This document shows positions 1 to 64,000 of a stretch of DNA of 64,000 bases, piece after piece. The stretch's first letter is position 1. Every line of letters starts with the position of its first letter. Both the position numbers and the translations under genes were made by a program. The notes below the pieces were generated by a model. That model saw only the letters and a list, made by a program, of their open reading frames with translations, did no database searches and was not told where the DNA came from. Source of the DNA: Lachnospira multipara LB2003 (GTDB lineage: Bacteria > Bacillota > Clostridia > Lachnospirales > Lachnospiraceae). The stretch is from positions 1 through 64,000 of the forward strand of contig NZ_JNKW01000005.1 in NCBI RefSeq assembly GCF_000702205.1. The letters are read 5' to 3'.

Positions 1-121
1 TTTTTCAAAGAATTTTCAAGGTTGTCATTCTGTTCAGTTGTCAAGGTTCTATATCTTCAAAGCCTGTTGTTTACTGGCTTTGTTTTGTTTTTGTGTTGCT
101 GCTGTATCGCAGCGACTTGTA
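1..121 (-). promoter_or_regulatory. Leader of a probable rRNA operon running off the left edge
   Basis: Read on the minus strand, this stretch follows a near-consensus promoter and contains motifs of the type 'accttgacaactga' and 'ttctttgaaaa', which resemble the boxA-like and processing sequences found before and between clostridial rRNA genes. A short hairpin (GCTGCTGTATCGCAGCGAC on the plus strand, about 99-118) sits near the expected transcript start. No mature rRNA sequence is present in the window, so the assignment is an inference from the leader only. Confidence 0.55.
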
Positions 122-122
122 T

Positions 123-151
123 ATATTATCACCTCAGTTTTATTATGTCAA
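123..151 (-). promoter_or_regulatory. Strong sigma-A promoter for the left-edge operon
   Basis: On the minus strand a perfect -35 TTGACA (146-151) is separated by exactly 17 bp from TAATAT (123-128). It is among the best promoters in the window and fires leftward out of it, which fits a highly expressed stable-RNA operon. Confidence 0.75.
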
Positions 152-242
152 CCACTTTTTCGTATTTTTTTTGATATTTTTTTATTTTTTAAAAATCATT
201 CTTTTTCTTTATTTTATATACTATTTTTTTCTTAAGTAGCAA

Positions 243-278
243 AAAAGCCCCTCCCACCAAAGGTAGAAAAGGGCTTTT
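243..278 (-). terminator. Intrinsic terminator after the CvpA gene
   Basis: The arms AAAAGCCC (243-250) and GGGCTTTT (271-278) form a stem, and the minus strand continues into a T run. It ends the leftward transcript of the CvpA/DUF5711/coiled-coil operon and insulates it from the promoter at 123-151. Confidence 0.75.
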
Positions 279-326
279 CACTAGTTATTTTATTTTTCTT
301 TATTTATTCTTCTTTATTCATTATAG

Positions 327-1100
327 CTAGGCTACTCTCTTTAATAATATTGCACTTAATAAATTGTTGTTATATAGAAAGGCTAAGAAGCTATTATCAT
401 TTATCTCTGTTAATAATTGTGCTCCTAGGGTTGTATTACCCATTGCTGTTATTACTATAAACAATAACCACACCACCAGCACTCCTTCGCATAATCCTAA
501 CAATAAACCTAGAGCATTATTTGCTTCATCCACAAATGGTATTCGTTCTATTATATTTGTAAAGATTAATAGTAGTCTAAAGATTAAATATAGTACTATT
601 AATATTACTACATAAACTAATGCGTTAAAAACAATATTGGACAAGCTCAATGCTACTAGATGCACTGCTATATCATTCACACTTGTATTTCCATACTCTG
701 CTGTTGCTTTTAGTATTTCGGATGATGACTCATCGTCTAATGCGTTCACTATACTTTCTGGTAGATCAAATTTTTCTCCAACCTGTCTCACTATTTCATT
801 TACTTTACCTGATATTTGATTTAGTGAACTTGTATCCACTGTTTGATTTGCTAGTTCATTGCTTTTTAAATATCCTTGCACTGATTCGTTACTACTTATT
901 GTCTCATAAAAATACTGTGCTAAGTTTTCGTCAATTGTAGAATTATTCTTTATTGTATTAGTTATTATTGGAGCAAGTATTGTTGTTAACAAAATACTTA
1001 CTATCAATGATATTACTGATACTGCTATTTTTAACAATCCCTTTTTATAACCCCAGTAGGCAAACGCAAGCAATATCGCTAAAATAACTACTATTAACAT
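327..1100 (-). CDS. CvpA family membrane protein
   Basis: This small integral membrane protein has the CvpA (colicin V production protein) layout: an N-terminal hydrophobic helix followed by a Gly-Tyr-Lys-Lys-Gly turn and a second helix, a polar loop of about 90 residues, then two further hydrophobic segments near residues 155-235. CvpA proteins are envelope proteins whose biochemical role is poorly defined. The start is placed at the second ATG (1100) because the G-rich Shine-Dalgarno touches the first ATG at 1106 but lies 6 nt from the second. It is the last gene of a three-gene leftward operon, 12 nt or fewer after the DUF5711 gene, and is followed by a clear terminator. Confidence 0.8.
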   Translation of the reverse strand: MLIVVILAILLAFAYWGYKKGLLKIAVSVISLIVSILLTTILAPIITNTIKNNSTIDENLAQYFYETISSNESVQGYLKSNELANQTVDTSSLNQISGKVNEIVRQVGEKFDLPESIVNALDDESSSEILKATAEYGNTSVNDIAVHLVALSLSNIVFNALVYVVILIVLYLIFRLLLIFTNIIERIPFVDEANNALGLLLGLCEGVLVVWLLFIVITAMGNTTLGAQLLTEINDNSFLAFLYNNNLLSAILLKRVA

Positions 1101-1112
1101 ATTCATCCCCCT

Positions 1113-2363
1113 TTATTTTAATTTTATTGTTCTTATATATTTAGAACTTATTATTATGTACTTATCCCTTCTTCCTACTGTTATCACATCTGATATCGAT
1201 GAATCAAATGATATATTTGCTAATACTTTTCCTTTAAGATTCATTACACATATAGACTGCGAATTATTCATAATAATAGTCTTATTGTCCACCTGTATAT
1301 TGTCGTAATCTGTATTAAACTCTGTTTCACATATTTTTTTGCCTGATAAATTGTACACCAATAACTTATATGCATTTACAGAATCTGTGTTATTTGTAAC
1401 TATTCCAATTGTGTCTTTCCCATAAAAATATTTCAGAATTTCATCGTCAACTTCTATTGTCTTATACAGTTTTGGTGTCTCTTTTATTCTATATATATTT
1501 ATGCTTTTTTCACTTATTGCAACTGCTTTGTTGTTAGTTAAAAACTGGACATCTCCTACTATTGTCGTGTCAAAGTCATATCCACCTACGACTCTTTCTG
1601 TCTCATTTTTACCTACCTCTGAAAAATTATAAAACACAATATTATTCTTCATTTTTTCATCATTAACATAAATATATGATGCCATTAATTTTGTGCCATC
1701 ATCTGTTATGCTTATATCAAATGGATATCCATCTCCTGATAAGGTTGTTTTTACACTATATACTTTGTCGCCGGTTTTATCATACATGTTAATATAATTA
1801 GCATTATTATCCTCTAGCACTGCTACAACAATACCGTTTTTTGCTATTTCAATTTGTGTTATTAACAATGAAGTATTTATGTCTTTAATGTATCCTTTCT
1901 CATCAAAAACATATATAACATTTCCGTTTATATCTCCAACTGCTATATTTTTTTCACAGGTTTTCACCTGGGGTTTATGCATATCAAAAGACTGATCCCA
2001 TATTGGTGTTCCATCTTGTTTAAAATATGATATACCATTATTACTATATCTTAAGTATCCGTCGTTATAGTCCATATATTCTGCCGATTCCACATCTTCT
2101 CGACTTTCAGATTTCACGAGTTTATAAGATGAATATGTTCTATTCTCTATCATATTCATGACAATAAGTATTACTACTACCGCGGCTATTATTCCAAGGC
2201 CTATCTTCTTAATTTTCTGTATCTTGTGTCTCTTGATTTTTTGTTTAATTTCTTCATCTGTATAAATTCCATCATTATCTGATGTTTCATTTTGAACTAT
2301 TCGTTTGATGGGTGCATTCTTATCACCATTAAACCTTGGTTTACTTGATAAAATGTCAGCCAT
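1113..2363 (-). CDS. DUF5711 family membrane-anchored beta-propeller-like protein
   Basis: The 416-residue protein has a charged cytoplasmic N-terminus of about 55 residues, one transmembrane helix (around residues 56-73), and a long extracytoplasmic domain. That domain is made of repeated short beta-strand units of the kind 'ngnvIYVFdekG' and 'InmYDktGdkVYS', suggesting a WD40/PQQ-like propeller. The architecture matches DUF5711 proteins of Lachnospiraceae, whose function is unknown. It lies between a coiled-coil membrane protein (15 nt upstream) and CvpA, so the three are probably co-transcribed envelope proteins. Family assignment is from recall of the architecture; no function is claimed. 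Confidence 0.7.
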   Translation of the reverse strand: MADILSSKPRFNGDKNAPIKRIVQNETSDNDGIYTDEEIKQKIKRHKIQKIKKIGLGIIAAVVVILIVMNMIENRTYSSYKLVKSESREDVESAEYMDYNDGYLRYSNNGISYFKQDGTPIWDQSFDMHKPQVKTCEKNIAVGDINGNVIYVFDEKGYIKDINTSLLITQIEIAKNGIVVAVLEDNNANYINMYDKTGDKVYSVKTTLSGDGYPFDISITDDGTKLMASYIYVNDEKMKNNIVFYNFSEVGKNETERVVGGYDFDTTIVGDVQFLTNNKAVAISEKSINIYRIKETPKLYKTIEVDDEILKYFYGKDTIGIVTNNTDSVNAYKLLVYNLSGKKICETEFNTDYDNIQVDNKTIIMNNSQSICVMNLKGKVLANISFDSSISDVITVGRRDKYIIISSKYIRTIKLK

Positions 2364-2378
2364 AAATCCTCCAATTTA

Positions 2379-3473
2379 TTATCTTAGTTCTTTGAATTCT
2401 GATATTGCTTGTCCAATTGTATCAAATGAATATTCTTGCATCATCTCAGCTAATTCAAAGAGTTTGTCTTCACTGTCTATAAATTCTCTTCCTAAATAAG
2501 ACTCATAATTATTAGAAATATACATCTTCTGATCGATTAATTTCTGTTCAAGAACGTCTCTTTCTTCTTTCTTAGCAGCAAGTAAATTCTTGTTTTCTTC
2601 AATCTTTCCTGTATATCTTCCTTCTATTTCAGTTATAATATCTGTTTTTGTTTTCTGCTCAAACTCATCACAAGCAGCTTCTCTTTCACTTTCTATTCGT
2701 AAAATTTCATCATTAATTTCTTGAATCTTCTCATCGTATGATTCTAGTCCATACATTTCTTCATTCTTATCTCTTTTGATAGAATGTCTTATTTTTTCAA
2801 TCTTAATTTCATTTATCTTTATAAGATTTTTTATTTCCTGTGCCTGAATAATTAAATCTCTATGCTTTACCATAATTCCTGAATTTACTTTTTTATAAAT
2901 CATTAAAACAAACAATGTCATTATAAACGAATATGCTACTAAAACAGCATCTGGAATTACAGTACTTAATAGTATTCCCATTGGTATTAAGCCAAATACA
3001 ATTGCCACACACACAACAAAAATCACATAATCTATTGTTGTTTTAGAATTAAAAAGCGCCAAAAATAATCTTGAATTACAAAAAAGACTAACTTTTTCCT
3101 GCGCAAATGCTTTATTTATCTGTCTTTTTAATTCTCTGTTTTCTGATTTTAGATCTGCAGTTTCTAGAAGGATTCTCTCCTTAACACCTTCCATCTTTGC
3201 CTGATCTCTTTTGCTTTGTGCCTTTCTTAACTTATCTTTTCTTGCATCAACAAGTTTATCATAACTTGCGTTAATACTTGCACTTCCCTCTTTAACTCTT
3301 GAAGATACCTCTGTTTGAATATTTTTTTCTGCTGTATTTACTTCCCTTTGAAGAGCTTTAATACCTTCATTTAACTCATCTAGTGCTTCTCTATTATCAT
3401 TGTATTCTGTAACATCTGATATTATCTGCTCTAAGACCTCTAAATCTCCATTTAGTATATTCTGTTCTGCCAT
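2379..3473 (-). CDS. Coiled-coil protein with two central membrane helices, function unknown
   Basis: The 364-residue protein is almost entirely charged heptad-like helix (residues 1-125 and 200-345), interrupted by two hydrophobic helices at about 148-193 that would form a membrane hairpin placing both coiled coils in the cytoplasm. I do not recognise a named family. A Shine-Dalgarno GGGAG precedes the ATG. It is the first gene of the operon with DUF5711 and CvpA, after a 177-bp gap from the hydratase gene. A scaffolding or membrane-organising role is possible but is only inferred from the shape. Confidence 0.65.
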   Translation of the reverse strand: MAEQNILNGDLEVLEQIISDVTEYNDNREALDELNEGIKALQREVNTAEKNIQTEVSSRVKEGSASINASYDKLVDARKDKLRKAQSKRDQAKMEGVKERILLETADLKSENRELKRQINKAFAQEKVSLFCNSRLFLALFNSKTTIDYVIFVVCVAIVFGLIPMGILLSTVIPDAVLVAYSFIMTLFVLMIYKKVNSGIMVKHRDLIIQAQEIKNLIKINEIKIEKIRHSIKRDKNEEMYGLESYDEKIQEINDEILRIESEREAACDEFEQKTKTDIITEIEGRYTGKIEENKNLLAAKKEERDVLEQKLIDQKMYISNNYESYLGREFIDSEDKLFELAEMMQEYSFDTIGQAISEFKELR

Positions 3474-3494
3474 TTTTCACTCCCTCTTTCTAAG

Positions 3495-3545
3495 CCAAAA
3501 GTGTATTATAAAGGTTATGGGAGACTCTCTATTCGAGAATCCCCC
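3495..3545 (-). terminator. Hairpin between the hydratase and coiled-coil genes
   Basis: An imperfect GC-rich inverted repeat (GGGAGACTCTC opposite GAGAATCCCCC on the plus strand, about 3519-3545) lies downstream of the hydratase. It lacks a strong T tract, so it may be a weak terminator or a leader structure for the next gene. Confidence 0.35.
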
Positions 3546-3650
3546 TGTACCTTAATAAATTAATTAAATTGTAACAACATTTAAAAAGTATCGCAATTAC
3601 TTAAGATTGATTTTTTTAAAAATACAATTCTAAATGTCTATTTTTTACTA

Positions 3651-5939
3651 TTAATGATTTGACTTATAATAATTAATTAAACATCCATCTAATATAATTT
3701 GGCGTTCATCATCTGTAAGCTCGTCCATCTTAAGTTCGAATTCTTTCATTCCCTTATTAACTACATAAGCCTTAAAACTTGTTGCCTTATTTGTTATTGC
3801 TTCCTGTACATTAGGAATAAAGATGTAATCATCATTGGCAAATGGTAACTCACCCTTATCTACGATAAATGGTAACATACCCCAGTTAATAAGATTTGAT
3901 CTATATCTCTTTGTAGCATATTCATTAGCAATATTTGCCCAACCGCCAAGAACCTTCTGACAAGATGCAGCCTGTTCTCTAGCTGAACCATCTCCTGGTT
4001 TTACTGCAAAAATTGTAGAACCAACACCTGTGTTTTCTTTAGAAACATCAAAGCTTTCCTTGATTGTATGCATAATATCTCTTAATTCTGGAAGAGCCTC
4101 GCCCATACATTCTCCTGCTTCTCTTGCCTTTTCTGCCTTTTGAACTTCCTTAGCTTTTCCTACATATGCAGGGTCTTTTCTTGAAAGTGCAAATTCCGCA
4201 AGACCAAGAGGGTTTGATCTATAAGATGATGTTTCTCCTGATGGAATAAGTTCATCTGTTGTTGTAACAGGATCATGAATTTCTGATACAACCTTTATTA
4301 TTAAATTCTCTGGTAAAGCTACCATTTCTGGCCAATCTTTAATGTTAGGTCCAAACTGGATTTCCTGATTTGGATCTGCAACTCCCTTACTATCAAATAC
4401 TCTATTAGCATAAATTGAGCTATCAAAATGATATGTTGGGCCACTAAATTCTACATCTAAATCTGTAGCTGCTGTTAAGTAACCCTTATTAGCTGCTGTT
4501 GCTGCAATTGAACGAGCATCCATAAGTGCAACTGATGCAATCTGACCATTTTGTAACTTAGAACCTTCTCTATTAGGGAAGTTTCTAGTTGAATGTCTAA
4601 TTGAGAAGGCATTGTTAGCTGGTGTATCACCTGCACCAAAGCATGGACCACAAAATGCTGTCTTAACAATAGCACCTGTTGCCATAAGGTCAGCTAATCT
4701 GCCATTTCTTGCAAGTTCCACATAAATTGGTGTTGAAGCAGGATATACAGATAATGTAAATTCATCTGCACCAATTGAACGGCCCTTTAATATATCTGCT
4801 GCCGCACAAATATTCTCAAAGCCACCACCTGCACAACCTGCAATAATTCCCTGGTCAACGTATAGCTTGCCGTTTCTAATCTTATTCTGTAAAGAATAAT
4901 CCACCTGACCATCAAGACTTACTAAAGCCTTCTTCTCTACATCAGCTAAAATATCCTTTAGATTTGCATTAACTTCTTCGATTGTATATGTATTACTTGG
5001 ATGGAATGGCATAGCAATCATAGGCTTAATCTTAGAAAGGTCTACATAAACTACTCCATCATAGTAAGCAACTTCACCTGGATTAAGTTCAGCATATGAC
5101 TGACTTCTTCCATGAATATCATAGAATTCCTTAATTCTTTCATCTGTTCTCCAGATTGATGAAAGACATGTTGTCTCTGTTGTCATTACATCTACACCAA
5201 TTCTGAAATCAGCTGATAGACTAGATACACCAGGACCTACGAATTCCATTACCTTATTCTTAACATAACCATTAGCAAACACTTCACCAATAATTGCTAA
5301 TGCCACATCCTGAGGACCTACGCCCTTAGCAGGCTCGCCTGTCATATAAATAGCAACTACTCCTGGCATATTAATATCATAAGTTCTATTAAGTAACTGT
5401 TTAACAAGTTCAGGACCACCCTCGCCCATAGCCATAGTACCTAGGGCACCGTAACGAGTATGACTATCTGAACCAAGAATCATTTTTCCTGCTTCTGCAA
5501 GTTCTTCTCTAGCAAACTGGTGGATTACTGCCTGATGAGGTGGAACATAGATTCCGCCATACTTCTTAGCAGCTGTAAGTCCAAACATGTGATCATCTTC
5601 ATTAATTGTACCGCCAACAGCGCATAAACTATTGTGGCAGTTTGTTAAAACATATGGAATTGGGAACTTCTCAAGCCCTGAAGCTCTTGCTGTCTGAATA
5701 ATACCTACAAAAGTAATATCGTGAGAAGTCATCTTATCAAATTTGATTTTTAACTTTTCCATATTACCTGATGTATTATGCTTTTCTAAAATACCATATG
5801 CAATTGTGTTCTTCTTAGCTTCTTCTACTGAAACTTCACGACCTACTTTACTTGCTAGTTCTTGACATGCGTTAACACCATCCTCAATTATGTCAACTCC
5901 ATTAACAAGATAAGCTCCGCCTTCGCTTAATTTTATCAT
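3651..5939 (-). CDS. Aconitase-family hydratase (YbhJ-like)
   Basis: The 762-residue protein has the aconitase superfamily organisation: a long 4Fe-4S catalytic region followed by a C-terminal swivel domain (from about residue 590). Candidate cluster ligands are Cys in 'IIAGCAGGG' and the CxxC in 'FCGPCFGAG'; the early motif '[12 protein letters not shown]' is also typical. Length and motifs fit the YbhJ-type hydratases of Clostridia better than classical AcnA (about 890-900 residues). Aconitases isomerise citrate and isocitrate through cis-aconitate, but the substrate of this subfamily is not certain. It follows the HIT gene by 50 bp and has its own Shine-Dalgarno GGAG. Confidence 0.85.
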
Positions 5940-5989
5940 GTTACACTCCTCCGTTTTTAAGTACTAAATACAATCCCGCGATTTAAATC

Positions 5990-6406
5990 TTATAATAAAG
6001 ACGACACTTTACTTTTTATTTCATCAATATCTTCTTGTGTTGCCACACCTTGAGCCCATGTCACATTAACACTATCATTTACATATCTTGGAATAATATG
6101 CATATGGAAATGGAATACTGTCTGTCCTGCTGCCTCTCCATTATTCTGTACTATATTTAAGCCATCAAAATCTAGTACCTGCTTATATGCTTTTGCAATC
6201 TTAGTTGCAACTTTAAATACATGTGCTGATGTTTCTTCATCTAATTCATAAATATTATCAAAATGATTCTTAGGTAAAATTAAGACATGTCCCTTTGCTG
6301 CTGGACTTGCGTCAAAAATCACCTTTACAACTTCATCTTCATATAATGAATTTGTTGGAATTTCTCCATTTGCTAATTTACAAAAAATACAATCGTCTTT
6401 CTTCAT
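5990..6406 (-). CDS. HIT family nucleotide hydrolase
   Basis: This is a 138-residue member of the Hint branch of the histidine triad family. It shows the N-terminal 'DCIFCKLANGEIP' Zn/Cys motif and the C-terminal catalytic triad 'HFHMHIIPR'. These enzymes hydrolyse phosphoramidate or adenylyl bonds in nucleotides such as AMP-lysine and act in the cytoplasm. Length is normal for the family. The start follows a GGGAGA Shine-Dalgarno. A plausible promoter lies upstream (TTGTAA, 17 bp, TATTAT, about 6484-6512), so HIT and the hydratase may form one transcript. Confidence 0.92.
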   Translation of the reverse strand: MKKDDCIFCKLANGEIPTNSLYEDEVVKVIFDASPAAKGHVLILPKNHFDNIYELDEETSAHVFKVATKIAKAYKQVLDFDGLNIVQNNGEAAGQTVFHFHMHIIPRYVNDSVNVTWAQGVATQEDIDEIKSKVSSLL

Positions 6407-6483
6407 ATGCTTTCTCCCTTAATTGTTATTAGTACTTTTTTGTACACATTTACTCACTGCACTTAACTAAAGTACACCTAGTA

Positions 6484-6512
6484 TAATAACCCAAAGCTAT
6501 TTATATTACAAT
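6484..6512 (-). promoter_or_regulatory. Candidate promoter for the HIT-hydratase operon
   Basis: On the minus strand TTGTAA is followed after 17 bp by TATTAT, about 80 bp upstream of the HIT start. The -35 is two bases from consensus. Confidence 0.45.
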
Positions 6513-6516
6513 ATTT

Positions 6517-7539
6517 CTATTTCTGAAAAAAGAATAATTCATCTAGCATTTTTAAGTCTTTTAGGCTGCCCTTAGCTGTCATATCTCCTGCCATAAATGA
6601 ACGCTGAAATGATACTTGACCCGACACTATTTTTTCAAAAGTTTCTTTATTCATCTTGCCTATTACATCAGCATCCATATTATTACCATACTCAACTTCT
6701 ATATTGCTTCCAGAAATATTTATTACAATGTTTTTTTGTTCTTTCTGGCTATCCTGATTATATTTATCTGCATCAGTTATTATTAACATATAACTTCCAA
6801 TATACTTTGTTGATGGGTTAAATCCTTCTTTTAAAACATCTATAAAATATTTGTCCCCACCCTTGCTTTCAGTGTCATATAATTCCTTATACATTGCTGA
6901 CAAATACTCTATATCTTCTTTTTGCTTTTTTACAAATGTATCATCAGAAGCAAATTTAGATAACTGCTCATTCTCCTGAGGTGATAAATAAACCGTTTCT
7001 TTTAATATATTCTTTTTTATCATAACGCAACTTGAAGGAAGAGTTAGAGCTTTCTTTGAAATTATTCTGTATATGTTTTCTGCGAATTTTTCTATATAAG
7101 CGTTGTAATCAACGTTAAATTCAAAATCAGATGCATTATCTACATAAGCACTCAAAGAATCACCTAGTTTTCCACCAATCATTTCCCATGAATTGTTGAA
7201 AGAGTTTACAACCTCCCTCTCACCATAAGTTCTTGATAGGACAACTGGGAACATATACACATCATCTATCTCATCCTTGTTGGCATATAACCAACAGGAA
7301 TCTAGAAATTGCTGCATATATCCTCCCATTCCTACCCATTCAACCGTAGTTGCTAATATAACTCCATCGGCATCACTTACCTTTTGTCCTAATGTAGATA
7401 TGCTATTTTTATTTTCATATAAATTATATCGATCCACTTTTACCTTTAATTCTTCTAAAATACTTTGGATCTTAGCGATTACTGTTAATGTGGGATCATC
7501 TGCTATCCCACGACCTCCATAATATATATTCACTCTCAT
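6517..7539 (-). CDS. Flavodoxin-like reductase domain fused to SCP2 sterol-carrier-like domain
   Basis: The N-terminal part (about residues 1-165) has the fold pattern of NAD(P)H-dependent FMN reductases/flavodoxins ('MRVNIYYGGRGIADD', then 'ADGVILATTVEWVGMGG', a Gly-rich FMN-loop equivalent). The C-terminal about 110 residues ('IVINISGSNIEVEYG' to 'GDMTAKGSLKDLKMLDELF') match the SCP2 sterol-binding-like domain, which holds hydrophobic ligands. The combination recurs in Clostridia, and its substrate is unknown. A linker of about 70 charged residues joins the two parts. It is flanked by the FHA gene of the Tad locus (65 bp upstream) but is probably not part of pilus assembly. Confidence 0.7.
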   Translation of the reverse strand: MRVNIYYGGRGIADDPTLTVIAKIQSILEELKVKVDRYNLYENKNSISTLGQKVSDADGVILATTVEWVGMGGYMQQFLDSCWLYANKDEIDDVYMFPVVLSRTYGEREVVNSFNNSWEMIGGKLGDSLSAYVDNASDFEFNVDYNAYIEKFAENIYRIISKKALTLPSSCVMIKKNILKETVYLSPQENEQLSKFASDDTFVKKQKEDIEYLSAMYKELYDTESKGGDKYFIDVLKEGFNPSTKYIGSYMLIITDADKYNQDSQKEQKNIVINISGSNIEVEYGNNMDADVIGKMNKETFEKIVSGQVSFQRSFMAGDMTAKGSLKDLKMLDELFFFQK

Positions 7540-7603
7540 AAGAAATCCCCCAGGTCAAAACATTTCCAAAACTATAATTATTAAATTAAATATAGCATGA
7601 AAG

Positions 7604-9187
7604 CTAGCTTATTTCAACCTTAAAGCTGACAGTTGCTATTCTAAACACATCCCCACTGCTAAGCTTAATTTTTGAATTTGGCTGTAGCTGTATATCATTA
7701 ACAAATGTACCGTTAGAGGAATTTAAATCCTCTATATAATATTCCCCATCCATAAGCTTTACACACGCATGCATTCTACTAACTAATTTACTATTAATTA
7801 ATATATCAGATACGTTTTTTAAATTACCAAAAACCACTGGATTTTTAGTTATATAATATGCATTTTCAAACACTTCATATCTACCCACATTCTCATCTTT
7901 AAATATTATTGAAAAATCGTTGTTTTCTATGCATCCTGCACTGTCTTCTAAGAAATATAGTTTTAAATTGTTGGCATTCTTTTGTTTTAAATAATCCGAT
8001 AATAACACTGTATCTGTGGCTTCCTTCTTAAAATCCATCTCTTTGTGTTCTACAAAAGATAAATCCTTAATTGCTTGTTCATTAAAATTTTGTGCTGGCA
8101 CTACTGTGTTTACTGTTTCAAAGCCAGCAAAGCTTTCTTGATTATTTCTTTCTCTAACAACATATGGTACTTCTTCTTTCTTTACTTCAAGCTTCCTTTT
8201 CTTAGTTCCCCTTCTTCCCAATAAAATCAAAAGTGAGCCTAGAATAAGCGTTATTAATGCTGCTTTAGTATTATATACATCTGGTAAAACTCCAGGTGCT
8301 AGTAACTTTATTCCGGCTACTACAAAACAAGCTAATCCAGTTACTATCATAGGTATATTTTTTTGACGTGTATTTGATTCTGGATTATCTAACAAAATCT
8401 CTTCCTTTGCTAACTGTTTAATTTCTTGTCCATTTAATTCATTCCTAACACTATTAGCACCTTCACAAACATTATCTGGCCTTACATCTAGCATTTGCTG
8501 TGGTTGGGTTGGTGGAGTTGCTGGAGTTGGTGGAATATTTGAAACCATCTGTGTCACTACAGGTGTTTCTACCACTTCTGCATCTCCCTTTTTTTGAACT
8601 AAACGGTCATAAATACTTATAAACAATTCTGGTAGCTTATATGGATCATACTCCTCGTTAATTATTTTTTGATACAGTTCATAGAGCATTACGATGTCCT
8701 TTTTATCCACAGAATGATTAAAGTGCTCTAAAATAAAATCAAAAATACTTCTTAATCCATCAGCAAATGTTACCTTCTTAATTGTTGGCAAATATATAAA
8801 TTGTAATTTTCTTGTTGTTAAATCCATATAAATATACTCTGGATCTAACAACATATAATCTAAATCAAGCATATAACTATCTATATGCTTAGCTGTTTCT
8901 GAAATATCTATGCATATAGACTTAACATCATCTAGTGTTATTTTTTCATATTCATATAGCTTTGAAAACTGCTGTTTTGATGAAATATCATATTTCAAAA
9001 AGCCTACATTATTTACCACCTCAGGCTTTATTTTTAAAAAATGATCAGGTCTGTTTTTTACAATCATTTTCACCTGATAATTGTCAGCTAAAATTTCATC
9101 TGTATTTATTACTACATAATTATTTCCGTTCACTCTTTCGTAGTCTATTTTCAAATCCTCATCCATCAAATATCTATTCATTTTCAT
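7604..9187 (-). CDS. FHA domain protein with N-terminal DUF6382-type region, Tad locus
   Basis: The 527-residue protein has three parts. The N-terminal about 200 residues resemble the DUF6382 domain of clostridial FHA proteins. A Pro/Thr linker leads to two membrane helices (about 280-325). A C-terminal FHA phosphothreonine-binding domain follows (about 435-525), with the signatures 'SRMHACV' and 'DLNSSNGTFVND'. FHA domains read Thr phosphorylation, so the protein could link a Ser/Thr kinase to the pilus machine. It is the last gene of the Tad operon and overlaps the preceding TadE-like gene by 14 nt. The start may be 9187 or the in-frame ATG at 9181. Confidence 0.8.
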   Translation of the reverse strand: MKMNRYLMDEDLKIDYERVNGNNYVVINTDEILADNYQVKMIVKNRPDHFLKIKPEVVNNVGFLKYDISSKQQFSKLYEYEKITLDDVKSICIDISETAKHIDSYMLDLDYMLLDPEYIYMDLTTRKLQFIYLPTIKKVTFADGLRSIFDFILEHFNHSVDKKDIVMLYELYQKIINEEYDPYKLPELFISIYDRLVQKKGDAEVVETPVVTQMVSNIPPTPATPPTQPQQMLDVRPDNVCEGANSVRNELNGQEIKQLAKEEILLDNPESNTRQKNIPMIVTGLACFVVAGIKLLAPGVLPDVYNTKAALITLILGSLLILLGRRGTKKRKLEVKKEEVPYVVRERNNQESFAGFETVNTVVPAQNFNEQAIKDLSFVEHKEMDFKKEATDTVLLSDYLKQKNANNLKLYFLEDSAGCIENNDFSIIFKDENVGRYEVFENAYYITKNPVVFGNLKNVSDILINSKLVSRMHACVKLMDGEYYIEDLNSSNGTFVNDIQLQPNSKIKLSSGDVFRIATVSFKVEIS

Positions 9188-9665
9188 TACCTACCATCTC
9201 CTTTAGTGCATTAACAATTCGAATCCACTTTTTGGGATTATTTACACTTATCATTACACTTGTGTTTATTGACTTACTAACAAATTTACTAACCAAAGGA
9301 AAAGTAGCATTAGCAGTGATTTTAGTACTACTTTTCTTTGAATCAACTTTTATATCTATGTCATTTAAAAAAAGCGACTTGGCTGCTATGTAATCCTTAA
9401 CTTTACCACAAAAAGCTTCTTCGCTTTCTTTTTTCTTATCTTCACTATCATTTCCAACAGACTGACCATCCCATGAATTTATAAACTCATATTCATACTG
9501 AATTGCTGCCTGTTCTAATGCATTTTTTAATACTATCCTATCATGCATATACATACCCACTATGCAAATTGAAACTAACATCATAAATATAAGCGGTATA
9601 ATAATGGCATTTTCCACTGTATACATGGCTTCTAGCCTTTTTCGTATAATATTCTTTATCTTCAT
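9174..9665 (-). CDS. TadE-like pseudopilin/pilus assembly protein
   Basis: This short protein (163 residues from ATG 9665) has a basic N-terminus and then a TadE-type segment 'MYTVENAIIIPLIFMMLVSI', in which a Glu lies at the start of a long hydrophobic helix, as in prepilin-like Tad proteins. The remainder is a small extracytoplasmic domain. The start overlaps the stop of the prepilin peptidase gene (ATGA), indicating translational coupling, and a more upstream in-frame start (9680) lacks a suitable Shine-Dalgarno. TadE-like proteins are minor pseudopilins needed for Flp pilus assembly. Confidence 0.75.
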   Translation of the reverse strand: MKIKNIIRKRLEAMYTVENAIIIPLIFMMLVSICIVGMYMHDRIVLKNALEQAAIQYEYEFINSWDGQSVGNDSEDKKKESEEAFCGKVKDYIAAKSLFLNDIDIKVDSKKSSTKITANATFPLVSKFVSKSINTSVMISVNNPKKWIRIVNALKEMVGNENE

Positions 9666-10141
9666 AACAACATACTCCACTCAAGTGTAAATATAATTAT
9701 TGATGAAACACATAAAAATGGAATAAATGGTATACTTCCTTTTTTTGATATCTTTTTTAGGCAAAGTCCAATTATTACAAAAACTGCTGCAATAAGCGAC
9801 GAAACAAAAAGAAGCACTAATCCTACAAAAAAGTCGTGCATTATCATAATTGAAAAAACTATAATACAATCTGCTAATCCAAGGCATCTAGTTAAATATG
9901 CCACTAGGCTTAATATGCAAGTAAAGACCAGAATTAAAATATAGTTTTCAATCATTATTGTTTTGTTGAAGCATAAAATATTAACGCTTTCCAACACAAT
10001 GCTTATGCACAAAAACAAACTAAGCATCCAGATACTTATAGATTTCTTTTTTATATCTACATATCCCATCACTATTAAACTTACAATTGTAAAAATCTTA
10101 ATAATACTGTTAAATCCTATAATGCTAAAAATATTATTCAT
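9662..10141 (-). CDS. A24 family prepilin peptidase (second copy of the locus)
   Basis: This polytopic membrane protein of 159 residues (start ATG 10141 with GGAGG five bases upstream) carries the two A24 aspartates: one in 'YVDIKKKSISIWML' after the first helix and one in 'GLADCI', a variant of the usual GxGD. The C-terminal 'IPFIPFL' is also conserved in this family. A24 peptidases cleave the leader of type IV and Flp prepilins at the cytoplasmic membrane face. A first A24 gene opens the same operon at 42.8 kb, so this one may be specialised for the TadE-like proteins on either side of it. GLAD instead of G[AL]GD is unusual. Confidence 0.8.
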   Translation of the reverse strand: MNNIFSIIGFNSIIKIFTIVSLIVMGYVDIKKKSISIWMLSLFLCISIVLESVNILCFNKTIMIENYILILVFTCILSLVAYLTRCLGLADCIIVFSIMIMHDFFVGLVLLFVSSLIAAVFVIIGLCLKKISKKGSIPFIPFLCVSSIIIFTLEWSMLL

Positions 10142-11033
10142 GTTGACCTCCACATTTACTACAAGGGCGTCTGCTGCTTACACTTTCTAATGGAACTTTT
10201 TGGACATTTCTTTGTAGATGACTACACCTTGAAGATAGATGATATCTGCTGCCATAAGATGTGTAATAAACCGTTGTTCCTACACCTTTACAATGCTCGC
10301 ATTTATAATATATTCCTCCAGAAGCATTTCTTTTACTTTCTATTTCTTTTGAAGATGTAGATAAAATATCTCTTGTTAAATATGTACATTGACTGTCTTT
10401 ATGATAAACCGATCCATCTGGAGTTATATACACATACTCAGTTTCACTGCTTTCGTCTTCTTTACTATTTTTAGCAAACTCATCATAATCTTCGCCTAAC
10501 CATCCATCAGCTACTGTCATAGCTTTTTTCTTAATTAAGCCGATGCCAAAAATATCAAATGGATTTTTTATACAATAATCAATTACAACTTCTATCTTAG
10601 AATTATTGTTTAATATAGAACTTCTAAGTACCACTAATCCTGCATTACCACCAACTATATCATGATTGCTTGCGTAATCCGTACCCAGGGTATCTATAAA
10701 CATTCCTAAAAAAATCGCATCATTTAATCCCATTTGAGCAATATTTACAGCTTTATTTCCATCTTCGTTTTCTTTAAGGGAATTTATATAAGGAGCATTT
10801 TCTTTTACATTTTCATAGATATATGCATAGCTAGAACATCTTCTAACTGTTTCATATAATGCTTCATGTACTTTTGTTTCAATTGCAACTACTTGCAAAA
10901 GGTGCATTATAGTCATTACTGCAAAGAGTAAAATCGGGATAACTATTGCACCTTCTACAGTAGCACTTGCTTTAAGGTATGCCCCTTTTATATTGGATTG
11001 AATCTTTTGGGGGTTATGATCACATTTAATCAT
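10134..11033 (-). CDS. TadE-like protein with Cys/His-rich C-terminal tail
   Basis: The 299-residue protein begins with a basic segment and the TadE-type helix 'SATVEGAIVIPILLFAVMTI' (Glu at the pseudopilin position). The extracytoplasmic part ends in a tail of about 85 residues containing two copies of a YH-x3/4-C-x-YL/HL-like unit ('VYHKDSQCTYL' and 'RYHLSSRCSHL'), each followed by a CxxC pair ('CEHC', 'CSKC'). The tail looks like duplicated metal- or disulfide-binding knuckles. It is translationally coupled to the following prepilin peptidase. Role in pilus assembly is inferred from position; the tail function is unknown. Confidence 0.75.
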   Translation of the reverse strand: MIKCDHNPQKIQSNIKGAYLKASATVEGAIVIPILLFAVMTIMHLLQVVAIETKVHEALYETVRRCSSYAYIYENVKENAPYINSLKENEDGNKAVNIAQMGLNDAIFLGMFIDTLGTDYASNHDIVGGNAGLVVLRSSILNNNSKIEVVIDYCIKNPFDIFGIGLIKKKAMTVADGWLGEDYDEFAKNSKEDESSETEYVYITPDGSVYHKDSQCTYLTRDILSTSSKEIESKRNASGGIYYKCEHCKGVGTTVYYTSYGSRYHLSSRCSHLQRNVQKVPLESVSSRRPCSKCGGQHE

Positions 11034-11074
11034 TTATCTCTTTTTCCTTTCGTAACATTAAAGGGGCACACTAA

Positions 11075-13189
11075 CTATTTACGGTAAGAATACGATATTT
11101 CTTGTGTGTAAATATTAGATGTCTCATTTTTTCTAAACTTGGCCACACCCTTAAATGAGACTATATAATTCTTCATTCTAAAATCTGCGTGACCCAGTTC
11201 TATCATTTTTAATTCCATGGCTCCCATTGTCCTCATATTTTTAACACTTTTATCTACAATCAGAAGAAGCATTCTTAAATAATCATCATAAGCTAAACCC
11301 GAATCGCTATCGCTGTCATCTTTAAAATCCATGTTTAACATAGCATCCAAAGACAAAACCCAGGTATCATCATTCTTTACCAAAGGGACTTTACCGCCCT
11401 TCATAAGTTTTTTTAAATCAACAATGCTTTCTGCATAAGCCCACACACCTAAAATTAAATACTGTCCTGCAATTATTACTGCCGGAATGCCTGTAAAGCC
11501 AAGCAAAGTTTGAGAAAGGATTCTAGCCTGATTTTTTTTATCAGTATCAGTAATTAGATATGCTAAATTAGCACCCTCCCTTATTACTGACATTTCAAAC
11601 AATGTTTTTGACAGGTTTTCCTTATCCGATTTTTCTCCACACAAAATATACTCTAAAACATAGTCGAGTTCGCCGGATTCCTGCTTTTGTAATTTTTCAT
11701 CCTTAATCAAGGAAGCTGCACTATTAAAATGCATAAACAAATATTCATTATAGAGAACATCATCCTTGGCATCTTTAAGGGATATTCCAGAAGATAATTT
11801 TTCATTTTTTATATCACTTGCTAAATCTGTATACGAGATTTTTTTAGTAGAAATTGTAGAATCATCTTCAATGATCATACCTAAATATCCATTTTCTATT
11901 GTGGATTTTATATTTTTAATTTTGGATAGTCCTTGATGACTTGATGAAAAATCGATAGCTGAATAATCGAATTCCAAGTCTGAATTAGAAATTGCAGATA
12001 AATTACCTTTTAATGAATCCAATGCAGTTCTATATTGCGTAATCTTATCTTGTGTAAGGGTATCGCTTATATTATTTAGATTATTTTCTGCATTATTTAG
12101 ATATGTTATGTTTTTTGAAAGACCACTTTTAATTTTCTCTATGTCACATAATTTTCTTTGTGCTGACACTCCATCCTTAGATATTTCCTTATAATCATCA
12201 TTAAATGAGTTATATAAGTCATCTCCTAAGGTATCTTTATTGGTCTGAATCTTTGTATCTAGCTCATTTAGAGCTGTCACACTATTATCTTTTTCTCCGG
12301 AAAAGCCATTTGCTGCTTCAATACCTTTATTTGATACTTCCTTTGTAGATGTTACATATTCTTTTATTTTATCATAATCTCGTTTAAAAATATTGGCGTA
12401 TGAATTATTACCATTTTGATTACTTGCTTCATCGCCTATTTCTTCTAAACCATCAAGACAGGTATACATATCATCGATTATAGATTTCAAATCAATATAC
12501 GCTAAATCACTTGAGTTTATGACATTATAGACTTTTTCATTATCAACAGCTGCTAAGGCCATACTTGCAGGTCCATAAACACCTCTTTTGGCATAGGCAC
12601 TTCCTGAAAACTGTGGTTTTCCACCCTTTATAACTAAGCTATCTTCTGTTGTCTTAATACCTTCTACTAGCGTAACTAATTTCAAAGTGTAACTATCTAG
12701 TTTTGCTAGCTGTTCTTCTACATCTTCAATCTTATCAGTAATTTCTTTTGTAGCTTCTGCCTGTTTTACAGCTTCATCAGAATCCTTGAATTTATTAACA
12801 ACATCCGCATACACTCCGTACTTCATATAACTCAAAATCTCATCATAAACTCCAGCACCGCTATTATCTGTTGCATATTCAACTTCATTTATCTGTAATC
12901 CATCAAGCATAACTTCTTTTCCCATATCCGATAGGTTCGCATTAATATATTTACTAAGCTTTGCCTGATTTCTATCAGCATTTTCTAATACAAATACATT
13001 GAATTCATCAAGACAATCGTTATGATATGCTGAAAAACAAGATTCACTAGCTAATATGCATGCCTGTTTAATTCTTGTATTTATGCTAACATCTGTTGCT
13101 GATTTTAATAAAGCTGCAATTAATGACAAAATTATAGTTAAACTAAGTGTTGCTAGAATTGTTATCTGTCCACTTAGTCTTTTATTCAT
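11075..13189 (-). CDS. DUF5702 domain protein of the Tad locus
   Basis: The 704-residue protein has a TadG-like N-terminal membrane helix ('GQITILATLSLTIILSLIAALL') followed by a very long, largely helical extracytoplasmic region, and a second hydrophobic segment near residues 560-590. This matches DUF5702 proteins, a constant partner of clostridial Tad/Flp loci and probably the equivalent of TadG. The ATG at 13189 is preferred because an AAAGGA lies upstream; the ATG at 13213 overlaps the end of the pilin gene and lacks a ribosome site. The gene directly follows the C-terminal remnant of the interrupted pilin gene, so the mobile element separates it from the operon promoter. Confidence 0.75.
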   Translation of the reverse strand: MNKRLSGQITILATLSLTIILSLIAALLKSATDVSINTRIKQACILASESCFSAYHNDCLDEFNVFVLENADRNQAKLSKYINANLSDMGKEVMLDGLQINEVEYATDNSGAGVYDEILSYMKYGVYADVVNKFKDSDEAVKQAEATKEITDKIEDVEEQLAKLDSYTLKLVTLVEGIKTTEDSLVIKGGKPQFSGSAYAKRGVYGPASMALAAVDNEKVYNVINSSDLAYIDLKSIIDDMYTCLDGLEEIGDEASNQNGNNSYANIFKRDYDKIKEYVTSTKEVSNKGIEAANGFSGEKDNSVTALNELDTKIQTNKDTLGDDLYNSFNDDYKEISKDGVSAQRKLCDIEKIKSGLSKNITYLNNAENNLNNISDTLTQDKITQYRTALDSLKGNLSAISNSDLEFDYSAIDFSSSHQGLSKIKNIKSTIENGYLGMIIEDDSTISTKKISYTDLASDIKNEKLSSGISLKDAKDDVLYNEYLFMHFNSAASLIKDEKLQKQESGELDYVLEYILCGEKSDKENLSKTLFEMSVIREGANLAYLITDTDKKNQARILSQTLLGFTGIPAVIIAGQYLILGVWAYAESIVDLKKLMKGGKVPLVKNDDTWVLSLDAMLNMDFKDDSDSDSGLAYDDYLRMLLLIVDKSVKNMRTMGAMELKMIELGHADFRMKNYIVSFKGVAKFRKNETSNIYTQEISYSYRK

Positions 13190-13193
13190 AAAA

Positions 13194-13297
13194 TTAGAAG
13201 TCCTTTGTTGCATTTGTCATCTTAGATAAAAGTGATGTTACTAACGATGTAACCTGTTTTTTAAATAGACTAGCAAGGCCGATTAATACAATAATTA
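13194..13297 (-). pseudogene. C-terminal fragment of the interrupted Flp1-type pilin gene
   Basis: On the minus strand the frame reads ...VLIGLASLFKKQ, then VTSLVTSLLSKMTNATKDF and stop (TAA at 13194-13196). It has no start codon because the mobile element cuts the gene at 13289-13297. Joined to the N-terminal fragment at 37989-38061 it restores a 55-residue type IVb prepilin with no change of frame. The join is seen directly in the sequence. Confidence 0.9.
13289..13297. repeat. Left attachment repeat of the mobile element
   Basis: The 9-mer CAATAATTA occurs here and again at 37989-37997. These positions mark the two points where pilin coding sequence stops matching. A single copy in the uninterrupted gene gives an in-frame pilin. 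Confidence 0.85.
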
Positions 13298-13301
13298 ATT
13301 A

Positions 13302-13316
13302 CCCTGTCCCCCAGGG
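13302..13316. repeat. Short hairpin at the left element end
   Basis: CCCTG-tcccc-CAGGG lies 5 bp inside the left attachment repeat. Terminal placement suggests a recombinase-related or terminator role, but no T tract follows. Confidence 0.4.
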
Positions 13317-13405
13317 AAGTAAAGAAAGAAAAGCACTCGCACAGATTCTACAGTGTATATCAAATATCTATTTAAGAACTCTATTCAAGCCAAAGAAGCT
13401 CTACT

Positions 13406-13446
13406 GATATCCAAGTGATATCACCTATAGATATCTAACTGATATC
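13406..13446. repeat. Four GATATC-centred palindromes near the left element end
   Basis: GATATC occurs at 13406, 13417, 13430 and 13441, spaced 11, 13 and 11 bp, placing the sites nearly on one DNA face. One lies in the 10-bp palindrome GTGATATCAC (13415-13424), which recurs at 29724-29733 upstream of the recombinase genes. The arrangement suggests binding sites for an element-encoded protein. Confidence 0.6.
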
Positions 13447-13497
13447 AGCTACTTTGGTCTTTCTAATAATCATATTCATCCAACTGGAGATTGCGAC

Positions 13498-13937
13498 GTG
13501 TAGTCCGCTTAATGAAATTATCAGCGGAATTTGACTACACATCCGTGTGCCAATTCCACTTATTCAACGAATACAGCGGCCTACCAAACCACCATTATTC
13601 TGATTTGTTACTCACAGGGCATTTACACAGCAGGTTATCTGCAGCCCTGTATATATTTTCAGAATAATAGGCAAGCTACCCACTTTGACTAGTCACTATC
13701 GTTCCTAGTCGCGTGGTACCCTCGTTTCACTTCGGTAGCTTGCCAGGGCTAGCCCTTGGAACCCACTGGGGACTTTCATTCCCCCGTCCCCTAGAGCACA
13801 TCCTCTTATCCGGTAATGGACGAAAAACCGACCTAATAACAGTCAGAAAACTGTCCCATCGGTTTTATCCCATTCCCTACTAAGAGAATTAAGGGCTCTG
13901 CCCTTGCATCCCGCCAAAGGAGCTCCGCCCCTTTTGG
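13498..13937. other. Structured non-coding region, candidate oriT
   Basis: No credible gene lies between the element end and MobC. Strong inverted repeats are visible: GTGTAGT-CCGCT with its complement (13498-13540); GGCAAGCTACC/GGTAGCTTGCC (13670-13680 and 13734-13744) enclosing GACTAG/CTAGTC; the palindrome AGGGCTAGCCCT (13745-13756); AAAACCGA/TCGGTTTT enclosing ACAGT/ACTGT (13824-13866); AAGGGC-TCT-GCCCTT (13891-13905); and CCAAAGG/CCTTTTGG (13914-13937). A hairpin-rich region directly upstream of mobC-relaxase is where MOB-family elements carry oriT. The nic site cannot be read by eye. Confidence 0.55.
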
Positions 13938-14033
13938 ATAACCCGGTCGCTCACAAATGGAATGTTTCCATCCTATCAATCCAATCATTTGTAACCGATT
14001 TGTTCCGCACAATTTTGAAAGGAGATGATACGC

Positions 14034-14438
14034 ATGGGAACAAAAGCTGCAAAAAAGAACAGAACAAGAAATCATCAGGTTAACTTCTATATGAACGATG
14101 AAGAGTATCGTAAGTTAACCAAACTGGTAACAGAATCTGGTCTGAATAAACAGACCTACCTTATCAACGCAACACTAGGAGCAACACTTGCCAATCCAGA
14201 AGCTTTAAAAGATATCCCGAAGCTCTTGTCTGAGCTTACGGAACTTTTAAATCAGTTCAAAGGTATTGGCATCAATTGTAACCAGATGGCCAAGATTGCA
14301 AACACATATAATCAGCCAGCAAATGAAAATAAACTTAAGGAACTTGCAAACGATGTACATGAAACCGGAAAGGAGGTATTGCCACTATGTCAGTCGTTAA
14401 AGCTATTAATACGAGAGCTAAATCTTCAGCAGCATTAA
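14034..14438 (+). CDS. MobC-like mobilization accessory protein
   Basis: The 134-residue protein starts with a basic stretch and a ribbon-helix-helix-like segment ('NHQVNFYMNDEEYRKL'), followed by the MobC helical domain with 'LLNQFKGIGINCNQMAKIAN', a hallmark of relaxosome accessory proteins that help the relaxase recognise and open oriT. ATG 14034 is chosen because AAAGGAG lies 9 nt upstream; the ATG at 14025 abuts that ribosome site. It overlaps the relaxase gene by 52 nt, implying coupled translation, and sits directly downstream of the structured candidate oriT. Confidence 0.88.
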   Translation: MGTKAAKKNRTRNHQVNFYMNDEEYRKLTKLVTESGLNKQTYLINATLGATLANPEALKDIPKLLSELTELLNQFKGIGINCNQMAKIANTYNQPANENKLKELANDVHETGKEVLPLCQSLKLLIRELNLQQH

Positions 14439-15982
14439 GTAACACCCTTGACTATATCTACAAAGATAAGAAAGTCACTGAAGAGCTTAAGCTTGTAACC
14501 GGAGATTATTTTGAAGAAAAGGTTACTGCCGATCTTGTGTATCAGCAGTTCAAAGAAACAAAGAAGTTTTGGAATAAGACTGGTGGAAGACAGTATAAGC
14601 ATTTCGTTATATCCTTTCACCCAGATGAAAAGATAACTCCCGAAGAGACTTTGCTTGTTGGTAAAGAATGGGCAGAACGATGCTTTCCAGGCTTTACCTG
14701 CGCTCTTGCGAGCCACATTGATTCTGATCATTGTCACTGCCATGTAGTGGTAAATTCCGTAAACAGCATTGACGGAAGTAAAGTTCATCTGTCCAAATCA
14801 GACTTTAAACAGATGAAAAAGATTAATGATGAAATCTGTGAAGCTCATGGCTTATCTGTCTGTGTCAAAGGAAAACACTTTGATGGATCTGATATTGAAG
14901 AAGGAACTATCCGTTCCTACGATAAGAGAGATTATCGTCTTATGACAACAGATGGAAAGAAAAGCTTGAAGACAGATTGCATCAGCGCAATTCTTGCTTG
15001 TATGACTACTGCGACAAGCAAAGAAGAGTTTATCGCCCAGATGGAAGAGCACGGATATGAAGTGAAATGGGAAGATAATAGAAAGTACGTCACCTTTACA
15101 CATATCGAATCCGGCAAATCTTTTAGAAATAAGAACTTAGCAGAAACATATAGTATCGAATTATCAAAGGAGGTTTTAGAAAATGCTTTTAACAGAAACA
15201 GAACAGTTCAGAAAGAGCGGTCTGATATCACAGACGAAGGAGACCGAGAGCGCAAAGTATTGGAAGAACCAGTACGAGAAGCTACAGAAAAATACGCTAA
15301 CCCAGATGCAGATCATAGAACGTCAGCAGAAAAGAATAGCACAGTTGGAGGAAAGCCTGGCAATGGCACTTTCAGAGAATGGCCAGTTGAGAGACTTGAC
15401 CGAAGAGTTGATGAAACAGCGAAACGAACTAGAGGAATCGTTGACTGGGGTAAAAAGCTCCGCGAAACCTTTAGTCACTGCCTTGAACAGCTTAGGTCTT
15501 TCGGTTTCGGAAGTGGACTAAAGAGCAATACTCTTGAATCAGAAGCAGATAGGGTGGCAGAGCACATTGAAGATATCCGCACTAGAATTGCCGCAATCGA
15601 TCACACACTTAGAACTCAGTACCTTCCATCTCAGGGAACGGATTCGTGGATTGATAAGCAGATAACTCTTGAATATCAGGACGAATATAGACTGCTAGAT
15701 GAACTTTCAGAGCTAATCAAGTCAACCTCTCCTATGGTTCTTGCATTGGCTCAGTCAAAGCGGAACACTTTCCGCCCTGAAAAAGAAGTCGATATGCTAA
15801 GAGCTTTGACTTCAAATGAATTTGAGTTAACAAAAGAAGAAGTAGCAGACAGCTTCACAACTGCACTTGCAACTGCGGACAAGATGCTTAATAATGTTCC
15901 TTCCACTATGAAATCATTGGAAGAATCTCACGGCTGTCAGCCGATTGACCACAACATTGTAAGACGCGGGCGCAGAAGATAA
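14387..15982 (+). CDS. Relaxase/mobilization nuclease (MobP-like)
   Basis: The 531-residue protein has the relaxase domain in its first about 250 residues, with the metal-binding three-histidine motif 'HIDSDHCHCH' (residues about 110-119) and upstream 'YKHFVISFHPDE'. Relaxases nick oriT, stay covalently attached to the 5' end through a Tyr and pilot the strand into the recipient; a candidate Tyr lies in the N-terminal 'LDYIYKDKK'. The C-terminal half is polar and helical. A perfect AAAGGAGG precedes the ATG within mobC. The C-terminal part overlaps a second reading frame at 15183-15521 that also looks coding. A hairpin terminator follows 4 nt after the stop. Confidence 0.9.
   Translation: MSVVKAINTRAKSSAALSNTLDYIYKDKKVTEELKLVTGDYFEEKVTADLVYQQFKETKKFWNKTGGRQYKHFVISFHPDEKITPEETLLVGKEWAERCFPGFTCALASHIDSDHCHCHVVVNSVNSIDGSKVHLSKSDFKQMKKINDEICEAHGLSVCVKGKHFDGSDIEEGTIRSYDKRDYRLMTTDGKKSLKTDCISAILACMTTATSKEEFIAQMEEHGYEVKWEDNRKYVTFTHIESGKSFRNKNLAETYSIELSKEVLENAFNRNRTVQKERSDITDEGDRERKVLEEPVREATEKYANPDADHRTSAEKNSTVGGKPGNGTFREWPVERLDRRVDETAKRTRGIVDWGKKLRETFSHCLEQLRSFGFGSGLKSNTLESEADRVAEHIEDIRTRIAAIDHTLRTQYLPSQGTDSWIDKQITLEYQDEYRLLDELSELIKSTSPMVLALAQSKRNTFRPEKEVDMLRALTSNEFELTKEEVADSFTTALATADKMLNNVPSTMKSLEESHGCQPIDHNIVRRGRRR
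15183..15521 (+). CDS. Coiled-coil protein nested in another frame inside the relaxase gene
   Basis: A 112-residue frame lies wholly inside the relaxase gene in a different frame. It starts at an ATG preceded by a perfect AAAGGAGG about 9 nt upstream. The product is a plausible helical protein: 'YWKNQYEKLQKNTLTQMQII' followed by heptads ('RIAQLEESLAMALSENGQL') and a hydrophobic C-terminus. Chance antisense or shadow frames in this window are rich in Leu, Cys and Phe and lack ribosome sites; this one is not. It may encode a mobilization accessory factor. Function is unknown, and whether both frames are expressed cannot be proven from sequence alone. Confidence 0.6.
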   Translation: MLLTETEQFRKSGLISQTKETESAKYWKNQYEKLQKNTLTQMQIIERQQKRIAQLEESLAMALSENGQLRDLTEELMKQRNELEESLTGVKSSAKPLVTALNSLGLSVSEVD

Positions 15983-15985
15983 AAA

Positions 15986-16013
15986 ATGGCTTGGGCTTAA
16001 TCGCCCAAGCCAT
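15986..16013 (+). terminator. Hairpin terminator after the relaxase gene
   Basis: ATGGCTTGGGC and GCCCAAGCCAT form a perfect 11-bp stem with a 6-nt loop, 4 nt after the relaxase stop codon. The following T content is modest. Confidence 0.65.
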
Positions 16014-16136
16014 CTTCATCTTATACAGTAATCATGCTTACCGGATTTCAGCTTACTTCAATCTGCTGGTGCAAGAAGTCTTCCCACGTACTGATAATAA
16101 GATGCAAGATAATTAATCTTTATAATTCTAATTCAA

Positions 16137-16167
16137 AATCAGACTCCATACTTGGCGGAGTCTGATT
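16137..16167. terminator. Hairpin between relaxase and cargo operon
   Basis: AATCAGACTCC and GGAGTCTGATT form a perfect 11-bp stem, with T-rich sequence on both sides. It lies between converging genes and may terminate transcription in both directions. Confidence 0.55.
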
Positions 16168-16217
16168 TATACTGTTAGTCTTATTCAAAAATTCCACCCC
16201 AACATACCATTTAAGTT

Positions 16218-17072
16218 TTACTCTAATTTTAGTAGTTCATCTAAATAAGTCCATTTCTTAAAAGCTTGTAAGGAATCGTGCCATTCGCCTTCAGATACCT
16301 GATGATTTATCTGTCCGTCATACTCACTGCTTCCATCATCGTATAAGTAGTAATATAATCCACTTCCATCTTCAACAATTATGCATTTTCCATTCTCAGT
16401 CTCTAACCACGCTGTATCGGGTATAGAAGCTACAAGTATTCTGCTCTTGACCTTACTGCATTGCATATCCGTTATGTTCTTGGACATTTTAAACGTAAGA
16501 GATTCATCCTCCGGATCAGGATTCGTCCTTTCAATTTCGAGAATATCGTAGGACAAATCATTCTTCCAAAGGGATACATCCATTTCTTCTGATGATTCAA
16601 AAGGATCTTCTCCGCTTACCTTCGTACCATCGGCAGCATAGTTGCCACTTTCTCCTTTGTATGCAATCATTAAGCGGAAAACAACCCGCTCATCCTCGCC
16701 TAGCTTTTCCCCAAGGATAATAAAATTATCACTTTTAGGTTTAATGATTTCATATGTGGTTACAGTTCCATCGAAATCCCCGAAAGCATCTTTAGAAACT
16801 TCCTCGCGAGTATCCAGCTGAAAATAATCCTCCCAGTTATCCAGCGTTATATCCACTTCCTTAAAGTACGACGAAAATTCATCTAAGGATATCGCATTTT
16901 CAGCAGCCACTTCTTCAGAACTTTTACCTGACTTATTATCTTCTGTGACCTTGCTATCAACATCATCTGTTTTTTTAGCACTCTCAGCTGAATTTCCACC
17001 ACATCCAGATTATAAAATGCATGCCATCATCAACATCGAGGCTATCAGTCCTAGCTTTCTAGAAAATCCCAT
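16218..17072 (-). pseudogene. Lipoprotein gene with a stop codon in its signal peptide
   Basis: A ribosome site AAAGGAG and ATG (17072) start a typical lipoprotein signal peptide, 'MGFSRKLGLIASMLMMACIL', interrupted by TAA (17010-17012) immediately before Ser-Gly-Cys-Gly-Gly, which would form the lipobox. The same frame is then open for about 264 codons to 16218. The secreted part is acidic and rich in beta strands and ends with 'LQAFKKWTYLDELLKLE'. I recognise no family. As written, translation from the lipoprotein start stops at codon 21; a GTG at 16910 could start a cytoplasmic version, but no ribosome site supports it. It directly follows the 664-residue membrane protein gene and was probably co-transcribed with it. 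Confidence 0.7.
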
Positions 17073-17100
17073 GTCTTGTTTCTCCTTTAAATCGTTGTTT

Positions 17101-19095
17101 TTAGTCCTGCTTTATAGCTACGAACGACAGCTTTCCACCTGTAATAGGTTCATCATCAGCCGCGTAAAATGCATAAACTGTCATTTCGTCATCAATTACT
17201 TTTTTCACTACGTATCTTGTCGACTTCTCAAAATTTTCGTCATATGCTGTGCATAGTCCATTATCGGCCTTCCAGTATACTCTACCATGTGCAGGATATT
17301 TACCGTTTGTCTTATACTTGCCACCCGATTCAAATTCATATTCTTTAGAAGAGCTTATCCATCTCGCAGACCATTTACCAACTAAAGATGTCGCTATTTC
17401 ATCATCTGTCAGCTCTGTATAGCTATCCTTATTTTTTTCAAAATAGTTGTCTTCCTTGCTATAATCCAGCTGATTTATATTGTTTATAACCTCAGCTATA
17501 AGGCACAGCTTCTGGCTATCTTTGTAATCGCCAATCTCGTTGAAAAGTTTTATTGCTTTATCAAGCTTTTGATTATTATAGTAATTTACTGCCTGTTGAT
17601 ACTTTTTCTCCATCTCCTCAGCATTTGTAGTTGCAATATACTCTGAAGCAACGGATTCAAACTCTTCAGAAGTCATACAAACAAATGGCGGTAGCCAGTC
17701 CTTATCTCTTGACTGTAGCTCTGGAACCTCATCAACAATTCTTAAAATATACTCGTATTCCCCAATCTTTATAATTGCTTCTTCATCTGATGCTGATATA
17801 AAACTCCATTCTTTTTCATACGGTTCTTTCCAACCTTGTCGTTCAACGCTGTAATTATGAAAATCTGTCATTTGTCCTTTTTCACTATCAAAGGCAAAAA
17901 CTTCAATTGGCTTTCCATCTACAATCTTGTAATACCTTGTACTTATTAAATACTTCTCATATAGTGCTTCATTCGCTACTTCTTTATCAGCTGCTATTTT
18001 CTTTGAAATAAATGAGCCGATTGTAATAGCAGCTACAATTACAACAGCTGCAATTGCAACTATAATAAATGACTTTTTTCTCTTTTTTGTGTTGGATTCT
18101 TTCGTTAATATGGCAGCTTCTTTTGCTTCCATGAGCTTTTCCGCAGAATCTTTGTAATCGGATATACTTTCAAAAATCTTTATGGCTTCTTGTATTTCAC
18201 CAATGGATGCACCTTCATGAAGTAAGCCTGTAGCCTTTTGGTAACTCTCTCTGTCAGACAAAGGATAATTACCAGAAACAATATCTACCAGAAGTTCATA
18301 TATCTCTTTACACTCGGTCATCGATCTACGCTGTTCGTCAAGGGCTTTACTAGCCATCTCTATAGTTCCGTACGCAGATTTTGAAACCTGGGACATCACA
18401 CCGCTATCATGTACAAGCTCTGTATAAACGCCCCCCTCCTGAAAGCATTCAATTACATTATTGTTGGCATACTTTTTAATTGCAGGATTTCTCTTGAATT
18501 TCTGCGCCATTGAAGACTCGATGATGATTCTATAAACAGACATCTTTCCTGCTGTGATGTATCCCTTTCCACTCATAGATACTTTTTCAGACATGGTAGC
18601 TTTGGTTTGATGAAATCCTCCCATAGCAATACCACCACTTGCAGCCCCAGTAAATATGGTCTTGGATGGATTATAAGAATACGCTAACGCGCCACCATGA
18701 TTGAGTTTTATTTCTGGGACACCTTCCGCTTTTGAGTTATCAGTCGATGTGCTGTATACGCTTCCATCAGGTCTTCTGTATATTTTGAGAATCTCTTCTC
18801 CGCGCGCACCGTCTTTCTTAGCGCTTGATAATGTCACAATGAGATTACCAGTGACACTTTCCCTTTCAATTCGCTTCTTTTCATTTTCCTCATTTTGTTT
18901 TTTTTCAGTTTCAAGCGCATCGAAACATTCCTTCGCCTCAGCAAAAAAATTCTCAATTTTACCGTATTTTAAGCCAAGATCAGTTGCTATCACCTTTGCA
19001 CGAAGACTCTGCTTTTCATCAAACATGTCAGTGTATCCGCTATCAACACATTGTTTATAAAACTCTGCTAGTTTTTGAGTTCTATCATCTGCCAT
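17101..19095 (-). CDS. Large single-pass membrane protein with YKDS repeats, function unknown
   Basis: The 664-residue protein has a cytoplasmic-looking N-terminal part of about 345 residues, one transmembrane helix (about 347-368, 'SFIIVAIAAVVIVAAITIGS') and an extracytoplasmic C-terminal part. Two segments of the pattern 'AIKIFESISDYKDSAEKL' and 'AIKLFNEIGDYKDSQKL' flank the membrane helix; this YKDS unit is a TPR-like repeat common in clostridial surface and sensor proteins. The last 110 residues form a separate small beta domain. GGAGGG precedes the ATG. It follows the HEPN-like gene by 28 nt and is followed by the broken lipoprotein gene. I cannot assign a function. Confidence 0.65.
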   Translation of the reverse strand: MADDRTQKLAEFYKQCVDSGYTDMFDEKQSLRAKVIATDLGLKYGKIENFFAEAKECFDALETEKKQNEENEKKRIERESVTGNLIVTLSSAKKDGARGEEILKIYRRPDGSVYSTSTDNSKAEGVPEIKLNHGGALAYSYNPSKTIFTGAASGGIAMGGFHQTKATMSEKVSMSGKGYITAGKMSVYRIIIESSMAQKFKRNPAIKKYANNNVIECFQEGGVYTELVHDSGVMSQVSKSAYGTIEMASKALDEQRRSMTECKEIYELLVDIVSGNYPLSDRESYQKATGLLHEGASIGEIQEAIKIFESISDYKDSAEKLMEAKEAAILTKESNTKKRKKSFIIVAIAAVVIVAAITIGSFISKKIAADKEVANEALYEKYLISTRYYKIVDGKPIEVFAFDSEKGQMTDFHNYSVERQGWKEPYEKEWSFISASDEEAIIKIGEYEYILRIVDEVPELQSRDKDWLPPFVCMTSEEFESVASEYIATTNAEEMEKKYQQAVNYYNNQKLDKAIKLFNEIGDYKDSQKLCLIAEVINNINQLDYSKEDNYFEKNKDSYTELTDDEIATSLVGKWSARWISSSKEYEFESGGKYKTNGKYPAHGRVYWKADNGLCTAYDENFEKSTRYVVKKVIDDEMTVYAFYAADDEPITGGKLSFVAIKQD

Positions 19096-19123
19096 ATCTT
19101 ACATCCCTCCAATAACTTATTTT

Positions 19124-19387
19124 TTAGGCTCTTCTCAATGATTTTACCTGATTGTCCAAAAATCTTGCCATTTCAAATCCTTCTTCCACATGCTTTTTGT
19201 AGCCATTCCTAAGTTCATCAATGTCCTTATGGAACATGGAATGTACTATCTCATTTCTGTAATTATACCATTTTTCAATCTTTTTCAGGAGGCTTTTCAC
19301 ACCGCTCGCATCAACTGAAACTTTATATACTATCCGTAGAAATTGGATATAATCTGTTTTGTCCTCCGCATCAGATATTTTTGCCAA
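19124..19387 (-). CDS. HEPN-like small protein, possibly 5'-truncated
   Basis: The 87-residue helical protein contains 'YNYRNEIVHSMFH'. This fits the R-x4-H signature of HEPN RNase domains (Arg-Asn-x-x-x-His) found in toxin-antitoxin and abortive-infection proteins. It begins at a TTG without a good ribosome site, and the frame stays open upstream for 19 more codons into the end of the previous gene, so its N-terminus is probably lost or it is fused by a frameshift. HEPN domains usually exceed 100 residues. It sits in the helicase-DUF2290 operon. HEPN assignment rests on one motif and helical character, so it is tentative. Confidence 0.5.
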   Translation of the reverse strand: MAKISDAEDKTDYIQFLRIVYKVSVDASGVKSLLKKIEKWYNYRNEIVHSMFHKDIDELRNGYKKHVEEGFEMARFLDNQVKSLRRA

Positions 19388-19424
19388 GATCTTTCTGATT
19401 ACATATATTTTATCGGAAATATTA

Positions 19425-19841
19425 TCAATCTGCTTTTTGCGCTACGGAACTATACTCATATTCAAACTTAATTACATCTGGAACTGCCTCATAATTGAAC
19501 ATGCAAATACGAGATTGATTTGGGGCCAATACAGTTTTTTCTATTTGTTTCAAAAAATCCTTATTAGCTTCTATATTGAAGCATCCTGTCAAATCTACAT
19601 CATAATCAAATTTTATAAAATGAGCTGCTGAATTCCCAAAGTTTTTTATCACCAAATAATAATAAGGCTTTTCACCTGTAATTATTGATTGTGTATATAT
19701 CGCAATATACGGTCTACTTGTACTCTCAATCATTCTATTGTTTTGCTTAAGAGTTACTATCACGGTTATAACAGATATAGCTGCCAAAGCAAATGATAAA
19801 ATACACAATATTATATTCACAATTACTGCGATATCTTGCAT
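19425..19841 (-). CDS. Membrane-anchored protein with small beta domain
   Basis: From ATG 19841 (GGGGG Shine-Dalgarno upstream) the product is 138 residues: an N-terminal membrane helix 'VIVNIILCILSFALAAISVI', a basic turn, then a beta-rich domain with 'RPYIAIYTQSI' and 'YYLVIKNFGNSAAHFIKFDY'. This pattern is common in small membrane-anchored proteins of Firmicutes mobile islands, but it has no known function. The gene overlaps the end of the DUF2290 gene region by only a few bases when the longer start is used, so translation is coupled. An A5 run near its stop could join it in frame with the downstream HEPN-like sequence by one-base change. Confidence 0.65.
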   Translation of the reverse strand: MQDIAVIVNIILCILSFALAAISVITVIVTLKQNNRMIESTSRPYIAIYTQSIITGEKPYYYLVIKNFGNSAAHFIKFDYDVDLTGCFNIEANKDFLKQIEKTVLAPNQSRICMFNYEAVPDVIKFEYEYSSVAQKAD

Positions 19842-19854
19842 TCTTCTTTTCCCC

Positions 19855-20502
19855 CTATTCAGCATATACCATTTTAAACTTGCTCAATTCATTAGCAGTT
19901 AATTTTATATCTTTTTCATACTGACAATCTATTTTTTGCAAGCATTCATCATTTAAATGATATATATATTTAAATATTAAATATAAGAATTCATATGGAT
20001 ATACCACATGCTTGAAAGGCAATCTTATACTATACTCGAAAACCCCAATATGCATATGCACTAGAGAATGATGATATTCTTGGTTTCCTTTTACATCATA
20101 ATCAATTCTAATATAATTGCTTATCCTTTTCGCAAATAATTCATCCGAAATATCCGCATCTTCCTCCTCATACTCAAATTCCATACCATCTCGATATAAA
20201 TCAAATTTATAGTTTGGCAAAAAAGAAAGATTATGCTTAATTATATCTCCATTATCATCAAAAATATAACTCATAGCAATCATAGAATCATCAAGTAAAG
20301 ACATTGTGTACTTTTCATTCCTCAGTGTACTATCAAACAATTCTTTATAGTTATGATATTTAAAATGATCTGTATTAATCCCAACTTCATATTCTGTCGA
20401 CTTATAATTAGCAACAATATTGATAATATCTATATCCTTTACCAAATCGTTCATTAGCAAAAATTGTTCTGATACAATTTTAAATTCACTTTTATTGGTC
20501 AT
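19855..20502 (-). CDS. DUF2290 family protein
   Basis: From ATG 20502 the product is 215 residues. The C-terminal half carries what I recall as DUF2290 features: 'YIRIDYDVKGNQEYHHSLVH', then 'MHIGVFEYSIRLPF' and 'VVYPYEFLYLIFKYIY'. The ATG overlaps the stop of the helicase gene (ATGACCAATAA), and a GGAAAAGAG ribosome site lies upstream, so the two proteins are made together. DUF2290 has no established biochemical role. Its tight coupling to a UvrD-like helicase on a restriction-bearing element suggests a two-component nucleic-acid defence module; that role is inference. Confidence 0.7.
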   Translation of the reverse strand: MTNKSEFKIVSEQFLLMNDLVKDIDIINIVANYKSTEYEVGINTDHFKYHNYKELFDSTLRNEKYTMSLLDDSMIAMSYIFDDNGDIIKHNLSFLPNYKFDLYRDGMEFEYEEEDADISDELFAKRISNYIRIDYDVKGNQEYHHSLVHMHIGVFEYSIRLPFKHVVYPYEFLYLIFKYIYHLNDECLQKIDCQYEKDIKLTANELSKFKMVYAE

Positions 20503-22510
20503 CTGTACTCTTTTCCAGATGTTCAATTAACTCTCTTATATTAGAAACACCTAATTGTTCTTTTAATACTTCAATTATTACTGATGAATCATCACCAACA
20601 TCCTTATATACCTTTTGTACAGCATCCATCTTTTCAGATTCAATTTTTGCTATTGATTGCATTTGTTTAAGCTTTTCTCGTGTTGGATATGTAAATGCTA
20701 ACTTATAACCATTTTTCTTTACTTCTTCGTATTCATCGCAAAAAGAAGTCATAACATCACCCGTAACGCCATAAACATATGTTTTAAATTTTGCCCTTGT
20801 CATTGCCGTAAACAATCTATTTCTTGAATATGTAGCCATATTACTCATTTTATGAGCATTTACTACAAATACAATATTGGCTTCATTACCTTTAGCTCTG
20901 AAAATAGTTGTGTATGTAATACTACCGTTTCTTTTAAACTTCAGGGCATTATCTTTATTTACAAGATGCGATTGTATCTCATCATCTTCACCACAAACAT
21001 TTCTCAATTCACCTCTAAATTCCGTAAAATTATCTTGTAATTTTAAACCGGACAGATCAATCACTAATACATCCTCTGGTAGTATATCCTCCTCATTCAC
21101 TAATCTTTTTATTTCCTTTGCAACATGCGCATATTGATCCTTCTCTTCGTCAACCGCAATTAACTCAACACATTTGTCCGGCTTATAATCTATAACATCC
21201 CTTCTATCTAACACAACCGGCGAACCAAATCCCAACGTTCCTTCAACGGTTTTATATCCTACTGCATTCCAAATAGAATAATCCTCCATCATATTTACTA
21301 TATCGGGATTTCCATCCTTATCTTTTTTATAAATTCCTAATCCTAAAGCATGAGCTGTTACCAATATTTCCTTTGGCGTTCTATAACATACACTTAAGTC
21401 AACATCTTCACACTTTTCGCTTCCAAAAATCTCACTCTTAGCCGGAATCGCTGTTGAACTATTCAAGCTCTGAAGTTCATCATACGCATATATAATTTTT
21501 CCTGTATACCTAAGCGATTTTTTTGCCATAATGAAAAATGGTAATTTAAAATCCTGTGCCTCATCTATAAAAATGTAATCATACAATGGAACCAATCCCT
21601 GTTTTTCTGTTTTTTCAAGTACTTCATTACATACAGCTGCAAATCTATCATCAGTTCCACCTTTTAATAAATACGCCCCTTGATAATTTCTACATTTTAC
21701 ATCGTTTTTTTCGCATATTTCAGAGTAGAAGCCTTTCATTTCACTTCCTCCCCACGAATGTAAAATATGAATTTTGGACATATCTGGCTCTTTGTATTTC
21801 TCAAAGTCTTTATAATAGAGTTTAAACAATTCCTTTACATACTGTTTAAGAGACTTTGTATAAAAAACATACGCTAATTCAAGTTCCGGATGTTTAAAAT
21901 GTTCATAAGCCATTTTCTTTACAAGCAGTATGGTTTTCCCACTTCCTGCCAGACCTCTTATACGCATATGAGAACTAATACTGTTGTATATTCCATTAAA
22001 CTGATTCTGATCCAACATATTCATATCGTTCGTTCTCTTTTTTATAACCGAACCAAGTGAATCTTCTTTTTTTAATGACCTATCATCTTTACCATTTAAC
22101 CCATAGAAATTCTGTATAATTCCATTTGTTTCTTTGTAAACTTGAATCGTGAATAATGGTTTAAGATCTAATTTTTCCTTGATTTTCGACAAATCACCTA
22201 ACCTAACACCTTCATATACAGCATTACCTTCAAAATACAAAGGACTAAGAGATTTACTAGACATTATAATTTTCATAAAATGTCTATTATATACCATTGC
22301 TTCTTCATCCGACTCATATAATCCTATTATGCCATTTCTAGACACAATACATGATTTCATAACATTTGTACTGCCATCCATTTCAATAATTGGATATCCA
22401 TAGTATAAAGCAATTTCTTCATCCGAGTACTGGGTCAACAAATCCTTTACTTTTTCAATTTGATCAATAACTTCTTGTGATAAGCCATTGTATTCTCCAT
22501 AAATTCGCAT
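20492..22510 (-). CDS. Superfamily I (UvrD-like) ATP-dependent helicase
   Basis: The 672-residue protein has an N-terminal region of about 170 residues that could be a nuclease-like or recognition domain, then SF1 helicase motifs. These are Walker A 'RGLAGSGKTILLVKKMA' (about residues 186-202), Walker B 'DYIFIDEAQDF' (about 315-325), a motif III/IV-type segment 'VCYRTPKEI', and the C-terminal 'RNRLFTAMTRAKFKTYVYG'. These place it with UvrD/Rep-like and phage-defence helicases. It starts 20 nt after hsdS and overlaps DUF2290, so it belongs to the same transcript as the type I system. The N-terminal domain has no motif I can name. Confidence 0.82.
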   Translation of the reverse strand: MRIYGEYNGLSQEVIDQIEKVKDLLTQYSDEEIALYYGYPIIEMDGSTNVMKSCIVSRNGIIGLYESDEEAMVYNRHFMKIIMSSKSLSPLYFEGNAVYEGVRLGDLSKIKEKLDLKPLFTIQVYKETNGIIQNFYGLNGKDDRSLKKEDSLGSVIKKRTNDMNMLDQNQFNGIYNSISSHMRIRGLAGSGKTILLVKKMAYEHFKHPELELAYVFYTKSLKQYVKELFKLYYKDFEKYKEPDMSKIHILHSWGGSEMKGFYSEICEKNDVKCRNYQGAYLLKGGTDDRFAAVCNEVLEKTEKQGLVPLYDYIFIDEAQDFKLPFFIMAKKSLRYTGKIIYAYDELQSLNSSTAIPAKSEIFGSEKCEDVDLSVCYRTPKEILVTAHALGLGIYKKDKDGNPDIVNMMEDYSIWNAVGYKTVEGTLGFGSPVVLDRRDVIDYKPDKCVELIAVDEEKDQYAHVAKEIKRLVNEEDILPEDVLVIDLSGLKLQDNFTEFRGELRNVCGEDDEIQSHLVNKDNALKFKRNGSITYTTIFRAKGNEANIVFVVNAHKMSNMATYSRNRLFTAMTRAKFKTYVYGVTGDVMTSFCDEYEEVKKNGYKLAFTYPTREKLKQMQSIAKIESEKMDAVQKVYKDVGDDSSVIIEVLKEQLGVSNIRELIEHLEKSTDDQ

Positions 22511-22529
22511 GTTTTACATTTCTCCTCAC

Positions 22530-23990
22530 TTATAGTTTTTCGCAAAAGGGTAATAATTCCTCTATCTTATCAACAATACGCCGTTGCTCTTTAACCGGAG
22601 GTACTGGAATTACCAGATTAATAATAGCCGCCTGAAATAGATTCGCTTGAGCTGTTTGCTTGGTTTTTTCCCTAATTTGCATCTGAACACACTCAGATTG
22701 AATCGCATACATTAAGTATTTTGAGTCTATCAAAATAGGCGAAATCATTGCAGCACTTCGAACCATAACATATTTATTTTTATCTCTTATGCAAGTACAT
22801 CTTCCTACACTTCCAGAACACGATAACAAAATGTCACCCTCTTGGGGGTTACATCGCATTGATATTCTTTTATATTCTTCCTCGTCAACATAATCAACAT
22901 CATCTAGCCTGATAGATCCATTTAAAACATTCCTTGCTGATAATAAATAATATCCGCAAAACTTCTTCACTCTATGTGGGGTTTTATGTTCTCCATCTGT
23001 AACTTTAGATGATAATTCCCCTACCTTTATCCATTTCCATGAATCTGGTATATCAAATGGTATATCAAAATCAGAAATATCTTCTAATTTTTTCTCCTTC
23101 TTAATCTTTCCTTCGTTTAATAGTTTTTGTTTTTCTTCTTGTATCTGCTGATATAATTCTTCAGCCGTTCCTTCTTCCAGTCTCTGCTCCACCAATTTGC
23201 CTTGAACAGCATACTGAAGGATAGACTTCTTCATATCCTCCGGGAACTTAGCATTAAACTGTTCCAGCTTCTCATAAACCTCGGCATAGCGGTCAACAAA
23301 TGGCAAGACCTCTTTCAATCTATTGATAATTCGAGTCATTTCAGCCTCTGGGGGAAGAGGAATAAAGAACCCATTAATTGTGTCCATTGAAATGTTATCA
23401 TTTGTAGAATTTTTACTTAGTTGTATTACATTTTGTGTTATTGGTGAAAGAATAACATAATTGACATATTCATTTATATCGCATAGACACTTTATCGTTG
23501 CAACACGCTGGTTGGTCATCATCTTCTCAGGCAATTTCTCAACAAAATAGCTCTTTCCAACTGTTCCTCCGGTCATACATAAGAGAATGTCCTTTTCGCC
23601 TAATAGGTACGACTTTAAATCATCTGAATATGGGTGTCTGACTATCTTTGTATTAATAAAACCCTCTTCATTAAAATCTGATATCCTTACAACACGAACT
23701 CCATCTGTCGTATAATTGGTACTCTTAAAGGCATATCCACCATTTATATATGCAACATCTCTTAAATATACCCACTTCCAGCTCTCCGGAATATCGAAAG
23801 GATATTCATCAGCAGATATTTCTTCATTGGTTTTATTTTTTTTGATTATACCGACCTTAATCAACTGTTGTTTTTCATGCTGTATACGCTGATAAAACTC
23901 ATCCGCAGTGCCATCTTCTGTCTTCTGTTCTACCAATTTGCCCTGAATGGCACATTGTAAAATACTTGCCTTTAATTGTTCAGGTGTCAT
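22530..23990 (-). CDS. hsdS: Type I restriction-modification specificity subunit HsdS
   Basis: The 486-residue protein has the classic duplicated HsdS layout. A conserved block ('ILQCAIQGKLVEQKTEDGTA' then 'IPESWKWVYLRDV') begins the first target recognition domain, and a near-copy ('ILQYAVQGKLVEQRLEEGTA' then 'IPDSWKWIKVGEL') begins the second at about residue 255. Each domain ends with a 'PLPPEAEMTRI'/'PVPPVKEQRRI' coiled-coil lead-in. The two domains determine the split DNA recognition sequence for both methylation and cleavage. The gene overlaps hsdM by 4 nt. The recognition sequence cannot be predicted by eye. Confidence 0.93.
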   Translation of the reverse strand: MTPEQLKASILQCAIQGKLVEQKTEDGTADEFYQRIQHEKQQLIKVGIIKKNKTNEEISADEYPFDIPESWKWVYLRDVAYINGGYAFKSTNYTTDGVRVVRISDFNEEGFINTKIVRHPYSDDLKSYLLGEKDILLCMTGGTVGKSYFVEKLPEKMMTNQRVATIKCLCDINEYVNYVILSPITQNVIQLSKNSTNDNISMDTINGFFIPLPPEAEMTRIINRLKEVLPFVDRYAEVYEKLEQFNAKFPEDMKKSILQYAVQGKLVEQRLEEGTAEELYQQIQEEKQKLLNEGKIKKEKKLEDISDFDIPFDIPDSWKWIKVGELSSKVTDGEHKTPHRVKKFCGYYLLSARNVLNGSIRLDDVDYVDEEEYKRISMRCNPQEGDILLSCSGSVGRCTCIRDKNKYVMVRSAAMISPILIDSKYLMYAIQSECVQMQIREKTKQTAQANLFQAAIINLVIPVPPVKEQRRIVDKIEELLPFCEKL

Positions 23991-25468
23991 TCTACAGCAC
24001 CTCCCGTAAGTAAGGCTTCAAGTTCAGCAAGAACCTTGTCTATTTCGGCATTAAGAGTAGTCCTCTTTTCCTGATAATTTCTAATAGTATCAAGAGGATC
24101 AAGAACTTCTTCTTCCTCATGAGGGAATCCACAAAGATCAATATTACATCCCTGATCCTTCACAAGAAAATCTGTTGAATACTTCTTTGCCTTCGGTCCA
24201 TCTTCAAGTTCAATTTCTTTTCTGTCATTCCACCAAGCTATTACATCATCGAAATGCTTCAGCTCCATTGGCTTCGTCTTTGAGAAATGCTTTCTGTCAG
24301 AAGGCATATCGACTCTATAAAACCATGTTTCGCCCGTCGGTTTAGTATTATCAAAGAACAGAAGGTTCGTTGATATGGATGTATACGGACTAAATACGGA
24401 TCCCGGCAATCTGATAACGGTATGCAGATTAAACTCTGTAAGAAGTTTTGTCTTTATCGCTACTTTTGCATTATCAAGACCAAATAGGAATCCATCAGGA
24501 ACAACAACCGCAGCTCTGCCGTTCTTCTTCAGACGGTACATGATAACTGACATAAAGAGATCCGCTGTCTCAGATGAAGCCAGGTCATCCGGAAAGAATC
24601 CCTGAATTGACTTATCCTCATGACCACCGTAAGGAGGATTCATCATAATAACATCAAACTTGTCATCGTCTGTATAATCAAGAAGGTTATGCTTCAGAGA
24701 GTTCATGTGATAGATATTCGGCACTTCTATATCATGCAGGAGCATATTGGTAACACAAAGAAGGTAAGGGAAAGGTTTCTTTTCAATACCATAGATACTG
24801 TCATCAAACTGCTTCTGTGCAGCTGTATCCTTTACTTGCTTCTGTAACTGCCCGAGCCATGATGTAATAAAGCCTCCTGTACCACATGCAAAATCAGCCA
24901 TCTTCTCACCAAGTTTAGGCTGTATCATAAGAGCCATAAAATCTGTTACGGCACGGGGAGTGTAGAACTCACCGGAAGATCCGGCAGCCTGTAAGTCACG
25001 AAGAATCTCTTCATAAACAAAACCAAAAGCGTGACTTTCCTTCACATCATCAAATTCAATCTCATCAATAATATCAATGACCTGACGAAGATATACACCG
25101 TCCTTCATATAGTTGTTGGCATCCTCAAAGGTAGACTTTACAATAGCCTTCTTTACAGGAGTATCCGGTGTTACATCTAAATCCTTTAATGTTGGGAAAA
25201 GCGTATTGTTAACAAAGTTCAGTAACGTATCTCCCGTCATCGCATGACCATTATCATCTACCTGCGCCCAATTACGCCATCTACATTCTTCCGGAATAAT
25301 AGATGTATAATAATCCTCATTCAGTTCCCAATCATCTTCCTTAGCATCATATACCTTCAAAAAAAGCATCCATACCATCTGCTCAATTCTCTGCGCATCT
25401 CCGTTAATACCCGCATCCATACGCATAACATCTCTTATTCTTTTTATAAAGCCTGACTGCATTGCCAC
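23987..25468 (-). CDS. hsdM: Type I restriction-modification DNA methyltransferase HsdM
   Basis: The 493-residue protein has an N-terminal helical domain ('RRIRDVMRMD'-type start, then 'YLRQVIDIIDEIEF'), and an N6-adenine methyltransferase domain. That domain carries the AdoMet site 'ADFACGTGGF' (about residue 200) and the catalytic 'NPPYGG' (about 278). A C-terminal coiled coil binds HsdS. HsdM2S methylates adenine in the recognition sequence and joins HsdR for restriction. The gene is preceded by a small membrane-protein gene and overlaps hsdS by 4 nt. Length is typical. Confidence 0.94.
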   Translation of the reverse strand: MAMQSGFIKRIRDVMRMDAGINGDAQRIEQMVWMLFLKVYDAKEDDWELNEDYYTSIIPEECRWRNWAQVDDNGHAMTGDTLLNFVNNTLFPTLKDLDVTPDTPVKKAIVKSTFEDANNYMKDGVYLRQVIDIIDEIEFDDVKESHAFGFVYEEILRDLQAAGSSGEFYTPRAVTDFMALMIQPKLGEKMADFACGTGGFITSWLGQLQKQVKDTAAQKQFDDSIYGIEKKPFPYLLCVTNMLLHDIEVPNIYHMNSLKHNLLDYTDDDKFDVIMMNPPYGGHEDKSIQGFFPDDLASSETADLFMSVIMYRLKKNGRAAVVVPDGFLFGLDNAKVAIKTKLLTEFNLHTVIRLPGSVFSPYTSISTNLLFFDNTKPTGETWFYRVDMPSDRKHFSKTKPMELKHFDDVIAWWNDRKEIELEDGPKAKKYSTDFLVKDQGCNIDLCGFPHEEEEVLDPLDTIRNYQEKRTTLNAEIDKVLAELEALLTGGAVE

Positions 25469-25491
25469 TTTTTAATTACCTCTTTTCGCAT

Positions 25492-25998
25492 TTATACTAT
25501 ATCGTTATTATCTAATTGAGACATTTCTGAATTTCCACCTAACACTGTCGCTAAAGTCAGAATTCCCACACCAATAACAGTTAAAACACCACCCGCTACC
25601 TTTAATCGATACATGCGCATTTCCTTATTTGCAGCAGACAATTTATCCTGAAGTTTATCCAATCGATCCATAATCTGAAATTTCTCTTCAAGCGTTAGTT
25701 CATTTTCATCTAGCATTTTTATTAGTTGCTGATTCTCAGCATCAATCATTGCAATAAGTGCATCATGATTCTTATCACCACTTTTAATCACATTCTCAGC
25801 AATTTCCTTATACTGAGCGACACCATCTTTTACTGCATTGGCAAAATTAGGAAACTGCTCTAATGCCTTTTTTGCCACTTCCGGATCCATTTTCTGAATA
25901 GATGAGGCAAAGCGCATTACCGTATCTTTACTAAGATGTCTAAAATCTTCTATCTTTAGTTGTTTTAAAACCTTTTTTTCCGAAATTGTTCTACTCAT
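25492..25998 (-). CDS. Small tail-anchored membrane protein between hsdR and hsdM
   Basis: From ATG 25998 (GAGGTGG ribosome site inside the end of hsdR) the product is 168 residues. The first about 125 are charged helix with coiled-coil character ('EEKFQIMDRLDKLQDKLSAA'), and one hydrophobic helix near the C-terminus ('VAGGVLTVIGVGILTLATVL') would anchor it to the membrane. I recognise no family. Its position inside a type I operon, between the nuclease and methylase genes and with translational coupling to hsdR, suggests a functional link such as regulating or localising the complex, but nothing in the sequence shows what it does. Confidence 0.65.
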   Translation of the reverse strand: MSRTISEKKVLKQLKIEDFRHLSKDTVMRFASSIQKMDPEVAKKALEQFPNFANAVKDGVAQYKEIAENVIKSGDKNHDALIAMIDAENQQLIKMLDENELTLEEKFQIMDRLDKLQDKLSAANKEMRMYRLKVAGGVLTVIGVGILTLATVLGGNSEMSQLDNNDIV

Positions 25999-25999
25999 C

Positions 26000-28333
26000 T
26001 TATCCCACCTCAATTGCATATATATTATCTTCTAATTCCTTTATTGCTTGATCATACTGTACCTTGCCCCCAAAAAGCTTAACTATCTTTGCTGGCTTTC
26101 CATATTTTTCAAAATCAGCTAATGAAAGGACCTTAATATCTTCAACCTCACTGATGCCTTGATTCATATACTTATCCAAAAGTATCTCAAGAACAGCTCG
26201 TGCGTCTCCAGAATACTTTGAAAAGAAATCACGTTTCTTAACATTATTAGCTCTTTCAGCTCTTGTAAGGGGCTTCTGACCGTATGCCACATAACAAATA
26301 AAATCAAAATCATCTACATCCGACATACCCTGATTTTCTTTTAATGCTTTTAAATCAATGCCCATTTCTGCAAATGATTTCTCAATTTCCTCTTTTTTAT
26401 CTGATGCCTTCCACTTACGAATGAAATCAGATAAAGAGGCATACTCACCCTTTATGTTTGTTCTCGTATAATCAATGATATCTTCCTGCCGAAGTAGCTT
26501 TCCATTTGCATCATATACAGAAACAGTCTTATTAATTACCTTTACACGACATCCATCTTTATCTACAATAGGTTTTTCAACATGGTCAATAATGATTGGT
26601 GGCTTCTCACCCGGTTTTGCATACGGAGTTCTTGGTACAGAGCCTGGTTTAAATCCTTCATCCTGCTCGATCGGACCATCCCAATCTGGATCAGTAAATA
26701 ATCTAGTGACATTTCTAAAATCCATTACTACAAAATGGGTCTTTCCTTCTTTTTCGCGGATTCTAGTTCCACGCCCAATGATCTGCTTAAATGTCGTCAT
26801 GCTCTCAACAATCTTGTCTAAAACAATAAGTTTTGTCATCTTACAGTCTGCACCTGTTGAAAGTAGTTCAGAAGTTGTAGCAATAACCGGATAAGGTGAT
26901 GATACTGAAATAAAGTAATCCAATTTTGATTTACCAAAATCATCACTTCCCGTAATTCTTACACAGTAATCTGGATTCTTCGCTACCATATCTTGATTTA
27001 ACTGACACAAAGCATTTCTCATAAGCTCTGCATGAAGCTCATTTGCGCAAAATACAATCGTTTTCTGCATACGATCTGTGCTCTTAAGATATGCTGTTAT
27101 CTCATCCGCCACTTGATTAATACGATCTTCGAGAATAATGTTATAATCATAATCTTTATTGTTATAAACTCGATCCTCGATTTCATTTCCATATAAATCT
27201 GTCTGTCCCTTATAAGGTCTCCAGCCTTCACCTATATTAGTTGTAATGTTAATAACCTTAAAAGGCGCAAGGAATCCGTCCTCAATCCCTTGCTTTAGGC
27301 TATACGTGTAAACGGGATCTCCAAAGTAATCAATATTTGATACTTTCTCACTTTCCTTTGGAGTTGCAGTCATACCAATCTGTGTTGCACTCGAAAAGTA
27401 TTCAAGTATCTTTCTCCAATTACTATCTTCTTTTGCTGAACCACGATGACACTCATCAACAATAATCAGATCAAAAAAATCCGCCGGAAAAAACTTGAAT
27501 CTTTCCTCATCATTTTGGCCAACCATCTGCTGATAAAGGGCAAAATTAACCTCATATGACATGATTTTTTGAATATCATCGTGAGCGAAATCCACCTTAT
27601 GTATTGTTTTTTCCAAAGGCGCAAAATCTTGAAGGATGCTCTGATCCACAAGAATATTTCTGTCAGCCAAATACAAAATACGCTTCTTTAAGTTTGCTTT
27701 AAGCAATCGATACACAATCTGGAAAGCAGTATATGTTTTGCCTGTACCCGTTGCCATAACCAACAATAATCTTTCCTGTCCATCTGCAATACGTTCTACT
27801 GTTCTATTAACAGCATTTCGCTGATAATATCTTGGTGGATACGTGCTTTGGCTAGAGTAGTACGGCTGATTAATAATCTTCTTTTCAGCCTCTGTAATAC
27901 CTGCGCCACCATTCATTTCTTGATAAAATCTCTCCACAAGTTCTTCTTGTGTTGGAAACTCTTCAAGAGAAAGCTGACGTTCTTTACCTGTTAAAAAATC
28001 ATGCTCATAAAAACCATCTCCGTTGGAACTATACGCAAATGGCAAATCCATCATTTGTGCATATGTAATTGCCTGCTGAAGTCCAAAAGAAACTGTATGA
28101 TTATTATCTTTTGCCTCAACAACAGCGATTGGTTTTCCTGTATTCAAATAAAGCATATAGTCGCAGTACTTTGGCTTACTTCTTGCGACCATATTTCCCC
28201 TTAAGTTAATTCGACCATCTGTAATTTTGGTCTCCATTGTAATATGACCACTCCACCCTTTTTGAATCGCGGGTGTTATGTAATTTAACTTAATGTCTTC
28301 TTCAGACATCTGCTTTTTACTTAAAACAGTCAT
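26000..28333 (-). CDS. hsdR: Type I restriction endonuclease subunit HsdR (EcoEI-like)
   Basis: The product is 777 residues from ATG 28333, chosen for AAGGAGGG just upstream. It has an N-terminal PD-(D/E)xK-type nuclease region ('DYMLYLNTGKPIAVVEAKDN', with Asp and E-x-K), then an SF2 translocase with Walker A 'VMATGTGKTYTAFQIV', DECH box 'IVDECHRG', 'GMTATP', and the C-terminal motif 'IGRGTRIREKEG'. The last about 150 residues match the EcoEI R-subunit C-terminal domain. HsdR pumps DNA and cuts away from the recognition site. It is the first restriction gene after the XRE regulator. Confidence 0.93.
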   Translation of the reverse strand: MTVLSKKQMSEEDIKLNYITPAIQKGWSGHITMETKITDGRINLRGNMVARSKPKYCDYMLYLNTGKPIAVVEAKDNNHTVSFGLQQAITYAQMMDLPFAYSSNGDGFYEHDFLTGKERQLSLEEFPTQEELVERFYQEMNGGAGITEAEKKIINQPYYSSQSTYPPRYYQRNAVNRTVERIADGQERLLLVMATGTGKTYTAFQIVYRLLKANLKKRILYLADRNILVDQSILQDFAPLEKTIHKVDFAHDDIQKIMSYEVNFALYQQMVGQNDEERFKFFPADFFDLIIVDECHRGSAKEDSNWRKILEYFSSATQIGMTATPKESEKVSNIDYFGDPVYTYSLKQGIEDGFLAPFKVINITTNIGEGWRPYKGQTDLYGNEIEDRVYNNKDYDYNIILEDRINQVADEITAYLKSTDRMQKTIVFCANELHAELMRNALCQLNQDMVAKNPDYCVRITGSDDFGKSKLDYFISVSSPYPVIATTSELLSTGADCKMTKLIVLDKIVESMTTFKQIIGRGTRIREKEGKTHFVVMDFRNVTRLFTDPDWDGPIEQDEGFKPGSVPRTPYAKPGEKPPIIIDHVEKPIVDKDGCRVKVINKTVSVYDANGKLLRQEDIIDYTRTNIKGEYASLSDFIRKWKASDKKEEIEKSFAEMGIDLKALKENQGMSDVDDFDFICYVAYGQKPLTRAERANNVKKRDFFSKYSGDARAVLEILLDKYMNQGISEVEDIKVLSLADFEKYGKPAKIVKLFGGKVQYDQAIKELEDNIYAIEVG

Positions 28334-28415
28334 ATAACCCTCCTTAACGCATTCCACACGTTCTACACTTTTTCACAATAATTTAACCACTAACAGTGTC
28401 CCATATATTGGACTC

Positions 28416-29153
28416 CTATAAAGATAATGGCACATTTTTTTCAGAGCTTGTTTTTGTTAAAACATATCCTTTATCTTCTTTTGTAACCTCAACACTAGTT
28501 TGCAGATAGCATTCTTCTCCTATCAATCCATCAATCTTATTTACAAGTGCTACAGATATTCTTAGCGATATAAGATTTAATTCAATGTCTTTTATCTGGT
28601 TGAAAACGTCTTCACTAGCTGTAAGGAATGTAACCTTTGAATCCGGACTGATAACCTCAGCTTCTTTACTTCCAAGGATTCCAAGAATATCTTCTTTTGT
28701 TACGTTATCCTTTGTTACCGGAATGAAGTACCAACTTTCAAATGGTGCACCTTCAATCTTTGCGCAAAGTGGTGCACCGGCTGTTCCATCACTTACAAAC
28801 TGCCACTTGAAGCTAGTTCTACAAAGTGTTGGTAGAAGAGTGTTCATTGGTGACCACTCACTATTTACCATAGTCGCACTGATATCATCATCTTCATATT
28901 TATCTGAATCATATCCGGCAGCTTCTAAAAGCTCTTTATAAGATGGGCCTTGTGATACAAGGGCTATCTTTTTTAATGTCTGCGGTGTTGGCGTTTTATC
29001 TTCGCGCAGGTTCTTATACTTACTTAAGTATGCATAACTTATTTCTGCATCCTTTGAAAACTGCGCGACAGTTCTTGTACCAATTGCAGCCATCAATGCT
29101 TCGCCGAATTTATCTTTATCAAACTTAAAATCTGGTTCTACACTTCGTTTCAT
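28416..29153 (-). CDS. XRE-type helix-turn-helix regulator
   Basis: The 245-residue protein has an N-terminal helix-turn-helix of XRE type (residues about 12-75: 'FGEALMAAIGTRTVAQFSKD' and 'ISYAYLSKYKNL'). The larger C-terminal domain, of mixed alpha/beta with 'ESWYFIPVTKDN', is probably a sensing domain. It opens the leftward cargo operon. A promoter with an AT palindrome just upstream of its -35 precedes it, and three similar palindromes lie further up, so autoregulation and control of the restriction genes are likely. This would delay restriction until methylation is established after transfer; that purpose is inference. Confidence 0.82.
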   Translation of the reverse strand: MKRSVEPDFKFDKDKFGEALMAAIGTRTVAQFSKDAEISYAYLSKYKNLREDKTPTPQTLKKIALVSQGPSYKELLEAAGYDSDKYEDDDISATMVNSEWSPMNTLLPTLCRTSFKWQFVSDGTAGAPLCAKIEGAPFESWYFIPVTKDNVTKEDILGILGSKEAEVISPDSKVTFLTASEDVFNQIKDIELNLISLRISVALVNKIDGLIGEECYLQTSVEVTKEDKGYVLTKTSSEKNVPLSL

Positions 29154-29176
29154 GCGTAATCCTCCATTTAAGCTCT

Positions 29177-29206
29177 ATTATACTACGGAATCGATATTTT
29201 GTCCCA
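29177..29206 (-). promoter_or_regulatory. Promoter of the XRE regulator
   Basis: On the minus strand the -10 TATAAT (29177-29182) is perfect, and GGGACA lies 17-18 bp upstream as a weak -35. An operator palindrome abuts the -35, which fits repressor control. Confidence 0.55.
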
Positions 29207-29207
29207 T

Positions 29208-29359
29208 TAAAATATATTTTATTTCTACTCGAAACTCTGTTCAAATGTGCCTTTCTATATTCTAAAATATATTCTATTGCATTTTAGAATATATTTTATT
29301 GTTGCATTCCTGTATTTTCTGTGTATAATGTTAATAAAAGATATATAGAATATATCCTA
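29208..29359. promoter_or_regulatory. Four-copy palindromic operator cluster
   Basis: The 14-mer pattern TANAATATATNNTA occurs at 29208-29221 (TAAAATATATTTTA, a perfect palindrome), 29263-29276, 29285-29298 (the last two are exact reverse complements of each other) and 29346-29359. The placement around the regulator promoter suggests binding by the adjacent XRE protein. Confidence 0.55.
29302..29329 (+). promoter_or_regulatory. Rightward promoter candidate for the recombinase operon
   Basis: TTGCAT (29302-29307) and a perfect TATAAT (29324-29329) are 16 bp apart, between two operator copies. It would give a leader of about 470 nt before the first gene. Confidence 0.4.
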
Positions 29360-29751
29360 TTCTATATTCTATAAAAACTCTGGTTTATTTTTAGTAATCA
29401 ATGAAATATCAACCCATATATAGGGTATAAGAAAAAATTTTGGGCTTCAGTTTAGTAATGAGCGATTTAGACCCCCAAATGTATATAGAGGGATAGATTT
29501 CTGCAGATTCAGACCTGAACTGTCCCATATGTTTTATGAAAGGGCATAAGCCCATATATTTTTTTGAAATTTATTTTAAAAATTTACACGAGTTTTTTAG
29601 TAATCGGTTCTGACTCGGTCCAAATATAAGGTAGATGGATAAGAAGTAAATCGGATGCAATCACTTGTAAATGCTTACTTAATACAGCATCCACTCTTAT
29701 TACTTCGTCCATGATATCCGCAGGTGATATCACTTAAGAACTTTTGGTATC

Positions 29752-29767
29752 AACTCCAACTGGAGTT
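29752..29767. repeat. Inverted repeat before the small gene
   Basis: AACTCCA-AC-TGGAGTT is a perfect 7-bp inverted repeat. Its core TCCAACTGGAG also occurs at the left element end (13479-13489), next to the matching GTGATATCAC palindrome, so the same protein may bind both. Confidence 0.45.
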
Positions 29768-29800
29768 TACATACAAATTTTAAGAAAGGAGGGCACACAT

Positions 29801-30034
29801 ATGCTTAGACACATTTGGGTTACACCAAAGCAGTTTTGTGAGCTTACCAATTTATCAATGGATGAAATGAATTCCATTGCTGATGAGTATGGCTTCGTCA
29901 CAAAGGAAGAAAACGGCCAGCTTTACTTAGATCTCATGGATTTTGGCTACGTCTACAAAACAGTCCATATGATTAATCGCGTTGATATAAGCAAAAGATA
30001 TGAGCCATTCACAGAAGATGACTTATCAGCGTAG
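29801..30034 (+). CDS. Small protein upstream of the recombinases, possible excisionase-like factor
   Basis: The 77-residue protein starts at ATG 29801, 9 nt after a perfect AAGGAGG; a longer frame from 29744 lacks a ribosome site. The sequence 'HIWVTPKQFCELTNLSMDEM' suggests a helix-turn-helix, and the remainder is short and acidic. It is the first gene of the rightward recombinase operon, 40 nt before the first tyrosine recombinase. Small helix-turn-helix proteins in this position often act as recombination directionality factors, but no family match can be claimed. Confidence 0.55.
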   Translation: MLRHIWVTPKQFCELTNLSMDEMNSIADEYGFVTKEENGQLYLDLMDFGYVYKTVHMINRVDISKRYEPFTEDDLSA

Positions 30035-30074
30035 GTTCTGATTCGCAAATGATTGAGAAGGGAGGTGATGCGGA

Positions 30075-31187
30075 TTGAACAGATACATCGTTGATTCAGT
30101 TTCTAATGGAACAATCGTGTACTTTATCATCCGCGACACTTCCAACAACTCAATTGTTCCACTTCCTACCAAGTATCTAAAATTCAAAAAGAATCTTGGC
30201 AGAAAGAAAAAGACTTTAAAGAACATCGCTCTTAAGCTTACCTGGTATCTCAACTACCTTGAAGACAACAAGCTTACCATCAACAAAGTGCTTGAGCTTT
30301 CTGCTTTTGAACAGCAGGAGCATTTCACAAGCTACCTACACTTTATAAGAGCAGGCAGACACACTACATCAGGCAAATGTCCTGACAACAACACAGCAAA
30401 CGACTACTTAAGAAGCATCTTCGATTTTTACGATTTCGTAATCCTCGAATATGACAACGGCACTGCACTTAAGGTACTTAGAGATTCCACCTTTGTATAT
30501 ACCAACTCCATTGGACTTCGGTATGCAAAGACAGTAAAGACTTTTCATGGATATCTTCCCAGAGAAGAACATCATGCAAAGAGTATTACAGAAGATGATT
30601 TACACACTTTGATTTCATCAGCACGAACCAAAAGAGACAAGCTCTTACTTCTTCTTTTGGAAGAAACCGGTTTTCGTATCGGTGAAATCTTAGGAATTAA
30701 ATATACGACAGACATTGATTTTGAAAACAAGAAAGTATTTGTTCGCTACAGAGAAACAAACCCAAACGGAGCTTACGCAAAGTATGCAGAAGAACGTGGA
30801 GCAAGAATTTCAAACTCAACATTTGATCTTCTCATGATTTATTTAACTGATACGACCGAGCTTCGCAAAAACACAGATTACCTATTTGTTTCTGAAAGCG
30901 GTCCTTCCAAGGGAAAGCCCCTTACCTTAAGTGGAGTAAATTCCCTATTTGAAAGACTCGAAAAGCGATGTGGTATTAGCGGACATTCCCACATGCTTAG
31001 ACACTACTTTGCTAACGAGCGTAGAAAAGCTGGTTGGGACATGGCACAGATTTCAACTTCTTTAGGGCACAAAAACATTGCTACTACAGAAGCCTACTTA
31101 AATGTTGAAGATGACGAACTTGCCGAAGCAAACGACAACTACTTTGTTGAATCTATGAAGTTTGTCGACATTAACGACTTCCTTTAG
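30075..31187 (+). CDS. Tyrosine recombinase, TnpA-like (Tn554-type set)
   Basis: The 370-residue site-specific recombinase starts at TTG 30075 behind GGGAGGTGATG. It has an N-terminal SAM-like DNA-binding domain and a catalytic domain with the first Arg in 'TGFRIGEILGI', the 'HSHMLRHYF' H-x-x-R box, 'LGHKNIATT' and the nucleophile Tyr in 'EAYLNV'. Length matches TnpA of Tn554 (361 residues). Tyrosine recombinases cut and rejoin DNA through a 3'-phosphotyrosine intermediate. It heads a run of three recombinases and a DUF6262 gene and probably acts with them to integrate and excise the element. Confidence 0.88.
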   Translation: MNRYIVDSVSNGTIVYFIIRDTSNNSIVPLPTKYLKFKKNLGRKKKTLKNIALKLTWYLNYLEDNKLTINKVLELSAFEQQEHFTSYLHFIRAGRHTTSGKCPDNNTANDYLRSIFDFYDFVILEYDNGTALKVLRDSTFVYTNSIGLRYAKTVKTFHGYLPREEHHAKSITEDDLHTLISSARTKRDKLLLLLLEETGFRIGEILGIKYTTDIDFENKKVFVRYRETNPNGAYAKYAEERGARISNSTFDLLMIYLTDTTELRKNTDYLFVSESGPSKGKPLTLSGVNSLFERLEKRCGISGHSHMLRHYFANERRKAGWDMAQISTSLGHKNIATTEAYLNVEDDELAEANDNYFVESMKFVDINDFL

Positions 31188-31300
31188 GATGCCCACTTAT
31201 GATATGGCTTTCGTTCATCTGTAAAGCCTACCTACTGATATTTTTACCCCGGCTTGACAGATTCTCTTACAGCCAAGAGTAGTAGCTAAGCATCCTAAAG
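31182..31300 (+). other. Structured RNA region between the first and second recombinase genes
   Basis: A perfect 11-bp inverted repeat, CTTTAGGATGC (31182-31192) and GCATCCTAAAG (31290-31300), spans the whole spacer. Inside it a second stem pairs ATCTGTAAAGCC (31217-31228) with GGCTTGACAGAT (31251-31262), 11 of 12 matched. The outer arm includes the stop codon of the upstream gene. A conserved-looking RNA fold here could control expression of the downstream recombinases. Confidence 0.5.
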
Positions 31301-31329
31301 AAAAACATTACACGAAAGGAGATTGCCTT

Positions 31330-33246
31330 ATGGGCGCACTGAAAATAGCTCAAATTGAATACTCTTACGTCCATGAGGAAATCATTAGCACTGGATACAA
31401 AGAAGCCACCGGTATTGATTTAATTGAGGGCTTCTTACTAAGTCGAAGAATAACTTCCTTAGATGACGTAGACCTTGATACTGCAATTGATTTCTACAAC
31501 ATGGTTTTAACTTGTACAACAATTACAGATACTCAGAAATCTCACTTTGCATCAGCTCTTGAAATGATAATCCGCTTAAGAGGAAAGTCTTTTCCTGAGT
31601 TAAAAGAAGTCATCAAGGACAGAGCCAAGCGAAACAAGTTGGAGTTCTTCCTTGCATTACGAAACATCACCGACTTAGCTGATATTGATGCAGTCGACAG
31701 AGTAGAGTTTGAACGCTACATATCAAACACCTTTGTAGCAAAGCGAATCGAATATATAAAGATCATCGATAGAGCAAAGCTATATGCCATTGAGCAGTCA
31801 ATGAACGATTTACATCCACATGTACTTCGCTATGAGAACAAGCTTATTTACCTTACATATCATCCGAACATTGCGATTGCAAAGCAGTTTGAATATACGC
31901 AGGTAAAGGAACCGCTTTTCTTTGATTTTTCGCTCAATGTTTCTGAGGTTTTAAAGCGTCAGGTATTTGCATTACTAAAATACGACCTTGAAGACGGAGA
32001 CAAAGTAACTACACACATGCTTCTTCAGAATCGTATTACTCCGCTTTGGTACTTATACAAATACTGTGTTGAGCATGAAATTGATGATATTTCAAAGGTT
32101 ACAAATGCTGAAGTAGAAGGATTTATAGAGTACTTAAATACATTACCAATAAAGAGCACCACATGTTCTAGAGCTGCATTTAAGCGAATACGAAAGTTTA
32201 CATTTTTAAATGCACCATCAATTGATTGGGATGCATCCGCTTGGTTTTTAGAGCGCTTTTCCTTTACAGAAGGAAGAGTAAATCCTTCAAATCCACGTGA
32301 AGCATTCTACTTTGATGATGTTGAAATAACAGAAAACCTTGATTTACTGAAAGACTACATGAAATACCTACTTGGTCTTTCTCAGAGACTTTCAATTACA
32401 TCTATTTACATGATTTACAACAATGTAAAGCGAATGCTTTTCTACTTCGATGAAAATGGCATTTACCTTACTAAGCTTACAAAGGCAGACCTTGAAAACT
32501 ACATCAATTACTTGCAAAGAAAAGATGTCCGTGTTGCAACTATAAATTCGCACCTAGGTGAGATTTCTAAATTCATTTACTACTTAGAAGCAAAAGAATG
32601 TATACAGCCTCTTAGATTTCACTTTGAAAAATACAGAGGATTTGAGGTTTACAAACACAACGACATTTCCGTTTCAAAGGAAGATCAAAGAAAAGTTTTC
32701 GAGGTACTTGGATACTTCCCTGAGGAGCTTCGATTAATGTTTTTAAATCTTTGGTGTTTAGGTATTCGAGTAAATGAAGTCTGCACAATAAAAGGAAATG
32801 CTTACCTCTTTGATGGCTCAACCGCTTGGTTTTTGATCTATCAGAACAAAGCCAAAAGAGAAAAACGAATCCCTATACCAACAGAGCTTTACGACCTGAT
32901 GACAGAATACATCAATCGAAACAATATTGCTCCAGATGAATATGTTTTTAAGGCTCCACATACCACTGGGCCTTACCGCTCCGGAACCTTTAGACAGCAG
33001 ATGAATATTCTCTTTGACAAGTATGGAATATCTGAAACCTATAAGTTCAAACCCCATGGCTACAGACACACACTTGCCACGGAGCTTTACAACGATGGTG
33101 CCAATATTCAGTGCATCAGAGAATACTTAGGACACTCTAGTGAAGACATGACCAAGCACTACATCGACCATCTACCAAATAAGATAGACAAATTAAACGA
33201 AGAATACTTCGCTACCAAAAATAAGGAGGACATTCAATGGAACTAA
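31330..33246 (+). CDS. Long tyrosine recombinase, TnpB-like, first copy
   Basis: The 638-residue protein has a long N-terminal region of two or more SAM-like DNA-binding segments (about 1-430) and a C-terminal catalytic domain: Arg in 'LWCLGIRVNEVCTIKG', 'HGYRHTLATELYNDG', 'YLGHSSEDMTKHYIDHLP' with the nucleophile Tyr. Its length matches TnpB of Tn554 (630 residues), which acts together with TnpA. AAAGGAG precedes the ATG. The stop region overlaps the ATG of the next recombinase, so translation is coupled. Confidence 0.87.
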   Translation: MGALKIAQIEYSYVHEEIISTGYKEATGIDLIEGFLLSRRITSLDDVDLDTAIDFYNMVLTCTTITDTQKSHFASALEMIIRLRGKSFPELKEVIKDRAKRNKLEFFLALRNITDLADIDAVDRVEFERYISNTFVAKRIEYIKIIDRAKLYAIEQSMNDLHPHVLRYENKLIYLTYHPNIAIAKQFEYTQVKEPLFFDFSLNVSEVLKRQVFALLKYDLEDGDKVTTHMLLQNRITPLWYLYKYCVEHEIDDISKVTNAEVEGFIEYLNTLPIKSTTCSRAAFKRIRKFTFLNAPSIDWDASAWFLERFSFTEGRVNPSNPREAFYFDDVEITENLDLLKDYMKYLLGLSQRLSITSIYMIYNNVKRMLFYFDENGIYLTKLTKADLENYINYLQRKDVRVATINSHLGEISKFIYYLEAKECIQPLRFHFEKYRGFEVYKHNDISVSKEDQRKVFEVLGYFPEELRLMFLNLWCLGIRVNEVCTIKGNAYLFDGSTAWFLIYQNKAKREKRIPIPTELYDLMTEYINRNNIAPDEYVFKAPHTTGPYRSGTFRQQMNILFDKYGISETYKFKPHGYRHTLATELYNDGANIQCIREYLGHSSEDMTKHYIDHLPNKIDKLNEEYFATKNKEDIQWN

Positions 33247-35126
33247 AATTTAAAGAATTTAACAGCTATAAGCACCTAACGGAAAAAGACTTAAAATCCG
33301 ACTACTACAAACCGGAGTATGGCTTCGATTTAAGCCTACTTCCAACGCTTTCTCTCCAAGAACAGTTAGCTCCTTTTATCTTAGAGCGAGGGAACACACT
33401 AACCTTTTTAAGTCTTTACATAGACCGTAGAAGCTACATGCTCTTTGCTGAATTCATATCCACCTGTTATCCGGATCTTGAATCTATGTTAGACCTTGAT
33501 GTTGAATCAGCTACTGCAAGAATGATTGGCTTTCTCCATGACAAAAATATTAATCCTAGAAGAAAGCAGATAGATGGTTTTGTCCTGCATCCTGCTATTC
33601 GTTACATAAGCCAAGCACATTTTTATTGCTTACCTAAGGACAATTTCATCTTCTATAGAGACCTTGACTGCTACAAAGACGTTCCAAAGAAGAAGCAAAC
33701 CTCCGCACATTATCATCCAGAGTACTTCTTCAACTTAAATGTATTGCCGTCATCCTTAATAGAAGAATTTCGAGAATTCATTACTGCAAGGGGAAAGGAA
33801 TTATCTTTTACCAGTATTACCAATGAAAGACGATGCTTTGGCCACATAGCTGACTTTTTATGCGATACCTATCCATCCATCAAGTCTTTATATGACTTAG
33901 ACAAAGATAGCTGTATTAGAAAATATAAAATTTGGGCTATGAAGCATCAGATACCTTTAACCATTACCAGTAATAAGAGAAACAAGTTACATCCAGAAAC
34001 AAAGATACATCCGTTTTTTAAGTACCTAAAGACCATCCTTTCTTACTTTACCTATGATGACGGATTATTCCATTTTGAGGATGATATATGGATATTGGAT
34101 AGGCTTGATTTTCCTGTCAGGCGTCCTCCGGTTAACACAATTGCCAGCATCAATTTTGAGAACATCCTTCAAGACAAAATGAAAGCTGAAACAAAGAAAG
34201 CTATTCTCTTTCGTCTCAAGGAAGTTTCTGCAAGAACAGCAGTAAATGATGTACATGTAATTAATGTTTTCACCGAATATCTTGCAAGGGATTACCCACA
34301 AATAGAATCCTTTGCCGAAATTGATCGAGAGATAATTGAATCTTACTTGATTTACCTAAATACGGAAGATACTAGACGCAAGAACTATCGCACAGAGCTT
34401 ATATCTCTAAAGAACATATTAGCCACCATAGGTCTTGTAATAGATGAATATTCTCTTACGAAATTATTCTTCCCTGAAGATATTCCAAAGAACAATATTC
34501 CAGTCTTTCGCTTTTATACGGATAGCGAGCTTGAAACTTTAAATAGTGGATTTAAAACTCTAGATCCTCAGACCGGACGATTAATGATTCTTCATGAAAT
34601 CTTAGGTTGCAGAATCTCTGAGACACTTACCTTAAGAACGGATTGTATAAGAGAAGATGAAAACGGACACTTATACATCACCATTCATCAGGCCAAAGTT
34701 AACAGAAGTTATCGAAAGCCTATAAACGATGATATTAAAAATATAATTGAAAGTGCCATTGCATACACAACATCACATTACGGTCCACGAGATTATATCT
34801 TTGTTGACGACAATAATCCTGATAAGCCTATAACCTATGGAGCAATGTATTACCGAGTACAGTGCATGATTATTGAAAACGACTTACGTGATGACCACGG
34901 AGAACTCTTTACTGTAAGTACTCATCTTTTCAGAAAGACTTATGGAAAAAGACTTTGTGATATGGGACTTGATGATTCTATTATTGCCAAATTACTTGGA
35001 CATGCCAATACTTCATCTGTTAAGCACTACCGCAAAATGACAAGTAAAGTCCTTGCTGAAGGCACTAAAAAACTTAGAGAAGAAAAGGACAAAACCATTA
35101 ATAAATACAAAGGAGGTTGGAACTAA
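33237..35126 (+). CDS. Long tyrosine recombinase, TnpB-like, second copy
   Basis: The 629-residue protein resembles TnpB in size. The N-terminus contains two divergent repeats of a 'YKPEYGFDLSLLPTLSLQEQ' / 'YHPEYFFNLNVLPSSLIEEF' unit, each starting an approximately 140-residue DNA-binding segment. The catalytic domain shows Arg in 'LGCRISETLTLR', 'HLFRKTYGKRL', 'LLGHANTSSVKHYRKM' with Tyr; the usual second His/Lys pattern is kept. It overlaps the upstream recombinase by 10 nt and the downstream DUF6262 gene through TAATG. Two TnpB-like proteins are one more than in Tn554. Confidence 0.85.
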   Translation: MELKFKEFNSYKHLTEKDLKSDYYKPEYGFDLSLLPTLSLQEQLAPFILERGNTLTFLSLYIDRRSYMLFAEFISTCYPDLESMLDLDVESATARMIGFLHDKNINPRRKQIDGFVLHPAIRYISQAHFYCLPKDNFIFYRDLDCYKDVPKKKQTSAHYHPEYFFNLNVLPSSLIEEFREFITARGKELSFTSITNERRCFGHIADFLCDTYPSIKSLYDLDKDSCIRKYKIWAMKHQIPLTITSNKRNKLHPETKIHPFFKYLKTILSYFTYDDGLFHFEDDIWILDRLDFPVRRPPVNTIASINFENILQDKMKAETKKAILFRLKEVSARTAVNDVHVINVFTEYLARDYPQIESFAEIDREIIESYLIYLNTEDTRRKNYRTELISLKNILATIGLVIDEYSLTKLFFPEDIPKNNIPVFRFYTDSELETLNSGFKTLDPQTGRLMILHEILGCRISETLTLRTDCIREDENGHLYITIHQAKVNRSYRKPINDDIKNIIESAIAYTTSHYGPRDYIFVDDNNPDKPITYGAMYYRVQCMIIENDLRDDHGELFTVSTHLFRKTYGKRLCDMGLDDSIIAKLLGHANTSSVKHYRKMTSKVLAEGTKKLREEKDKTINKYKGGWN

Positions 35127-35503
35127 TGGCAAACTACACAAACATGGTAAAAAGCAATCACGACAGATCTGAAGCTATGCTAAACCTTTCCCTTACCACA
35201 ATTTCGGAAATGGTTGAGGATGGCGAAAAAGTCACTGTCGCAGAACTTGTAAGACGCACTGGCTTTTCTAGAGACTACTTCTACAAAAATAAAGATGTTC
35301 ACGAAGCACTTACAAATGCTATCACCTTACAAATCGGAAAAGTCTTTATTAACAGAAAAGAAGAGTCTCTTCTAAAAGCTACCAGACGAGAAAACGAGTT
35401 ACTAAAGCTAAAGATTATTTCTTTAGAAAAGAACATTGAAACATTAACTGCTGAGCTTAAAAAGAAAAGCTCTTCAGAATTTGACCTAGTTAACAATTTA
35501 TAA
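35126..35503 (+). CDS. TnpC-like DUF6262 protein
   Basis: The 125-residue protein begins with a helix-turn-helix-like segment ('VTVAELVRRTGFSRDYFYKN') and ends in a coiled coil ('LLKLKIISLEKNIETLTAEL'). Size and position equal TnpC of Tn554 (125 residues), now classed as DUF6262, which modulates transposition efficiency and orientation. ATG 35126 is preferred over the in-frame TTG at 35117 because AAAGGAGG lies 9 nt upstream, and the ATG overlaps the previous stop. Confidence 0.82.
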   Translation: MANYTNMVKSNHDRSEAMLNLSLTTISEMVEDGEKVTVAELVRRTGFSRDYFYKNKDVHEALTNAITLQIGKVFINRKEESLLKATRRENELLKLKIISLEKNIETLTAELKKKSSSEFDLVNNL

Positions 35504-35521
35504 GAAAGAGAGGATTTTAAA

Positions 35522-36439
35522 ATGAGTGAATTAATTATTGGAGTAGACGTTGGATTTGGTAACACAAAAACATCCCACAAAGTATTTTCTAGTGGAGTGA
35601 TTAAACATTCCACAAAGCCACCTATTTCAAGCATGGTGGTTGAAACAAATGAGGGATTCTATTCAGTTGGCAATCCTAAGATTACCATTCAGGAATCTAA
35701 AATGAATAACGAGGACATGCTTGTTCTCACCGAAGCTGCTATCGCAGAAGAACTTAAGATGCAGGGCATGACTCAGGCTGACATTCATCTTGGTGTAGGT
35801 GTACCACTTACACGTATGGGAGCCGAAAAAGAACCTATGCTTGATTACTACAAACGCAATCGTAAACTTGTTTTCAAGTATGAAGATGTAACCTATAGCA
35901 TCAACCTTTTAAGTGTAAATGTATATCCACAGGGCTATGCCGGAATCGTGAACTATATCAACAAATTCAGCAGACTTGCTGTTGTTATCGACATTGGAAG
36001 TTGGACGATTGATATCATGCCTATCCGTGAGAGAAAAGCTGATGCTGGTAACTGTAAGAGCCTTTCTCTTGGAACCATTACATGTATGCACAAAATCAAT
36101 GAACACCTAAGAGAGCAGTTTAACGGTGAAGCAGATGAAATCTTACTTAAGGATGTAATGATTACCGGTTCAAGCGTTGATCTTCCACCTAAGTATCTTA
36201 CAGTCATTCAGAACGACCTTAAAACCTACGTGGAAGACATTATGGGACAGCTTCGTGCTTTACAGTTCAACCTTGATACAACTCAGCTTATCTTTATCGG
36301 TGGAGGTTCCACAATCATTAAGAACTTCCTTGATGCTGAGAAATATCCAAAGGCTACTGTAATTGATGATGTTCACATTAACGCGAAAGGCTATGAAGAC
36401 CTTATTCGTTACCAGATACGAAACGGAGGATTAAAATAA
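35522..36439 (+). CDS. ParM/StbA-like actin-family segregation ATPase
   Basis: The 305-residue protein has actin-fold signatures: phosphate-1 'IIGVDVGFGNTKTS' at the N-terminus, phosphate-2 'VVIDIGSWTIDIM' (about residue 155) and the adenosine motif 'LIFIGGGSTIIKN' (about 255). ParM proteins polymerise into filaments that push plasmid copies apart. It follows the recombinase operon and overlaps the next gene by one base (TAATG). A segregation protein on an integrated element suggests a circular, replicating stage after excision; that is inference. Confidence 0.85.
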   Translation: MSELIIGVDVGFGNTKTSHKVFSSGVIKHSTKPPISSMVVETNEGFYSVGNPKITIQESKMNNEDMLVLTEAAIAEELKMQGMTQADIHLGVGVPLTRMGAEKEPMLDYYKRNRKLVFKYEDVTYSINLLSVNVYPQGYAGIVNYINKFSRLAVVIDIGSWTIDIMPIRERKADAGNCKSLSLGTITCMHKINEHLREQFNGEADEILLKDVMITGSSVDLPPKYLTVIQNDLKTYVEDIMGQLRALQFNLDTTQLIFIGGGSTIIKNFLDAEKYPKATVIDDVHINAKGYEDLIRYQIRNGGLK

Positions 36440-36792
36440 TGAAATCCTTTGCCAAAACCATCAGATTCTATGATACACACAAAGATCAGGTGGCAATAAA
36501 GGCAATTTCAAACTATGCCGAATATGGCTTTAGCAGTGCTAATGAAATGGTTGTGACAGCTCTGTATGAACTTGCAGAGCGTCATAACAACCATTCCTCA
36601 AACGAACTGCCACTTGATGAACTAGCAGACAAAATCGTAGCAAGGCTTGGTGGAAATATCACCATTGCTTCGGGAACTTCAGAGGCGATTCCTTCTTCTT
36701 GTGTTTCCTCCGGTCCCGAAACATGGGATACCCCAGAACCAGCTACAGACGAAAACATCAGCGATGTAATGGCTGATATACTTTCGTTTTAA
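36439..36792 (+). CDS. ParR-like partner of the ParM protein
   Basis: The 117-residue protein has an N-terminal ribbon-helix-helix-like region ('KTIRFYDTHKDQVAIKAISN' then 'GFSSANEMVVTALYEL') and an acidic, disordered C-terminus. ParR adaptors bind centromere repeats with a ribbon-helix-helix fold and cap ParM filaments with an acidic tail. Immediate coupling to the parM-like gene supports the assignment; sequence similarity to ParR cannot be checked here. Confidence 0.65.
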   Translation: MKSFAKTIRFYDTHKDQVAIKAISNYAEYGFSSANEMVVTALYELAERHNNHSSNELPLDELADKIVARLGGNITIASGTSEAIPSSCVSSGPETWDTPEPATDENISDVMADILSF

Positions 36793-36849
36793 TAGGAGGT
36801 ATAATAAATTGTATACAAACAATAAAGATCCAACTTAAGGAGTTCCTAT

Positions 36850-37566
36850 ATGTTAATGCCACAAAATGATTCAGACCAAACAGCTTGGAAGTTTTATAAA
36901 TCTTTCTATGGAAATAAGCTTAAGACCAACGGCAAGAACCACCATCTCACCTATAACGGCATCTCAATCGATGTAAATGGTGATGTTTGCTTTAATGTTA
37001 AATTACAACCGCAAAAACGTTACACATTACTAGGTAGCATTGTAAAAAACGTGGATTGTTTTAGTCGACTCAAAGAACTACTTGATTCGCTACTATATTC
37101 TCCGATAAATATAAGCATATTACCTAAAACCGGTGGATTAAACACGGTCAAAGGTCAGTTTTCCTGTGATAGATTTGACTCCTTTATATGGCTTATAAAT
37201 GCATACTATAACGGCTTGCGTGCTCCAATAGTAAATCGAGGCACAAAGAATTCGTATATTAGTAACCAATCTAAACTTGCAGATTTCTTGGATAAAATAG
37301 GCTCGACTAAAGAATTTTGCCATCTCTTTTATGGGATTAATGATAACAAACTAATAGAAGAACTTATTGCCTCAGGAGTAAAGGATATATCTACTCCTAA
37401 TGAATTCTATAACTATTTGCAACTTGCTATAAAGTTTTGGTATGCGCGAATTGACGTACTAGAACAGAAAAAGGAATCCTCAAACAACGATATATCCTTC
37501 TATAAAGTGCAACTTTCTAATCTGTCAAAGCTTCTAGAAGCAGCTATAACAGAATCAGAAAAATAA
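36850..37566 (+). CDS. Hypothetical protein of the mobile element
   Basis: The 238-residue soluble protein is preceded by AAGGAG and lies 57 nt after the ParR-like gene, in the same direction. The N-terminal half is beta-rich with 'LTYNGISIDVNGDVCFNVKL'; the C-terminal half is helical with a charged tail. I do not recognise a family. It may be the last gene of the recombinase-segregation transcript. Confidence 0.6.
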   Translation: MLMPQNDSDQTAWKFYKSFYGNKLKTNGKNHHLTYNGISIDVNGDVCFNVKLQPQKRYTLLGSIVKNVDCFSRLKELLDSLLYSPINISILPKTGGLNTVKGQFSCDRFDSFIWLINAYYNGLRAPIVNRGTKNSYISNQSKLADFLDKIGSTKEFCHLFYGINDNKLIEELIASGVKDISTPNEFYNYLQLAIKFWYARIDVLEQKKESSNNDISFYKVQLSNLSKLLEAAITESEK

Positions 37567-37570
37567 CTAG

Positions 37571-37864
37571 TTATAAATACTTCAAATACACCCTTTTATG
37601 AAGACTATATCTATCATGAGATTTTATCGACGAGATACTCTGCTTTACATTATAGCATTGCCAGTGTTTGTGATAATACTTCTGGCCTGGATGCTTATGA
37701 TATAGCACAATAGGATATTCAGAAAGTGCGATATTCCTTTTTTGAATGATCCATGAATCTCTAGTATTTTTACTTTGAATCTCAATGAAGTTATCCTCTA
37801 CAGGATATCTAAGCACCTTGAAATAACCTTTATCAATGAGATGTAACTCTTTATAGGTAAACAT
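37571..37864 (-). CDS. Small hypothetical protein at the right element end
   Basis: The 97-residue protein starts at ATG 37864 behind AAGGGAG; an upstream in-frame start (37894) has no ribosome site. The sequence is basic and rich in aromatic residues and His in the second half ('LYHKHPGQKYYHKHWQCY'), with an N-terminal beta region ('YFKVLRYPVEDNFIEIQSK'). It converges on the preceding gene with a 4-bp gap and reads away from the element end. No function can be assigned. Confidence 0.55.
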   Translation of the reverse strand: MFTYKELHLIDKGYFKVLRYPVEDNFIEIQSKNTRDSWIIQKRNIALSEYPIVLYHKHPGQKYYHKHWQCYNVKQSISSIKSHDRYSLHKRVYLKYL

Positions 37865-37959
37865 ATAAGACTCCCTTCTTATTGATACTGACATATTGAT
37901 TGATAGGATGGATATAACAAATAGATAAACAGATATAAGATATATTCTTTCTACAGATT

Positions 37960-38061
37960 CTATAATGAATAAGAGATAAAGTACTTCTCAATAATTATTA
38001 AAACTACCTCGATAACTCCCATTCCATCTTCTTCCTTCATAAATTTCATAAACTGCTTCAT
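37960..38061 (-). pseudogene. N-terminal fragment of the interrupted Flp1-type pilin gene
   Basis: From ATG 38061, behind AGGAAG, the frame encodes 'MKQFMKFMKEEDG' and 'MGVIEVVLIII', a type IVb prepilin leader and start of the pilin helix. Cleavage after Gly13 would leave Glu at mature position 5, as required for Flp pilins. At 37989 native coding ends and nine codons of element DNA follow to TAG (37960-37962), so a 33-residue truncated product could be made. The missing half is at 13194-13297. Confidence 0.9.
37989..37997. repeat. Right attachment repeat of the mobile element
   Basis: This is the second copy of the 9-mer CAATAATTA found at 13289-13297. It marks the point where the N-terminal pilin coding sequence meets the element. 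Confidence 0.85.
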
Positions 38062-38096
38062 ACTTTTTTCTTCCTTTCTTTTTTAAAAAATCTATT

Positions 38097-39422
38097 CTAA
38101 ATTCCAAATGATGATAATGCTGGTACCATTACTATTGCTAATACAATAGCTAACATTATTAACATTGGAAATAGAAGCTTGGTTGATGCTTCTTCACCTT
38201 TTTTTAGTGCTAACTGTTTTCTAATCGTAAAGGCTTGTCCCATTTCATCATCTAATAACTGGAGCAATTCTTTACTTCCCTTTTTAACACTACTTTCTAG
38301 TAATGATGCAAACTTCATATATTCCTTTATATTTACTCTTTTACCAAAATTCTGATAGCAAAGAGCTTCGCTTATACCTGCCTGCATATTACACTCTGTT
38401 TCATACATTTCATCATATATGGCATGTTTCTTTATTTTTCCTGATTTTACATCTCTTAAATAATCACTGACTATTTTTCTCCATGCCAATCTTATGGTCA
38501 TCCCTGATCCTAACAATAAAACTATCTTAGAGACTACTTCTGAATAATCATATTTCATTTCCTGAATTCGTTTTGTAGCCTTTTGTCGTTCGTTATAATA
38601 ATCGCTATAATAATATAAAAATACTGCTACTACACCCATTAAAATATAGAAAAAAGGAGATGTAAGTCCAAGATTTAACCTATAGGAAAGTTGCTTGTCT
38701 AAAACTTTATCTGGTAAGGTGATTTCTCCATTTTCTTGAGAATCATTAACTTTACTATTCACCTTTTTAGCAACTATATTCTCTATTGTTTGATTTTTAG
38801 CATCCTGACGTGGTAACACTGTTATTTCATAATTAAGCTCTGAATTGTAAGTTTCATAACTTAACACCGCTTTAAGATTTACCTTCTTTGATTCATTATC
38901 TTCAAAATTATAATTATCAACTTTGCCGTTATAATTAACCACTTCATAATCACCAGAATACCAGTCTACCTTAACAACATCATTACAACACCATGTAATT
39001 AAATTAAGATCCTGTCTTACCTCATCCAATGTCTGATTTTTTCCTAGCATTTTTTTATTAATCTCATCACTTGCTCTTTTGAAATAATCGGACACCTCTG
39101 ATTCAGATAATTTTCTTGGCTCAATACTTAAATCTACCGTTGTTATTAACTTTCCATCACTGTCATAAATATCAATTTTTTCTTGTTTAGCATCGCTACC
39201 TGCCTCTGGTCGTTTTAACCTATTACCTTCGATTTGTGTCTCATTACTATTATTAATCCCTGTCATTATGGCCAGTAAAATCGATGCAGCAATAATTAAT
39301 ATGGAAGTTCTTATTTTTTTATTGTTTTTTATTAGATTAGGAATTCCCTTTACGTTGATTTTTTTCATATTGAATTTATTCGTGTCGATTTTTTTCAATA
39401 TGTCTTTTGCTATTAACTTCAC
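38097..39422 (-). CDS. tadC: TadC-like inner-membrane protein with long N-terminal extension
   Basis: The 441-residue protein ends in a T2SS-F/TadC domain (about 240-441) with membrane helices at about 240-262 and the C-terminal 'TKLLFPMLIMLAIVLAIVMV'. Ahead of it is an unusual N-terminal region: a membrane helix (about 39-55) and an extracytoplasmic domain of about 175 residues. TadB and TadC form the inner-membrane platform on which the TadA ATPase acts. It lies 36 bp upstream of the pilin remnant and directly after tadB. The extension is a feature of clostridial loci; its role is unknown. Confidence 0.82.
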   Translation of the reverse strand: MKLIAKDILKKIDTNKFNMKKINVKGIPNLIKNNKKIRTSILIIAASILLAIMTGINNSNETQIEGNRLKRPEAGSDAKQEKIDIYDSDGKLITTVDLSIEPRKLSESEVSDYFKRASDEINKKMLGKNQTLDEVRQDLNLITWCCNDVVKVDWYSGDYEVVNYNGKVDNYNFEDNESKKVNLKAVLSYETYNSELNYEITVLPRQDAKNQTIENIVAKKVNSKVNDSQENGEITLPDKVLDKQLSYRLNLGLTSPFFYILMGVVAVFLYYYSDYYNERQKATKRIQEMKYDYSEVVSKIVLLLGSGMTIRLAWRKIVSDYLRDVKSGKIKKHAIYDEMYETECNMQAGISEALCYQNFGKRVNIKEYMKFASLLESSVKKGSKELLQLLDDEMGQAFTIRKQLALKKGEEASTKLLFPMLIMLAIVLAIVMVPALSSFGI

Positions 39423-39426
39423 TTAA

Positions 39427-40227
39427 TTACACCTCTATATTCATTATTTTTTGAGAAAGTCTAATAGATATCATGTAAAGCACAAGACATATGCTCATAA
39501 TTACAACTCCCAAGGGATTTCCATATAAACACTCAAGATAACCTACTGATGTAACTTTCAAATAAATAACCATTACTAAGGGAATACATTCCATTACTCT
39601 TTGTTCCATCTTCTTTCCACTAATCATGGTATCTATTTCCGAAGCTATATACCATTTTTCTTGGATTTGACTACTTGTATTTTTAATAATCTGGATTAAA
39701 TTTCCACCACTTCTTTTGGCGTATTTAAAGACTTCTGCAAAATATTTTATATCTTCTATATTAGACTTAATCGCAAATTCTTCTATAACGGTTTCGATAT
39801 TTTCATTACTTCGAATTCGATTCCTAATATTATAAAACTCTCTTGTCATTTCATCGTCTTTGCCGTAATTTTTCTCTAAATCTATTGCTGCTTCTGTAAA
39901 AGCATTCTCTATTGAATAACCAACATCAAGGGCAAAAGATACTGCAAGCATTGCTTCCTTAAACTTTTCTGTAAATATCGACACTTTCTTTCGCTTCTTA
40001 TCTTCTATCTCATTTTTTAGAAAAGCCAATAATAACGGACTTATAATAATAGCAATTAAGAAATTTCCATAAAAGCAATAGGCAACTGCTAATAAAAATC
40101 CTATTCCTTTAGCAAGCATTACAATGTCGATTTCATTCCAGTCTAATTCCAGCAATTTGAAATTTTTCTTTACATGAAACTTCCCTGTCTGTCCTTTTAA
40201 GATGCCCAATAATTTTCCCATGTTCAT
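39427..40227 (-). CDS. tadB: TadB-like inner-membrane platform protein
   Basis: The product is about 266 residues with a T2SS-F domain: two N-terminal helices ('AKGIGFLLAVAYCFYGNFLI'), a cytoplasmic four-helix segment with 'VSFALDVGYSIENAF' and 'RSGGNLIQIIKNT', and two C-terminal helices. The start within the end of tadA is uncertain; ATG 40227 follows GAAGGTGAAG, so the genes overlap by about 95 nt and are translationally coupled. It pairs with TadC in Flp pilus assembly. Confidence 0.82.
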   Translation of the reverse strand: MNMGKLLGILKGQTGKFHVKKNFKLLELDWNEIDIVMLAKGIGFLLAVAYCFYGNFLIAIIISPLLLAFLKNEIEDKKRKKVSIFTEKFKEAMLAVSFALDVGYSIENAFTEAAIDLEKNYGKDDEMTREFYNIRNRIRSNENIETVIEEFAIKSNIEDIKYFAEVFKYAKRSGGNLIQIIKNTSSQIQEKWYIASEIDTMISGKKMEQRVMECIPLVMVIYLKVTSVGYLECLYGNPLGVVIMSICLVLYMISIRLSQKIMNIEV

Positions 40228-41368
40228 CTTCACCTTCTTCCACGAATTCAAATAAAGGATTTAACTTTATTTCTCCATTCTCATATCTAAGCACTTCTGT
40301 TATTTCAACAACTTTTCTTGATTTATCCCTCATTCTCTTTAAATGAACAATTAAATCAATTGCTGATCCAATCTGTTGCTTAATTGCTTCTAGAGGCATC
40401 TTAATTCCACTCATTAACACCATAGTTTCAAGTCTTGATAACATATCTTCTGATGAATTACTATGTCCTGTTGATAATGAACCATCATGTCCTGTATTCA
40501 TACTTGTGAGCATATCAAGTGCTTCACCACCTCTACACTCACCAACCACGATTCTATCTGGTCTCATTCTAAGAGATGACTTAATCAAATCTCTTATTGT
40601 TATTTCATTTTTACCTTCCACATTGGCATTTCTAGATTCTAATCGAACTAAATTATCTACCCTTTGTAGCTGTAGTTCTGCAGAATCCTCAATTGTTATT
40701 ACTCTTTCATCTTCTGGAATAAAATTAGATAGGGCATTTAGAAATGTTGTTTTTCCACTTCCTGTACCGCCACTTATGAAAATATTTAATCTGGCATTAA
40801 CCGCCTTTTTTAAAAATAATGCTGCTTCCTTTGTTATGGAATTATAAGCAATTAGTTTTTCAATACTTAAGGGAGTTTTATAGAATTTACGAATTGTTAT
40901 TGTTGGTCCATTTAGAGCAACTGGTGGTAATACAATATTTACTCTTGACCCATCCGCTAAACGTGTATCCACAATAGGAGAACTTTCATTTACAATTCTA
41001 TTGGCCATAGCTGCTATTTTTTGAGCTATGTCTTCTAGTTTCATTTCATTTTCGAACTTTCCTTCATAACGTTTAAGCTGTCCGTTTTTTTCAATAAAAA
41101 TATCATCAGGACCGTTTATCATTATTTCCGTTATTTGTTCATCATCAAGGAGCTCTTGTAAAAGATCAAGCTTTCTAATTGCATTAAACAATCGCATTTT
41201 TAAATTTTCTTTTACTTGTAATGGTAAGCGATGATTCATGGAATAGTCCATTATCTTCTGATCTATAATGGCAAATATGCTTTCTTCACTTGGCTCGGAT
41301 GTCATATCTAGTTCATTATAAATTTCCCGTTTTATCTTAGAAAAAACTTCATCTATGTTACCTACCAT
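40133..41368 (-). CDS. tadA: TadA/CpaF pilus assembly ATPase
   Basis: This 411-residue GspE/CpaF-type secretion ATPase has Walker A 'ISGGTGSGKTTFLNAL', an Asp box 'VITIEDSAELQL' and 'RPDRIVVGECRGGEALDML' (Walker B region). The N-terminal domain contains 'ITEIMINGPDDIFIEKNGQL', typical of CpaF. It powers pilin polymerisation (and in some Tad systems retraction) at the cytoplasmic membrane. Its ATG overlaps the stop of the tadZ-like gene. Confidence 0.94.
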   Translation of the reverse strand: MVGNIDEVFSKIKREIYNELDMTSEPSEESIFAIIDQKIMDYSMNHRLPLQVKENLKMRLFNAIRKLDLLQELLDDEQITEIMINGPDDIFIEKNGQLKRYEGKFENEMKLEDIAQKIAAMANRIVNESSPIVDTRLADGSRVNIVLPPVALNGPTITIRKFYKTPLSIEKLIAYNSITKEAALFLKKAVNARLNIFISGGTGSGKTTFLNALSNFIPEDERVITIEDSAELQLQRVDNLVRLESRNANVEGKNEITIRDLIKSSLRMRPDRIVVGECRGGEALDMLTSMNTGHDGSLSTGHSNSSEDMLSRLETMVLMSGIKMPLEAIKQQIGSAIDLIVHLKRMRDKSRKVVEITEVLRYENGEIKLNPLFEFVEEGEDEHGKIIGHLKRTDREVSCKEKFQIAGIRLE

Positions 41369-42344
41369 CCGCCACCTCTTTTATTCTTGCGAATGTCCTA
41401 CTATACTCAATTCTATTTAGTATATCCTCATTCATACAGTCTTCCGATAAATCCACAAGCACCTCTCTATAGTTATCAAGCAATGAATTCATCCCTGTTT
41501 CATTCATATATGTAACCATTGAAAGTTCCCTTGCCTTATCAAAATAGTTATGAACTTTTGGCATAAACAACTTATCGCATACCGCATATAAATTCCATGG
41601 TGATTTTACTCCATTTCCCATATCAATAACTATATAAGCATATCCAAGTTCTTTACCAAGTAATTGAAAAAAAAGAACCAAATCCTCCACGCCTATATAG
41701 GATATGTCTTCTGCACACATTACAGGAGAAATATAATCCAATCCTTTATCCTTATTAATACATTGTCCTATTTTTTCACAATATTGCATTTTGTTTTGTT
41801 TGAAATAATAGAGAGCATCTGAAAGACAATTCATTCGATTATCTGATAATATGCCTGATAAACCGGCAAACTCTTCAAGACTGACAAATAATGTTTGTCC
41901 TTTTTTAGAATAATACTTTGCTAGACCTAGGGATAATACTAAACGTTCACTGTTATTCATACCAACAACTCCCATGATCTTAGTTTCATTTAATCTTTTG
42001 TTTTTTATTTTGTTATTGGAAACCCTTTTAATTAATTCATTAGTTGGCTGATATTTACATTCATACAGCACGTCGGAATCTACCATGTTCATATCTTCAC
42101 TATCTTCACAAAGAACCACAATTTTTTTGGCTGATTCCATATTGTTCTCACAATAGTATTCGTAAGTTTCCTCATTAATCATTAAAAGCTCAATTTTTAC
42201 ATCTTTCAAATAATCAATCAAATTATCCTTATCTGTAAATACCTGAGCATTATACGTGAAATCCTCTGAATCATTTAGTGTACTCATAAGTCTTTTTGCA
42301 TAAGTTTCATCTGAATCATAAATAACACAATTATTATGTGACAT
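41358..42344 (-). CDS. TadZ/CpaE-like ParA-family protein
   Basis: The 328-residue protein has an N-terminal receiver-like domain ('NCVIYDSDETYAKRLMSTL') and a MinD/ParA-like domain with 'KIMGVVGMNNSERLVLSLGL', 'AYIVIDMGNGV', and 'LFMPKVHNYFDKAREL'. The deviant Walker A lacks the GKT/S lysine pair (GMNNSERL), so nucleotide binding may be weak or lost, as in several TadZ proteins. TadZ localises the pilus machine to the pole. Position between the prepilin peptidase and tadA supports the role. Confidence 0.72.
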   Translation of the reverse strand: MSHNNCVIYDSDETYAKRLMSTLNDSEDFTYNAQVFTDKDNLIDYLKDVKIELLMINEETYEYYCENNMESAKKIVVLCEDSEDMNMVDSDVLYECKYQPTNELIKRVSNNKIKNKRLNETKIMGVVGMNNSERLVLSLGLAKYYSKKGQTLFVSLEEFAGLSGILSDNRMNCLSDALYYFKQNKMQYCEKIGQCINKDKGLDYISPVMCAEDISYIGVEDLVLFFQLLGKELGYAYIVIDMGNGVKSPWNLYAVCDKLFMPKVHNYFDKARELSMVTYMNETGMNSLLDNYREVLVDLSEDCMNEDILNRIEYSRTFARIKEVADGR

Positions 42345-42365
42345 TCAACACCTCATTTCTTTAGT

Positions 42366-42818
42366 TTAAAAAATAATCGAGATAATCAATCCCGTAAGAA
42401 TTGCATAAGCAAAATGTATTCTATGTACCTTAAAGCCGAAATCTGAATTAACCACAACACTTTTCTTTAATGCTACTTCCACAGCACCAATAATTCCAGC
42501 AGCTATCATAGAAAACACAAAAACTTGTTTAATTTCACCTCCTAAAAGCAAACCAAGACTAAACAATAATTTTACATCTCCTGCTCCAATTCCACCTACT
42601 GTGTAAACTAAATATGTTATGAAAAAAACAGCCACAGCACAAACTATATTCTCAAATAAATTAATTGGACAATGTAAAAAGTGCTCTGTTAAAATCAAAA
42701 CTAGACTTACACATACAGCTATTAAATTAAGTAAATTAGGAATCTTGTATGATGAATAATCAAAATAGACTGCGATTAACGCAAGAATTAAAGCAACTAC
42801 AACATTTAGTATAATAAT
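42366..42818 (-). CDS. A24 prepilin peptidase with a non-standard start codon
   Basis: The full-length frame needs an ATT start at 42818 (or 42815), placed 5-8 nt after a perfect AGGAGG; no ATG, GTG or TTG lies between the upstream stop TAG (42828-42830) and the first catalytic Asp. The 150-residue product then has both A24 aspartates, in 'YFDYSSYKIPN' and 'GIGAGDVKLLFSLGLL'. The internal ATG at 42698 would make a 110-residue protein lacking the first Asp. It cleaves prepilin leaders and heads the Tad operon, directly after the operon promoter. Rare ATT starts are known from infC. Confidence 0.8.
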   Translation of the reverse strand: MIILNVVVALILALIAVYFDYSSYKIPNLLNLIAVCVSLVLILTEHFLHCPINLFENIVCAVAVFFITYLVYTVGGIGAGDVKLLFSLGLLLGGEIKQVFVFSMIAAGIIGAVEVALKKSVVVNSDFGFKVHRIHFAYAILTGLIISIIF

Positions 42819-42848
42819 ATCGACCTCCTAATGTTGTGGTCAAGAAAT

Positions 42849-42877
42849 ACTATACATTCTAAATTATTAGTTGTCAA
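42849..42877 (-). promoter_or_regulatory. Promoter of the Tad operon
   Basis: On the minus strand a perfect TTGACA (42872-42877) lies 17 bp from TATAGT (42849-42854), about 30 bp before the prepilin peptidase start. With the mobile element in place this promoter can no longer transcribe the downstream Tad genes normally. Confidence 0.75.
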
Positions 42878-42885
42878 CTGTTAAA

Positions 42886-42914
42886 AAGACAAAATCATAT
42901 TTTTATGATATAGT
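42886..42914 (+). promoter_or_regulatory. Candidate promoter of the lysozyme gene
   Basis: AAGACA (42886-42891) and TATAGT (42909-42914) are 17 bp apart, 31 bp before the lysozyme start. The -35 matches consensus at four of six bases. Confidence 0.45.
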
Positions 42915-42944
42915 AGTATTATATTTTGTATTAATGGAGAAATT

Positions 42945-43925
42945 ATGAAAAGAGAAAAATTATTCAAAGCATTATTAGCAACGGGTTTAGCATTACTTGT
43001 GCTTACATCTGGAATGCTAATACATTTACAAGCTAGTGGCGTTAATATTATAACTGGAGGCTTAAACGAAAAACGAAAAAATGAGATTAAGAGTCAAGGT
43101 AAGCAAGAAGTTCTTACAGCTATTCAAGACGAATACAATAATGGCTCATCTACAAATAATATGCTACGCAATATTTTTGATGGCTATATTGTTTATCAAG
43201 CAAATAGCAAATATAACTTCGCCAAAATCAACACCTCTCTTAATAAGTCTCTTATAAACAGCAATAATATTAAAGTTGATTCAAATAGCGGCTATATTAG
43301 CTATGAAGATTCAAATTATAAGTCTGTTGCAGGAGTTGACCTTTCTTTATATCAAGGTGATGTTGACTTTAGTAAGGTTAAAAATGCTGGTTTTGACTAC
43401 TGTATGTTACGTGCCGGCTATAGAACTTATGGTGGTGGAATCGTTACAGCTGATAGTAAATTTGAAACATATGTATCTGACGCATTAAAGAATAATCTTG
43501 ATGTTGGCGTTTACTTTTTTTCATCTGCAATTAACACAAATGAGGCTAAGGAAGAAGCTAATTTTGTATTAAATGCAATAAGACCTTATAACATTAAATA
43601 TCCAATAGTCATTGATGTAGAAGATATCACCACAGGAACATCCAGACAAGCTAGTTTATCTCCAGATGAATTAACAGAAGTTGTTAAGACCTTCTGTGAA
43701 ACTATCTCAAATGCTGGATATTCCGTAATGATTTACTCTAATTTAAAAGGTTTTGTCGCTAATCTAAATCTTGAAGAATTAGAAAAATACGATAAATGGT
43801 TTGCAAATTATAGCCAAACTCCTTACTATCCTTACAAATTTACCATGTGGCAATATAGCTCAACAGGCAAAGTCGATGGCATCAACGGAGATGTAGATTT
43901 AAATATCTATCTAAAAGAAAAATAA
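42945..43925 (+). CDS. GH25 family lysozyme, secreted or membrane-anchored
   Basis: The 326-residue protein has an N-terminal signal or signal-anchor ('LFKALLATGLALLVLTSGML'), a helical spacer of about 90 residues and a GH25 muramidase domain (about 126-320): 'AGVDLSLYQGDVDFSKVKNA', 'VGVYFFSSAI', 'YPIVIDVEDI' with the acidic catalytic pair and 'FTMWQYSSTGKVDGINGDVD'. GH25 enzymes cleave the MurNAc-GlcNAc bond of peptidoglycan. It faces away from the Tad operon across a shared intergenic region and could help the pilus cross the wall; that link is only positional. Confidence 0.88.
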   Translation: MKREKLFKALLATGLALLVLTSGMLIHLQASGVNIITGGLNEKRKNEIKSQGKQEVLTAIQDEYNNGSSTNNMLRNIFDGYIVYQANSKYNFAKINTSLNKSLINSNNIKVDSNSGYISYEDSNYKSVAGVDLSLYQGDVDFSKVKNAGFDYCMLRAGYRTYGGGIVTADSKFETYVSDALKNNLDVGVYFFSSAINTNEAKEEANFVLNAIRPYNIKYPIVIDVEDITTGTSRQASLSPDELTEVVKTFCETISNAGYSVMIYSNLKGFVANLNLEELEKYDKWFANYSQTPYYPYKFTMWQYSSTGKVDGINGDVDLNIYLKEK

Positions 43926-44972
43926 TTAGTTATCTCTACTTAAAATGTCTCTTTTAAATTTTAAGATCATCTCTCTTGTTAAGGATGTATTGTCATCAGT
44001 AATATCTATATCCTTTGCGGCAACCCAGGTTCCTACTGAAAGTTCTTCTTCTTGTAACTTGATTGTGTCATCCCCATCAAGTTCACAATAGTAGCCTGAA
44101 AGTACGGAACCTGATAAGCCCCAAGGCTGACTCTTATAATAAGTGATATTCTTAACTTTAACGCCTACTTCTTCCATAACTTCACGCATAACGGTCTCTT
44201 CCATTGTCTCACCAATTTCAGTAAAACCAGCTACTAAGGCATAATTAGTATATGTTCTTCCTGCATATTTTGTTAGAAGTATCTTATCTTTGTTAGTTAC
44301 AGCAATAATACATGCTGGAGAAATCTTTGGATAAATTGTATTTCCACATTTTGGGCACTTTAGCATTCTTTCTTTAGTGTCATGTTCTAATGTTGTTGCA
44401 CATCTTCCGCAAAATCTATTATCACGATACCAACCATAAAGATGAAATCCTGTAATTAAGGCGTGTCCCATTGCCTTATTTTTTAATGTTCTAAAATTAT
44501 AAACCCCAACAAATTCATAGCCCTCTATAGGTGAAACATATTCTTTATGCACTTTTGTGTCTGCCACTTCACCGAAAAAATCACCCTTTAAAGTTGCATC
44601 TTTTTTTATTGCAAGGAAAAATCTTTTCAAGTGTTTTACACTATCTAAATTATAAATATCACTGCTTTCATATAAGTTATCAACATTATCCACAATATTA
44701 ACACCCTGTTTTTGTGGATAACCTGCCTTATATTCCACCATAGAGAAAAGATATATATATGTGATATCTGATGTGTTATCAACATTATCCACATCGTTGT
44801 TCTTAGTTATCCCCGAAAGAAATTCACCATATTGTGGAAATGTTAGGTCATCTTCTCCATTTTTCTTAGCTAAACATGTGGCACCTGCAAAGCAAAAAAT
44901 AATATCATTTTCTTCTGGTTTTAAGTTTTTGTATTGATTATCTAAGTGTAAAGGAAATATATCTTGTATCAT
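43926..44972 (-). CDS. nudC: NUDIX NADH pyrophosphatase, NudC-like
   Basis: The 348-residue protein has a central zinc ribbon ('RFCGRCATTLEH', 'CPKCGNTIYP') and a NUDIX box ('GFTEIGETMEETVMREVMEE') followed by the NudC signature 'SQPWGLSGSVLSGYY'. NudC removes NMN from NAD(H) and can decap NAD-capped RNA. The protein is about 70-90 residues longer than typical NudC because of an N-terminal region containing two Val-Asp-Asn-Val-Asp-Asn segments ('NNDVDNVDNTSD', 'VNIVDNVDNLYESSD'). The DNA encoding these segments carries a cluster of DnaA boxes. Confidence 0.88.
   Translation of the reverse strand: MIQDIFPLHLDNQYKNLKPEENDIIFCFAGATCLAKKNGEDDLTFPQYGEFLSGITKNNDVDNVDNTSDITYIYLFSMVEYKAGYPQKQGVNIVDNVDNLYESSDIYNLDSVKHLKRFFLAIKKDATLKGDFFGEVADTKVHKEYVSPIEGYEFVGVYNFRTLKNKAMGHALITGFHLYGWYRDNRFCGRCATTLEHDTKERMLKCPKCGNTIYPKISPACIIAVTNKDKILLTKYAGRTYTNYALVAGFTEIGETMEETVMREVMEEVGVKVKNITYYKSQPWGLSGSVLSGYYCELDGDDTIKLQEEELSVGTWVAAKDIDITDDNTSLTREMILKFKRDILSRDN
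44676..44793. promoter_or_regulatory. Cluster of DnaA boxes inside nudC
   Basis: Three perfect consensus boxes are present: TTATCCACA at 44686-44694 and 44785-44793, and its complement TGTGGATAA at 44713-44721. Each forward box is preceded directly by a one-mismatch box TTATCAACA (44677-44685, 44776-44784), giving two identical 19-bp units at 44676-44694 and 44775-44793. Five boxes in 118 bp are far more than expected. A DnaA titration or regulatory site is possible; selection on the repeated VDNVDN peptide is the alternative. Confidence 0.6.
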
Positions 44973-44995
44973 AAAACACCGCCATTCTAAAATAT

Positions 44996-45016
44996 CCCCA
45001 CCAATAACTGGCGGGG
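44996..45016 (-). terminator. Hairpin between the CobW-like gene and nudC
   Basis: CCCCGCC and GGTGGGG pair on the minus strand with a 7-nt loop, 10 nt after the stop of the upstream gene; the following sequence is AT-rich without a clean T run. Confidence 0.45.
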
Positions 45017-45025
45017 AATTAAATT

Positions 45026-45976
45026 CTATAAATAAACTAATTCTTCCTTAGGAGCTTCACATGGTGTAACTTCTGTACAGTAAACTACTGGGCCTTTTTT
45101 CTTATAAGCCATCTGGAATTCATTCTTTACAGTACCAGTCACCATTACCCATTGCTTATTATCTAATTCTTTAATCTTATCGTAGAAACTAATATAACCA
45201 ATAAATGATGTATCATCAGCACAACATGTCATAACCTTACGACCTGGTACAAAGTTTCTGTCCTTGAAATATTTATTTTTTAAGACCTGACCTTTAAATC
45301 TAACTGTCTTTCCATTGTAGACTTCTGGACGTTCGTTAACATCCATATACCAAATGCCATAGTCATCATCTTCAATTTCAATAACATCAGCGTTAACATC
45401 ATATGGTAACTGCTCAGATATAGCAACCTGCTCTCCCTTATCATCTTCAAAAACAATCTGAAGCGATGGATTAAGAGCCTTCACACTACGTCTAAAACTG
45501 CCTAAATCCATACCTGGCTTGCATCTGTTAAATACTACTAAATCCACAAGCTTTACTGTCTCTGCAATAATTGAACGCATATTAGCCCACTGTAACTGGA
45601 ACTGTTCAGCGTTAATTAAAGTAATTGCCTGATATATTTCCCAACCATGTGGTTTTTCTGTTTCATAAATAAGCTGTGGAGCCCACATACCATTATATTC
45701 AACAAGTACGATCCATGGATTATACTCTTTATCTAATTCAACTAATTTTTCATATGTAAACTCTTCTTTTTCAAGTACAACCATATCAATTCCATTATCC
45801 TTAAGGAATTTCTCTGAGTACTCTTCTTCGCCTTCTTCTAACACAATTAAAAGTTTCTTCTGTGCTTCTTCAAACTGGCCCATTTCAACTGTATCAACGA
45901 TAAAACTTGTTTTACCACTATCCAACTGACCATTAATTAAAAATATAGGAATCTGATATTGCTCTTCCTGTGCCAT
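45026..45976 (-). CDS. CobW/GTPase-like protein with C-terminal TIGR03943-type domain
   Basis: From ATG 45976 (AAAGGTGG upstream) the product is 316 residues. The N-terminal GTPase-like domain has Walker A 'IFLINGQLDSGKTSFIVDTV' and 'VVFNRCKPGMD' as an NKxD-like motif. The C-terminal about 110 residues ('KTVRFKGQVLKNKYF', 'MTCCADDTSFIGYI') match the domain of the TIGR03943/YcgQ type often paired with CobW-like metal chaperones. It follows the His-rich COG0523 GTPase gene, so the two probably work together in metal supply, most likely zinc. The metal is inferred. Confidence 0.75.
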   Translation of the reverse strand: MAQEEQYQIPIFLINGQLDSGKTSFIVDTVEMGQFEEAQKKLLIVLEEGEEEYSEKFLKDNGIDMVVLEKEEFTYEKLVELDKEYNPWIVLVEYNGMWAPQLIYETEKPHGWEIYQAITLINAEQFQLQWANMRSIIAETVKLVDLVVFNRCKPGMDLGSFRRSVKALNPSLQIVFEDDKGEQVAISEQLPYDVNADVIEIEDDDYGIWYMDVNERPEVYNGKTVRFKGQVLKNKYFKDRNFVPGRKVMTCCADDTSFIGYISFYDKIKELDNKQWVMVTGTVKNEFQMAYKKKGPVVYCTEVTPCEAPKEELVYL

Positions 45977-45996
45977 TTTATCCACCTTTCTAAAAA

Positions 45997-46026
45997 AGGT
46001 GCGACATAAAAATAAACATCGCACCT
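45997..46026 (-). terminator. Terminator/attenuator between the two GTPase genes
   Basis: AGGTGCGA and TCGCACCT form a perfect 8-bp stem followed on the minus strand by six T. It ends only 20 nt before the next ATG and overlaps the approach to its ribosome site, so it may act as an attenuator within the operon. Confidence 0.65.
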
Positions 46027-46084
46027 ATTTCTAACACAAATTATATTGTCTGTTTAATTTGTAAAAAATTTACCTATCATCAAA

Positions 46085-47263
46085 TTATAACTTAAATAAT
46101 TCCTTTAATTTAGCTTCATTAAGCTTAGAACCAATTACGCAAATTCTACCTGTAAAGTCTGGCTGACCATCTCTAATTTCATATTCACCTGGTACTAAAT
46201 CGAAGTTAAACCAGTTACCTTCATTAGACTGAACCATACCCTTTGTTCTAAGAATAATACCGTATTCTGTAGATTCAGATAATTCATCAAGAATTTCATC
46301 TAAATCAGCCTTGCTAAACTTGTTAGCTGTTTCAACACCCCAGCTCTCAAATACTTCATCTGCATGATGGTGGTGATGGTCATGATGATGTCCACATGAG
46401 CACTCTTCTCCATCGTGGTGGTGATGTTCATGATCATGTTCTTCATGCTCATGATCGTGGTCATGATGATGTCCGCATGAGCATTCTTCTCCATCGTGAT
46501 GATGGTGTTCATGGTCGTGATCATGTTCTTCATGCTCATGATCGTGGTCATGGTCATGATGATGTCCACATGAGCATTCTTCTCCATCATGATGATGGTG
46601 TTCATGTTCATGTTCTTCATGAGCTTTTTCTGCTGCTTCTGCAAGCATCTGTAACTCAAGATTAGAAACATTTTCCATAGCACCAAGAATTGTATCACCT
46701 GAAATATCATCCCAAGTTGTTGTGATTATATGTGCTTTTTCATTTAATGTTCTAATTAATTCAATAGCCTTATTAAGCTTTTCTTCTGTAATATTCTGTG
46801 TTCTACTTAAGATAATTGTTCCAGCATGTTCAATCTGGTTATTAAAGAATTCACCAAAATTCTTCATATAAACCTTAACCTTAGAAGCATCTGCAACTGT
46901 AGAAGCACTGTTTAATGTGATTTCATTCTCAATATGAAGATCCTTAACAGCCTTAATAACATCAGATAATTTACCAACACCTGATGGTTCAATAATAATT
47001 CTATCTGGATGATATTTATCGACAACTTCCTTTAAAGATGTACCAAAATCACCAACTAATGAACAACAAATACAACCCGAATTCATTTCACGAATTTCAA
47101 CGCCAGATTCCTTTAAAAAACCACCATCAATTCCTATTTCACCGAATTCATTCTCTATTAAAACTACCTGTTCCTTATTAAGATTGCTATCAGCAAGAAG
47201 CTTCTTAATTAAAGTTGTCTTACCAGCACCTAAGAAACCAGAAATTATATCTACCTTAGTCAT
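46085..47263 (-). CDS. COG0523 (CobW-type) GTPase with His-rich metal-binding repeats
   Basis: The 392-residue protein has Walker A 'IISGFLGAGKTTLIKKLL' and the COG0523 metal motif 'NSGCICCSL' (CxCC). A His/Asp/Glu-rich arm (about residues 215-295) is built from three near-identical units around 'HHHHDGEECSCGHHHDH'. A C-terminal CobW_C domain ends the protein. COG0523 proteins are GTP-driven metallochaperones for Zn, Co or Ni; the CxCC and His-rich arm fit zinc handling. It is the first gene of a pair with 45026-45976. A promoter with TTGACA and TAATAT (18-bp spacer) lies upstream. The DNA of the arm is a tandem repeat that may vary in copy number. Confidence 0.88.
   Translation of the reverse strand: MTKVDIISGFLGAGKTTLIKKLLADSNLNKEQVVLIENEFGEIGIDGGFLKESGVEIREMNSGCICCSLVGDFGTSLKEVVDKYHPDRIIIEPSGVGKLSDVIKAVKDLHIENEITLNSASTVADASKVKVYMKNFGEFFNNQIEHAGTIILSRTQNITEEKLNKAIELIRTLNEKAHIITTTWDDISGDTILGAMENVSNLELQMLAEAAEKAHEEHEHEHHHHDGEECSCGHHHDHDHDHEHEEHDHDHEHHHHDGEECSCGHHHDHDHEHEEHDHEHHHHDGEECSCGHHHDHHHHHADEVFESWGVETANKFSKADLDEILDELSESTEYGIILRTKGMVQSNEGNWFNFDLVPGEYEIRDGQPDFTGRICVIGSKLNEAKLKELFKL
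46365..46620 (-). repeat. Tandem repeat encoding the His-rich arm
   Basis: Three imperfect units of about 75-85 bp encode His-rich stretches each containing Asp-Gly-Glu-Glu-Cys-Ser-Cys-Gly. The near identity at DNA level suggests recent duplication and possible length variation. Confidence 0.7.
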
Positions 47264-47306
47264 TTTAAAAAACCTTCTTTCTACAAAATTAAATTGTGTG
47301 TAATTG

Positions 47307-47336
47307 ATATTAGTACTTATTTAGCTTCCTTGTCAA
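47307..47336 (-). promoter_or_regulatory. Promoter of the CobW-type operon
   Basis: On the minus strand TTGACA (47331-47336) is separated by 18 bp from TAATAT (47307-47312), 44 bp before the start codon. AT-rich imperfect inverted repeats upstream could bind a metal regulator such as Zur, but no clear box is recognised. Confidence 0.6.
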
Positions 47337-47482
47337 GAATACAACTCTTATTTAAGAATTAATTTATAATTATTGCTAAACAAATCATTAATATCAGTTA
47401 GATATACTAAACTCATATTTTATTATACTATTCTTGTCAATCCCTTTTAAAACAAATGATTATATAGGCAAAACCTGTTTAG

Positions 47483-48433
47483 TTATTCTCCTCTGCTAAG
47501 TCTTAGTTCTTCCGCAAATTCACTTATTTTTCTAAGTCTGTGATTTACCCCTGACTTTCCAACGGGAGGTACTAACATTTCCCCTAATGCTTTAAGATTT
47601 GTATCTTGATTTTCTAGTCTTAATAGGGCAATTTCTCTTAAGTTAGGTTTGAGTTTATCAAGCCCAACTGTATCTCTAATATACTCAATATCATTAACCT
47701 GCTTAACTGCTGCCTCTATAGTTTTATTTAAATTGGCCGTTTCACAGTTAACCTTTCGATTAATGTCATTACTTATACCCTTATAAATCATTATATTAAA
47801 AAGTTCCATTTGAAGAACTACAGCGCCCATTAAATTCAACACATCTGTAATATTGTTGCCTTCTTTAATATACACGACAAAATTATTTTTTCTTTGTGTA
47901 ATCTTAGCATCAAGATTAAAGAAGTTAAGAATCTCTGCTAATTCAAGAGCATCATCTTCAAAAGCACATACTATTTCATAATGATATGACTTATTAGGAT
48001 CACTTATAGAGCCAGCTGCAAGAAATGCACCTCTTATAAAAGCCTTCTTACAACAGTCTTTCTGAATAATACGAGGATCTATAAACTGCTCATTTATAGA
48101 TAGAAAAGTGTCATCACACCACTTTATTGTCTGTAGAATATTAGCAACCAACTGTTGCTTAATAATTCTAATAGTAACAAGCTTACTTCCCTTTAATTCA
48201 TAGGATTTTTTTATATCAGATTCCTTAGCATCAAAAAGGCTTTTTAAAAGCAGCTCAAATTTTTCAATAACTATAGGGTTCTCTATTAAACTTTCAATGC
48301 CAATTAATCCTTCATCTGTCTCAACCACATGAGCTGTAAAAGCCATAAGTCCTGCGAACTCTGCAATTTGACAATGTCTTGCAGTGTCCATTTTATTCAA
48401 TAATTCCTTTTTTACATCTAACGAAAAAGACAT
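47483..48433 (-). CDS. whiA: WhiA family sporulation/division regulator
   Basis: The 316-residue protein has two N-terminal LAGLIDADG-like repeats ('GLMAFTAHVVETD', 'FIRGAFLAAGSISDPNKSYH') and a C-terminal WhiA helix-turn-helix ('LKALGEMLVPPVGKSGVNHR'). WhiA is a DNA-binding protein conserved in Gram-positives and linked to cell division. It begins 2 nt after rapZ, in the usual uvrC-hprK-murB-rapZ-whiA order; the yvcK gene often found here is missing. Confidence 0.93.
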   Translation of the reverse strand: MSFSLDVKKELLNKMDTARHCQIAEFAGLMAFTAHVVETDEGLIGIESLIENPIVIEKFELLLKSLFDAKESDIKKSYELKGSKLVTIRIIKQQLVANILQTIKWCDDTFLSINEQFIDPRIIQKDCCKKAFIRGAFLAAGSISDPNKSYHYEIVCAFEDDALELAEILNFFNLDAKITQRKNNFVVYIKEGNNITDVLNLMGAVVLQMELFNIMIYKGISNDINRKVNCETANLNKTIEAAVKQVNDIEYIRDTVGLDKLKPNLREIALLRLENQDTNLKALGEMLVPPVGKSGVNHRLRKISEFAEELRLSRGE

Positions 48434-48435
48434 TT

Positions 48436-49311
48436 CTAACCTTTCCTCTTCGCATCTTTTTCTATATCACGATGCTCGATTTTACATCCATATTCTAGTT
48501 CCCATATAATCTTATAAATTTCATTAGCAAGAGTTACAGATCTATGCTTACCACCTGTACAACCAATGGCAATTACTAAATTGTTCTTACCTTCTTTAAC
48601 ATAATTTGGAAGTAAGAATTTAAGCATATCTTTCATCTTCTCTAAAAATTCTTTTGATTCAGGTGCCTTTAATACATAGTCCTGAATAGGCTTGTCATTA
48701 CCTGTTAGGGGACGCAATTCCTGAATATAATATGGATTTGGAAGGAAACGCACATCAAAAACCAAATCGGCATCTGATGGTATTCCGTATTTAAAGCCAA
48801 AAGACAATACAGTAACAAAAAGATTATTAAACTTCTTATTATGAATAAAAATCTTCTCCATTTCAGCCTTAAACTCTCTAGTTAACATATTACTAGTATC
48901 TATAATTATGCTTGATCTTCTTCTAATAAAATCTAAGCGTCTACGCTCTTCTTTAATTCCATCTTCAATTCTATTATCCTTAGCAAGTGGATGAGTTCTT
49001 CTAGTTTCTTTGTATCTCTTAACTAGAACCTCATCATTAGCATCAAGATATAGAATGCTACAATTCACATTATTAAGCTGGTTAATTTCATCTAACACAG
49101 CATCTAATTCCTTGAAGCCATCACCACTACGAACGTCGACTCCAAGTGCAATATTTTCATAACCACCCTCACCCTTAGAAGCAATTGTAGCAAACTTCAT
49201 AATAAGAGAAATTGGCATATTATCTACGCAATAAAATCCCTCATCCTCTAGTACATTCAAAGCTGTACTTTTTCCAGCTCCGGACATGCCGGTAACTATT
49301 ATCATTCTCAT
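48436..49311 (-). CDS. rapZ: RapZ/YvcJ nucleotide-binding protein
   Basis: The 291-residue protein has Walker A 'IIVTGMSGAGKSTALNVLED', the mid-region 'LYLDANDEVLVKRYKETRRTHPL', and the conserved C-terminal 'IAIGCTGGKHRSVTLANEI'. RapZ is an RNase adaptor in Escherichia coli; in Bacillus YvcJ binds and hydrolyses nucleotides and affects competence. Length and gene order are normal. Confidence 0.94.
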   Translation of the reverse strand: MRMIIVTGMSGAGKSTALNVLEDEGFYCVDNMPISLIMKFATIASKGEGGYENIALGVDVRSGDGFKELDAVLDEINQLNNVNCSILYLDANDEVLVKRYKETRRTHPLAKDNRIEDGIKEERRRLDFIRRRSSIIIDTSNMLTREFKAEMEKIFIHNKKFNNLFVTVLSFGFKYGIPSDADLVFDVRFLPNPYYIQELRPLTGNDKPIQDYVLKAPESKEFLEKMKDMLKFLLPNYVKEGKNNLVIAIGCTGGKHRSVTLANEIYKIIWELEYGCKIEHRDIEKDAKRKG

Positions 49312-49357
49312 ATTTTGCTCCTTTCAGGTAAATACATTAAACTATTTTATGTATTTA

Positions 49358-50275
49358 TTAGAACCCTACTTTAATAACCTCTAATTCCAAGTCTACACCA
49401 TTTTTTTCTTTAACCACGGCTCTAACCTTGTCTGTTAATTCAATAACATCACTAGCTGTGGCATTTCCTACGTTAACAACAAAGCCAGCGTGCTTATCTG
49501 ATACCATAGCACCACCAACCTGTAAGCCTTTAAGACCTGCCTCATCTATAAGTTTAGCTGCAATATAGCCCTCTGGACGCTTAAATGTGCTACCTGCGCT
49601 ATGGAAATTAGTAGGCTGTTTTTCTCTTCTTTGAGTATTAAAATCATTAATCTTAGCCTTAATTTCTTCTGTTGTTGACTTACCAAGCTTAAATGTTGCA
49701 TCTAATATGACATAGTCTTTATTAGCTAAAATACTTGTTCTATAGCCAAACTTAAGCTCTTCATTAGATAATGAAACAACTTCACCTTCTGGAGAAATTG
49801 CTGTTACACAAACTAAGCAATCCTTTAATTCTCCACCATAAGCGCCAGCGTTCATACGAACACCACCACCAATAGTTCCTGGAATACCTGTTGCAAATTC
49901 AAAACCTGTTGCTCCCATTCTAGCTAAATAATTTCCAACACTAGACATAAGCTCACCAGATGTAACTCTAATAGTGTAAACATCATCAGTGTTTTCCAAT
50001 GTTTCCATACCCTTAAAGAACTTCAATGAAACGATTACACCATCAAATCCACTATCACTAACTAACAGATTACTACCATTACCCATTACAAAATAATTAG
50101 TTTTTGTTTCTCTTAAAAGTCTTATTATTTCAATTATTTCTTCTCTTGTACTTGGAAAAACCAATATATTACATGGTCCACCAATTCTAAATGTTGTATA
50201 GTTCTTTAAATATTCCTTCTGAAAAATTCTAGAATCACCAACTATACTCTTAAGTCTCTCGTAAATATCTATCAT
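49358..50275 (-). CDS. murB: UDP-N-acetylenolpyruvoylglucosamine reductase
   Basis: The product is 305 residues from ATG 50275 (AGGAG upstream; an in-frame start at 50323 lacks a ribosome site). It is a type II MurB with FAD-binding 'NYTTFRIGGPC' and 'FVMGNGSNLLVSDSGF', catalytic region 'GIPGTIGGGVRMNAGAYG', and 'NFHSAGSTFKRPEGY' carrying the catalytic Ser. It reduces UDP-GlcNAc-enolpyruvate to UDP-MurNAc with NADPH in peptidoglycan synthesis. Confidence 0.95.
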   Translation of the reverse strand: MIDIYERLKSIVGDSRIFQKEYLKNYTTFRIGGPCNILVFPSTREEIIEIIRLLRETKTNYFVMGNGSNLLVSDSGFDGVIVSLKFFKGMETLENTDDVYTIRVTSGELMSSVGNYLARMGATGFEFATGIPGTIGGGVRMNAGAYGGELKDCLVCVTAISPEGEVVSLSNEELKFGYRTSILANKDYVILDATFKLGKSTTEEIKAKINDFNTQRREKQPTNFHSAGSTFKRPEGYIAAKLIDEAGLKGLQVGGAMVSDKHAGFVVNVGNATASDVIELTDKVRAVVKEKNGVDLELEVIKVGF

Positions 50276-50324
50276 AAAATCTCCTATTATTTTCTTATTT
50301 GTAAAAAATACACATGAAAACAAG

Positions 50325-50365
50325 GAAAAGTTGCGGCCATTTCTAGCTACAACTTCCCCCCTAAT
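50325..50365 (-). terminator. Hairpin between hprK and murB
   Basis: On the minus strand GGAAGTTG pairs with CAACTTTTCC around an inner imperfect stem, followed by a T-rich stretch. It may reduce read-through into murB. Confidence 0.4.
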
Positions 50366-50395
50366 TCATTCTAACTCATATAAAACAAATATTAA

Positions 50396-51355
50396 TTAAT
50401 CGTCGTCTTCTTCACCTTTCATAAGGTTCTCCTGAACACGTCTATATAACTCTACTGCTGCATTATATCCCATCTTTTTCTGTCTATGGTTAACAGCTGC
50501 TGCCTCTACAATAACAGCTAAATTTCTACCAGGTCTAATTGGAAGTGAATGACAAACCACCTTATTACCAAGGTATTCAGTATATTCTTCCTCTAAACCT
50601 AAGCGGTCATATTCCTTATCCTTATTCCAATCCTCAAGCTTAATAACCATATCGATTTCTTGAGTCTCTTTAACTGATTCAACACCAAAAAGAGTCTTAA
50701 CATCAATAATACCAATACCTCTAAGCTCAATGAAATATTTAGTAACACCAGGAGCCGAACCTACTAATGTCTCATCAGAAACTTTTCTGATTTCAACAGC
50801 ATCGTCAGTAACAAGTCTATGACCTCTCTTAATAAGTTCAAGAGCAGCTTCTGACTTACCAATACCTGATTCACCAGTTATTAAAACACCTTCACCATAA
50901 ACATCTACTAAAACTCCATGAATAACAATACATGGAGCAAGCTGAACTTTTAACCATCTAATAACTTCAGCTGAAAAAGAAGATGTTGTATCATGGGAAC
51001 TAAGAATAGGAATCCCTAGCTTATTGGCCATATCAATTACTTCCTGCTCTGGTCGTAATTCACGACAAAAGATCAAGCAAGGAATATTACTAGATAATAA
51101 CTGAGAATATCTAGATAATCTCTCCTCTTTTGTTAAACTTTCAAGATATCTATATTCCACATTACCAATAATCTGTAATCTATCATTGTCAAAGGATTGG
51201 TAAAAACCTGTTAACTGAAGTGCAGGACGATTTATTTCCGGAACATGTACCCATATTCCAGACACGTCAATTTCTGGTGTTAAGTTAGCTAGCTGCATTT
51301 TATCTATGATTTTGGATAATCTCACCTTTTCTTTTCCGTTGGTAGTTCCACCCAT
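50396..51355 (-). CDS. hprK: HPr kinase/phosphorylase
   Basis: The product is 319 residues from ATG 51355, behind AAGGAGG. The N-terminal domain leads to the kinase domain with Walker A 'LITGESGIGKSEAALELI', the HPrK signature 'RGHRLVTDDAVEI' and the C-terminal 'LPIRPGRNLAVIVEAAAVNHR'. HprK phosphorylates Ser46 of HPr in carbon catabolite control and reverses the reaction. Length and position are typical. Confidence 0.95.
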   Translation of the reverse strand: MGGTTNGKEKVRLSKIIDKMQLANLTPEIDVSGIWVHVPEINRPALQLTGFYQSFDNDRLQIIGNVEYRYLESLTKEERLSRYSQLLSSNIPCLIFCRELRPEQEVIDMANKLGIPILSSHDTTSSFSAEVIRWLKVQLAPCIVIHGVLVDVYGEGVLITGESGIGKSEAALELIKRGHRLVTDDAVEIRKVSDETLVGSAPGVTKYFIELRGIGIIDVKTLFGVESVKETQEIDMVIKLEDWNKDKEYDRLGLEEEYTEYLGNKVVCHSLPIRPGRNLAVIVEAAAVNHRQKKMGYNAAVELYRRVQENLMKGEEDDD

Positions 51356-51465
51356 TGTGAATCCTCCTTGCATTTTGTCAATAGTAATCCTTACTACTAA
51401 TATCTATATCATTTATTTAAAGTTTATCACAGCTAATATGACTTTTCAACGACAGTATTAGCTAA

Positions 51466-53304
51466 CTAATGGAAAAAGCTATAAATATTTTCAGCCAATT
51501 CCATAGTTATGCCATCTACCTCCATAAGTTCTGGTATAGACGCATTTCTAATTTTATCAATATCAAGAAACGCCTTCATTAAAGCCTTACGTTTAACTGG
51601 TCCTATTCCCTTGATGTCATCTAACACTGATTTAACCTCATACTTACCACGCAAACTTCTATGATAAGTAATAGCAAACCTATGGGCTTCATCCTGAACT
51701 CTTGTAATAAGTTTAAATCCTTCTGAATGCTTATTTATTGGAATCTCAACATTGTTATAATAAAGACCTCTTGTACTGTGGGTATCATCCTTTACCATAC
51801 CAGCAACAGGAATATTAAGGCCTAGAGAATCAAGAACCTCTAGGGCAATATTTACCTGGCCACGACCACCATCCATCATAATAATATCTGGTAATTTAGA
51901 AAAGCCTCTAGAATCTTCACTACCTTCAAGTTCAGCAAGACCTCTGCTAAATCGTCTAGTTAACACCTCACGCATTGACTCATAATCATTAGGTCCCTTA
52001 ACAGTTCTAATCTTAAACTTGCGATAATCGTTTTTCTTAGGCTTTCCATTTTCAAAAACAATCATTGAACCTACAGATTCAACACCACTTGTATTAGAAA
52101 TATCATAAGCCTCCACTCTCTTAAGGTTTTTAAGGTGTAACCAAGACTCAATTTCCTTCATAGCTCCAATAGTTCTTTTTTCTTCAAGTTTAATCTTCTC
52201 TGTATCTTGATTAAGAACCATCTGTGCATTCTTATAAGCAAGTTCTACCATCTTCTCCTTATCACCTTTTTTAGGAGTAATAAGACTAACTTTCCTTTGT
52301 TTTAAACCACTAAGCCATTCAGTTATAATATCCAATTCATCAATTTCTTCCTGTAGCATAATAATATTAGGAATATACGGAGTTCCGCCATAATACTGCT
52401 TTATAAAATTAAGGATAATATCTGCTCTTGTATCTCCTGTAGCTACGCGCATATGAAAATGTTCTCTACCAAGAAGCTTACCATCTCTAATAAAGAAAAT
52501 CTGCACAACCGCATCTTCGCCATTAGAAGCACATGCAATAACATCTCTATCAGTTGGATCATCCGCTGTAATCTTCTGCTTTTGAGCCACCTGTTTAACA
52601 GAATTAAGTAAATCTCTATACTTTGCAGCTTCTTCAAATTCTAGTTTTTCTGATGCATCTAACATTTTTTCATTTAGGGAATCAAGAATTTCTGCGTAAT
52701 TTCCATTAAGGAAACTAATCACGCCCTCAATTCTTTCTCTATATTCCTCAGTATTTATATAGCCTTGGCAAGGCGCATCGCACTGCCCAATATGATAATT
52801 AAGACAAGGTCTTTCTTTACCAATATCAGCTGGCAATTTACGGTTACAGGTTCTTACCTTATAAAGCTTAGTTAAAAGCTCAATTGTGTCCTTAACCGCA
52901 TAAGAAGACGTATAAGGGCCAAAATATTTTCCTGTTCCATGCTTCATAGTTCTTGAAAATAGCACTCTAGGATATGCCTCATTAACCGTAACCTTAATAA
53001 AAGGATAAGTCTTATCATCCTTAAGCATTGTATTGTATTTAGGTCTATGTTCCTTAATAAGATTATTCTCAAGCACAAGAGCTTCAAGTTCAGAGTCTGT
53101 AATAATATACTCAAAGTAAGCCACACGAGACACCATTTGAATAATCTTAGGTGAATGATTTCTGTGGCTTTGAAAATACTGTCTCACCCTATTTTTCAAG
53201 ATTTTGGCCTTGCCTACATATATAATATTGTCAAATTTATCATGCATAATATATACTCCAGGCTTAGCTGGAAGTTTCTTTAATTCTTCTTCTAAATCAA
53301 ACAT
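51466..53304 (-). CDS. uvrC: Excinuclease ABC subunit C
   Basis: The 612-residue UvrC has the N-terminal GIY-YIG nuclease ('[20 protein letters not shown]'), a Cys cluster ('[16 protein letters not shown]'), a UVR domain ('[16 protein letters not shown]'), an RNase H-like C-terminal nuclease ('[20 protein letters not shown]') and C-terminal helix-hairpin-helix repeats ('[16 protein letters not shown]'). It makes both incisions in nucleotide excision repair with UvrAB. It is first in the hprK-murB block and has its own promoter. Confidence 0.96.
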
Positions 53305-53365
53305 AATTTAATCTTCCCATTACCAATGATATTTACAATTCTCTTTGCTAATTCGTTCTATTTAT

Positions 53366-53394
53366 ATTATATATTTGAAAAACATATTCATCAA
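53366..53394 (-). promoter_or_regulatory. Promoter of uvrC
   Basis: On the minus strand TTGATG (53389-53394) lies 17 bp from a perfect TATAAT (53366-53371), about 60 bp before the start codon. Confidence 0.65.
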
Positions 53395-53465
53395 TTGGAT
53401 ACAATATAATTTTATCATTTATTAATTTCTATTCTAATTCTAACGCTTCGCATTACACTTTTCTG

Positions 53466-53502
<37 letters not shown>

Positions 53503-53556
53503 TATTAGTAGTATACGTGACAATTTAATAACTTTTATTTACGAAAGGGGAATTAT

Positions 53557-55215
53557 ATGCATTCTATTATTACAAACACAAAAAAGATTGTATCTCTTGC
53601 TTTGTGCCTTATTCTCTTAATAATAGGAACTAATTTCGGGATAACTAAAGCAGAAGATTCGCAGACAAATGATTCGCAGACAAATGATTCGCAGACAGAT
53701 GATTCGCAGACAGGTGATTCGAAGAAAGGTTACGAACTAAGGGTTTCTTATGATGTTACTGACAATTCCATAAGTGAATCAAATTATTTTTCCTACACTA
53801 CAGATGGATCTAGTTGGACAAGAATAACAGGTAACGGTCCTTATGAAAATGTATTAGCTATAAAACTAACTCTTGATCAAAACCACAGTCTTGCTACTCA
53901 TACCAGCATAGGCAGTGTTGACAACAACCATACTTTTACCCCGCTAGATATGTCAAAAATAATGAATAATTTAACGGCTGATAATGGATTTACTCTTGCT
54001 GGCGATAATATCGATAGATTTGAAATCAATAATATTGGTTTTTTTAATAATTCATCATCTGGAGAAAATAATAATGATAATAACAATCAACAAGTAGACC
54101 ATTCATTTAAGGGCACTATTTATCTTACATGGATTGCTAATAATAAATTTTATTATCACAAAATAAGCGGATTAATTACTAACGATCCAACAACTCTACA
54201 AACAAAATCAATTGCTGAAATGAAAGCCGATAATGATAATTCTGTATTATTTGAAATCGGAAACAGTTATGAATTTTGCTATGAAAGTTTTGGTGGCTTA
54301 ATTGATACCAATGACACTACTGGAAATACTTATACAAATTCAGATTTTAACTCAGCAACAGCTAATCAAAAATTATCAATGTTAAGAGAGCTTGACTTAA
54401 CAATAGATCCAACGGGTGCTGTAAGTACCTCAAACTCTATTTCGACTAATGGTGATAGAGCATTTAGATTGGCTATTTACACTGAAAATTGCAAGGCATT
54501 TACAATAAGTGGAAGTGGTAACTACACTATCAATGCCGAAGATCAAATTCTTACTAATTCAACGGTTGATTTAAGTGACTCAACGGTTAGCAATCCTGCT
54601 GAAGTTAATTCATTTATATTAAATGATACAGTAAATATCGTTGCAAATAACATTGGTAGCACAGCTACATCAATAGACTCGATTGAAGCTGTAAATGTAG
54701 CTAATTCTAATGCTATTACAATTAATAATACAACTAGGCAAGTAACTTTTAATTCTAATTTCTACAACAATGTTACATTTAAGATTACAGACACTAATAA
54801 TAAAGCATACTACGTTAAGGTTAACAGATATGACATGTTAATATCAGATTCTTTAGTGCCTGATGATACTAATAATAGAATATATTCCAATGTTTATTAT
54901 TCAAAGTCTCTTGTTGGCAACGTTGCTGTACAAGTAAGAATAGTTAAAAATGATGGATCTGTTGAAATTACTAATGCGACTTTATCATCAACAACACATC
55001 TTCCTAATGGTGATGTTGTAGAACAAAATTACGTAGATGGAAGTACTGGTCGTGAAACTATCACATCAGATATCCTTATGTCAACCTTCTATATTGACAA
55101 AACTAACGTTAAGGACGCCTACTTTACTGTAATAAATAAAACTAATAACACTATTCTTTCTGGCTCTGGTTACGGATTACACTATAGTGTTGCACAGAGA
55201 AAAACAATTTACTAG
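53557..55215 (+). CDS. Secreted protein with Asp/Ser/Gln/Thr repeats, function unknown
   Basis: The 552-residue protein has a clear signal peptide ('IVSLALCLILLIIGTNFGIT', cleaved near 'TKAED') followed by four units of about five residues (QTNDS, QTNDS, QTDDS, QTGDS) encoded by 15-bp repeats. The long extracellular part is rich in Asn and Thr. The C-terminal about 170 residues ('FYNNVTFKITDTNNKAYYVK' to 'GSGYGLHYSVAQRKTIY') are clearly related to the protein at 55977-56852. A GGGG ribosome site precedes the ATG. It is 14 bp upstream of a small anchored protein, forming a pair. No named domain is recognised. Confidence 0.7.
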   Translation: MHSIITNTKKIVSLALCLILLIIGTNFGITKAEDSQTNDSQTNDSQTDDSQTGDSKKGYELRVSYDVTDNSISESNYFSYTTDGSSWTRITGNGPYENVLAIKLTLDQNHSLATHTSIGSVDNNHTFTPLDMSKIMNNLTADNGFTLAGDNIDRFEINNIGFFNNSSSGENNNDNNNQQVDHSFKGTIYLTWIANNKFYYHKISGLITNDPTTLQTKSIAEMKADNDNSVLFEIGNSYEFCYESFGGLIDTNDTTGNTYTNSDFNSATANQKLSMLRELDLTIDPTGAVSTSNSISTNGDRAFRLAIYTENCKAFTISGSGNYTINAEDQILTNSTVDLSDSTVSNPAEVNSFILNDTVNIVANNIGSTATSIDSIEAVNVANSNAITINNTTRQVTFNSNFYNNVTFKITDTNNKAYYVKVNRYDMLISDSLVPDDTNNRIYSNVYYSKSLVGNVAVQVRIVKNDGSVEITNATLSSTTHLPNGDVVEQNYVDGSTGRETITSDILMSTFYIDKTNVKDAYFTVINKTNNTILSGSGYGLHYSVAQRKTIY

Positions 55216-55229
55216 GGGAGGATACTAAC

Positions 55230-55814
55230 ATGAAAAAATATATACAACAACTTATCATTATCGCATGCCTAATTACATTATTAATTCAACCTTATAAGTT
55301 AAAAGCTGCTCCTAGTATTATTAATAAACCCGAAGTAACAGCAAATAATAGCACGCTAACAGTAAATGGAAACGCAACTGGGGCTCTCGCTGTTGCAGTT
55401 ACAATTAACAATGCTAATGGAGACATTGTTGATTTTCAGACTGTGTCTACTGATTCAATTGGAGATTATGTTGCCATATTTACAATAACTACTTCTGGTA
55501 CATACACTGCAACAACAAGTGATTACGACTCAAATACAATTTCAACACCAAGCGAAGCAATACAAATAACCGTTCCAAAAGCATCTTCAAGTGTACTCGA
55601 GCAAACAACTCAAGCAGAAACAACAAACGAAGAAACAACAAAAGATAATATAACTGAAACTGTAAGTCAAAGCATTTCAGATGAAGATAATTCCACATCT
55701 GAAAACGGCACTGGAGCAAGTACAGGCGATACAAATAGTTTTTTATTATACATTGTCCTTTTAGCACTATCCCTTAGTTTATGTGCCACTCCTCTAGTCC
55801 AAAAAGAAAAATAA
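55230..55814 (+). CDS. Small surface protein with C-terminal membrane anchor
   Basis: The 194-residue protein has a signal peptide ('IIIACLITLLIQPYKLKAAP'), an Ig-like beta domain ('VTANNSTLTVNGNATGALAV' onward), a Thr/Glu/Ser-rich stalk and a C-terminal helix 'SFLLYIVLLALSLSLCATPL' ending in a short basic tail. A 'STGDTNSF' segment before the helix resembles a non-canonical sortase or sorting signal, but no LPXTG is present. GGGGAGG precedes the ATG. It is the partner of the secreted protein just upstream and is followed by a strong terminator. It may tether its partner to the cell; that is inference. Confidence 0.7.
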   Translation: MKKYIQQLIIIACLITLLIQPYKLKAAPSIINKPEVTANNSTLTVNGNATGALAVAVTINNANGDIVDFQTVSTDSIGDYVAIFTITTSGTYTATTSDYDSNTISTPSEAIQITVPKASSSVLEQTTQAETTNEETTKDNITETVSQSISDEDNSTSENGTGASTGDTNSFLLYIVLLALSLSLCATPLVQKEK

Positions 55815-55837
55815 TCACATAACAATCAATTATAAAT

Positions 55838-55892
55838 AAGGCTAATAGAATAACTACTTAATTGGGTTATTCTATTAGCCTTAAATTTTTTT
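55838..55892 (+). terminator. Strong intrinsic terminator after the first surface pair
   Basis: A perfect 17-bp stem (55838-55854 with 55866-55882) with an 11-nt loop is followed by a run of seven T. Confidence 0.92.
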
Positions 55893-55909
55893 GCTACTTA
55901 CCCTATCAG

Positions 55910-55938
55910 TTGATATTTTAAAAATATTCTATTAAAAT
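55910..55938 (+). promoter_or_regulatory. Promoter of the second surface pair
   Basis: TTGATA (55910-55915) and TAAAAT (55933-55938) have a 17-bp spacer, 45 bp before the next start codon. Unlike the first pair, the spacer has no TA tract. Confidence 0.6.
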
Positions 55939-55982
55939 ATAAGCAAAGATATGTGAATAATTAAATATAAAGGAGAATGCGT

Positions 55983-56852
55983 ATGAAAAATGGCAAACTT
56001 ATATTTAAACGTTTGGCTTGCTTTTTGTTGACTACTATATTTATTGTTTCCTTAAACAGCACTAAATATACGAAACCAATAAAAGCAGATAATGAAACAC
56101 ACACATTTAGTATTTCGCCAAGTTCAGCATCACGAATTTATGTACTCACTAAGAAAAAAGCCGGCGAAAGCTACACGATACCTAATAATAACTATAATCT
56201 TGATTTATCTAACACAAGTAAGACATCCCCAGCAGAAATAGCAGAATTCAAATATCATGAAACACTAGTAATAAAACCTGACACAAACAACACAGCACAA
56301 ATAAATGATATAAAAGCACTAGATGTAAATGAAGGTGCCGTTACTATTACAGCGGAAAACGATAATAGCTATACATTAAAATTTAATTCTTTCTTTTACG
56401 ACAACGTAGTATTTGAAATAACTGATTCAAACGCCAAGAAATTTTATTTAAAAATAAATCGCTTTATAAGCATATTTTCTACAAACTATGACAATATTAA
56501 TGATCCAACACCTGAAGTAAAAAAAGTTTACGCTAACACTTATGTTAAATACACTGAAGAAGTAGGTTCAGAAGTAATTAGGATTAAGACTGTTGTTAAA
56601 AAAGTTTATAAAGATGGCAGCTATGAATATTGCAATGCCAATCAAGAAACCGTTGATGGAACTGCATTAGCAATATATGATGATAATAATCACTATAAAT
56701 TGTGTCAATTCTCAGTTGAAGTCGATTCTAATGTTAAAGAATTGTATTTCTTAATATCAAGACCGCAGTGGTCAGATAGGACTAGAGGTATGATAACTGG
56801 ATCTGGCATGGGTGTTAAATATAACATAGCTACTAAAAAAACAACATATTAA
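55983..56852 (+). CDS. Secreted protein paralogous to the C-terminus of 53557-55215
   Basis: The product is about 289 residues from ATG 55983 (GGAGAATGCGT upstream; ATG 55977 touches the ribosome site). It has a signal peptide ('LACFLLTTIFIVSLNSTKYT') and an extracellular region whose second half ('FYDNVVFEITDSNAKKFYLK' to 'GSGMGVKYNIATKKTTY') aligns by eye with the last part of the 552-residue protein. This suggests duplication of the two-gene unit, with the longer copy gaining N-terminal sequence. No family is recognised. Confidence 0.68.
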   Translation: MKNGKLIFKRLACFLLTTIFIVSLNSTKYTKPIKADNETHTFSISPSSASRIYVLTKKKAGESYTIPNNNYNLDLSNTSKTSPAEIAEFKYHETLVIKPDTNNTAQINDIKALDVNEGAVTITAENDNSYTLKFNSFFYDNVVFEITDSNAKKFYLKINRFISIFSTNYDNINDPTPEVKKVYANTYVKYTEEVGSEVIRIKTVVKKVYKDGSYEYCNANQETVDGTALAIYDDNNHYKLCQFSVEVDSNVKELYFLISRPQWSDRTRGMITGSGMGVKYNIATKKTTY

Positions 56853-56866
56853 TTAGGAGTATATGT

Positions 56867-57607
56867 ATGAAAAAAAGAAAAATATTACTATTACTCGCAT
56901 TGGTTATTCTATTAACCTTAAGCAAATATAAAACTATAAAAGCTGGGAATATTCTTACAACTACGGCAACAACCAGTGATGAGAGAAACATACATATATC
57001 AGGAACAACTGACCCCTCTATCTATGCTGTAATACTAGGCATATATTCCATGGATCTAGAATTCTTTATTTTAACGCATAACCCAAATGTAACAGAGGAA
57101 GAAATCCAACAATACATACAATCTCATCCAAACCTACAGCTTTATACATTAATGGATATTCGTTCTATAGAGGTTACCAACGGAACTTTTGATACTACAA
57201 TAGACCTAGGCCCAAATCAAAATATAGATATAAAAAATTATAAGTCTCTCCTATATGTATATGCTTCAGATTATGACGGTGGTAATAAACTTGAAACAAT
57301 TGTACAATACATTAATAACACCCCAACTAATCAAGTAACTGAGTCAGAAAAATCTACTGAAGAAACAGCTAATACAACAAACGAGCCAACTACAACAATC
57401 GAAGGAAGCAATGAATCAGAGGTCATTACAGAAATTGAAAGTACAAGAAAAGCTGATTTAGCAGGAGATGCTGATAATATTGATAATAATATTGATAATA
57501 ATAATGTTAACACCAGTGACTCATCTAGACCTTTTATTTATTCCTTATTACTAGTTATGTCAATTACATTAATTTTTAATCTAAGAAAAAATAAAGACTT
57601 ATTATAA
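56867..57607 (+). CDS. Membrane-anchored surface protein, second pair
   Basis: The 246-residue protein has a signal peptide ('ILLLLALVILLTLSKYKTIK'), an extracellular domain that begins with 'TTTATTSDERNIHISGTTDP', a Thr/Glu-rich stalk, a short Asp-Asn repeat ('NIDNNIDNNNVNTSD') and a C-terminal helix 'PFIYSLLLVMSITLIFNL' with a basic tail. The layout equals the 194-residue protein of the first pair although sequence similarity is low. AGGAG precedes the ATG, 14 nt after its partner. Confidence 0.68.
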   Translation: MKKRKILLLLALVILLTLSKYKTIKAGNILTTTATTSDERNIHISGTTDPSIYAVILGIYSMDLEFFILTHNPNVTEEEIQQYIQSHPNLQLYTLMDIRSIEVTNGTFDTTIDLGPNQNIDIKNYKSLLYVYASDYDGGNKLETIVQYINNTPTNQVTESEKSTEETANTTNEPTTTIEGSNESEVITEIESTRKADLAGDADNIDNNIDNNNVNTSDSSRPFIYSLLLVMSITLIFNLRKNKDLL

Positions 57608-57612
57608 ATAAA

Positions 57613-57718
57613 AAGAAGCAGATATTCTAAACTGATATGTACCCTATTAAGTAAACAAGGTAAATAACCAAATCTACTTAAGGGGAATCATATCACAAAA
57701 AATACTGCTTCTTTTTTA
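57613..57718 (+). repeat. Long nested hairpin: MITE-like remnant or terminator
   Basis: Nested inverted repeats surround a 63-bp core with ends TGATATG (57633) and CATATCA (57695). The inner arms are TTAAGTA and TACTTAA. The outer arms are AAGAAGCAG (57613) and CTGCTTCTT (57713), followed by six T. The whole folds back on itself and terminates transcription of the surface genes. The core looks like joined ends of an insertion sequence, but no transposase is present. Confidence 0.6.
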
Positions 57719-57749
57719 TATATTTTTTATAATCTGCACTAACTACAAA

Positions 57750-58925
57750 TTATAAATATTTCTTAAGAGTTTCTACCTTATCAAGATGCTCCCATGGTAA
57801 ATCTACATCTGTTCTACCAAAATGGCCATAAGCTGCTGTCTGCTTATAAATTGGTCTTCTAAGGTCTAACATCTTTATAATACCATTTGGTCTTAAATCG
57901 AAGTTTTCTCTTACAATTTCAACTAACTTCTCTTCTGATAGCTTACCTGTTCCAAATGTATCTACTCTAACTGATGTTGGAGTTGCAACACCAATAGCAT
58001 ATGATAACTGGATTTCACATCTATCTGCAAGGCCTGCTGCAACAATGTTCTTAGCAACATATCTTGCTGCATAAGCTGCTGAACGGTCTACCTTAGTACA
58101 ATCCTTACCAGAGAAAGCTCCACCGCCGTGTCTTGCAGCTCCACCGTAAGTATCTACAATAATCTTACGTCCTGTAAGACCTGAATCACCATTAGGACCA
58201 CCGATTACGAAACGGCCTGTTGGGTTAATATAAATCTTAGTATTCTCATCAATCATGTTCTGATCTACGATAGCATCAATTACATACTTCTTAATATCAG
58301 CATGAATCTGTTCCTGTGTTACATCTGCAGCATGCTGGCTTGAAACTACGATAGCATCAAGTCTTACTGGCTTGTCGTTCTCATCATATTCTACTGTAAC
58401 CTGAGTCTTACCATCTGGTCTTAAATAGCTAAGTGTTCCATCCTTACGAACCTTAGTTAACTGAAGAGAAAGCTTCTGTGCTAAATTAGCTGAGTATGGC
58501 ATAAATTCAGGTGTTTCATTAGTTGCATAACCAAACATCATACCCTGATCGCCAGCACCTGTTTCTAAGTCATCCTTACCATCTCTTGTTTCAATAGCAT
58601 TATCTACACCCATTGCAATATCAGCTGACTGCTTATCAAGAGCAACCATAACTGCACATGTGTTACCGTCAAATCCCTTATCAGATGAATCATATCCAAT
58701 ATCTGTAACAGTCTTACGTACAATTGCTGGGATATCAATATTAGCCTTAGTTGTAACCTCACCCATAACCATTACAAAACCTGTATTAGTTAATGTTTCA
58801 CAAGCTACTCTTGAATATGGATCCTGTTCAAATAAAGCATCTAAAACTGCATCTGAAACCTGATCACAGATTTTATCTGGATGTCCTTCTGTTACTGATT
58901 CTGATGTAAATAATCTTTTTTCCAT
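57750..58925 (-). CDS. metK: S-adenosylmethionine synthetase
   Basis: The product is 391 residues from ATG 58925 (AGGAG upstream). It has the three-domain MetK fold with '[15 protein letters not shown]', '[12 protein letters not shown]' and '[16 protein letters not shown]', the ATP and phosphate-binding motifs. It makes S-adenosylmethionine from methionine and ATP. Expression is controlled by a SAM-I riboswitch and terminator in its leader, so it is shut down when SAM is plentiful. Confidence 0.97.
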
Positions 58926-59001
58926 TATTGTATAATCTCCTTTCATACTAAAAAAACGTGCTTCTTGAATATCTTTTATATCTTAATAAGAGATCTCACA
59001 T

Positions 59002-59026
59002 AAAAAAAAGGCCCTCAAAAAGGACC
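59002..59026 (-). terminator. Riboswitch-controlled terminator of metK
   Basis: On the minus strand GGTCC pairs with GGGCC around a T-rich loop (59010-59026), followed by eight T. It is the expression platform between the SAM aptamer and metK. Confidence 0.8.
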
Positions 59027-59048
59027 CGAAATACAAATTCAGACTCCT

Positions 59049-59154
59049 CTTATTGTTCGAAATTATCTCGCTCAGGTTGGCACCTTCCTCTAATCTATGT
59101 TAGAGGGGTTGCCGGGCTTCATCGGTCCTATGTACCTCCACCACTCTTAATAAG
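59049..59154 (-). promoter_or_regulatory. SAM-I (S-box) riboswitch
   Basis: The minus strand carries the diagnostic S-box blocks: 'AAGAGTGGTGGAGG' then 'GATGAAGCCCGGCAACC', a variable hairpin, 'AAGGTGCCAACCTGAGCGA', and closing P1 arms CTTATT (59149-59154) and AATAAG (59049-59054). SAM binding stabilises P1 and allows the downstream terminator to form, turning metK off. Confidence 0.95.
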
Positions 59155-59206
59155 GGATATAATCAATATTCACTTAATATTGCAAATTACCATCTGCTAT
59201 ACTTGA

Positions 59207-59235
59207 ATCATATAATATATGTATACATTAGTCAA
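59207..59235 (-). promoter_or_regulatory. Promoter of the metK riboswitch transcript
   Basis: On the minus strand TTGACT (59230-59235) and TATGAT (59207-59212) have a 17-bp spacer, about 50 bp upstream of the aptamer. Confidence 0.65.
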
Positions 59236-59257
59236 GTTAATATACTAAACTATATAT

Positions 59258-59289
59258 AAAAACCCCAGAGTAGGTTTCCCTACCCTGGG
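59258..59289 (-). terminator. Terminator after the HD-GYP gene
   Basis: CCCAGAGTAGG (59264-59274) and CCTACCCTGGG (59279-59289) pair with one mismatch, and five T follow on the minus strand. Confidence 0.8.
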
Positions 59290-59317
59290 TAAAAAAATGA
59301 AGAAGGAAGTTATAAAG

Positions 59318-60424
59318 CTAATTAATAATTGCTGTTATCTCAATTTCCGGATGCTTAACCATATCTACTAACTCATCACCAATCATAACAATTGGCCTTG
59401 ATAAAGCATTCTCGTTAATAATAACAACCCTACCAACTCTTCCATCTGATAATCTAATATCATTATTTATGTAAGAAGAAACAATATTTTTTAAAAAAGA
59501 AAGTGCAATAGCTGGATCGTACTTTGAGAAAGTGTCAGCATGCATCATCTCAACAACCTGGAAAGGACATATAGCCTTTCTATAGACCCTGTTAGCTGTC
59601 ATAGCATCATAAACATCTGCAACCGCCATAACCCTAGCTACATATGGAATTTTATTACCCACAAGTCCAAAAGGGTAACCTGTTCCATCATATCTTTCAT
59701 GATGAAGTAAACACGCTTCTTTAGCCTCTTGTATAATATTCTGATCTCGTAAAATCTCATAGCCAAGATTTACATGCTTCTTCATTATGGAATACTCATT
59801 ATCTGTTAATTTACCTGGTTTTGTTAATATTTCCTTAGGAATCTTAACCTTACCAATATCATGAAGCATACCAGCAACAAAAAGATTTTTTTCATCTTCA
59901 TCTTTAATGCCTAACCATCGCCCTAATACAGAAGCAATTAAAGCTACATTTAAGCTATGGACATATGTTAGATCATCATATTTGCGCATACTATGAATCA
60001 TATCTAATAATCTAAAACTATTGCTATTGCTGCTACTATTTATAATATCCATCGGACTATTAAGTATTTTATTAGTATCAATCTCTTTATGATCTTCAAC
60101 GATGCTTTTAAATTCTTCCTTAAGAACGTCTACTGATTTTTCAAATTTTTCCTCAAAAACTTTAAAATCTTCAGATTGTCTAATCTTGTCAAAATACTGA
60201 ATACTCTCTTCAGACTCTTCTACTTTTGGAACGTCTGAATTAGTTGATGCATTCTCATCATAAATTTTTATCTCAAGAACCTGATGGCTTGAAATGTCTG
60301 AAATAGATTTCCAATCCAATACAGTATCCTTTTTTACCAGGAGATTTCCTTCCTGTGAAAAAACATCGGCCGATAATTTCATGCCAGCTTTAGCATCAAA
60401 AATAAATATTACGGCTTCTTCCAT
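59318..60424 (-). CDS. HD-GYP domain cyclic-di-GMP phosphodiesterase-like protein
   Basis: The 368-residue protein has an N-terminal DUF3391-like or regulatory region of about 140 residues and an HD-GYP domain: 'GMLHDIGKVKIPKEILTKPG' with the HD pair, 'LLHHERYDGTGYPFGL' containing the GYP-type motif, and 'ADVYDAMTANRVYR'. HD-GYP enzymes hydrolyse cyclic-di-GMP, which in many bacteria controls adhesion and pili. There are no membrane helices. It is monocistronic, with a terminator directly downstream. Confidence 0.88.
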   Translation of the reverse strand: MEEAVIFIFDAKAGMKLSADVFSQEGNLLVKKDTVLDWKSISDISSHQVLEIKIYDENASTNSDVPKVEESEESIQYFDKIRQSEDFKVFEEKFEKSVDVLKEEFKSIVEDHKEIDTNKILNSPMDIINSSSNSNSFRLLDMIHSMRKYDDLTYVHSLNVALIASVLGRWLGIKDEDEKNLFVAGMLHDIGKVKIPKEILTKPGKLTDNEYSIMKKHVNLGYEILRDQNIIQEAKEACLLHHERYDGTGYPFGLVGNKIPYVARVMAVADVYDAMTANRVYRKAICPFQVVEMMHADTFSKYDPAIALSFLKNIVSSYINNDIRLSDGRVGRVVIINENALSRPIVMIGDELVDMVKHPEIEITAIIN

Positions 60425-60518
60425 ACAATTCTCCTTATCGTCCGCCAGACTATAGTAATATTATATAATTTACATTATCCTTAGTCAACAAACAATTTAA
60501 AATTTTAAAACACTAAAA

Positions 60519-60582
60519 AAAGAACCTCTCAGCAGCTATTGTATAACGCTCTCCACGTCCTACGTTCTCCTTGAGGTTCTTT
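60519..60582 (-). terminator. Terminator with a large loop after the YitT operon
   Basis: AAAGAACCTC (60519-60528) pairs with GAGGTTCTTT (60573-60582), leaving a loop of 44 nt with GC-rich internal structure; on the minus strand seven T follow. The large structured loop is unusual and could be part of a small RNA. Confidence 0.7.
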
Positions 60583-60600
60583 AATAACAAATTGTATTAT

Positions 60601-60819
60601 TTATCCACGTAATCCATTTATGACACTTAATTCATCCACAATTACGCTATCAAATTCCATATTACTGTCTATAACTCTAACATCATTTATTGTATTATTA
60701 GTTTCTGTTTGAGTTGTAGCAACCTTACTTAAATTATTAATTTTAATAGCCACAAACATCATGCATAAACCAAATAACACAATAAATAAATCAATCTTTA
60801 TTCTCTGTAATAAATTTAT
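60601..60819 (-). CDS. Small membrane-anchored protein without a standard start codon
   Basis: A frame open from a TAA just after yitT to 60601 encodes 'IDLFIVLFGLCMMFVAIKIN', a good membrane helix, then about 45 polar residues ending 'VIVDELSVINGLRG'. A rare ATA start at 60819 gives 72 residues, and a GTG at 60780 gives 59. Its location 28 nt after yitT and just before a terminator supports a real last gene of the operon. Start codon and function are uncertain. Confidence 0.45.
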   Translation of the reverse strand: MNLLQRIKIDLFIVLFGLCMMFVAIKINNLSKVATTQTETNNTINDVRVIDSNMEFDSVIVDELSVINGLRG

Positions 60820-60846
60820 CGGACGATTCCCTTATAACTTAACCCC

Positions 60847-61743
60847 TTATATGGAATTTTTTATTGTCTTAGGTATATATCTAATTTCAGAAACTGTGTA
60901 AACCGTTATAAAAGCCTTAGGATCTGTTTCTTCAATAAAACACATAAGTTTTTGGTATTCCATCTTAGAAACAATACATATAATCTCATTTCTTCTTTTT
61001 AAATCATAAGCCCCAATTGCTTCATAGATTGTTGCGCCACTCTTTAAATCGTTCAAAATGAAATCTCTTATCTGTTCTTCTTTTTCAGAAATAATGCACA
61101 CTCTACGTTTAATATTCTGACCAAAAATAAAATGATCAAGAACAAGACCGTTAAGGTAAGTACCAAATAGTGATAAAATAACAGACTTTGTATCATAGAA
61201 AAATATTGTCGAACAAGCTATAACAATGCCGGCAAGACTCATAGCCTTACCTAATTCAATCTTTAAGTATTTATTAAGCACCTTTGCAACAATATCCATT
61301 CCACCTGAACTTGCATTGTCATTAAAAAGCATTGCACAGCCAAAACTTCCAATGCATATATAAATCACAACATCAAGTAATGCATCATTAGTAAATGATA
61401 CATTGTCTGGATGAATATGCTCAAATAAAGCAAGGAATAAAGGCAACATAAGAGATGTGTAAATTGTCTTAAATCCAAACTCTGAACCAAATAATGCAAA
61501 GCCAACAATTAACAATATAAAATTCATAATAAAAGCCAATTGTGACACTGAAAGTGGCAATACATTATTAAGAAGTATTGCAAGGGCTGATACACTTGAA
61601 ATAGCTGCCTTAGATGGCTCCATAAAAAAATACACACCAAAGGCAATAATAAATGTGGCAAAGCCCATATAGATTAAATCTTTAATACATTCACCAACAG
61701 ATGAATATGTCTTATTAAGCTTAAGTTTACTTAGAAGATTCAT
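60847..61743 (-). CDS. YitT family membrane protein with DUF2179 domain
   Basis: The 298-residue protein has five or six membrane helices with 'FGVYFFMEPSKAAISSVSAL' and 'NASSGGMDIVAKVLNKYLKI', followed by a C-terminal DUF2179 domain ('RRVCIISEKEEQIRDFIL' to 'FITVYTVSEIRYIP'), the YitT architecture. The role of YitT proteins is not established; some affect transport or sporulation. ATG 61743 lies inside the last codons of the helicase gene with AAAGGAG upstream, so the two are translationally coupled. Confidence 0.9.
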   Translation of the reverse strand: MNLLSKLKLNKTYSSVGECIKDLIYMGFATFIIAFGVYFFMEPSKAAISSVSALAILLNNVLPLSVSQLAFIMNFILLIVGFALFGSEFGFKTIYTSLMLPLFLALFEHIHPDNVSFTNDALLDVVIYICIGSFGCAMLFNDNASSGGMDIVAKVLNKYLKIELGKAMSLAGIVIACSTIFFYDTKSVILSLFGTYLNGLVLDHFIFGQNIKRRVCIISEKEEQIRDFILNDLKSGATIYEAIGAYDLKRRNEIICIVSKMEYQKLMCFIEETDPKAFITVYTVSEIRYIPKTIKNSI

Positions 61744-63061
61744 TTTTAGCTCCTTTGTAATTTTTAGGATTTCTATAATTTTTTCTATTGTTATTATTTC
61801 TATTATTATTCTTATTACCGTTATTATGTCTGTTAAACCTGTCGTGTCTTCCTCTGTTAAACCTTCTAGGCTTGTTTGACTTAGATGCTTTAATACTTCT
61901 ATCTAGGTCAATTGACCAGTCAGTTTTATATTCAGGTATTTCCTTATTTATTAATTTTTCAATTGCAATAAGTAAATGTAATTCATCTTCACAACAAAGT
62001 GTATATGCAATTCCTGACTTACCAGCACGTCCAGTTCTTCCAATTCTATGTACATAATTATCTGATTCTTCTGGTAAATCATAATTAAATACATAATTTA
62101 ATTTAGGAATATCAAGGCCTCTAGCTGCCACATCAGTTGCAACTAAAATCTGCATCTGACCCGCTCTAAATCTATCAAGCGCATCCTTTCTTTGACCTTG
62201 AGTCTTATCACCATGTATTGCCACTGAATTAAGGCCAGCCTTTACAAGGCAAGAATTCAATCTGTCTGCACCCTTTTTAGTTCTAGTAAATACAATGGCA
62301 TTTTTTCTATCCTTTTTAGGGAGGGCAAGGTTTTCCTCAGTTTGAATTTCCTCCTTTAAAAAATGAATAAGTATCTTATCCTTATATTCGCCTTTTGTAT
62401 AAATTAGACGCTGTTCCACTGTAGATGCTGTGTCATTTTTTGCTGCAATCTGTATTCTAACAGGATCCTTTAGTAACTGTCCTGCTAAATCCTCCACAGA
62501 TTTATCCATAGTTGCAGAGAACATAATCATCTGTCTCCATTCAGGAAGCAATGTATTAATCTTCTTAACATCAGGAACAAAGCCCATATCAAGCATTCTA
62601 TCAGCTTCATCTAATACAAAGAAATCCACTGATTTAAAATCAATAAATCCCTCATCATATAAATCTAATAGTCTTCCCGGTGTTGCAACTATAATGTCAG
62701 CGCCCCTTTTAATCTGAGCAATTTGGTTGCCTTTTTTAGCGCCACCATATAGACATACTGTTCGTAAATCCATATAACGACCGTATTTTTTAAAATTTTC
62801 AAAAGTCTGAATTGCTAGTTCTCGTGTCGGTGTAAGAATAAGTGCCCTTACTCTTGCTCTCTTTCTAAACTCTATAGCATTTAAAATAGGTAAGGCAAAA
62901 GCTGCAGTCTTACCTGTACCAGTCTGCGCTAAACCAATTACGTCCTTGCCTTCCATAATTACAGGAATTGCTTTTTCCTGAATTGGTGTAGCCTCTTCAT
63001 AACCAGCTCTTCGAATCGCGTTTAAAATATCTTTCTTAATTCCAAATTCTTTAAATTTCAA
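61727..63061 (-). CDS. DEAD-box ATP-dependent RNA helicase (RhlE/CshA-like)
   Basis: The 444-residue helicase has all main motifs: Q motif 'YEEATPIQEKAIP', Walker A 'GLAQTGTGKTAAFALP', 'PTRELAIQTF', DEAD box 'FVLDEADRMLDMGF', 'SAT', 'VATDVAARGLDIPKLNYV' and 'HRIGRTGRAGKSG'. The C-terminal about 60 residues are a basic Asn/Arg-rich tail ('NKPRRFNRGRHDRFNRHN') for RNA binding. Such helicases act in ribosome assembly, mRNA decay and cold adaptation. It starts at TTG 63061, directly behind a terminator hairpin in its leader. Confidence 0.92.
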   Translation of the reverse strand: MKFKEFGIKKDILNAIRRAGYEEATPIQEKAIPVIMEGKDVIGLAQTGTGKTAAFALPILNAIEFRKRARVRALILTPTRELAIQTFENFKKYGRYMDLRTVCLYGGAKKGNQIAQIKRGADIIVATPGRLLDLYDEGFIDFKSVDFFVLDEADRMLDMGFVPDVKKINTLLPEWRQMIMFSATMDKSVEDLAGQLLKDPVRIQIAAKNDTASTVEQRLIYTKGEYKDKILIHFLKEEIQTEENLALPKKDRKNAIVFTRTKKGADRLNSCLVKAGLNSVAIHGDKTQGQRKDALDRFRAGQMQILVATDVAARGLDIPKLNYVFNYDLPEESDNYVHRIGRTGRAGKSGIAYTLCCEDELHLLIAIEKLINKEIPEYKTDWSIDLDRSIKASKSNKPRRFNRGRHDRFNRHNNGNKNNNRNNNNRKNYRNPKNYKGAKNESSK

Positions 63062-63078
63062 TATGTTTCTCTCTTTCC

Positions 63079-63117
63079 AAAAAAAAGACTGATCAAAAGC
63101 ACATCGCCCGATCAGTC
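63079..63117 (-). terminator. Leader terminator (possible attenuator) before the RNA helicase
   Basis: GACTGATC (63087-63094) and GATCAGTC (63110-63117) pair, followed on the minus strand by eight T, ending 17 nt before the helicase start. There is no room for a promoter after it, so transcripts of the helicase must pass through it. Confidence 0.75.
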
Positions 63118-63157
63118 GTAGGTCTTTATGTTTCTTAGTACTTTATTCACAAAAATA

Positions 63158-63192
63158 GCTACATTATTATACAGTACTTTCCCACAAAATAC
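63158..63192 (-). promoter_or_regulatory. Promoter of the RNA helicase leader
   Basis: On the minus strand a perfect TATAAT, in the segment read as 'gtactgTATAATaatg' (about 63163-63168), is preceded 17 bp upstream by TTGTAT. It would give a leader of about 95 nt containing the attenuator hairpin. Confidence 0.5.
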
Positions 63193-63222
63193 AAAACATA
63201 TATTAATTTTTTCCTAAACATT

Positions 63223-63681
63223 TTATAAACTTTCCAAAAGCCTTGTTACACCTAACTCAATATCATCCCAAGTTGTATTAAAATCACCTGTATACCATGG
63301 ATCAGCCACTCCTCTTTTAAGGCCTGCATACTCCATCATAAGATGAATCTTATTCTCAGGATCACTTTTCCAAAGCCTCCTCATATTTCTAATATTGTTC
63401 TCATCCATTGCTATTAATAAATCGAAATTATCATAGTCTTCTAATACAATCTGGCGTGCTCTCTTTCCAGCACAATCTATTCCATGTGCTCTTAAAACAT
63501 CCCTTGCTGGTGGATATACCGGATTTCCCACGCCTCTCCAAATCTCTTCAGAAGAAGTCGCAGCCGATTCCACATAAAACTCCCCTTCACGTCCCATTTT
63601 CTTAATTTTATCTTTCATAATAAATTCTGCCATTGGCGAACGACAAATGTTGCCGTGGCAGATGAAAAGTATTTTTATCAT
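63223..63681 (-). CDS. Low-molecular-weight protein tyrosine phosphatase
   Basis: The 152-residue protein has the active-site loop 'LFICHGNICRSPMAEFI' (C-x5-R) at the N-terminus and the C-terminal 'VADPWYTGDF' with the catalytic Asp of the DP motif. LMW-PTPs dephosphorylate phosphotyrosine, and bacterial versions often act on tyrosine kinases in capsule or surface polysaccharide synthesis. Length is typical. It stands alone between the helicase promoter and the edge gene. Confidence 0.92.
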   Translation of the reverse strand: MIKILFICHGNICRSPMAEFIMKDKIKKMGREGEFYVESAATSSEEIWRGVGNPVYPPARDVLRAHGIDCAGKRARQIVLEDYDNFDLLIAMDENNIRNMRRLWKSDPENKIHLMMEYAGLKRGVADPWYTGDFNTTWDDIELGVTRLLESL

Positions 63682-63757
63682 TGTCTTAAATTCCTTATAA
63701 ATGCTGTATTTACGGGCTTTCCCGATGTTTTTAACAATGTATCATCTCTTCTATTTG

Positions 63758-64000
63758 TTAACTATTTTTATCATATTCTGTTGCGTATTTAAAGCGATAC
63801 ATTCCTTTTCCTTTTCCTGTGACAGGCACTATCGTCTCTGTCTCCTTAAGCTTTGTAATAAGATTTCTGGCTGTTCGCTCGGAACATTCAAGTATTTTTT
63901 TGATATAAGCAGAACTAAACACTTGATTGACCTCCAAGTTATCGTACACCCTTTTCATATTATCAATTGTTGGCTCATTATAGTTTTTATTTGTACAAGC
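63758..64000 (-). CDS. C-terminal part of a protein with winged-helix domain, cut by the window edge
   Basis: The frame is open to the right edge of the window; an internal ATG at 63958 is unlikely to be the true start because the reading continues upstream without stop. The visible 80 residues contain 'YIKKILECSERTARNLITKL' followed by 'VPVTGKGKGMYRFKY', the winged-helix end common to Fic-family AMP-transferases and AlbA/ATP-binding proteins of Firmicutes. The Fic core would lie outside the window, so its function cannot be fixed here. Confidence 0.6.
   Translation of the reverse strand, partial: ACTNKNYNEPTIDNMKRVYDNLEVNQVFSSAYIKKILECSERTARNLITKLKETETIVPVTGKGKGMYRFKYATEYDKNS

Follow-up and report, generated by a model that had tools for sequence, protein, structure and literature searches.

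The window, by which we mean the whole stretch of 64,000 nucleotides of Lachnospira multipara LB2003 DNA that was analyzed, very probably holds an intact and divergent Firmicutes member of the Helicase+DUF2290 system, which is the second cargo after a type I restriction operon and is followed by remnants of two other genes, a membrane protein frame and a HEPN frame. The two genes of the system are strictly paired, their motifs are conserved and the helicase has a UvrD/Schlafen-like core. Two points are new. One is the setting: a mobilizable recombinase-trio element, Tn554-like, carries the module in a defence slot whose content differs between copies. The other is a weak profile match of DUF2290 to the toxin TumE.

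The helicase and DUF2290 genes form an intact pair

An earlier note on this DNA had described four minus-strand genes that begin 20 nt after hsdS. All four frames are present and the distance is close, the exact gap being 19 nt (hsdS ends at 22530, the helicase ATG lies at 22510). Because the membrane protein frame looks shortened and the HEPN frame is partial, we count two of the genes as complete and two as probable fragments, and not all four as working genes:

20492..22510, minus strand: SF1 (UvrD-like) helicase of the Helicase+DUF2290 pair, 672 aa, start ATG 22510
19855..20502, minus strand: DUF2290 protein, 215 aa from ATG 20502
19425..19865, minus strand: membrane-anchored beta protein, 146 aa, probable C-terminally shortened stub
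19124..19441, minus strand: C-terminal HEPN fragment, first possible start TTG 19387, R-x4-H motif RNEIVH

The helicase has an intact Walker A motif (GLAGSGKT, residues 186-193) and DEAQD motif (316-320), and it keeps the motifs that are invariant across 78 sequences. It matched the PADLOC model 'Helicase' (PDLC03002) with E 2.2e-117, residues 117-663 aligning to positions 141-698 of 707, and a Pfam UvrD_C_2 match was above the cut-off. The conserved SF1 core runs from about residue 165 onward. The AF2 model (pLDDT 86.5) aligned with UvrD at Z 19.2 over 368 residues (3.5 A), with human SLFN11 at Z 17.9 and with GajB at Z 14.0, and the modelled core is shown here to be UvrD/Schlafen-like. Gabija GajB likewise has a UvrD-type SF1 core and gave weak PADLOC matches to the window helicase; unlike in Gabija, no GajA was among the matches listed for the ten genes scanned (hsdM, hsdS: best 25).

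The DUF2290 assignment also held, with 52.8 bits against Pfam PF10053 (cut-off 25) and E 1.8e-18 against the PADLOC model 'DUF2290' (PDLC02999). The listed open reading frame starts with TTG; the ATG at 20502 is the likelier start, and from there the gene overlaps the helicase stop by 11 bp.

A Helicase+DUF2290 pair was reported active against phage T7 by Rousset et al. 2022 (PMC9122126). The known and the window pair have the helicase gene followed by the DUF2290 gene on one strand, overlapping or abutting, match the same PADLOC and Pfam models and are both carried by a mobile element, in the known case a P4-like satellite, in the window a mobilizable element in which the pair lies behind a type I restriction operon. 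They differ in that the window pair belongs to a divergent clade (the window and L014-L017, support 1.0) and has two gene remnants downstream. An E. coli pair scored 2e-265 and 2e-77 against the 'Helicase' and 'DUF2290' models, and its helicase (L021) is about 31% identical to that of the window. The earlier note knew of no described system with this set and had itself named an exact match to a named defence system as grounds for refutation; the pair is such a named system, and the claim is not supported. A defence role of the window pair is supported by the PADLOC models and by the work of Rousset et al. Our full-text literature search for DUF2290 found, in the parts of the papers available, no description of how Helicase+DUF2290 works.

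The system may also act in plasmid conflict. PA1372-PA1371 of Pseudomonas aeruginosa PAO1 has been assigned to Helicase+DUF2290 (PMC11637435), and when its helicase is mutated, plasmid pNUK73 no longer carries a cost (PMC4410645). This pair is from another lineage, its phenotype concerns a plasmid and not phage, and its assignment to the same system is that of the literature.

The copy in the window sits on a divergent branch with two probable remnants directly downstream, as would be expected if the module were decaying and no longer functional. We consider this unlikely, as the helicase and DUF2290 frames are both intact, all family-invariant residues are kept and an intact pair 63% identical to that of the window is found in the same genus.

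DUF2290 follows the helicase across related loci

Co-occurrence of the helicase with DUF2290 had been proposed as a check: 86 of 92 related loci have a DUF2290 gene immediately after the helicase, in the order seen in the window. Of 85 such pairs (91 loci, without L105), 75 have a gap or overlap of at most 25 bp, and in 30 the overlap is exactly 4 bp. Some of the loci have split or partial DUF2290 frames (L048, L057, L081, L093). Four of the six loci lacking DUF2290 end no more than 29 bp from the helicase stop. L047 has no clear partner in the DUF2290 place, and in L073 this place is taken by a PLD-family protein (PLDc_2, E 7.7e-18), 53-59 bp after the helicase. Searches with this PLD protein gave seven plasmid records with PLD-family matches and nothing in viral contigs.

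The 92 loci comprise 80 from genomes and 12 viral ones (L094-L105) out of 79 viral loci; they are best matches and not a random sample, nor are they independent (e.g. L014/L015, L029/L030). A larger set of 97 also has L008-L012; the 92 omit these, since L008 and L010 seem to duplicate the contigs of L015 and L025. Outside the counts are L013, with a DUF2290 fragment and no helicase, L106, where the sequence ends inside the helicase, and L107-L172, in which shorter helicase stretches matched with E 6e-10 or worse. In a separate class-level sample, all three helicases besides that of the window had a DUF2290-type gene downstream. The pair is rare and scattered, occurring in 5 of 398 genomes of the phylum and 3 of 61 relatives, the window genome included in both. 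When its DNA was sought in plasmids, none was found.

Probable gene remnants downstream: the membrane and HEPN frames

The membrane-anchored beta protein claimed earlier does exist as a frame, and its relatives have longer open frames (177, 181 and 244 aa in G012, G467 and G052); by eye, the window protein stops short of their C-terminus. One weak match was seen in plasmids and none in viral contigs. As for the HEPN signature, the RNEIVH motif is present, but neither a complete domain nor an intact gene surrounds it. The frame is open upstream to TAG 19444 with neither ATG nor GTG before TTG 19387, the first in-frame GTG (19300) and ATG (19237) both lying inside the piece. Only positions 113-190 of the 191 in Pfam HEPN_RiboL-PSP were matched, at 21.2 bits, below the gathering score of 28.4. 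With an incomplete domain and such a start, the piece was rejected as an active toxin. No match was found in plasmids, and the single one among relatives, in G026, covers 66 residues of a 494-aa frame at 30% and seems to reflect coiled-coil resemblance to a protein of mobilization type. An Rfam search gave no match.

A new four-gene system, with joint action of the helicase, DUF2290, the membrane protein and a HEPN RNase, would fit the R-x4-H motif and the way the frames abut or overlap on one strand. It is, however, extremely improbable: homologues of the membrane protein and of the HEPN piece were found in none of the 97 helicase-bearing loci, both frames are incomplete, and the nearest relative, from the same genus, has after DUF2290 a 456-aa frame that matches neither of them. 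Lack of homologues and a remnant-like appearance thus leave the four-gene module unsupported, and judged from their sequences the two frames are probably remnants outside the pair.

The helicase N-terminus

The N-terminal 130 residues of the helicase have the order alpha-beta-beta-beta-alpha-beta, and a sequence search of the PDB gave no match (best E 0.33). One possibility is that this region is a NERD-type PD-(D/E)XK nuclease, with DUF2290 merely a sensor or adaptor. When the region was compared by hhalign with seven NERD sequences the score was 32.7 (probability 42-47%), as against 21.6 or less in 150 column shuffles, and D52 fell in the register of the NERD catalytic aspartate. In a panel of real families, however, NERD scored only 27.6 (probability 11%), fifth among the non-self families, one unidentified family reaching 54%. 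Position 52 is D in 68 of 78 sequences and K in the window helicase, a loose pattern search found E-x-K near it in 10 of 78, and Pfam NERD matched none of 58 helicase N-termini. With K at position 52 and E-x-K so seldom nearby, an active nuclease in the window N-terminus was rejected. A NERD origin of the region is at most weakly indicated, and nuclease action by it, with DUF2290 as accessory, is in our view highly unlikely.

DUF2290 may be related to the toxin TumE

Seven residues are invariant across 77 DUF2290 sequences, and all of them (D71, R132, D134, H145, H149, R160 and F172) are found in the window copy. TumE inhibits translation (PMC10584680); the part of that paper available to us does not mention DUF2290. 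In a weak profile match, TumE and DUF2290 line up with their R-x-D and His motifs in one register. They differ in the partner, which is the TumA antitoxin there and a helicase here, and in length, DUF2290 being about twice as long as TumE. The hhalign score between the two families was 26.1 over 81 columns in motif register, as compared to 18.1 or less in 150 column shuffles, and the match is collinear but weak (probability 13-20%, P 0.001-0.002). TumE was also the best of 96 non-self families for the DUF2290 profile, by a margin that is modest since the next family reached 22.1 against 27.5. As TumE had been picked by eye from its motif, these statistics are not blind. The predicted order of strands and helices is, by eye, compatible with TumE. 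Searches for TumE relatives in viral contigs found none.

The weak profile match suggests a helicase-gated RNase-like toxin. We tentatively infer the sensing, activation and toxin chemistry as follows. The SF1A helicase would patrol DNA and recognise replication or recombination intermediates of phages or plasmids, whereupon it would activate the co-translated DUF2290 protein. DUF2290 would be a toxin of RNase type resembling TumE, with the invariant D-R-D-H-H-R set as its probable active site, and once activated it may stop translation and lead to abortive infection or plasmid conflict. More speculatively still, DUF2290 could be an expanded member of the TumE superfamily of toxins, placed under a DNA-sensing SF1 helicase that replaces the antitoxin, with the element acting as carrier of defence cassettes.

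DUF2290 may instead be a DNA nuclease that the helicase restrains in the way HamB restrains HamA, so that sensing of damaged or phage DNA leads to DNA degradation. We regard this as a serious possibility, if still short of probable. Hachiman has the same layout of a helicase and a small partner (PMC12278908), the invariant D/R/D/H/H/R set would suit a nuclease, and the PLD-family protein of L073 stands in the DUF2290 place as though nucleases had been swapped. This last case is a single locus, however, and unlike the small Hachiman partner, DUF2290 matched no HamA model in PADLOC, where it matched DUF2290 models only (E up to 0.01). Nor did the nuclease-fold check proposed in the earlier note give a convincing fold: with the DUF2290 model, no Foldseek match reached E 0.001, and VIA-align gave a best Z of 5.8, below the noise level stated for the tool. 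TumE was absent among the VIA-align matches listed, which does not speak against the kinship. A sequence search of the PDB with DUF2290 found nothing (best E 0.11). The possible TumE kinship and the seven invariant residues offer a direct test between a TumE-like toxin and a DNA nuclease, as RNA cleavage or translation arrest can be set against DNA cleavage.

The pair is cargo of a mobilizable element whose slot varies in content

The element lies in a tad-like pilus operon and is organized as follows:

13294..36794: mobile element, ends approximate (limits of the DNA common with four genomes)
14025..15982, plus strand: mobilization module, MobC/NikA-like protein and MobA/VirD2-like relaxase
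15982..16017: left border of the cargo slot, a terminator-like hairpin that follows the relaxase, scored on both strands
22530..28357, minus strand: type I restriction operon, first cargo, upstream of the pair on the same strand
28357-26000, minus strand: hsdR
26019-25492, minus strand: 175-aa protein of the restriction operon
25468-23987, minus strand: hsdM
23990-22530, minus strand: hsdS
28416..29153, minus strand: XRE-like HTH gene, right border of the cargo slot (sub-threshold Pfam HTH matches)
30075..35503, plus strand: three tandem tyrosine recombinases (370, 638 and 629 aa) and a 128-aa DUF6262 protein
35522..36792, plus strand: actin-like (Alp7A/ParM-type) protein and its 117-aa neighbour

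In Tn554, two large tyrosine recombinases stand in tandem and a small protein comes after them. The window element has a similar arrangement, and the target region is similar in five hosts; we presume it to be akin to Tn554-type transposons or recombinase-trio elements. It differs from Tn554 by having three recombinases instead of two, together with a relaxase, a slot for defence cargo and an actin-like gene, and no model named after Tn554 was among its NCBIfam matches.

The link to type I restriction mentioned in the earlier note is real in the window, where the pair follows hsdS so closely. This could mean that the pair is a back-up to restriction in the same operon, triggered by anti-restriction proteins; T7 is the phage on which the published pair acts, and its Ocr protein is sensed by PARIS (PMC9122126). 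However, among 96 loci just 12 have HsdM-like proteins in the flanks examined, in some cases at a distance of several kb, so the link is not obligatory, and we find a back-up role improbable.

Four other genomes carry the element at about 94-98% DNA identity. The hairpin is kept in all five elements, and between the same borders the five copies have five different restriction/defence sets and several proteins without a PADLOC match. The carrier might thereby move whole restriction/defence operons between genera of one bacterial family, a suggestion as speculative as the TumE superfamily assignment. In other copies of the element, the stretch from the relaxase terminator to the XRE gene can be read for further defence systems. 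In the tad-like flank, the T2SSE ATPase was found in the window, G012, G1116 and G1030; in G1025, where the one flank frame checked gave no match, the flank is recognized from DNA similarity alone.

The helicase and DUF2290 genes belong to a named defence system

The genes at the locus all run on the minus strand, in the following order.

28357-26000, minus strand: hsdR
26019-25492, minus strand: 175-aa protein, between hsdR and hsdM
25468-23987, minus strand: hsdM
23990-22530, minus strand: hsdS
22510-20492, minus strand: helicase
20502-19855, minus strand: DUF2290 protein (the reading frame as listed begins with TTG; the ATG at 20502 is the likelier start)
19865-19425, minus strand: membrane-anchored beta protein, 146 aa
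19387-19124, minus strand: HEPN-like piece, 87 aa

The hsdS gene and the helicase are separated by 19 nt, and when read from the ATG at 20502 the DUF2290 gene overlaps the helicase by 11 bp. The 175-aa protein overlaps the end of hsdR, has a C-terminal hydrophobic stretch and gave a weak JetC-like PADLOC match (E 1.5e-6).

Among the PADLOC models the helicase matched 'Helicase' PDLC03002 (E 2.2e-117, 391 bits). Its neighbour, the DUF2290 protein, matched 'DUF2290' PDLC02999 (E 1.8e-18) and PDLC02998 (E 7.5e-16), as well as Pfam PF10053 (52.8 bits, cut-off 25). An E. coli pair gave 2e-265 (helicase) and 2e-77 (DUF2290) with the same PADLOC models. Judged by these matches, the two genes are a divergent, new member of the Helicase+DUF2290 system of Rousset et al. 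2022 (PMC9122126), who report such a pair as active against phage T7; the system is found in the literature as Rst_HelicaseDUF2290. The earlier note knew of no described system with its set of helicase, DUF2290, membrane and HEPN-like proteins; for the helicase-DUF2290 pair this has to be withdrawn, as the pair is a named system. 'Rst Helicase+DUF2290' is among the defence helicases compared in the Hachiman paper (PMC12278908), and a 2023 review calls the role of the system's helicase domains not explored (PMC10952713).

Counting each time the window's own genome, which has a single copy, DUF2290 turned up in 3 of 61 near relatives and, across the phylum, in 5 of 398 genomes; 14 control genomes had none. 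This sporadic occurrence argues against a housekeeping role. Of 5426 complete E. coli genomes, 25 contain DNA of the E. coli pair, and a tyrosine integrase is annotated in all eight records among the matches listed. The window's helicase groups with those of loci L014-L017 (support 1.0) in a tree built from 78 sequences.

Strict pairing of helicase and DUF2290, without the membrane and HEPN genes

Related helicases were collected from 92 loci (80 in genomes, 11 in viral contigs, plus L105), and in 86 of these DUF2290 lies directly downstream of the helicase on the same strand. Leaving aside L105 (14-bp overlap), 75 of the other 85 pairs have a gap or overlap of no more than 25 bp; 59 of the 85 overlap, 30 of them by exactly 4 bp. 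Six loci are without DUF2290, and four of them stop no more than 29 bp past the helicase stop codon. L047 lacks a clear DUF2290 gene beside the helicase, a single stretch of 27 residues matching weakly (E 0.006). In L073 a PLD-family protein (3039-3893; PLDc_2 E 7.7e-18) follows the helicase in DUF2290's place, a possible effector swap at this one locus. Among 391 genomes sampled separately at class level, four have the helicase, the window's own included, and a DUF2290-type gene adjoins it in all three others. The most distant of these, L190 (1068-3718), has a helicase at E 1e-49 and a DUF2290-like neighbour at E 2.5e-5 that matched no PADLOC model at E 0.001. Since so distant a helicase is still paired with a DUF2290-like gene, the pairing may predate the PADLOC-defined family.

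For neither the membrane protein nor the HEPN piece of the window was a homologue found (E 1e-3) within the flanks covered at 97 helicase-bearing loci (the 92 plus L008-L012). In the nearest relative of the same genus (helicase 63%, DUF2290 49%), DUF2290 is followed by a 456-aa frame unlike either of them. HsdM-, HsdR- and HsdS-like proteins were found in 12, 9 and 3 of 96 helicase loci, respectively, and none of the three in L105.

The membrane and HEPN frames both look like remnants. Relatives of the membrane protein occur in 3 of 115 other genomes as open frames of 177, 181 and 244 aa, and by eye the window's copy stops before their C-terminus. The HEPN piece keeps RNEIVH, and its Pfam match, below cut-off, covers the last 78 positions of the domain only. 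Its frame is open up to a TAG at 19444; the earliest start codon it offers is the TTG at 19387, and no ATG comes before 19237, within the piece. We infer that a deletion fused the beginning of one gene to the end of a second. The four-gene module proposed earlier thus reduces to the helicase-DUF2290 pair.

Structure predictions and a possible mechanism

The AlphaFold2 model of the helicase (pLDDT 86.5, pTM 0.85) resembles UvrD over residues about 131-602 (Z 19.2, 3.5 A, 368 residues), human SLFN11 (Z 17.9, 3.5 A, 323 residues) and GajB (Z 14.0, 6.8 A, 341 residues), with HelD likewise similar, so the protein has the core of an SF1 DNA helicase. Schlafen 11/14 came out on top in Foldseek, but the Pfam Schlafen helicase model gave only 13.1 bits, below its cut-off of 24. 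Residues 1-130 are modelled in alpha-beta-beta-beta-alpha-beta order. Against seven sequences of the nuclease family NERD the N-terminus aligned weakly in the right register (32.7; none of 150 column shuffles exceeded 21.6). When real families made up the panel, however, the NERD cluster reached just 27.6 (11% probability) and ranked fifth of the non-self families, of which three match around the P-loop; one unassigned family reached 54%. D52 is found in 68 of 78 helicases and is K in the window copy, and a loose search pattern located E-x-K near this position in only 10 of 78. The N-terminus is at most a dead nuclease-like domain.

In DUF2290, D71, R132, D134, H145, H149, R160 and F172 are invariant in 77 sequences, and its model (pLDDT 81.3, pTM 0.82) gave no convincing match among solved structures. 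A profile comparison with 11 sequences of the TumE (DUF6516) toxin aligned 81 collinear columns, comprising the D-G-S strand, R-x-D, the His cluster and the last helix. The score was 26.1; none of 150 column shuffles exceeded 18.1, and the reversed profile gave 13.1. TumE also tops the 96 non-self matches to DUF2290 (27.5, next 22.1) when the collected loci are clustered into a panel of 97 families. With an hhalign probability of just 13-20%, and with TumE picked by eye from the motif, the likeness is a lead, not a passed test, for kinship. TumE blocks translation, with RNase activity proposed but unproven (PMC10584680), and DUF2290 is not mentioned in that work.

Plasmid pNUK73 brings P. aeruginosa a cost and an SOS response that are relieved by mutations in the helicase PA1372, a setting in which the authors saw the plasmid's rep gene less expressed (PMC4410645); PA1372-PA1371 has been assigned to Helicase+DUF2290 (PMC11637435). 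This plasmid effect is compatible with a TumE-like toxin, and taken with the TumE lead it leads us to favour a scheme in which the helicase would act as sensor and DUF2290 as toxin effector. Within this scheme we rate RNase-like chemistry and a DNA nuclease as about equally likely, and the PLD protein of L073 would fit both alike.

The pair lies in the cargo slot of a mobile element

The pair is flanked by genes of a mobile element, which may be of the Tn554-like recombinase-trio type.

14025-15982: MobC/relaxase pair, on one side
30075-36439: three tandem tyrosine recombinases, a DUF6262 protein and an actin-like gene, on the other side

The recombinase block is 96.7% identical in G012, of the same genus, over 28454-36794, and 98% in G1116, G1025 and G1030, of three other genera of the family. 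The search of 397 genomes that gave these last three had matches of any kind in 18, the window's own included, the other 14 being short stretches of 63-88%. The same element (13294-36794 in the window), about 94-98% identical, occurs in five genomes, and a tad-like (pilus) operon with a T2SSE ATPase flanks it in the window, G012, G1116 and G1030. In G1025 the flank frame examined matched nothing, but the flanks are similar to the window's at the DNA level.

The shared DNA starts at the same element bases in all five copies (about 13294). In each of the four comparisons the left block (about 94-96%) stops no more than 5 bp from 16017, directly after a terminator-like hairpin. On the right, shared DNA sets in toward the 3' end of the XRE gene (28454-28512), which in G1116 is just 72% alike. 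Five different restriction/defence cargos lie between these borders in the five copies, and their longer listed frames all lie on the strand running from the XRE gene to the terminator.

Cargo of the five element copies
Window: type I restriction, Helicase+DUF2290
G012:C19 (L187, L179): DrmA, DrmB, cytosine methylase, type II enzyme, HNH protein
G1116:C4 (L238, L239): cytosine methylase, HNH enzyme
G1025:C36 (L240, L241): two methylases, type II enzyme, 1192-aa helicase, second helicase of UvrD type
G1030:C20 (L242, L243): cytosine methylase, type II enzyme

The best models for the two G1025 helicases were C3a193, then DpdF and PsyrT (1192 aa), and RTasNERD-Hel (UvrD type); several cargo proteins matched no PADLOC model. 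A longer copy of the membrane-protein gene lies beside the terminator in G012, and 110 bp of this gene (19726-19835, 72.7%) were the one stretch of DNA similarity found when the cargos of the window and G012 were compared. Our literature searches found nothing on Tn554 with restriction-modification in Lachnospiraceae, nor on Tn554 with defence cargo since 2019. What is new is the cargo slot and a testable idea on DUF2290 chemistry, the Helicase+DUF2290 system being already known.

At the terminator end of the window's slot (16218-19095) are two more cargo genes (230 and 664 aa) with no family above cut-off, the 664-aa protein having a likely membrane segment and weak TPR matches. L239:989-3557 and L243:1703-4299 each encode two adjoining proteins (about 500 and 352 aa) whose beginnings are alike although the two cargos differ; they matched no PADLOC model at E 1e-5 and are candidates for an unknown defence or restriction pair. 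At its right end the window's element has an extra 238-aa frame (36794-37607), where the other four copies have a different short sequence in common.
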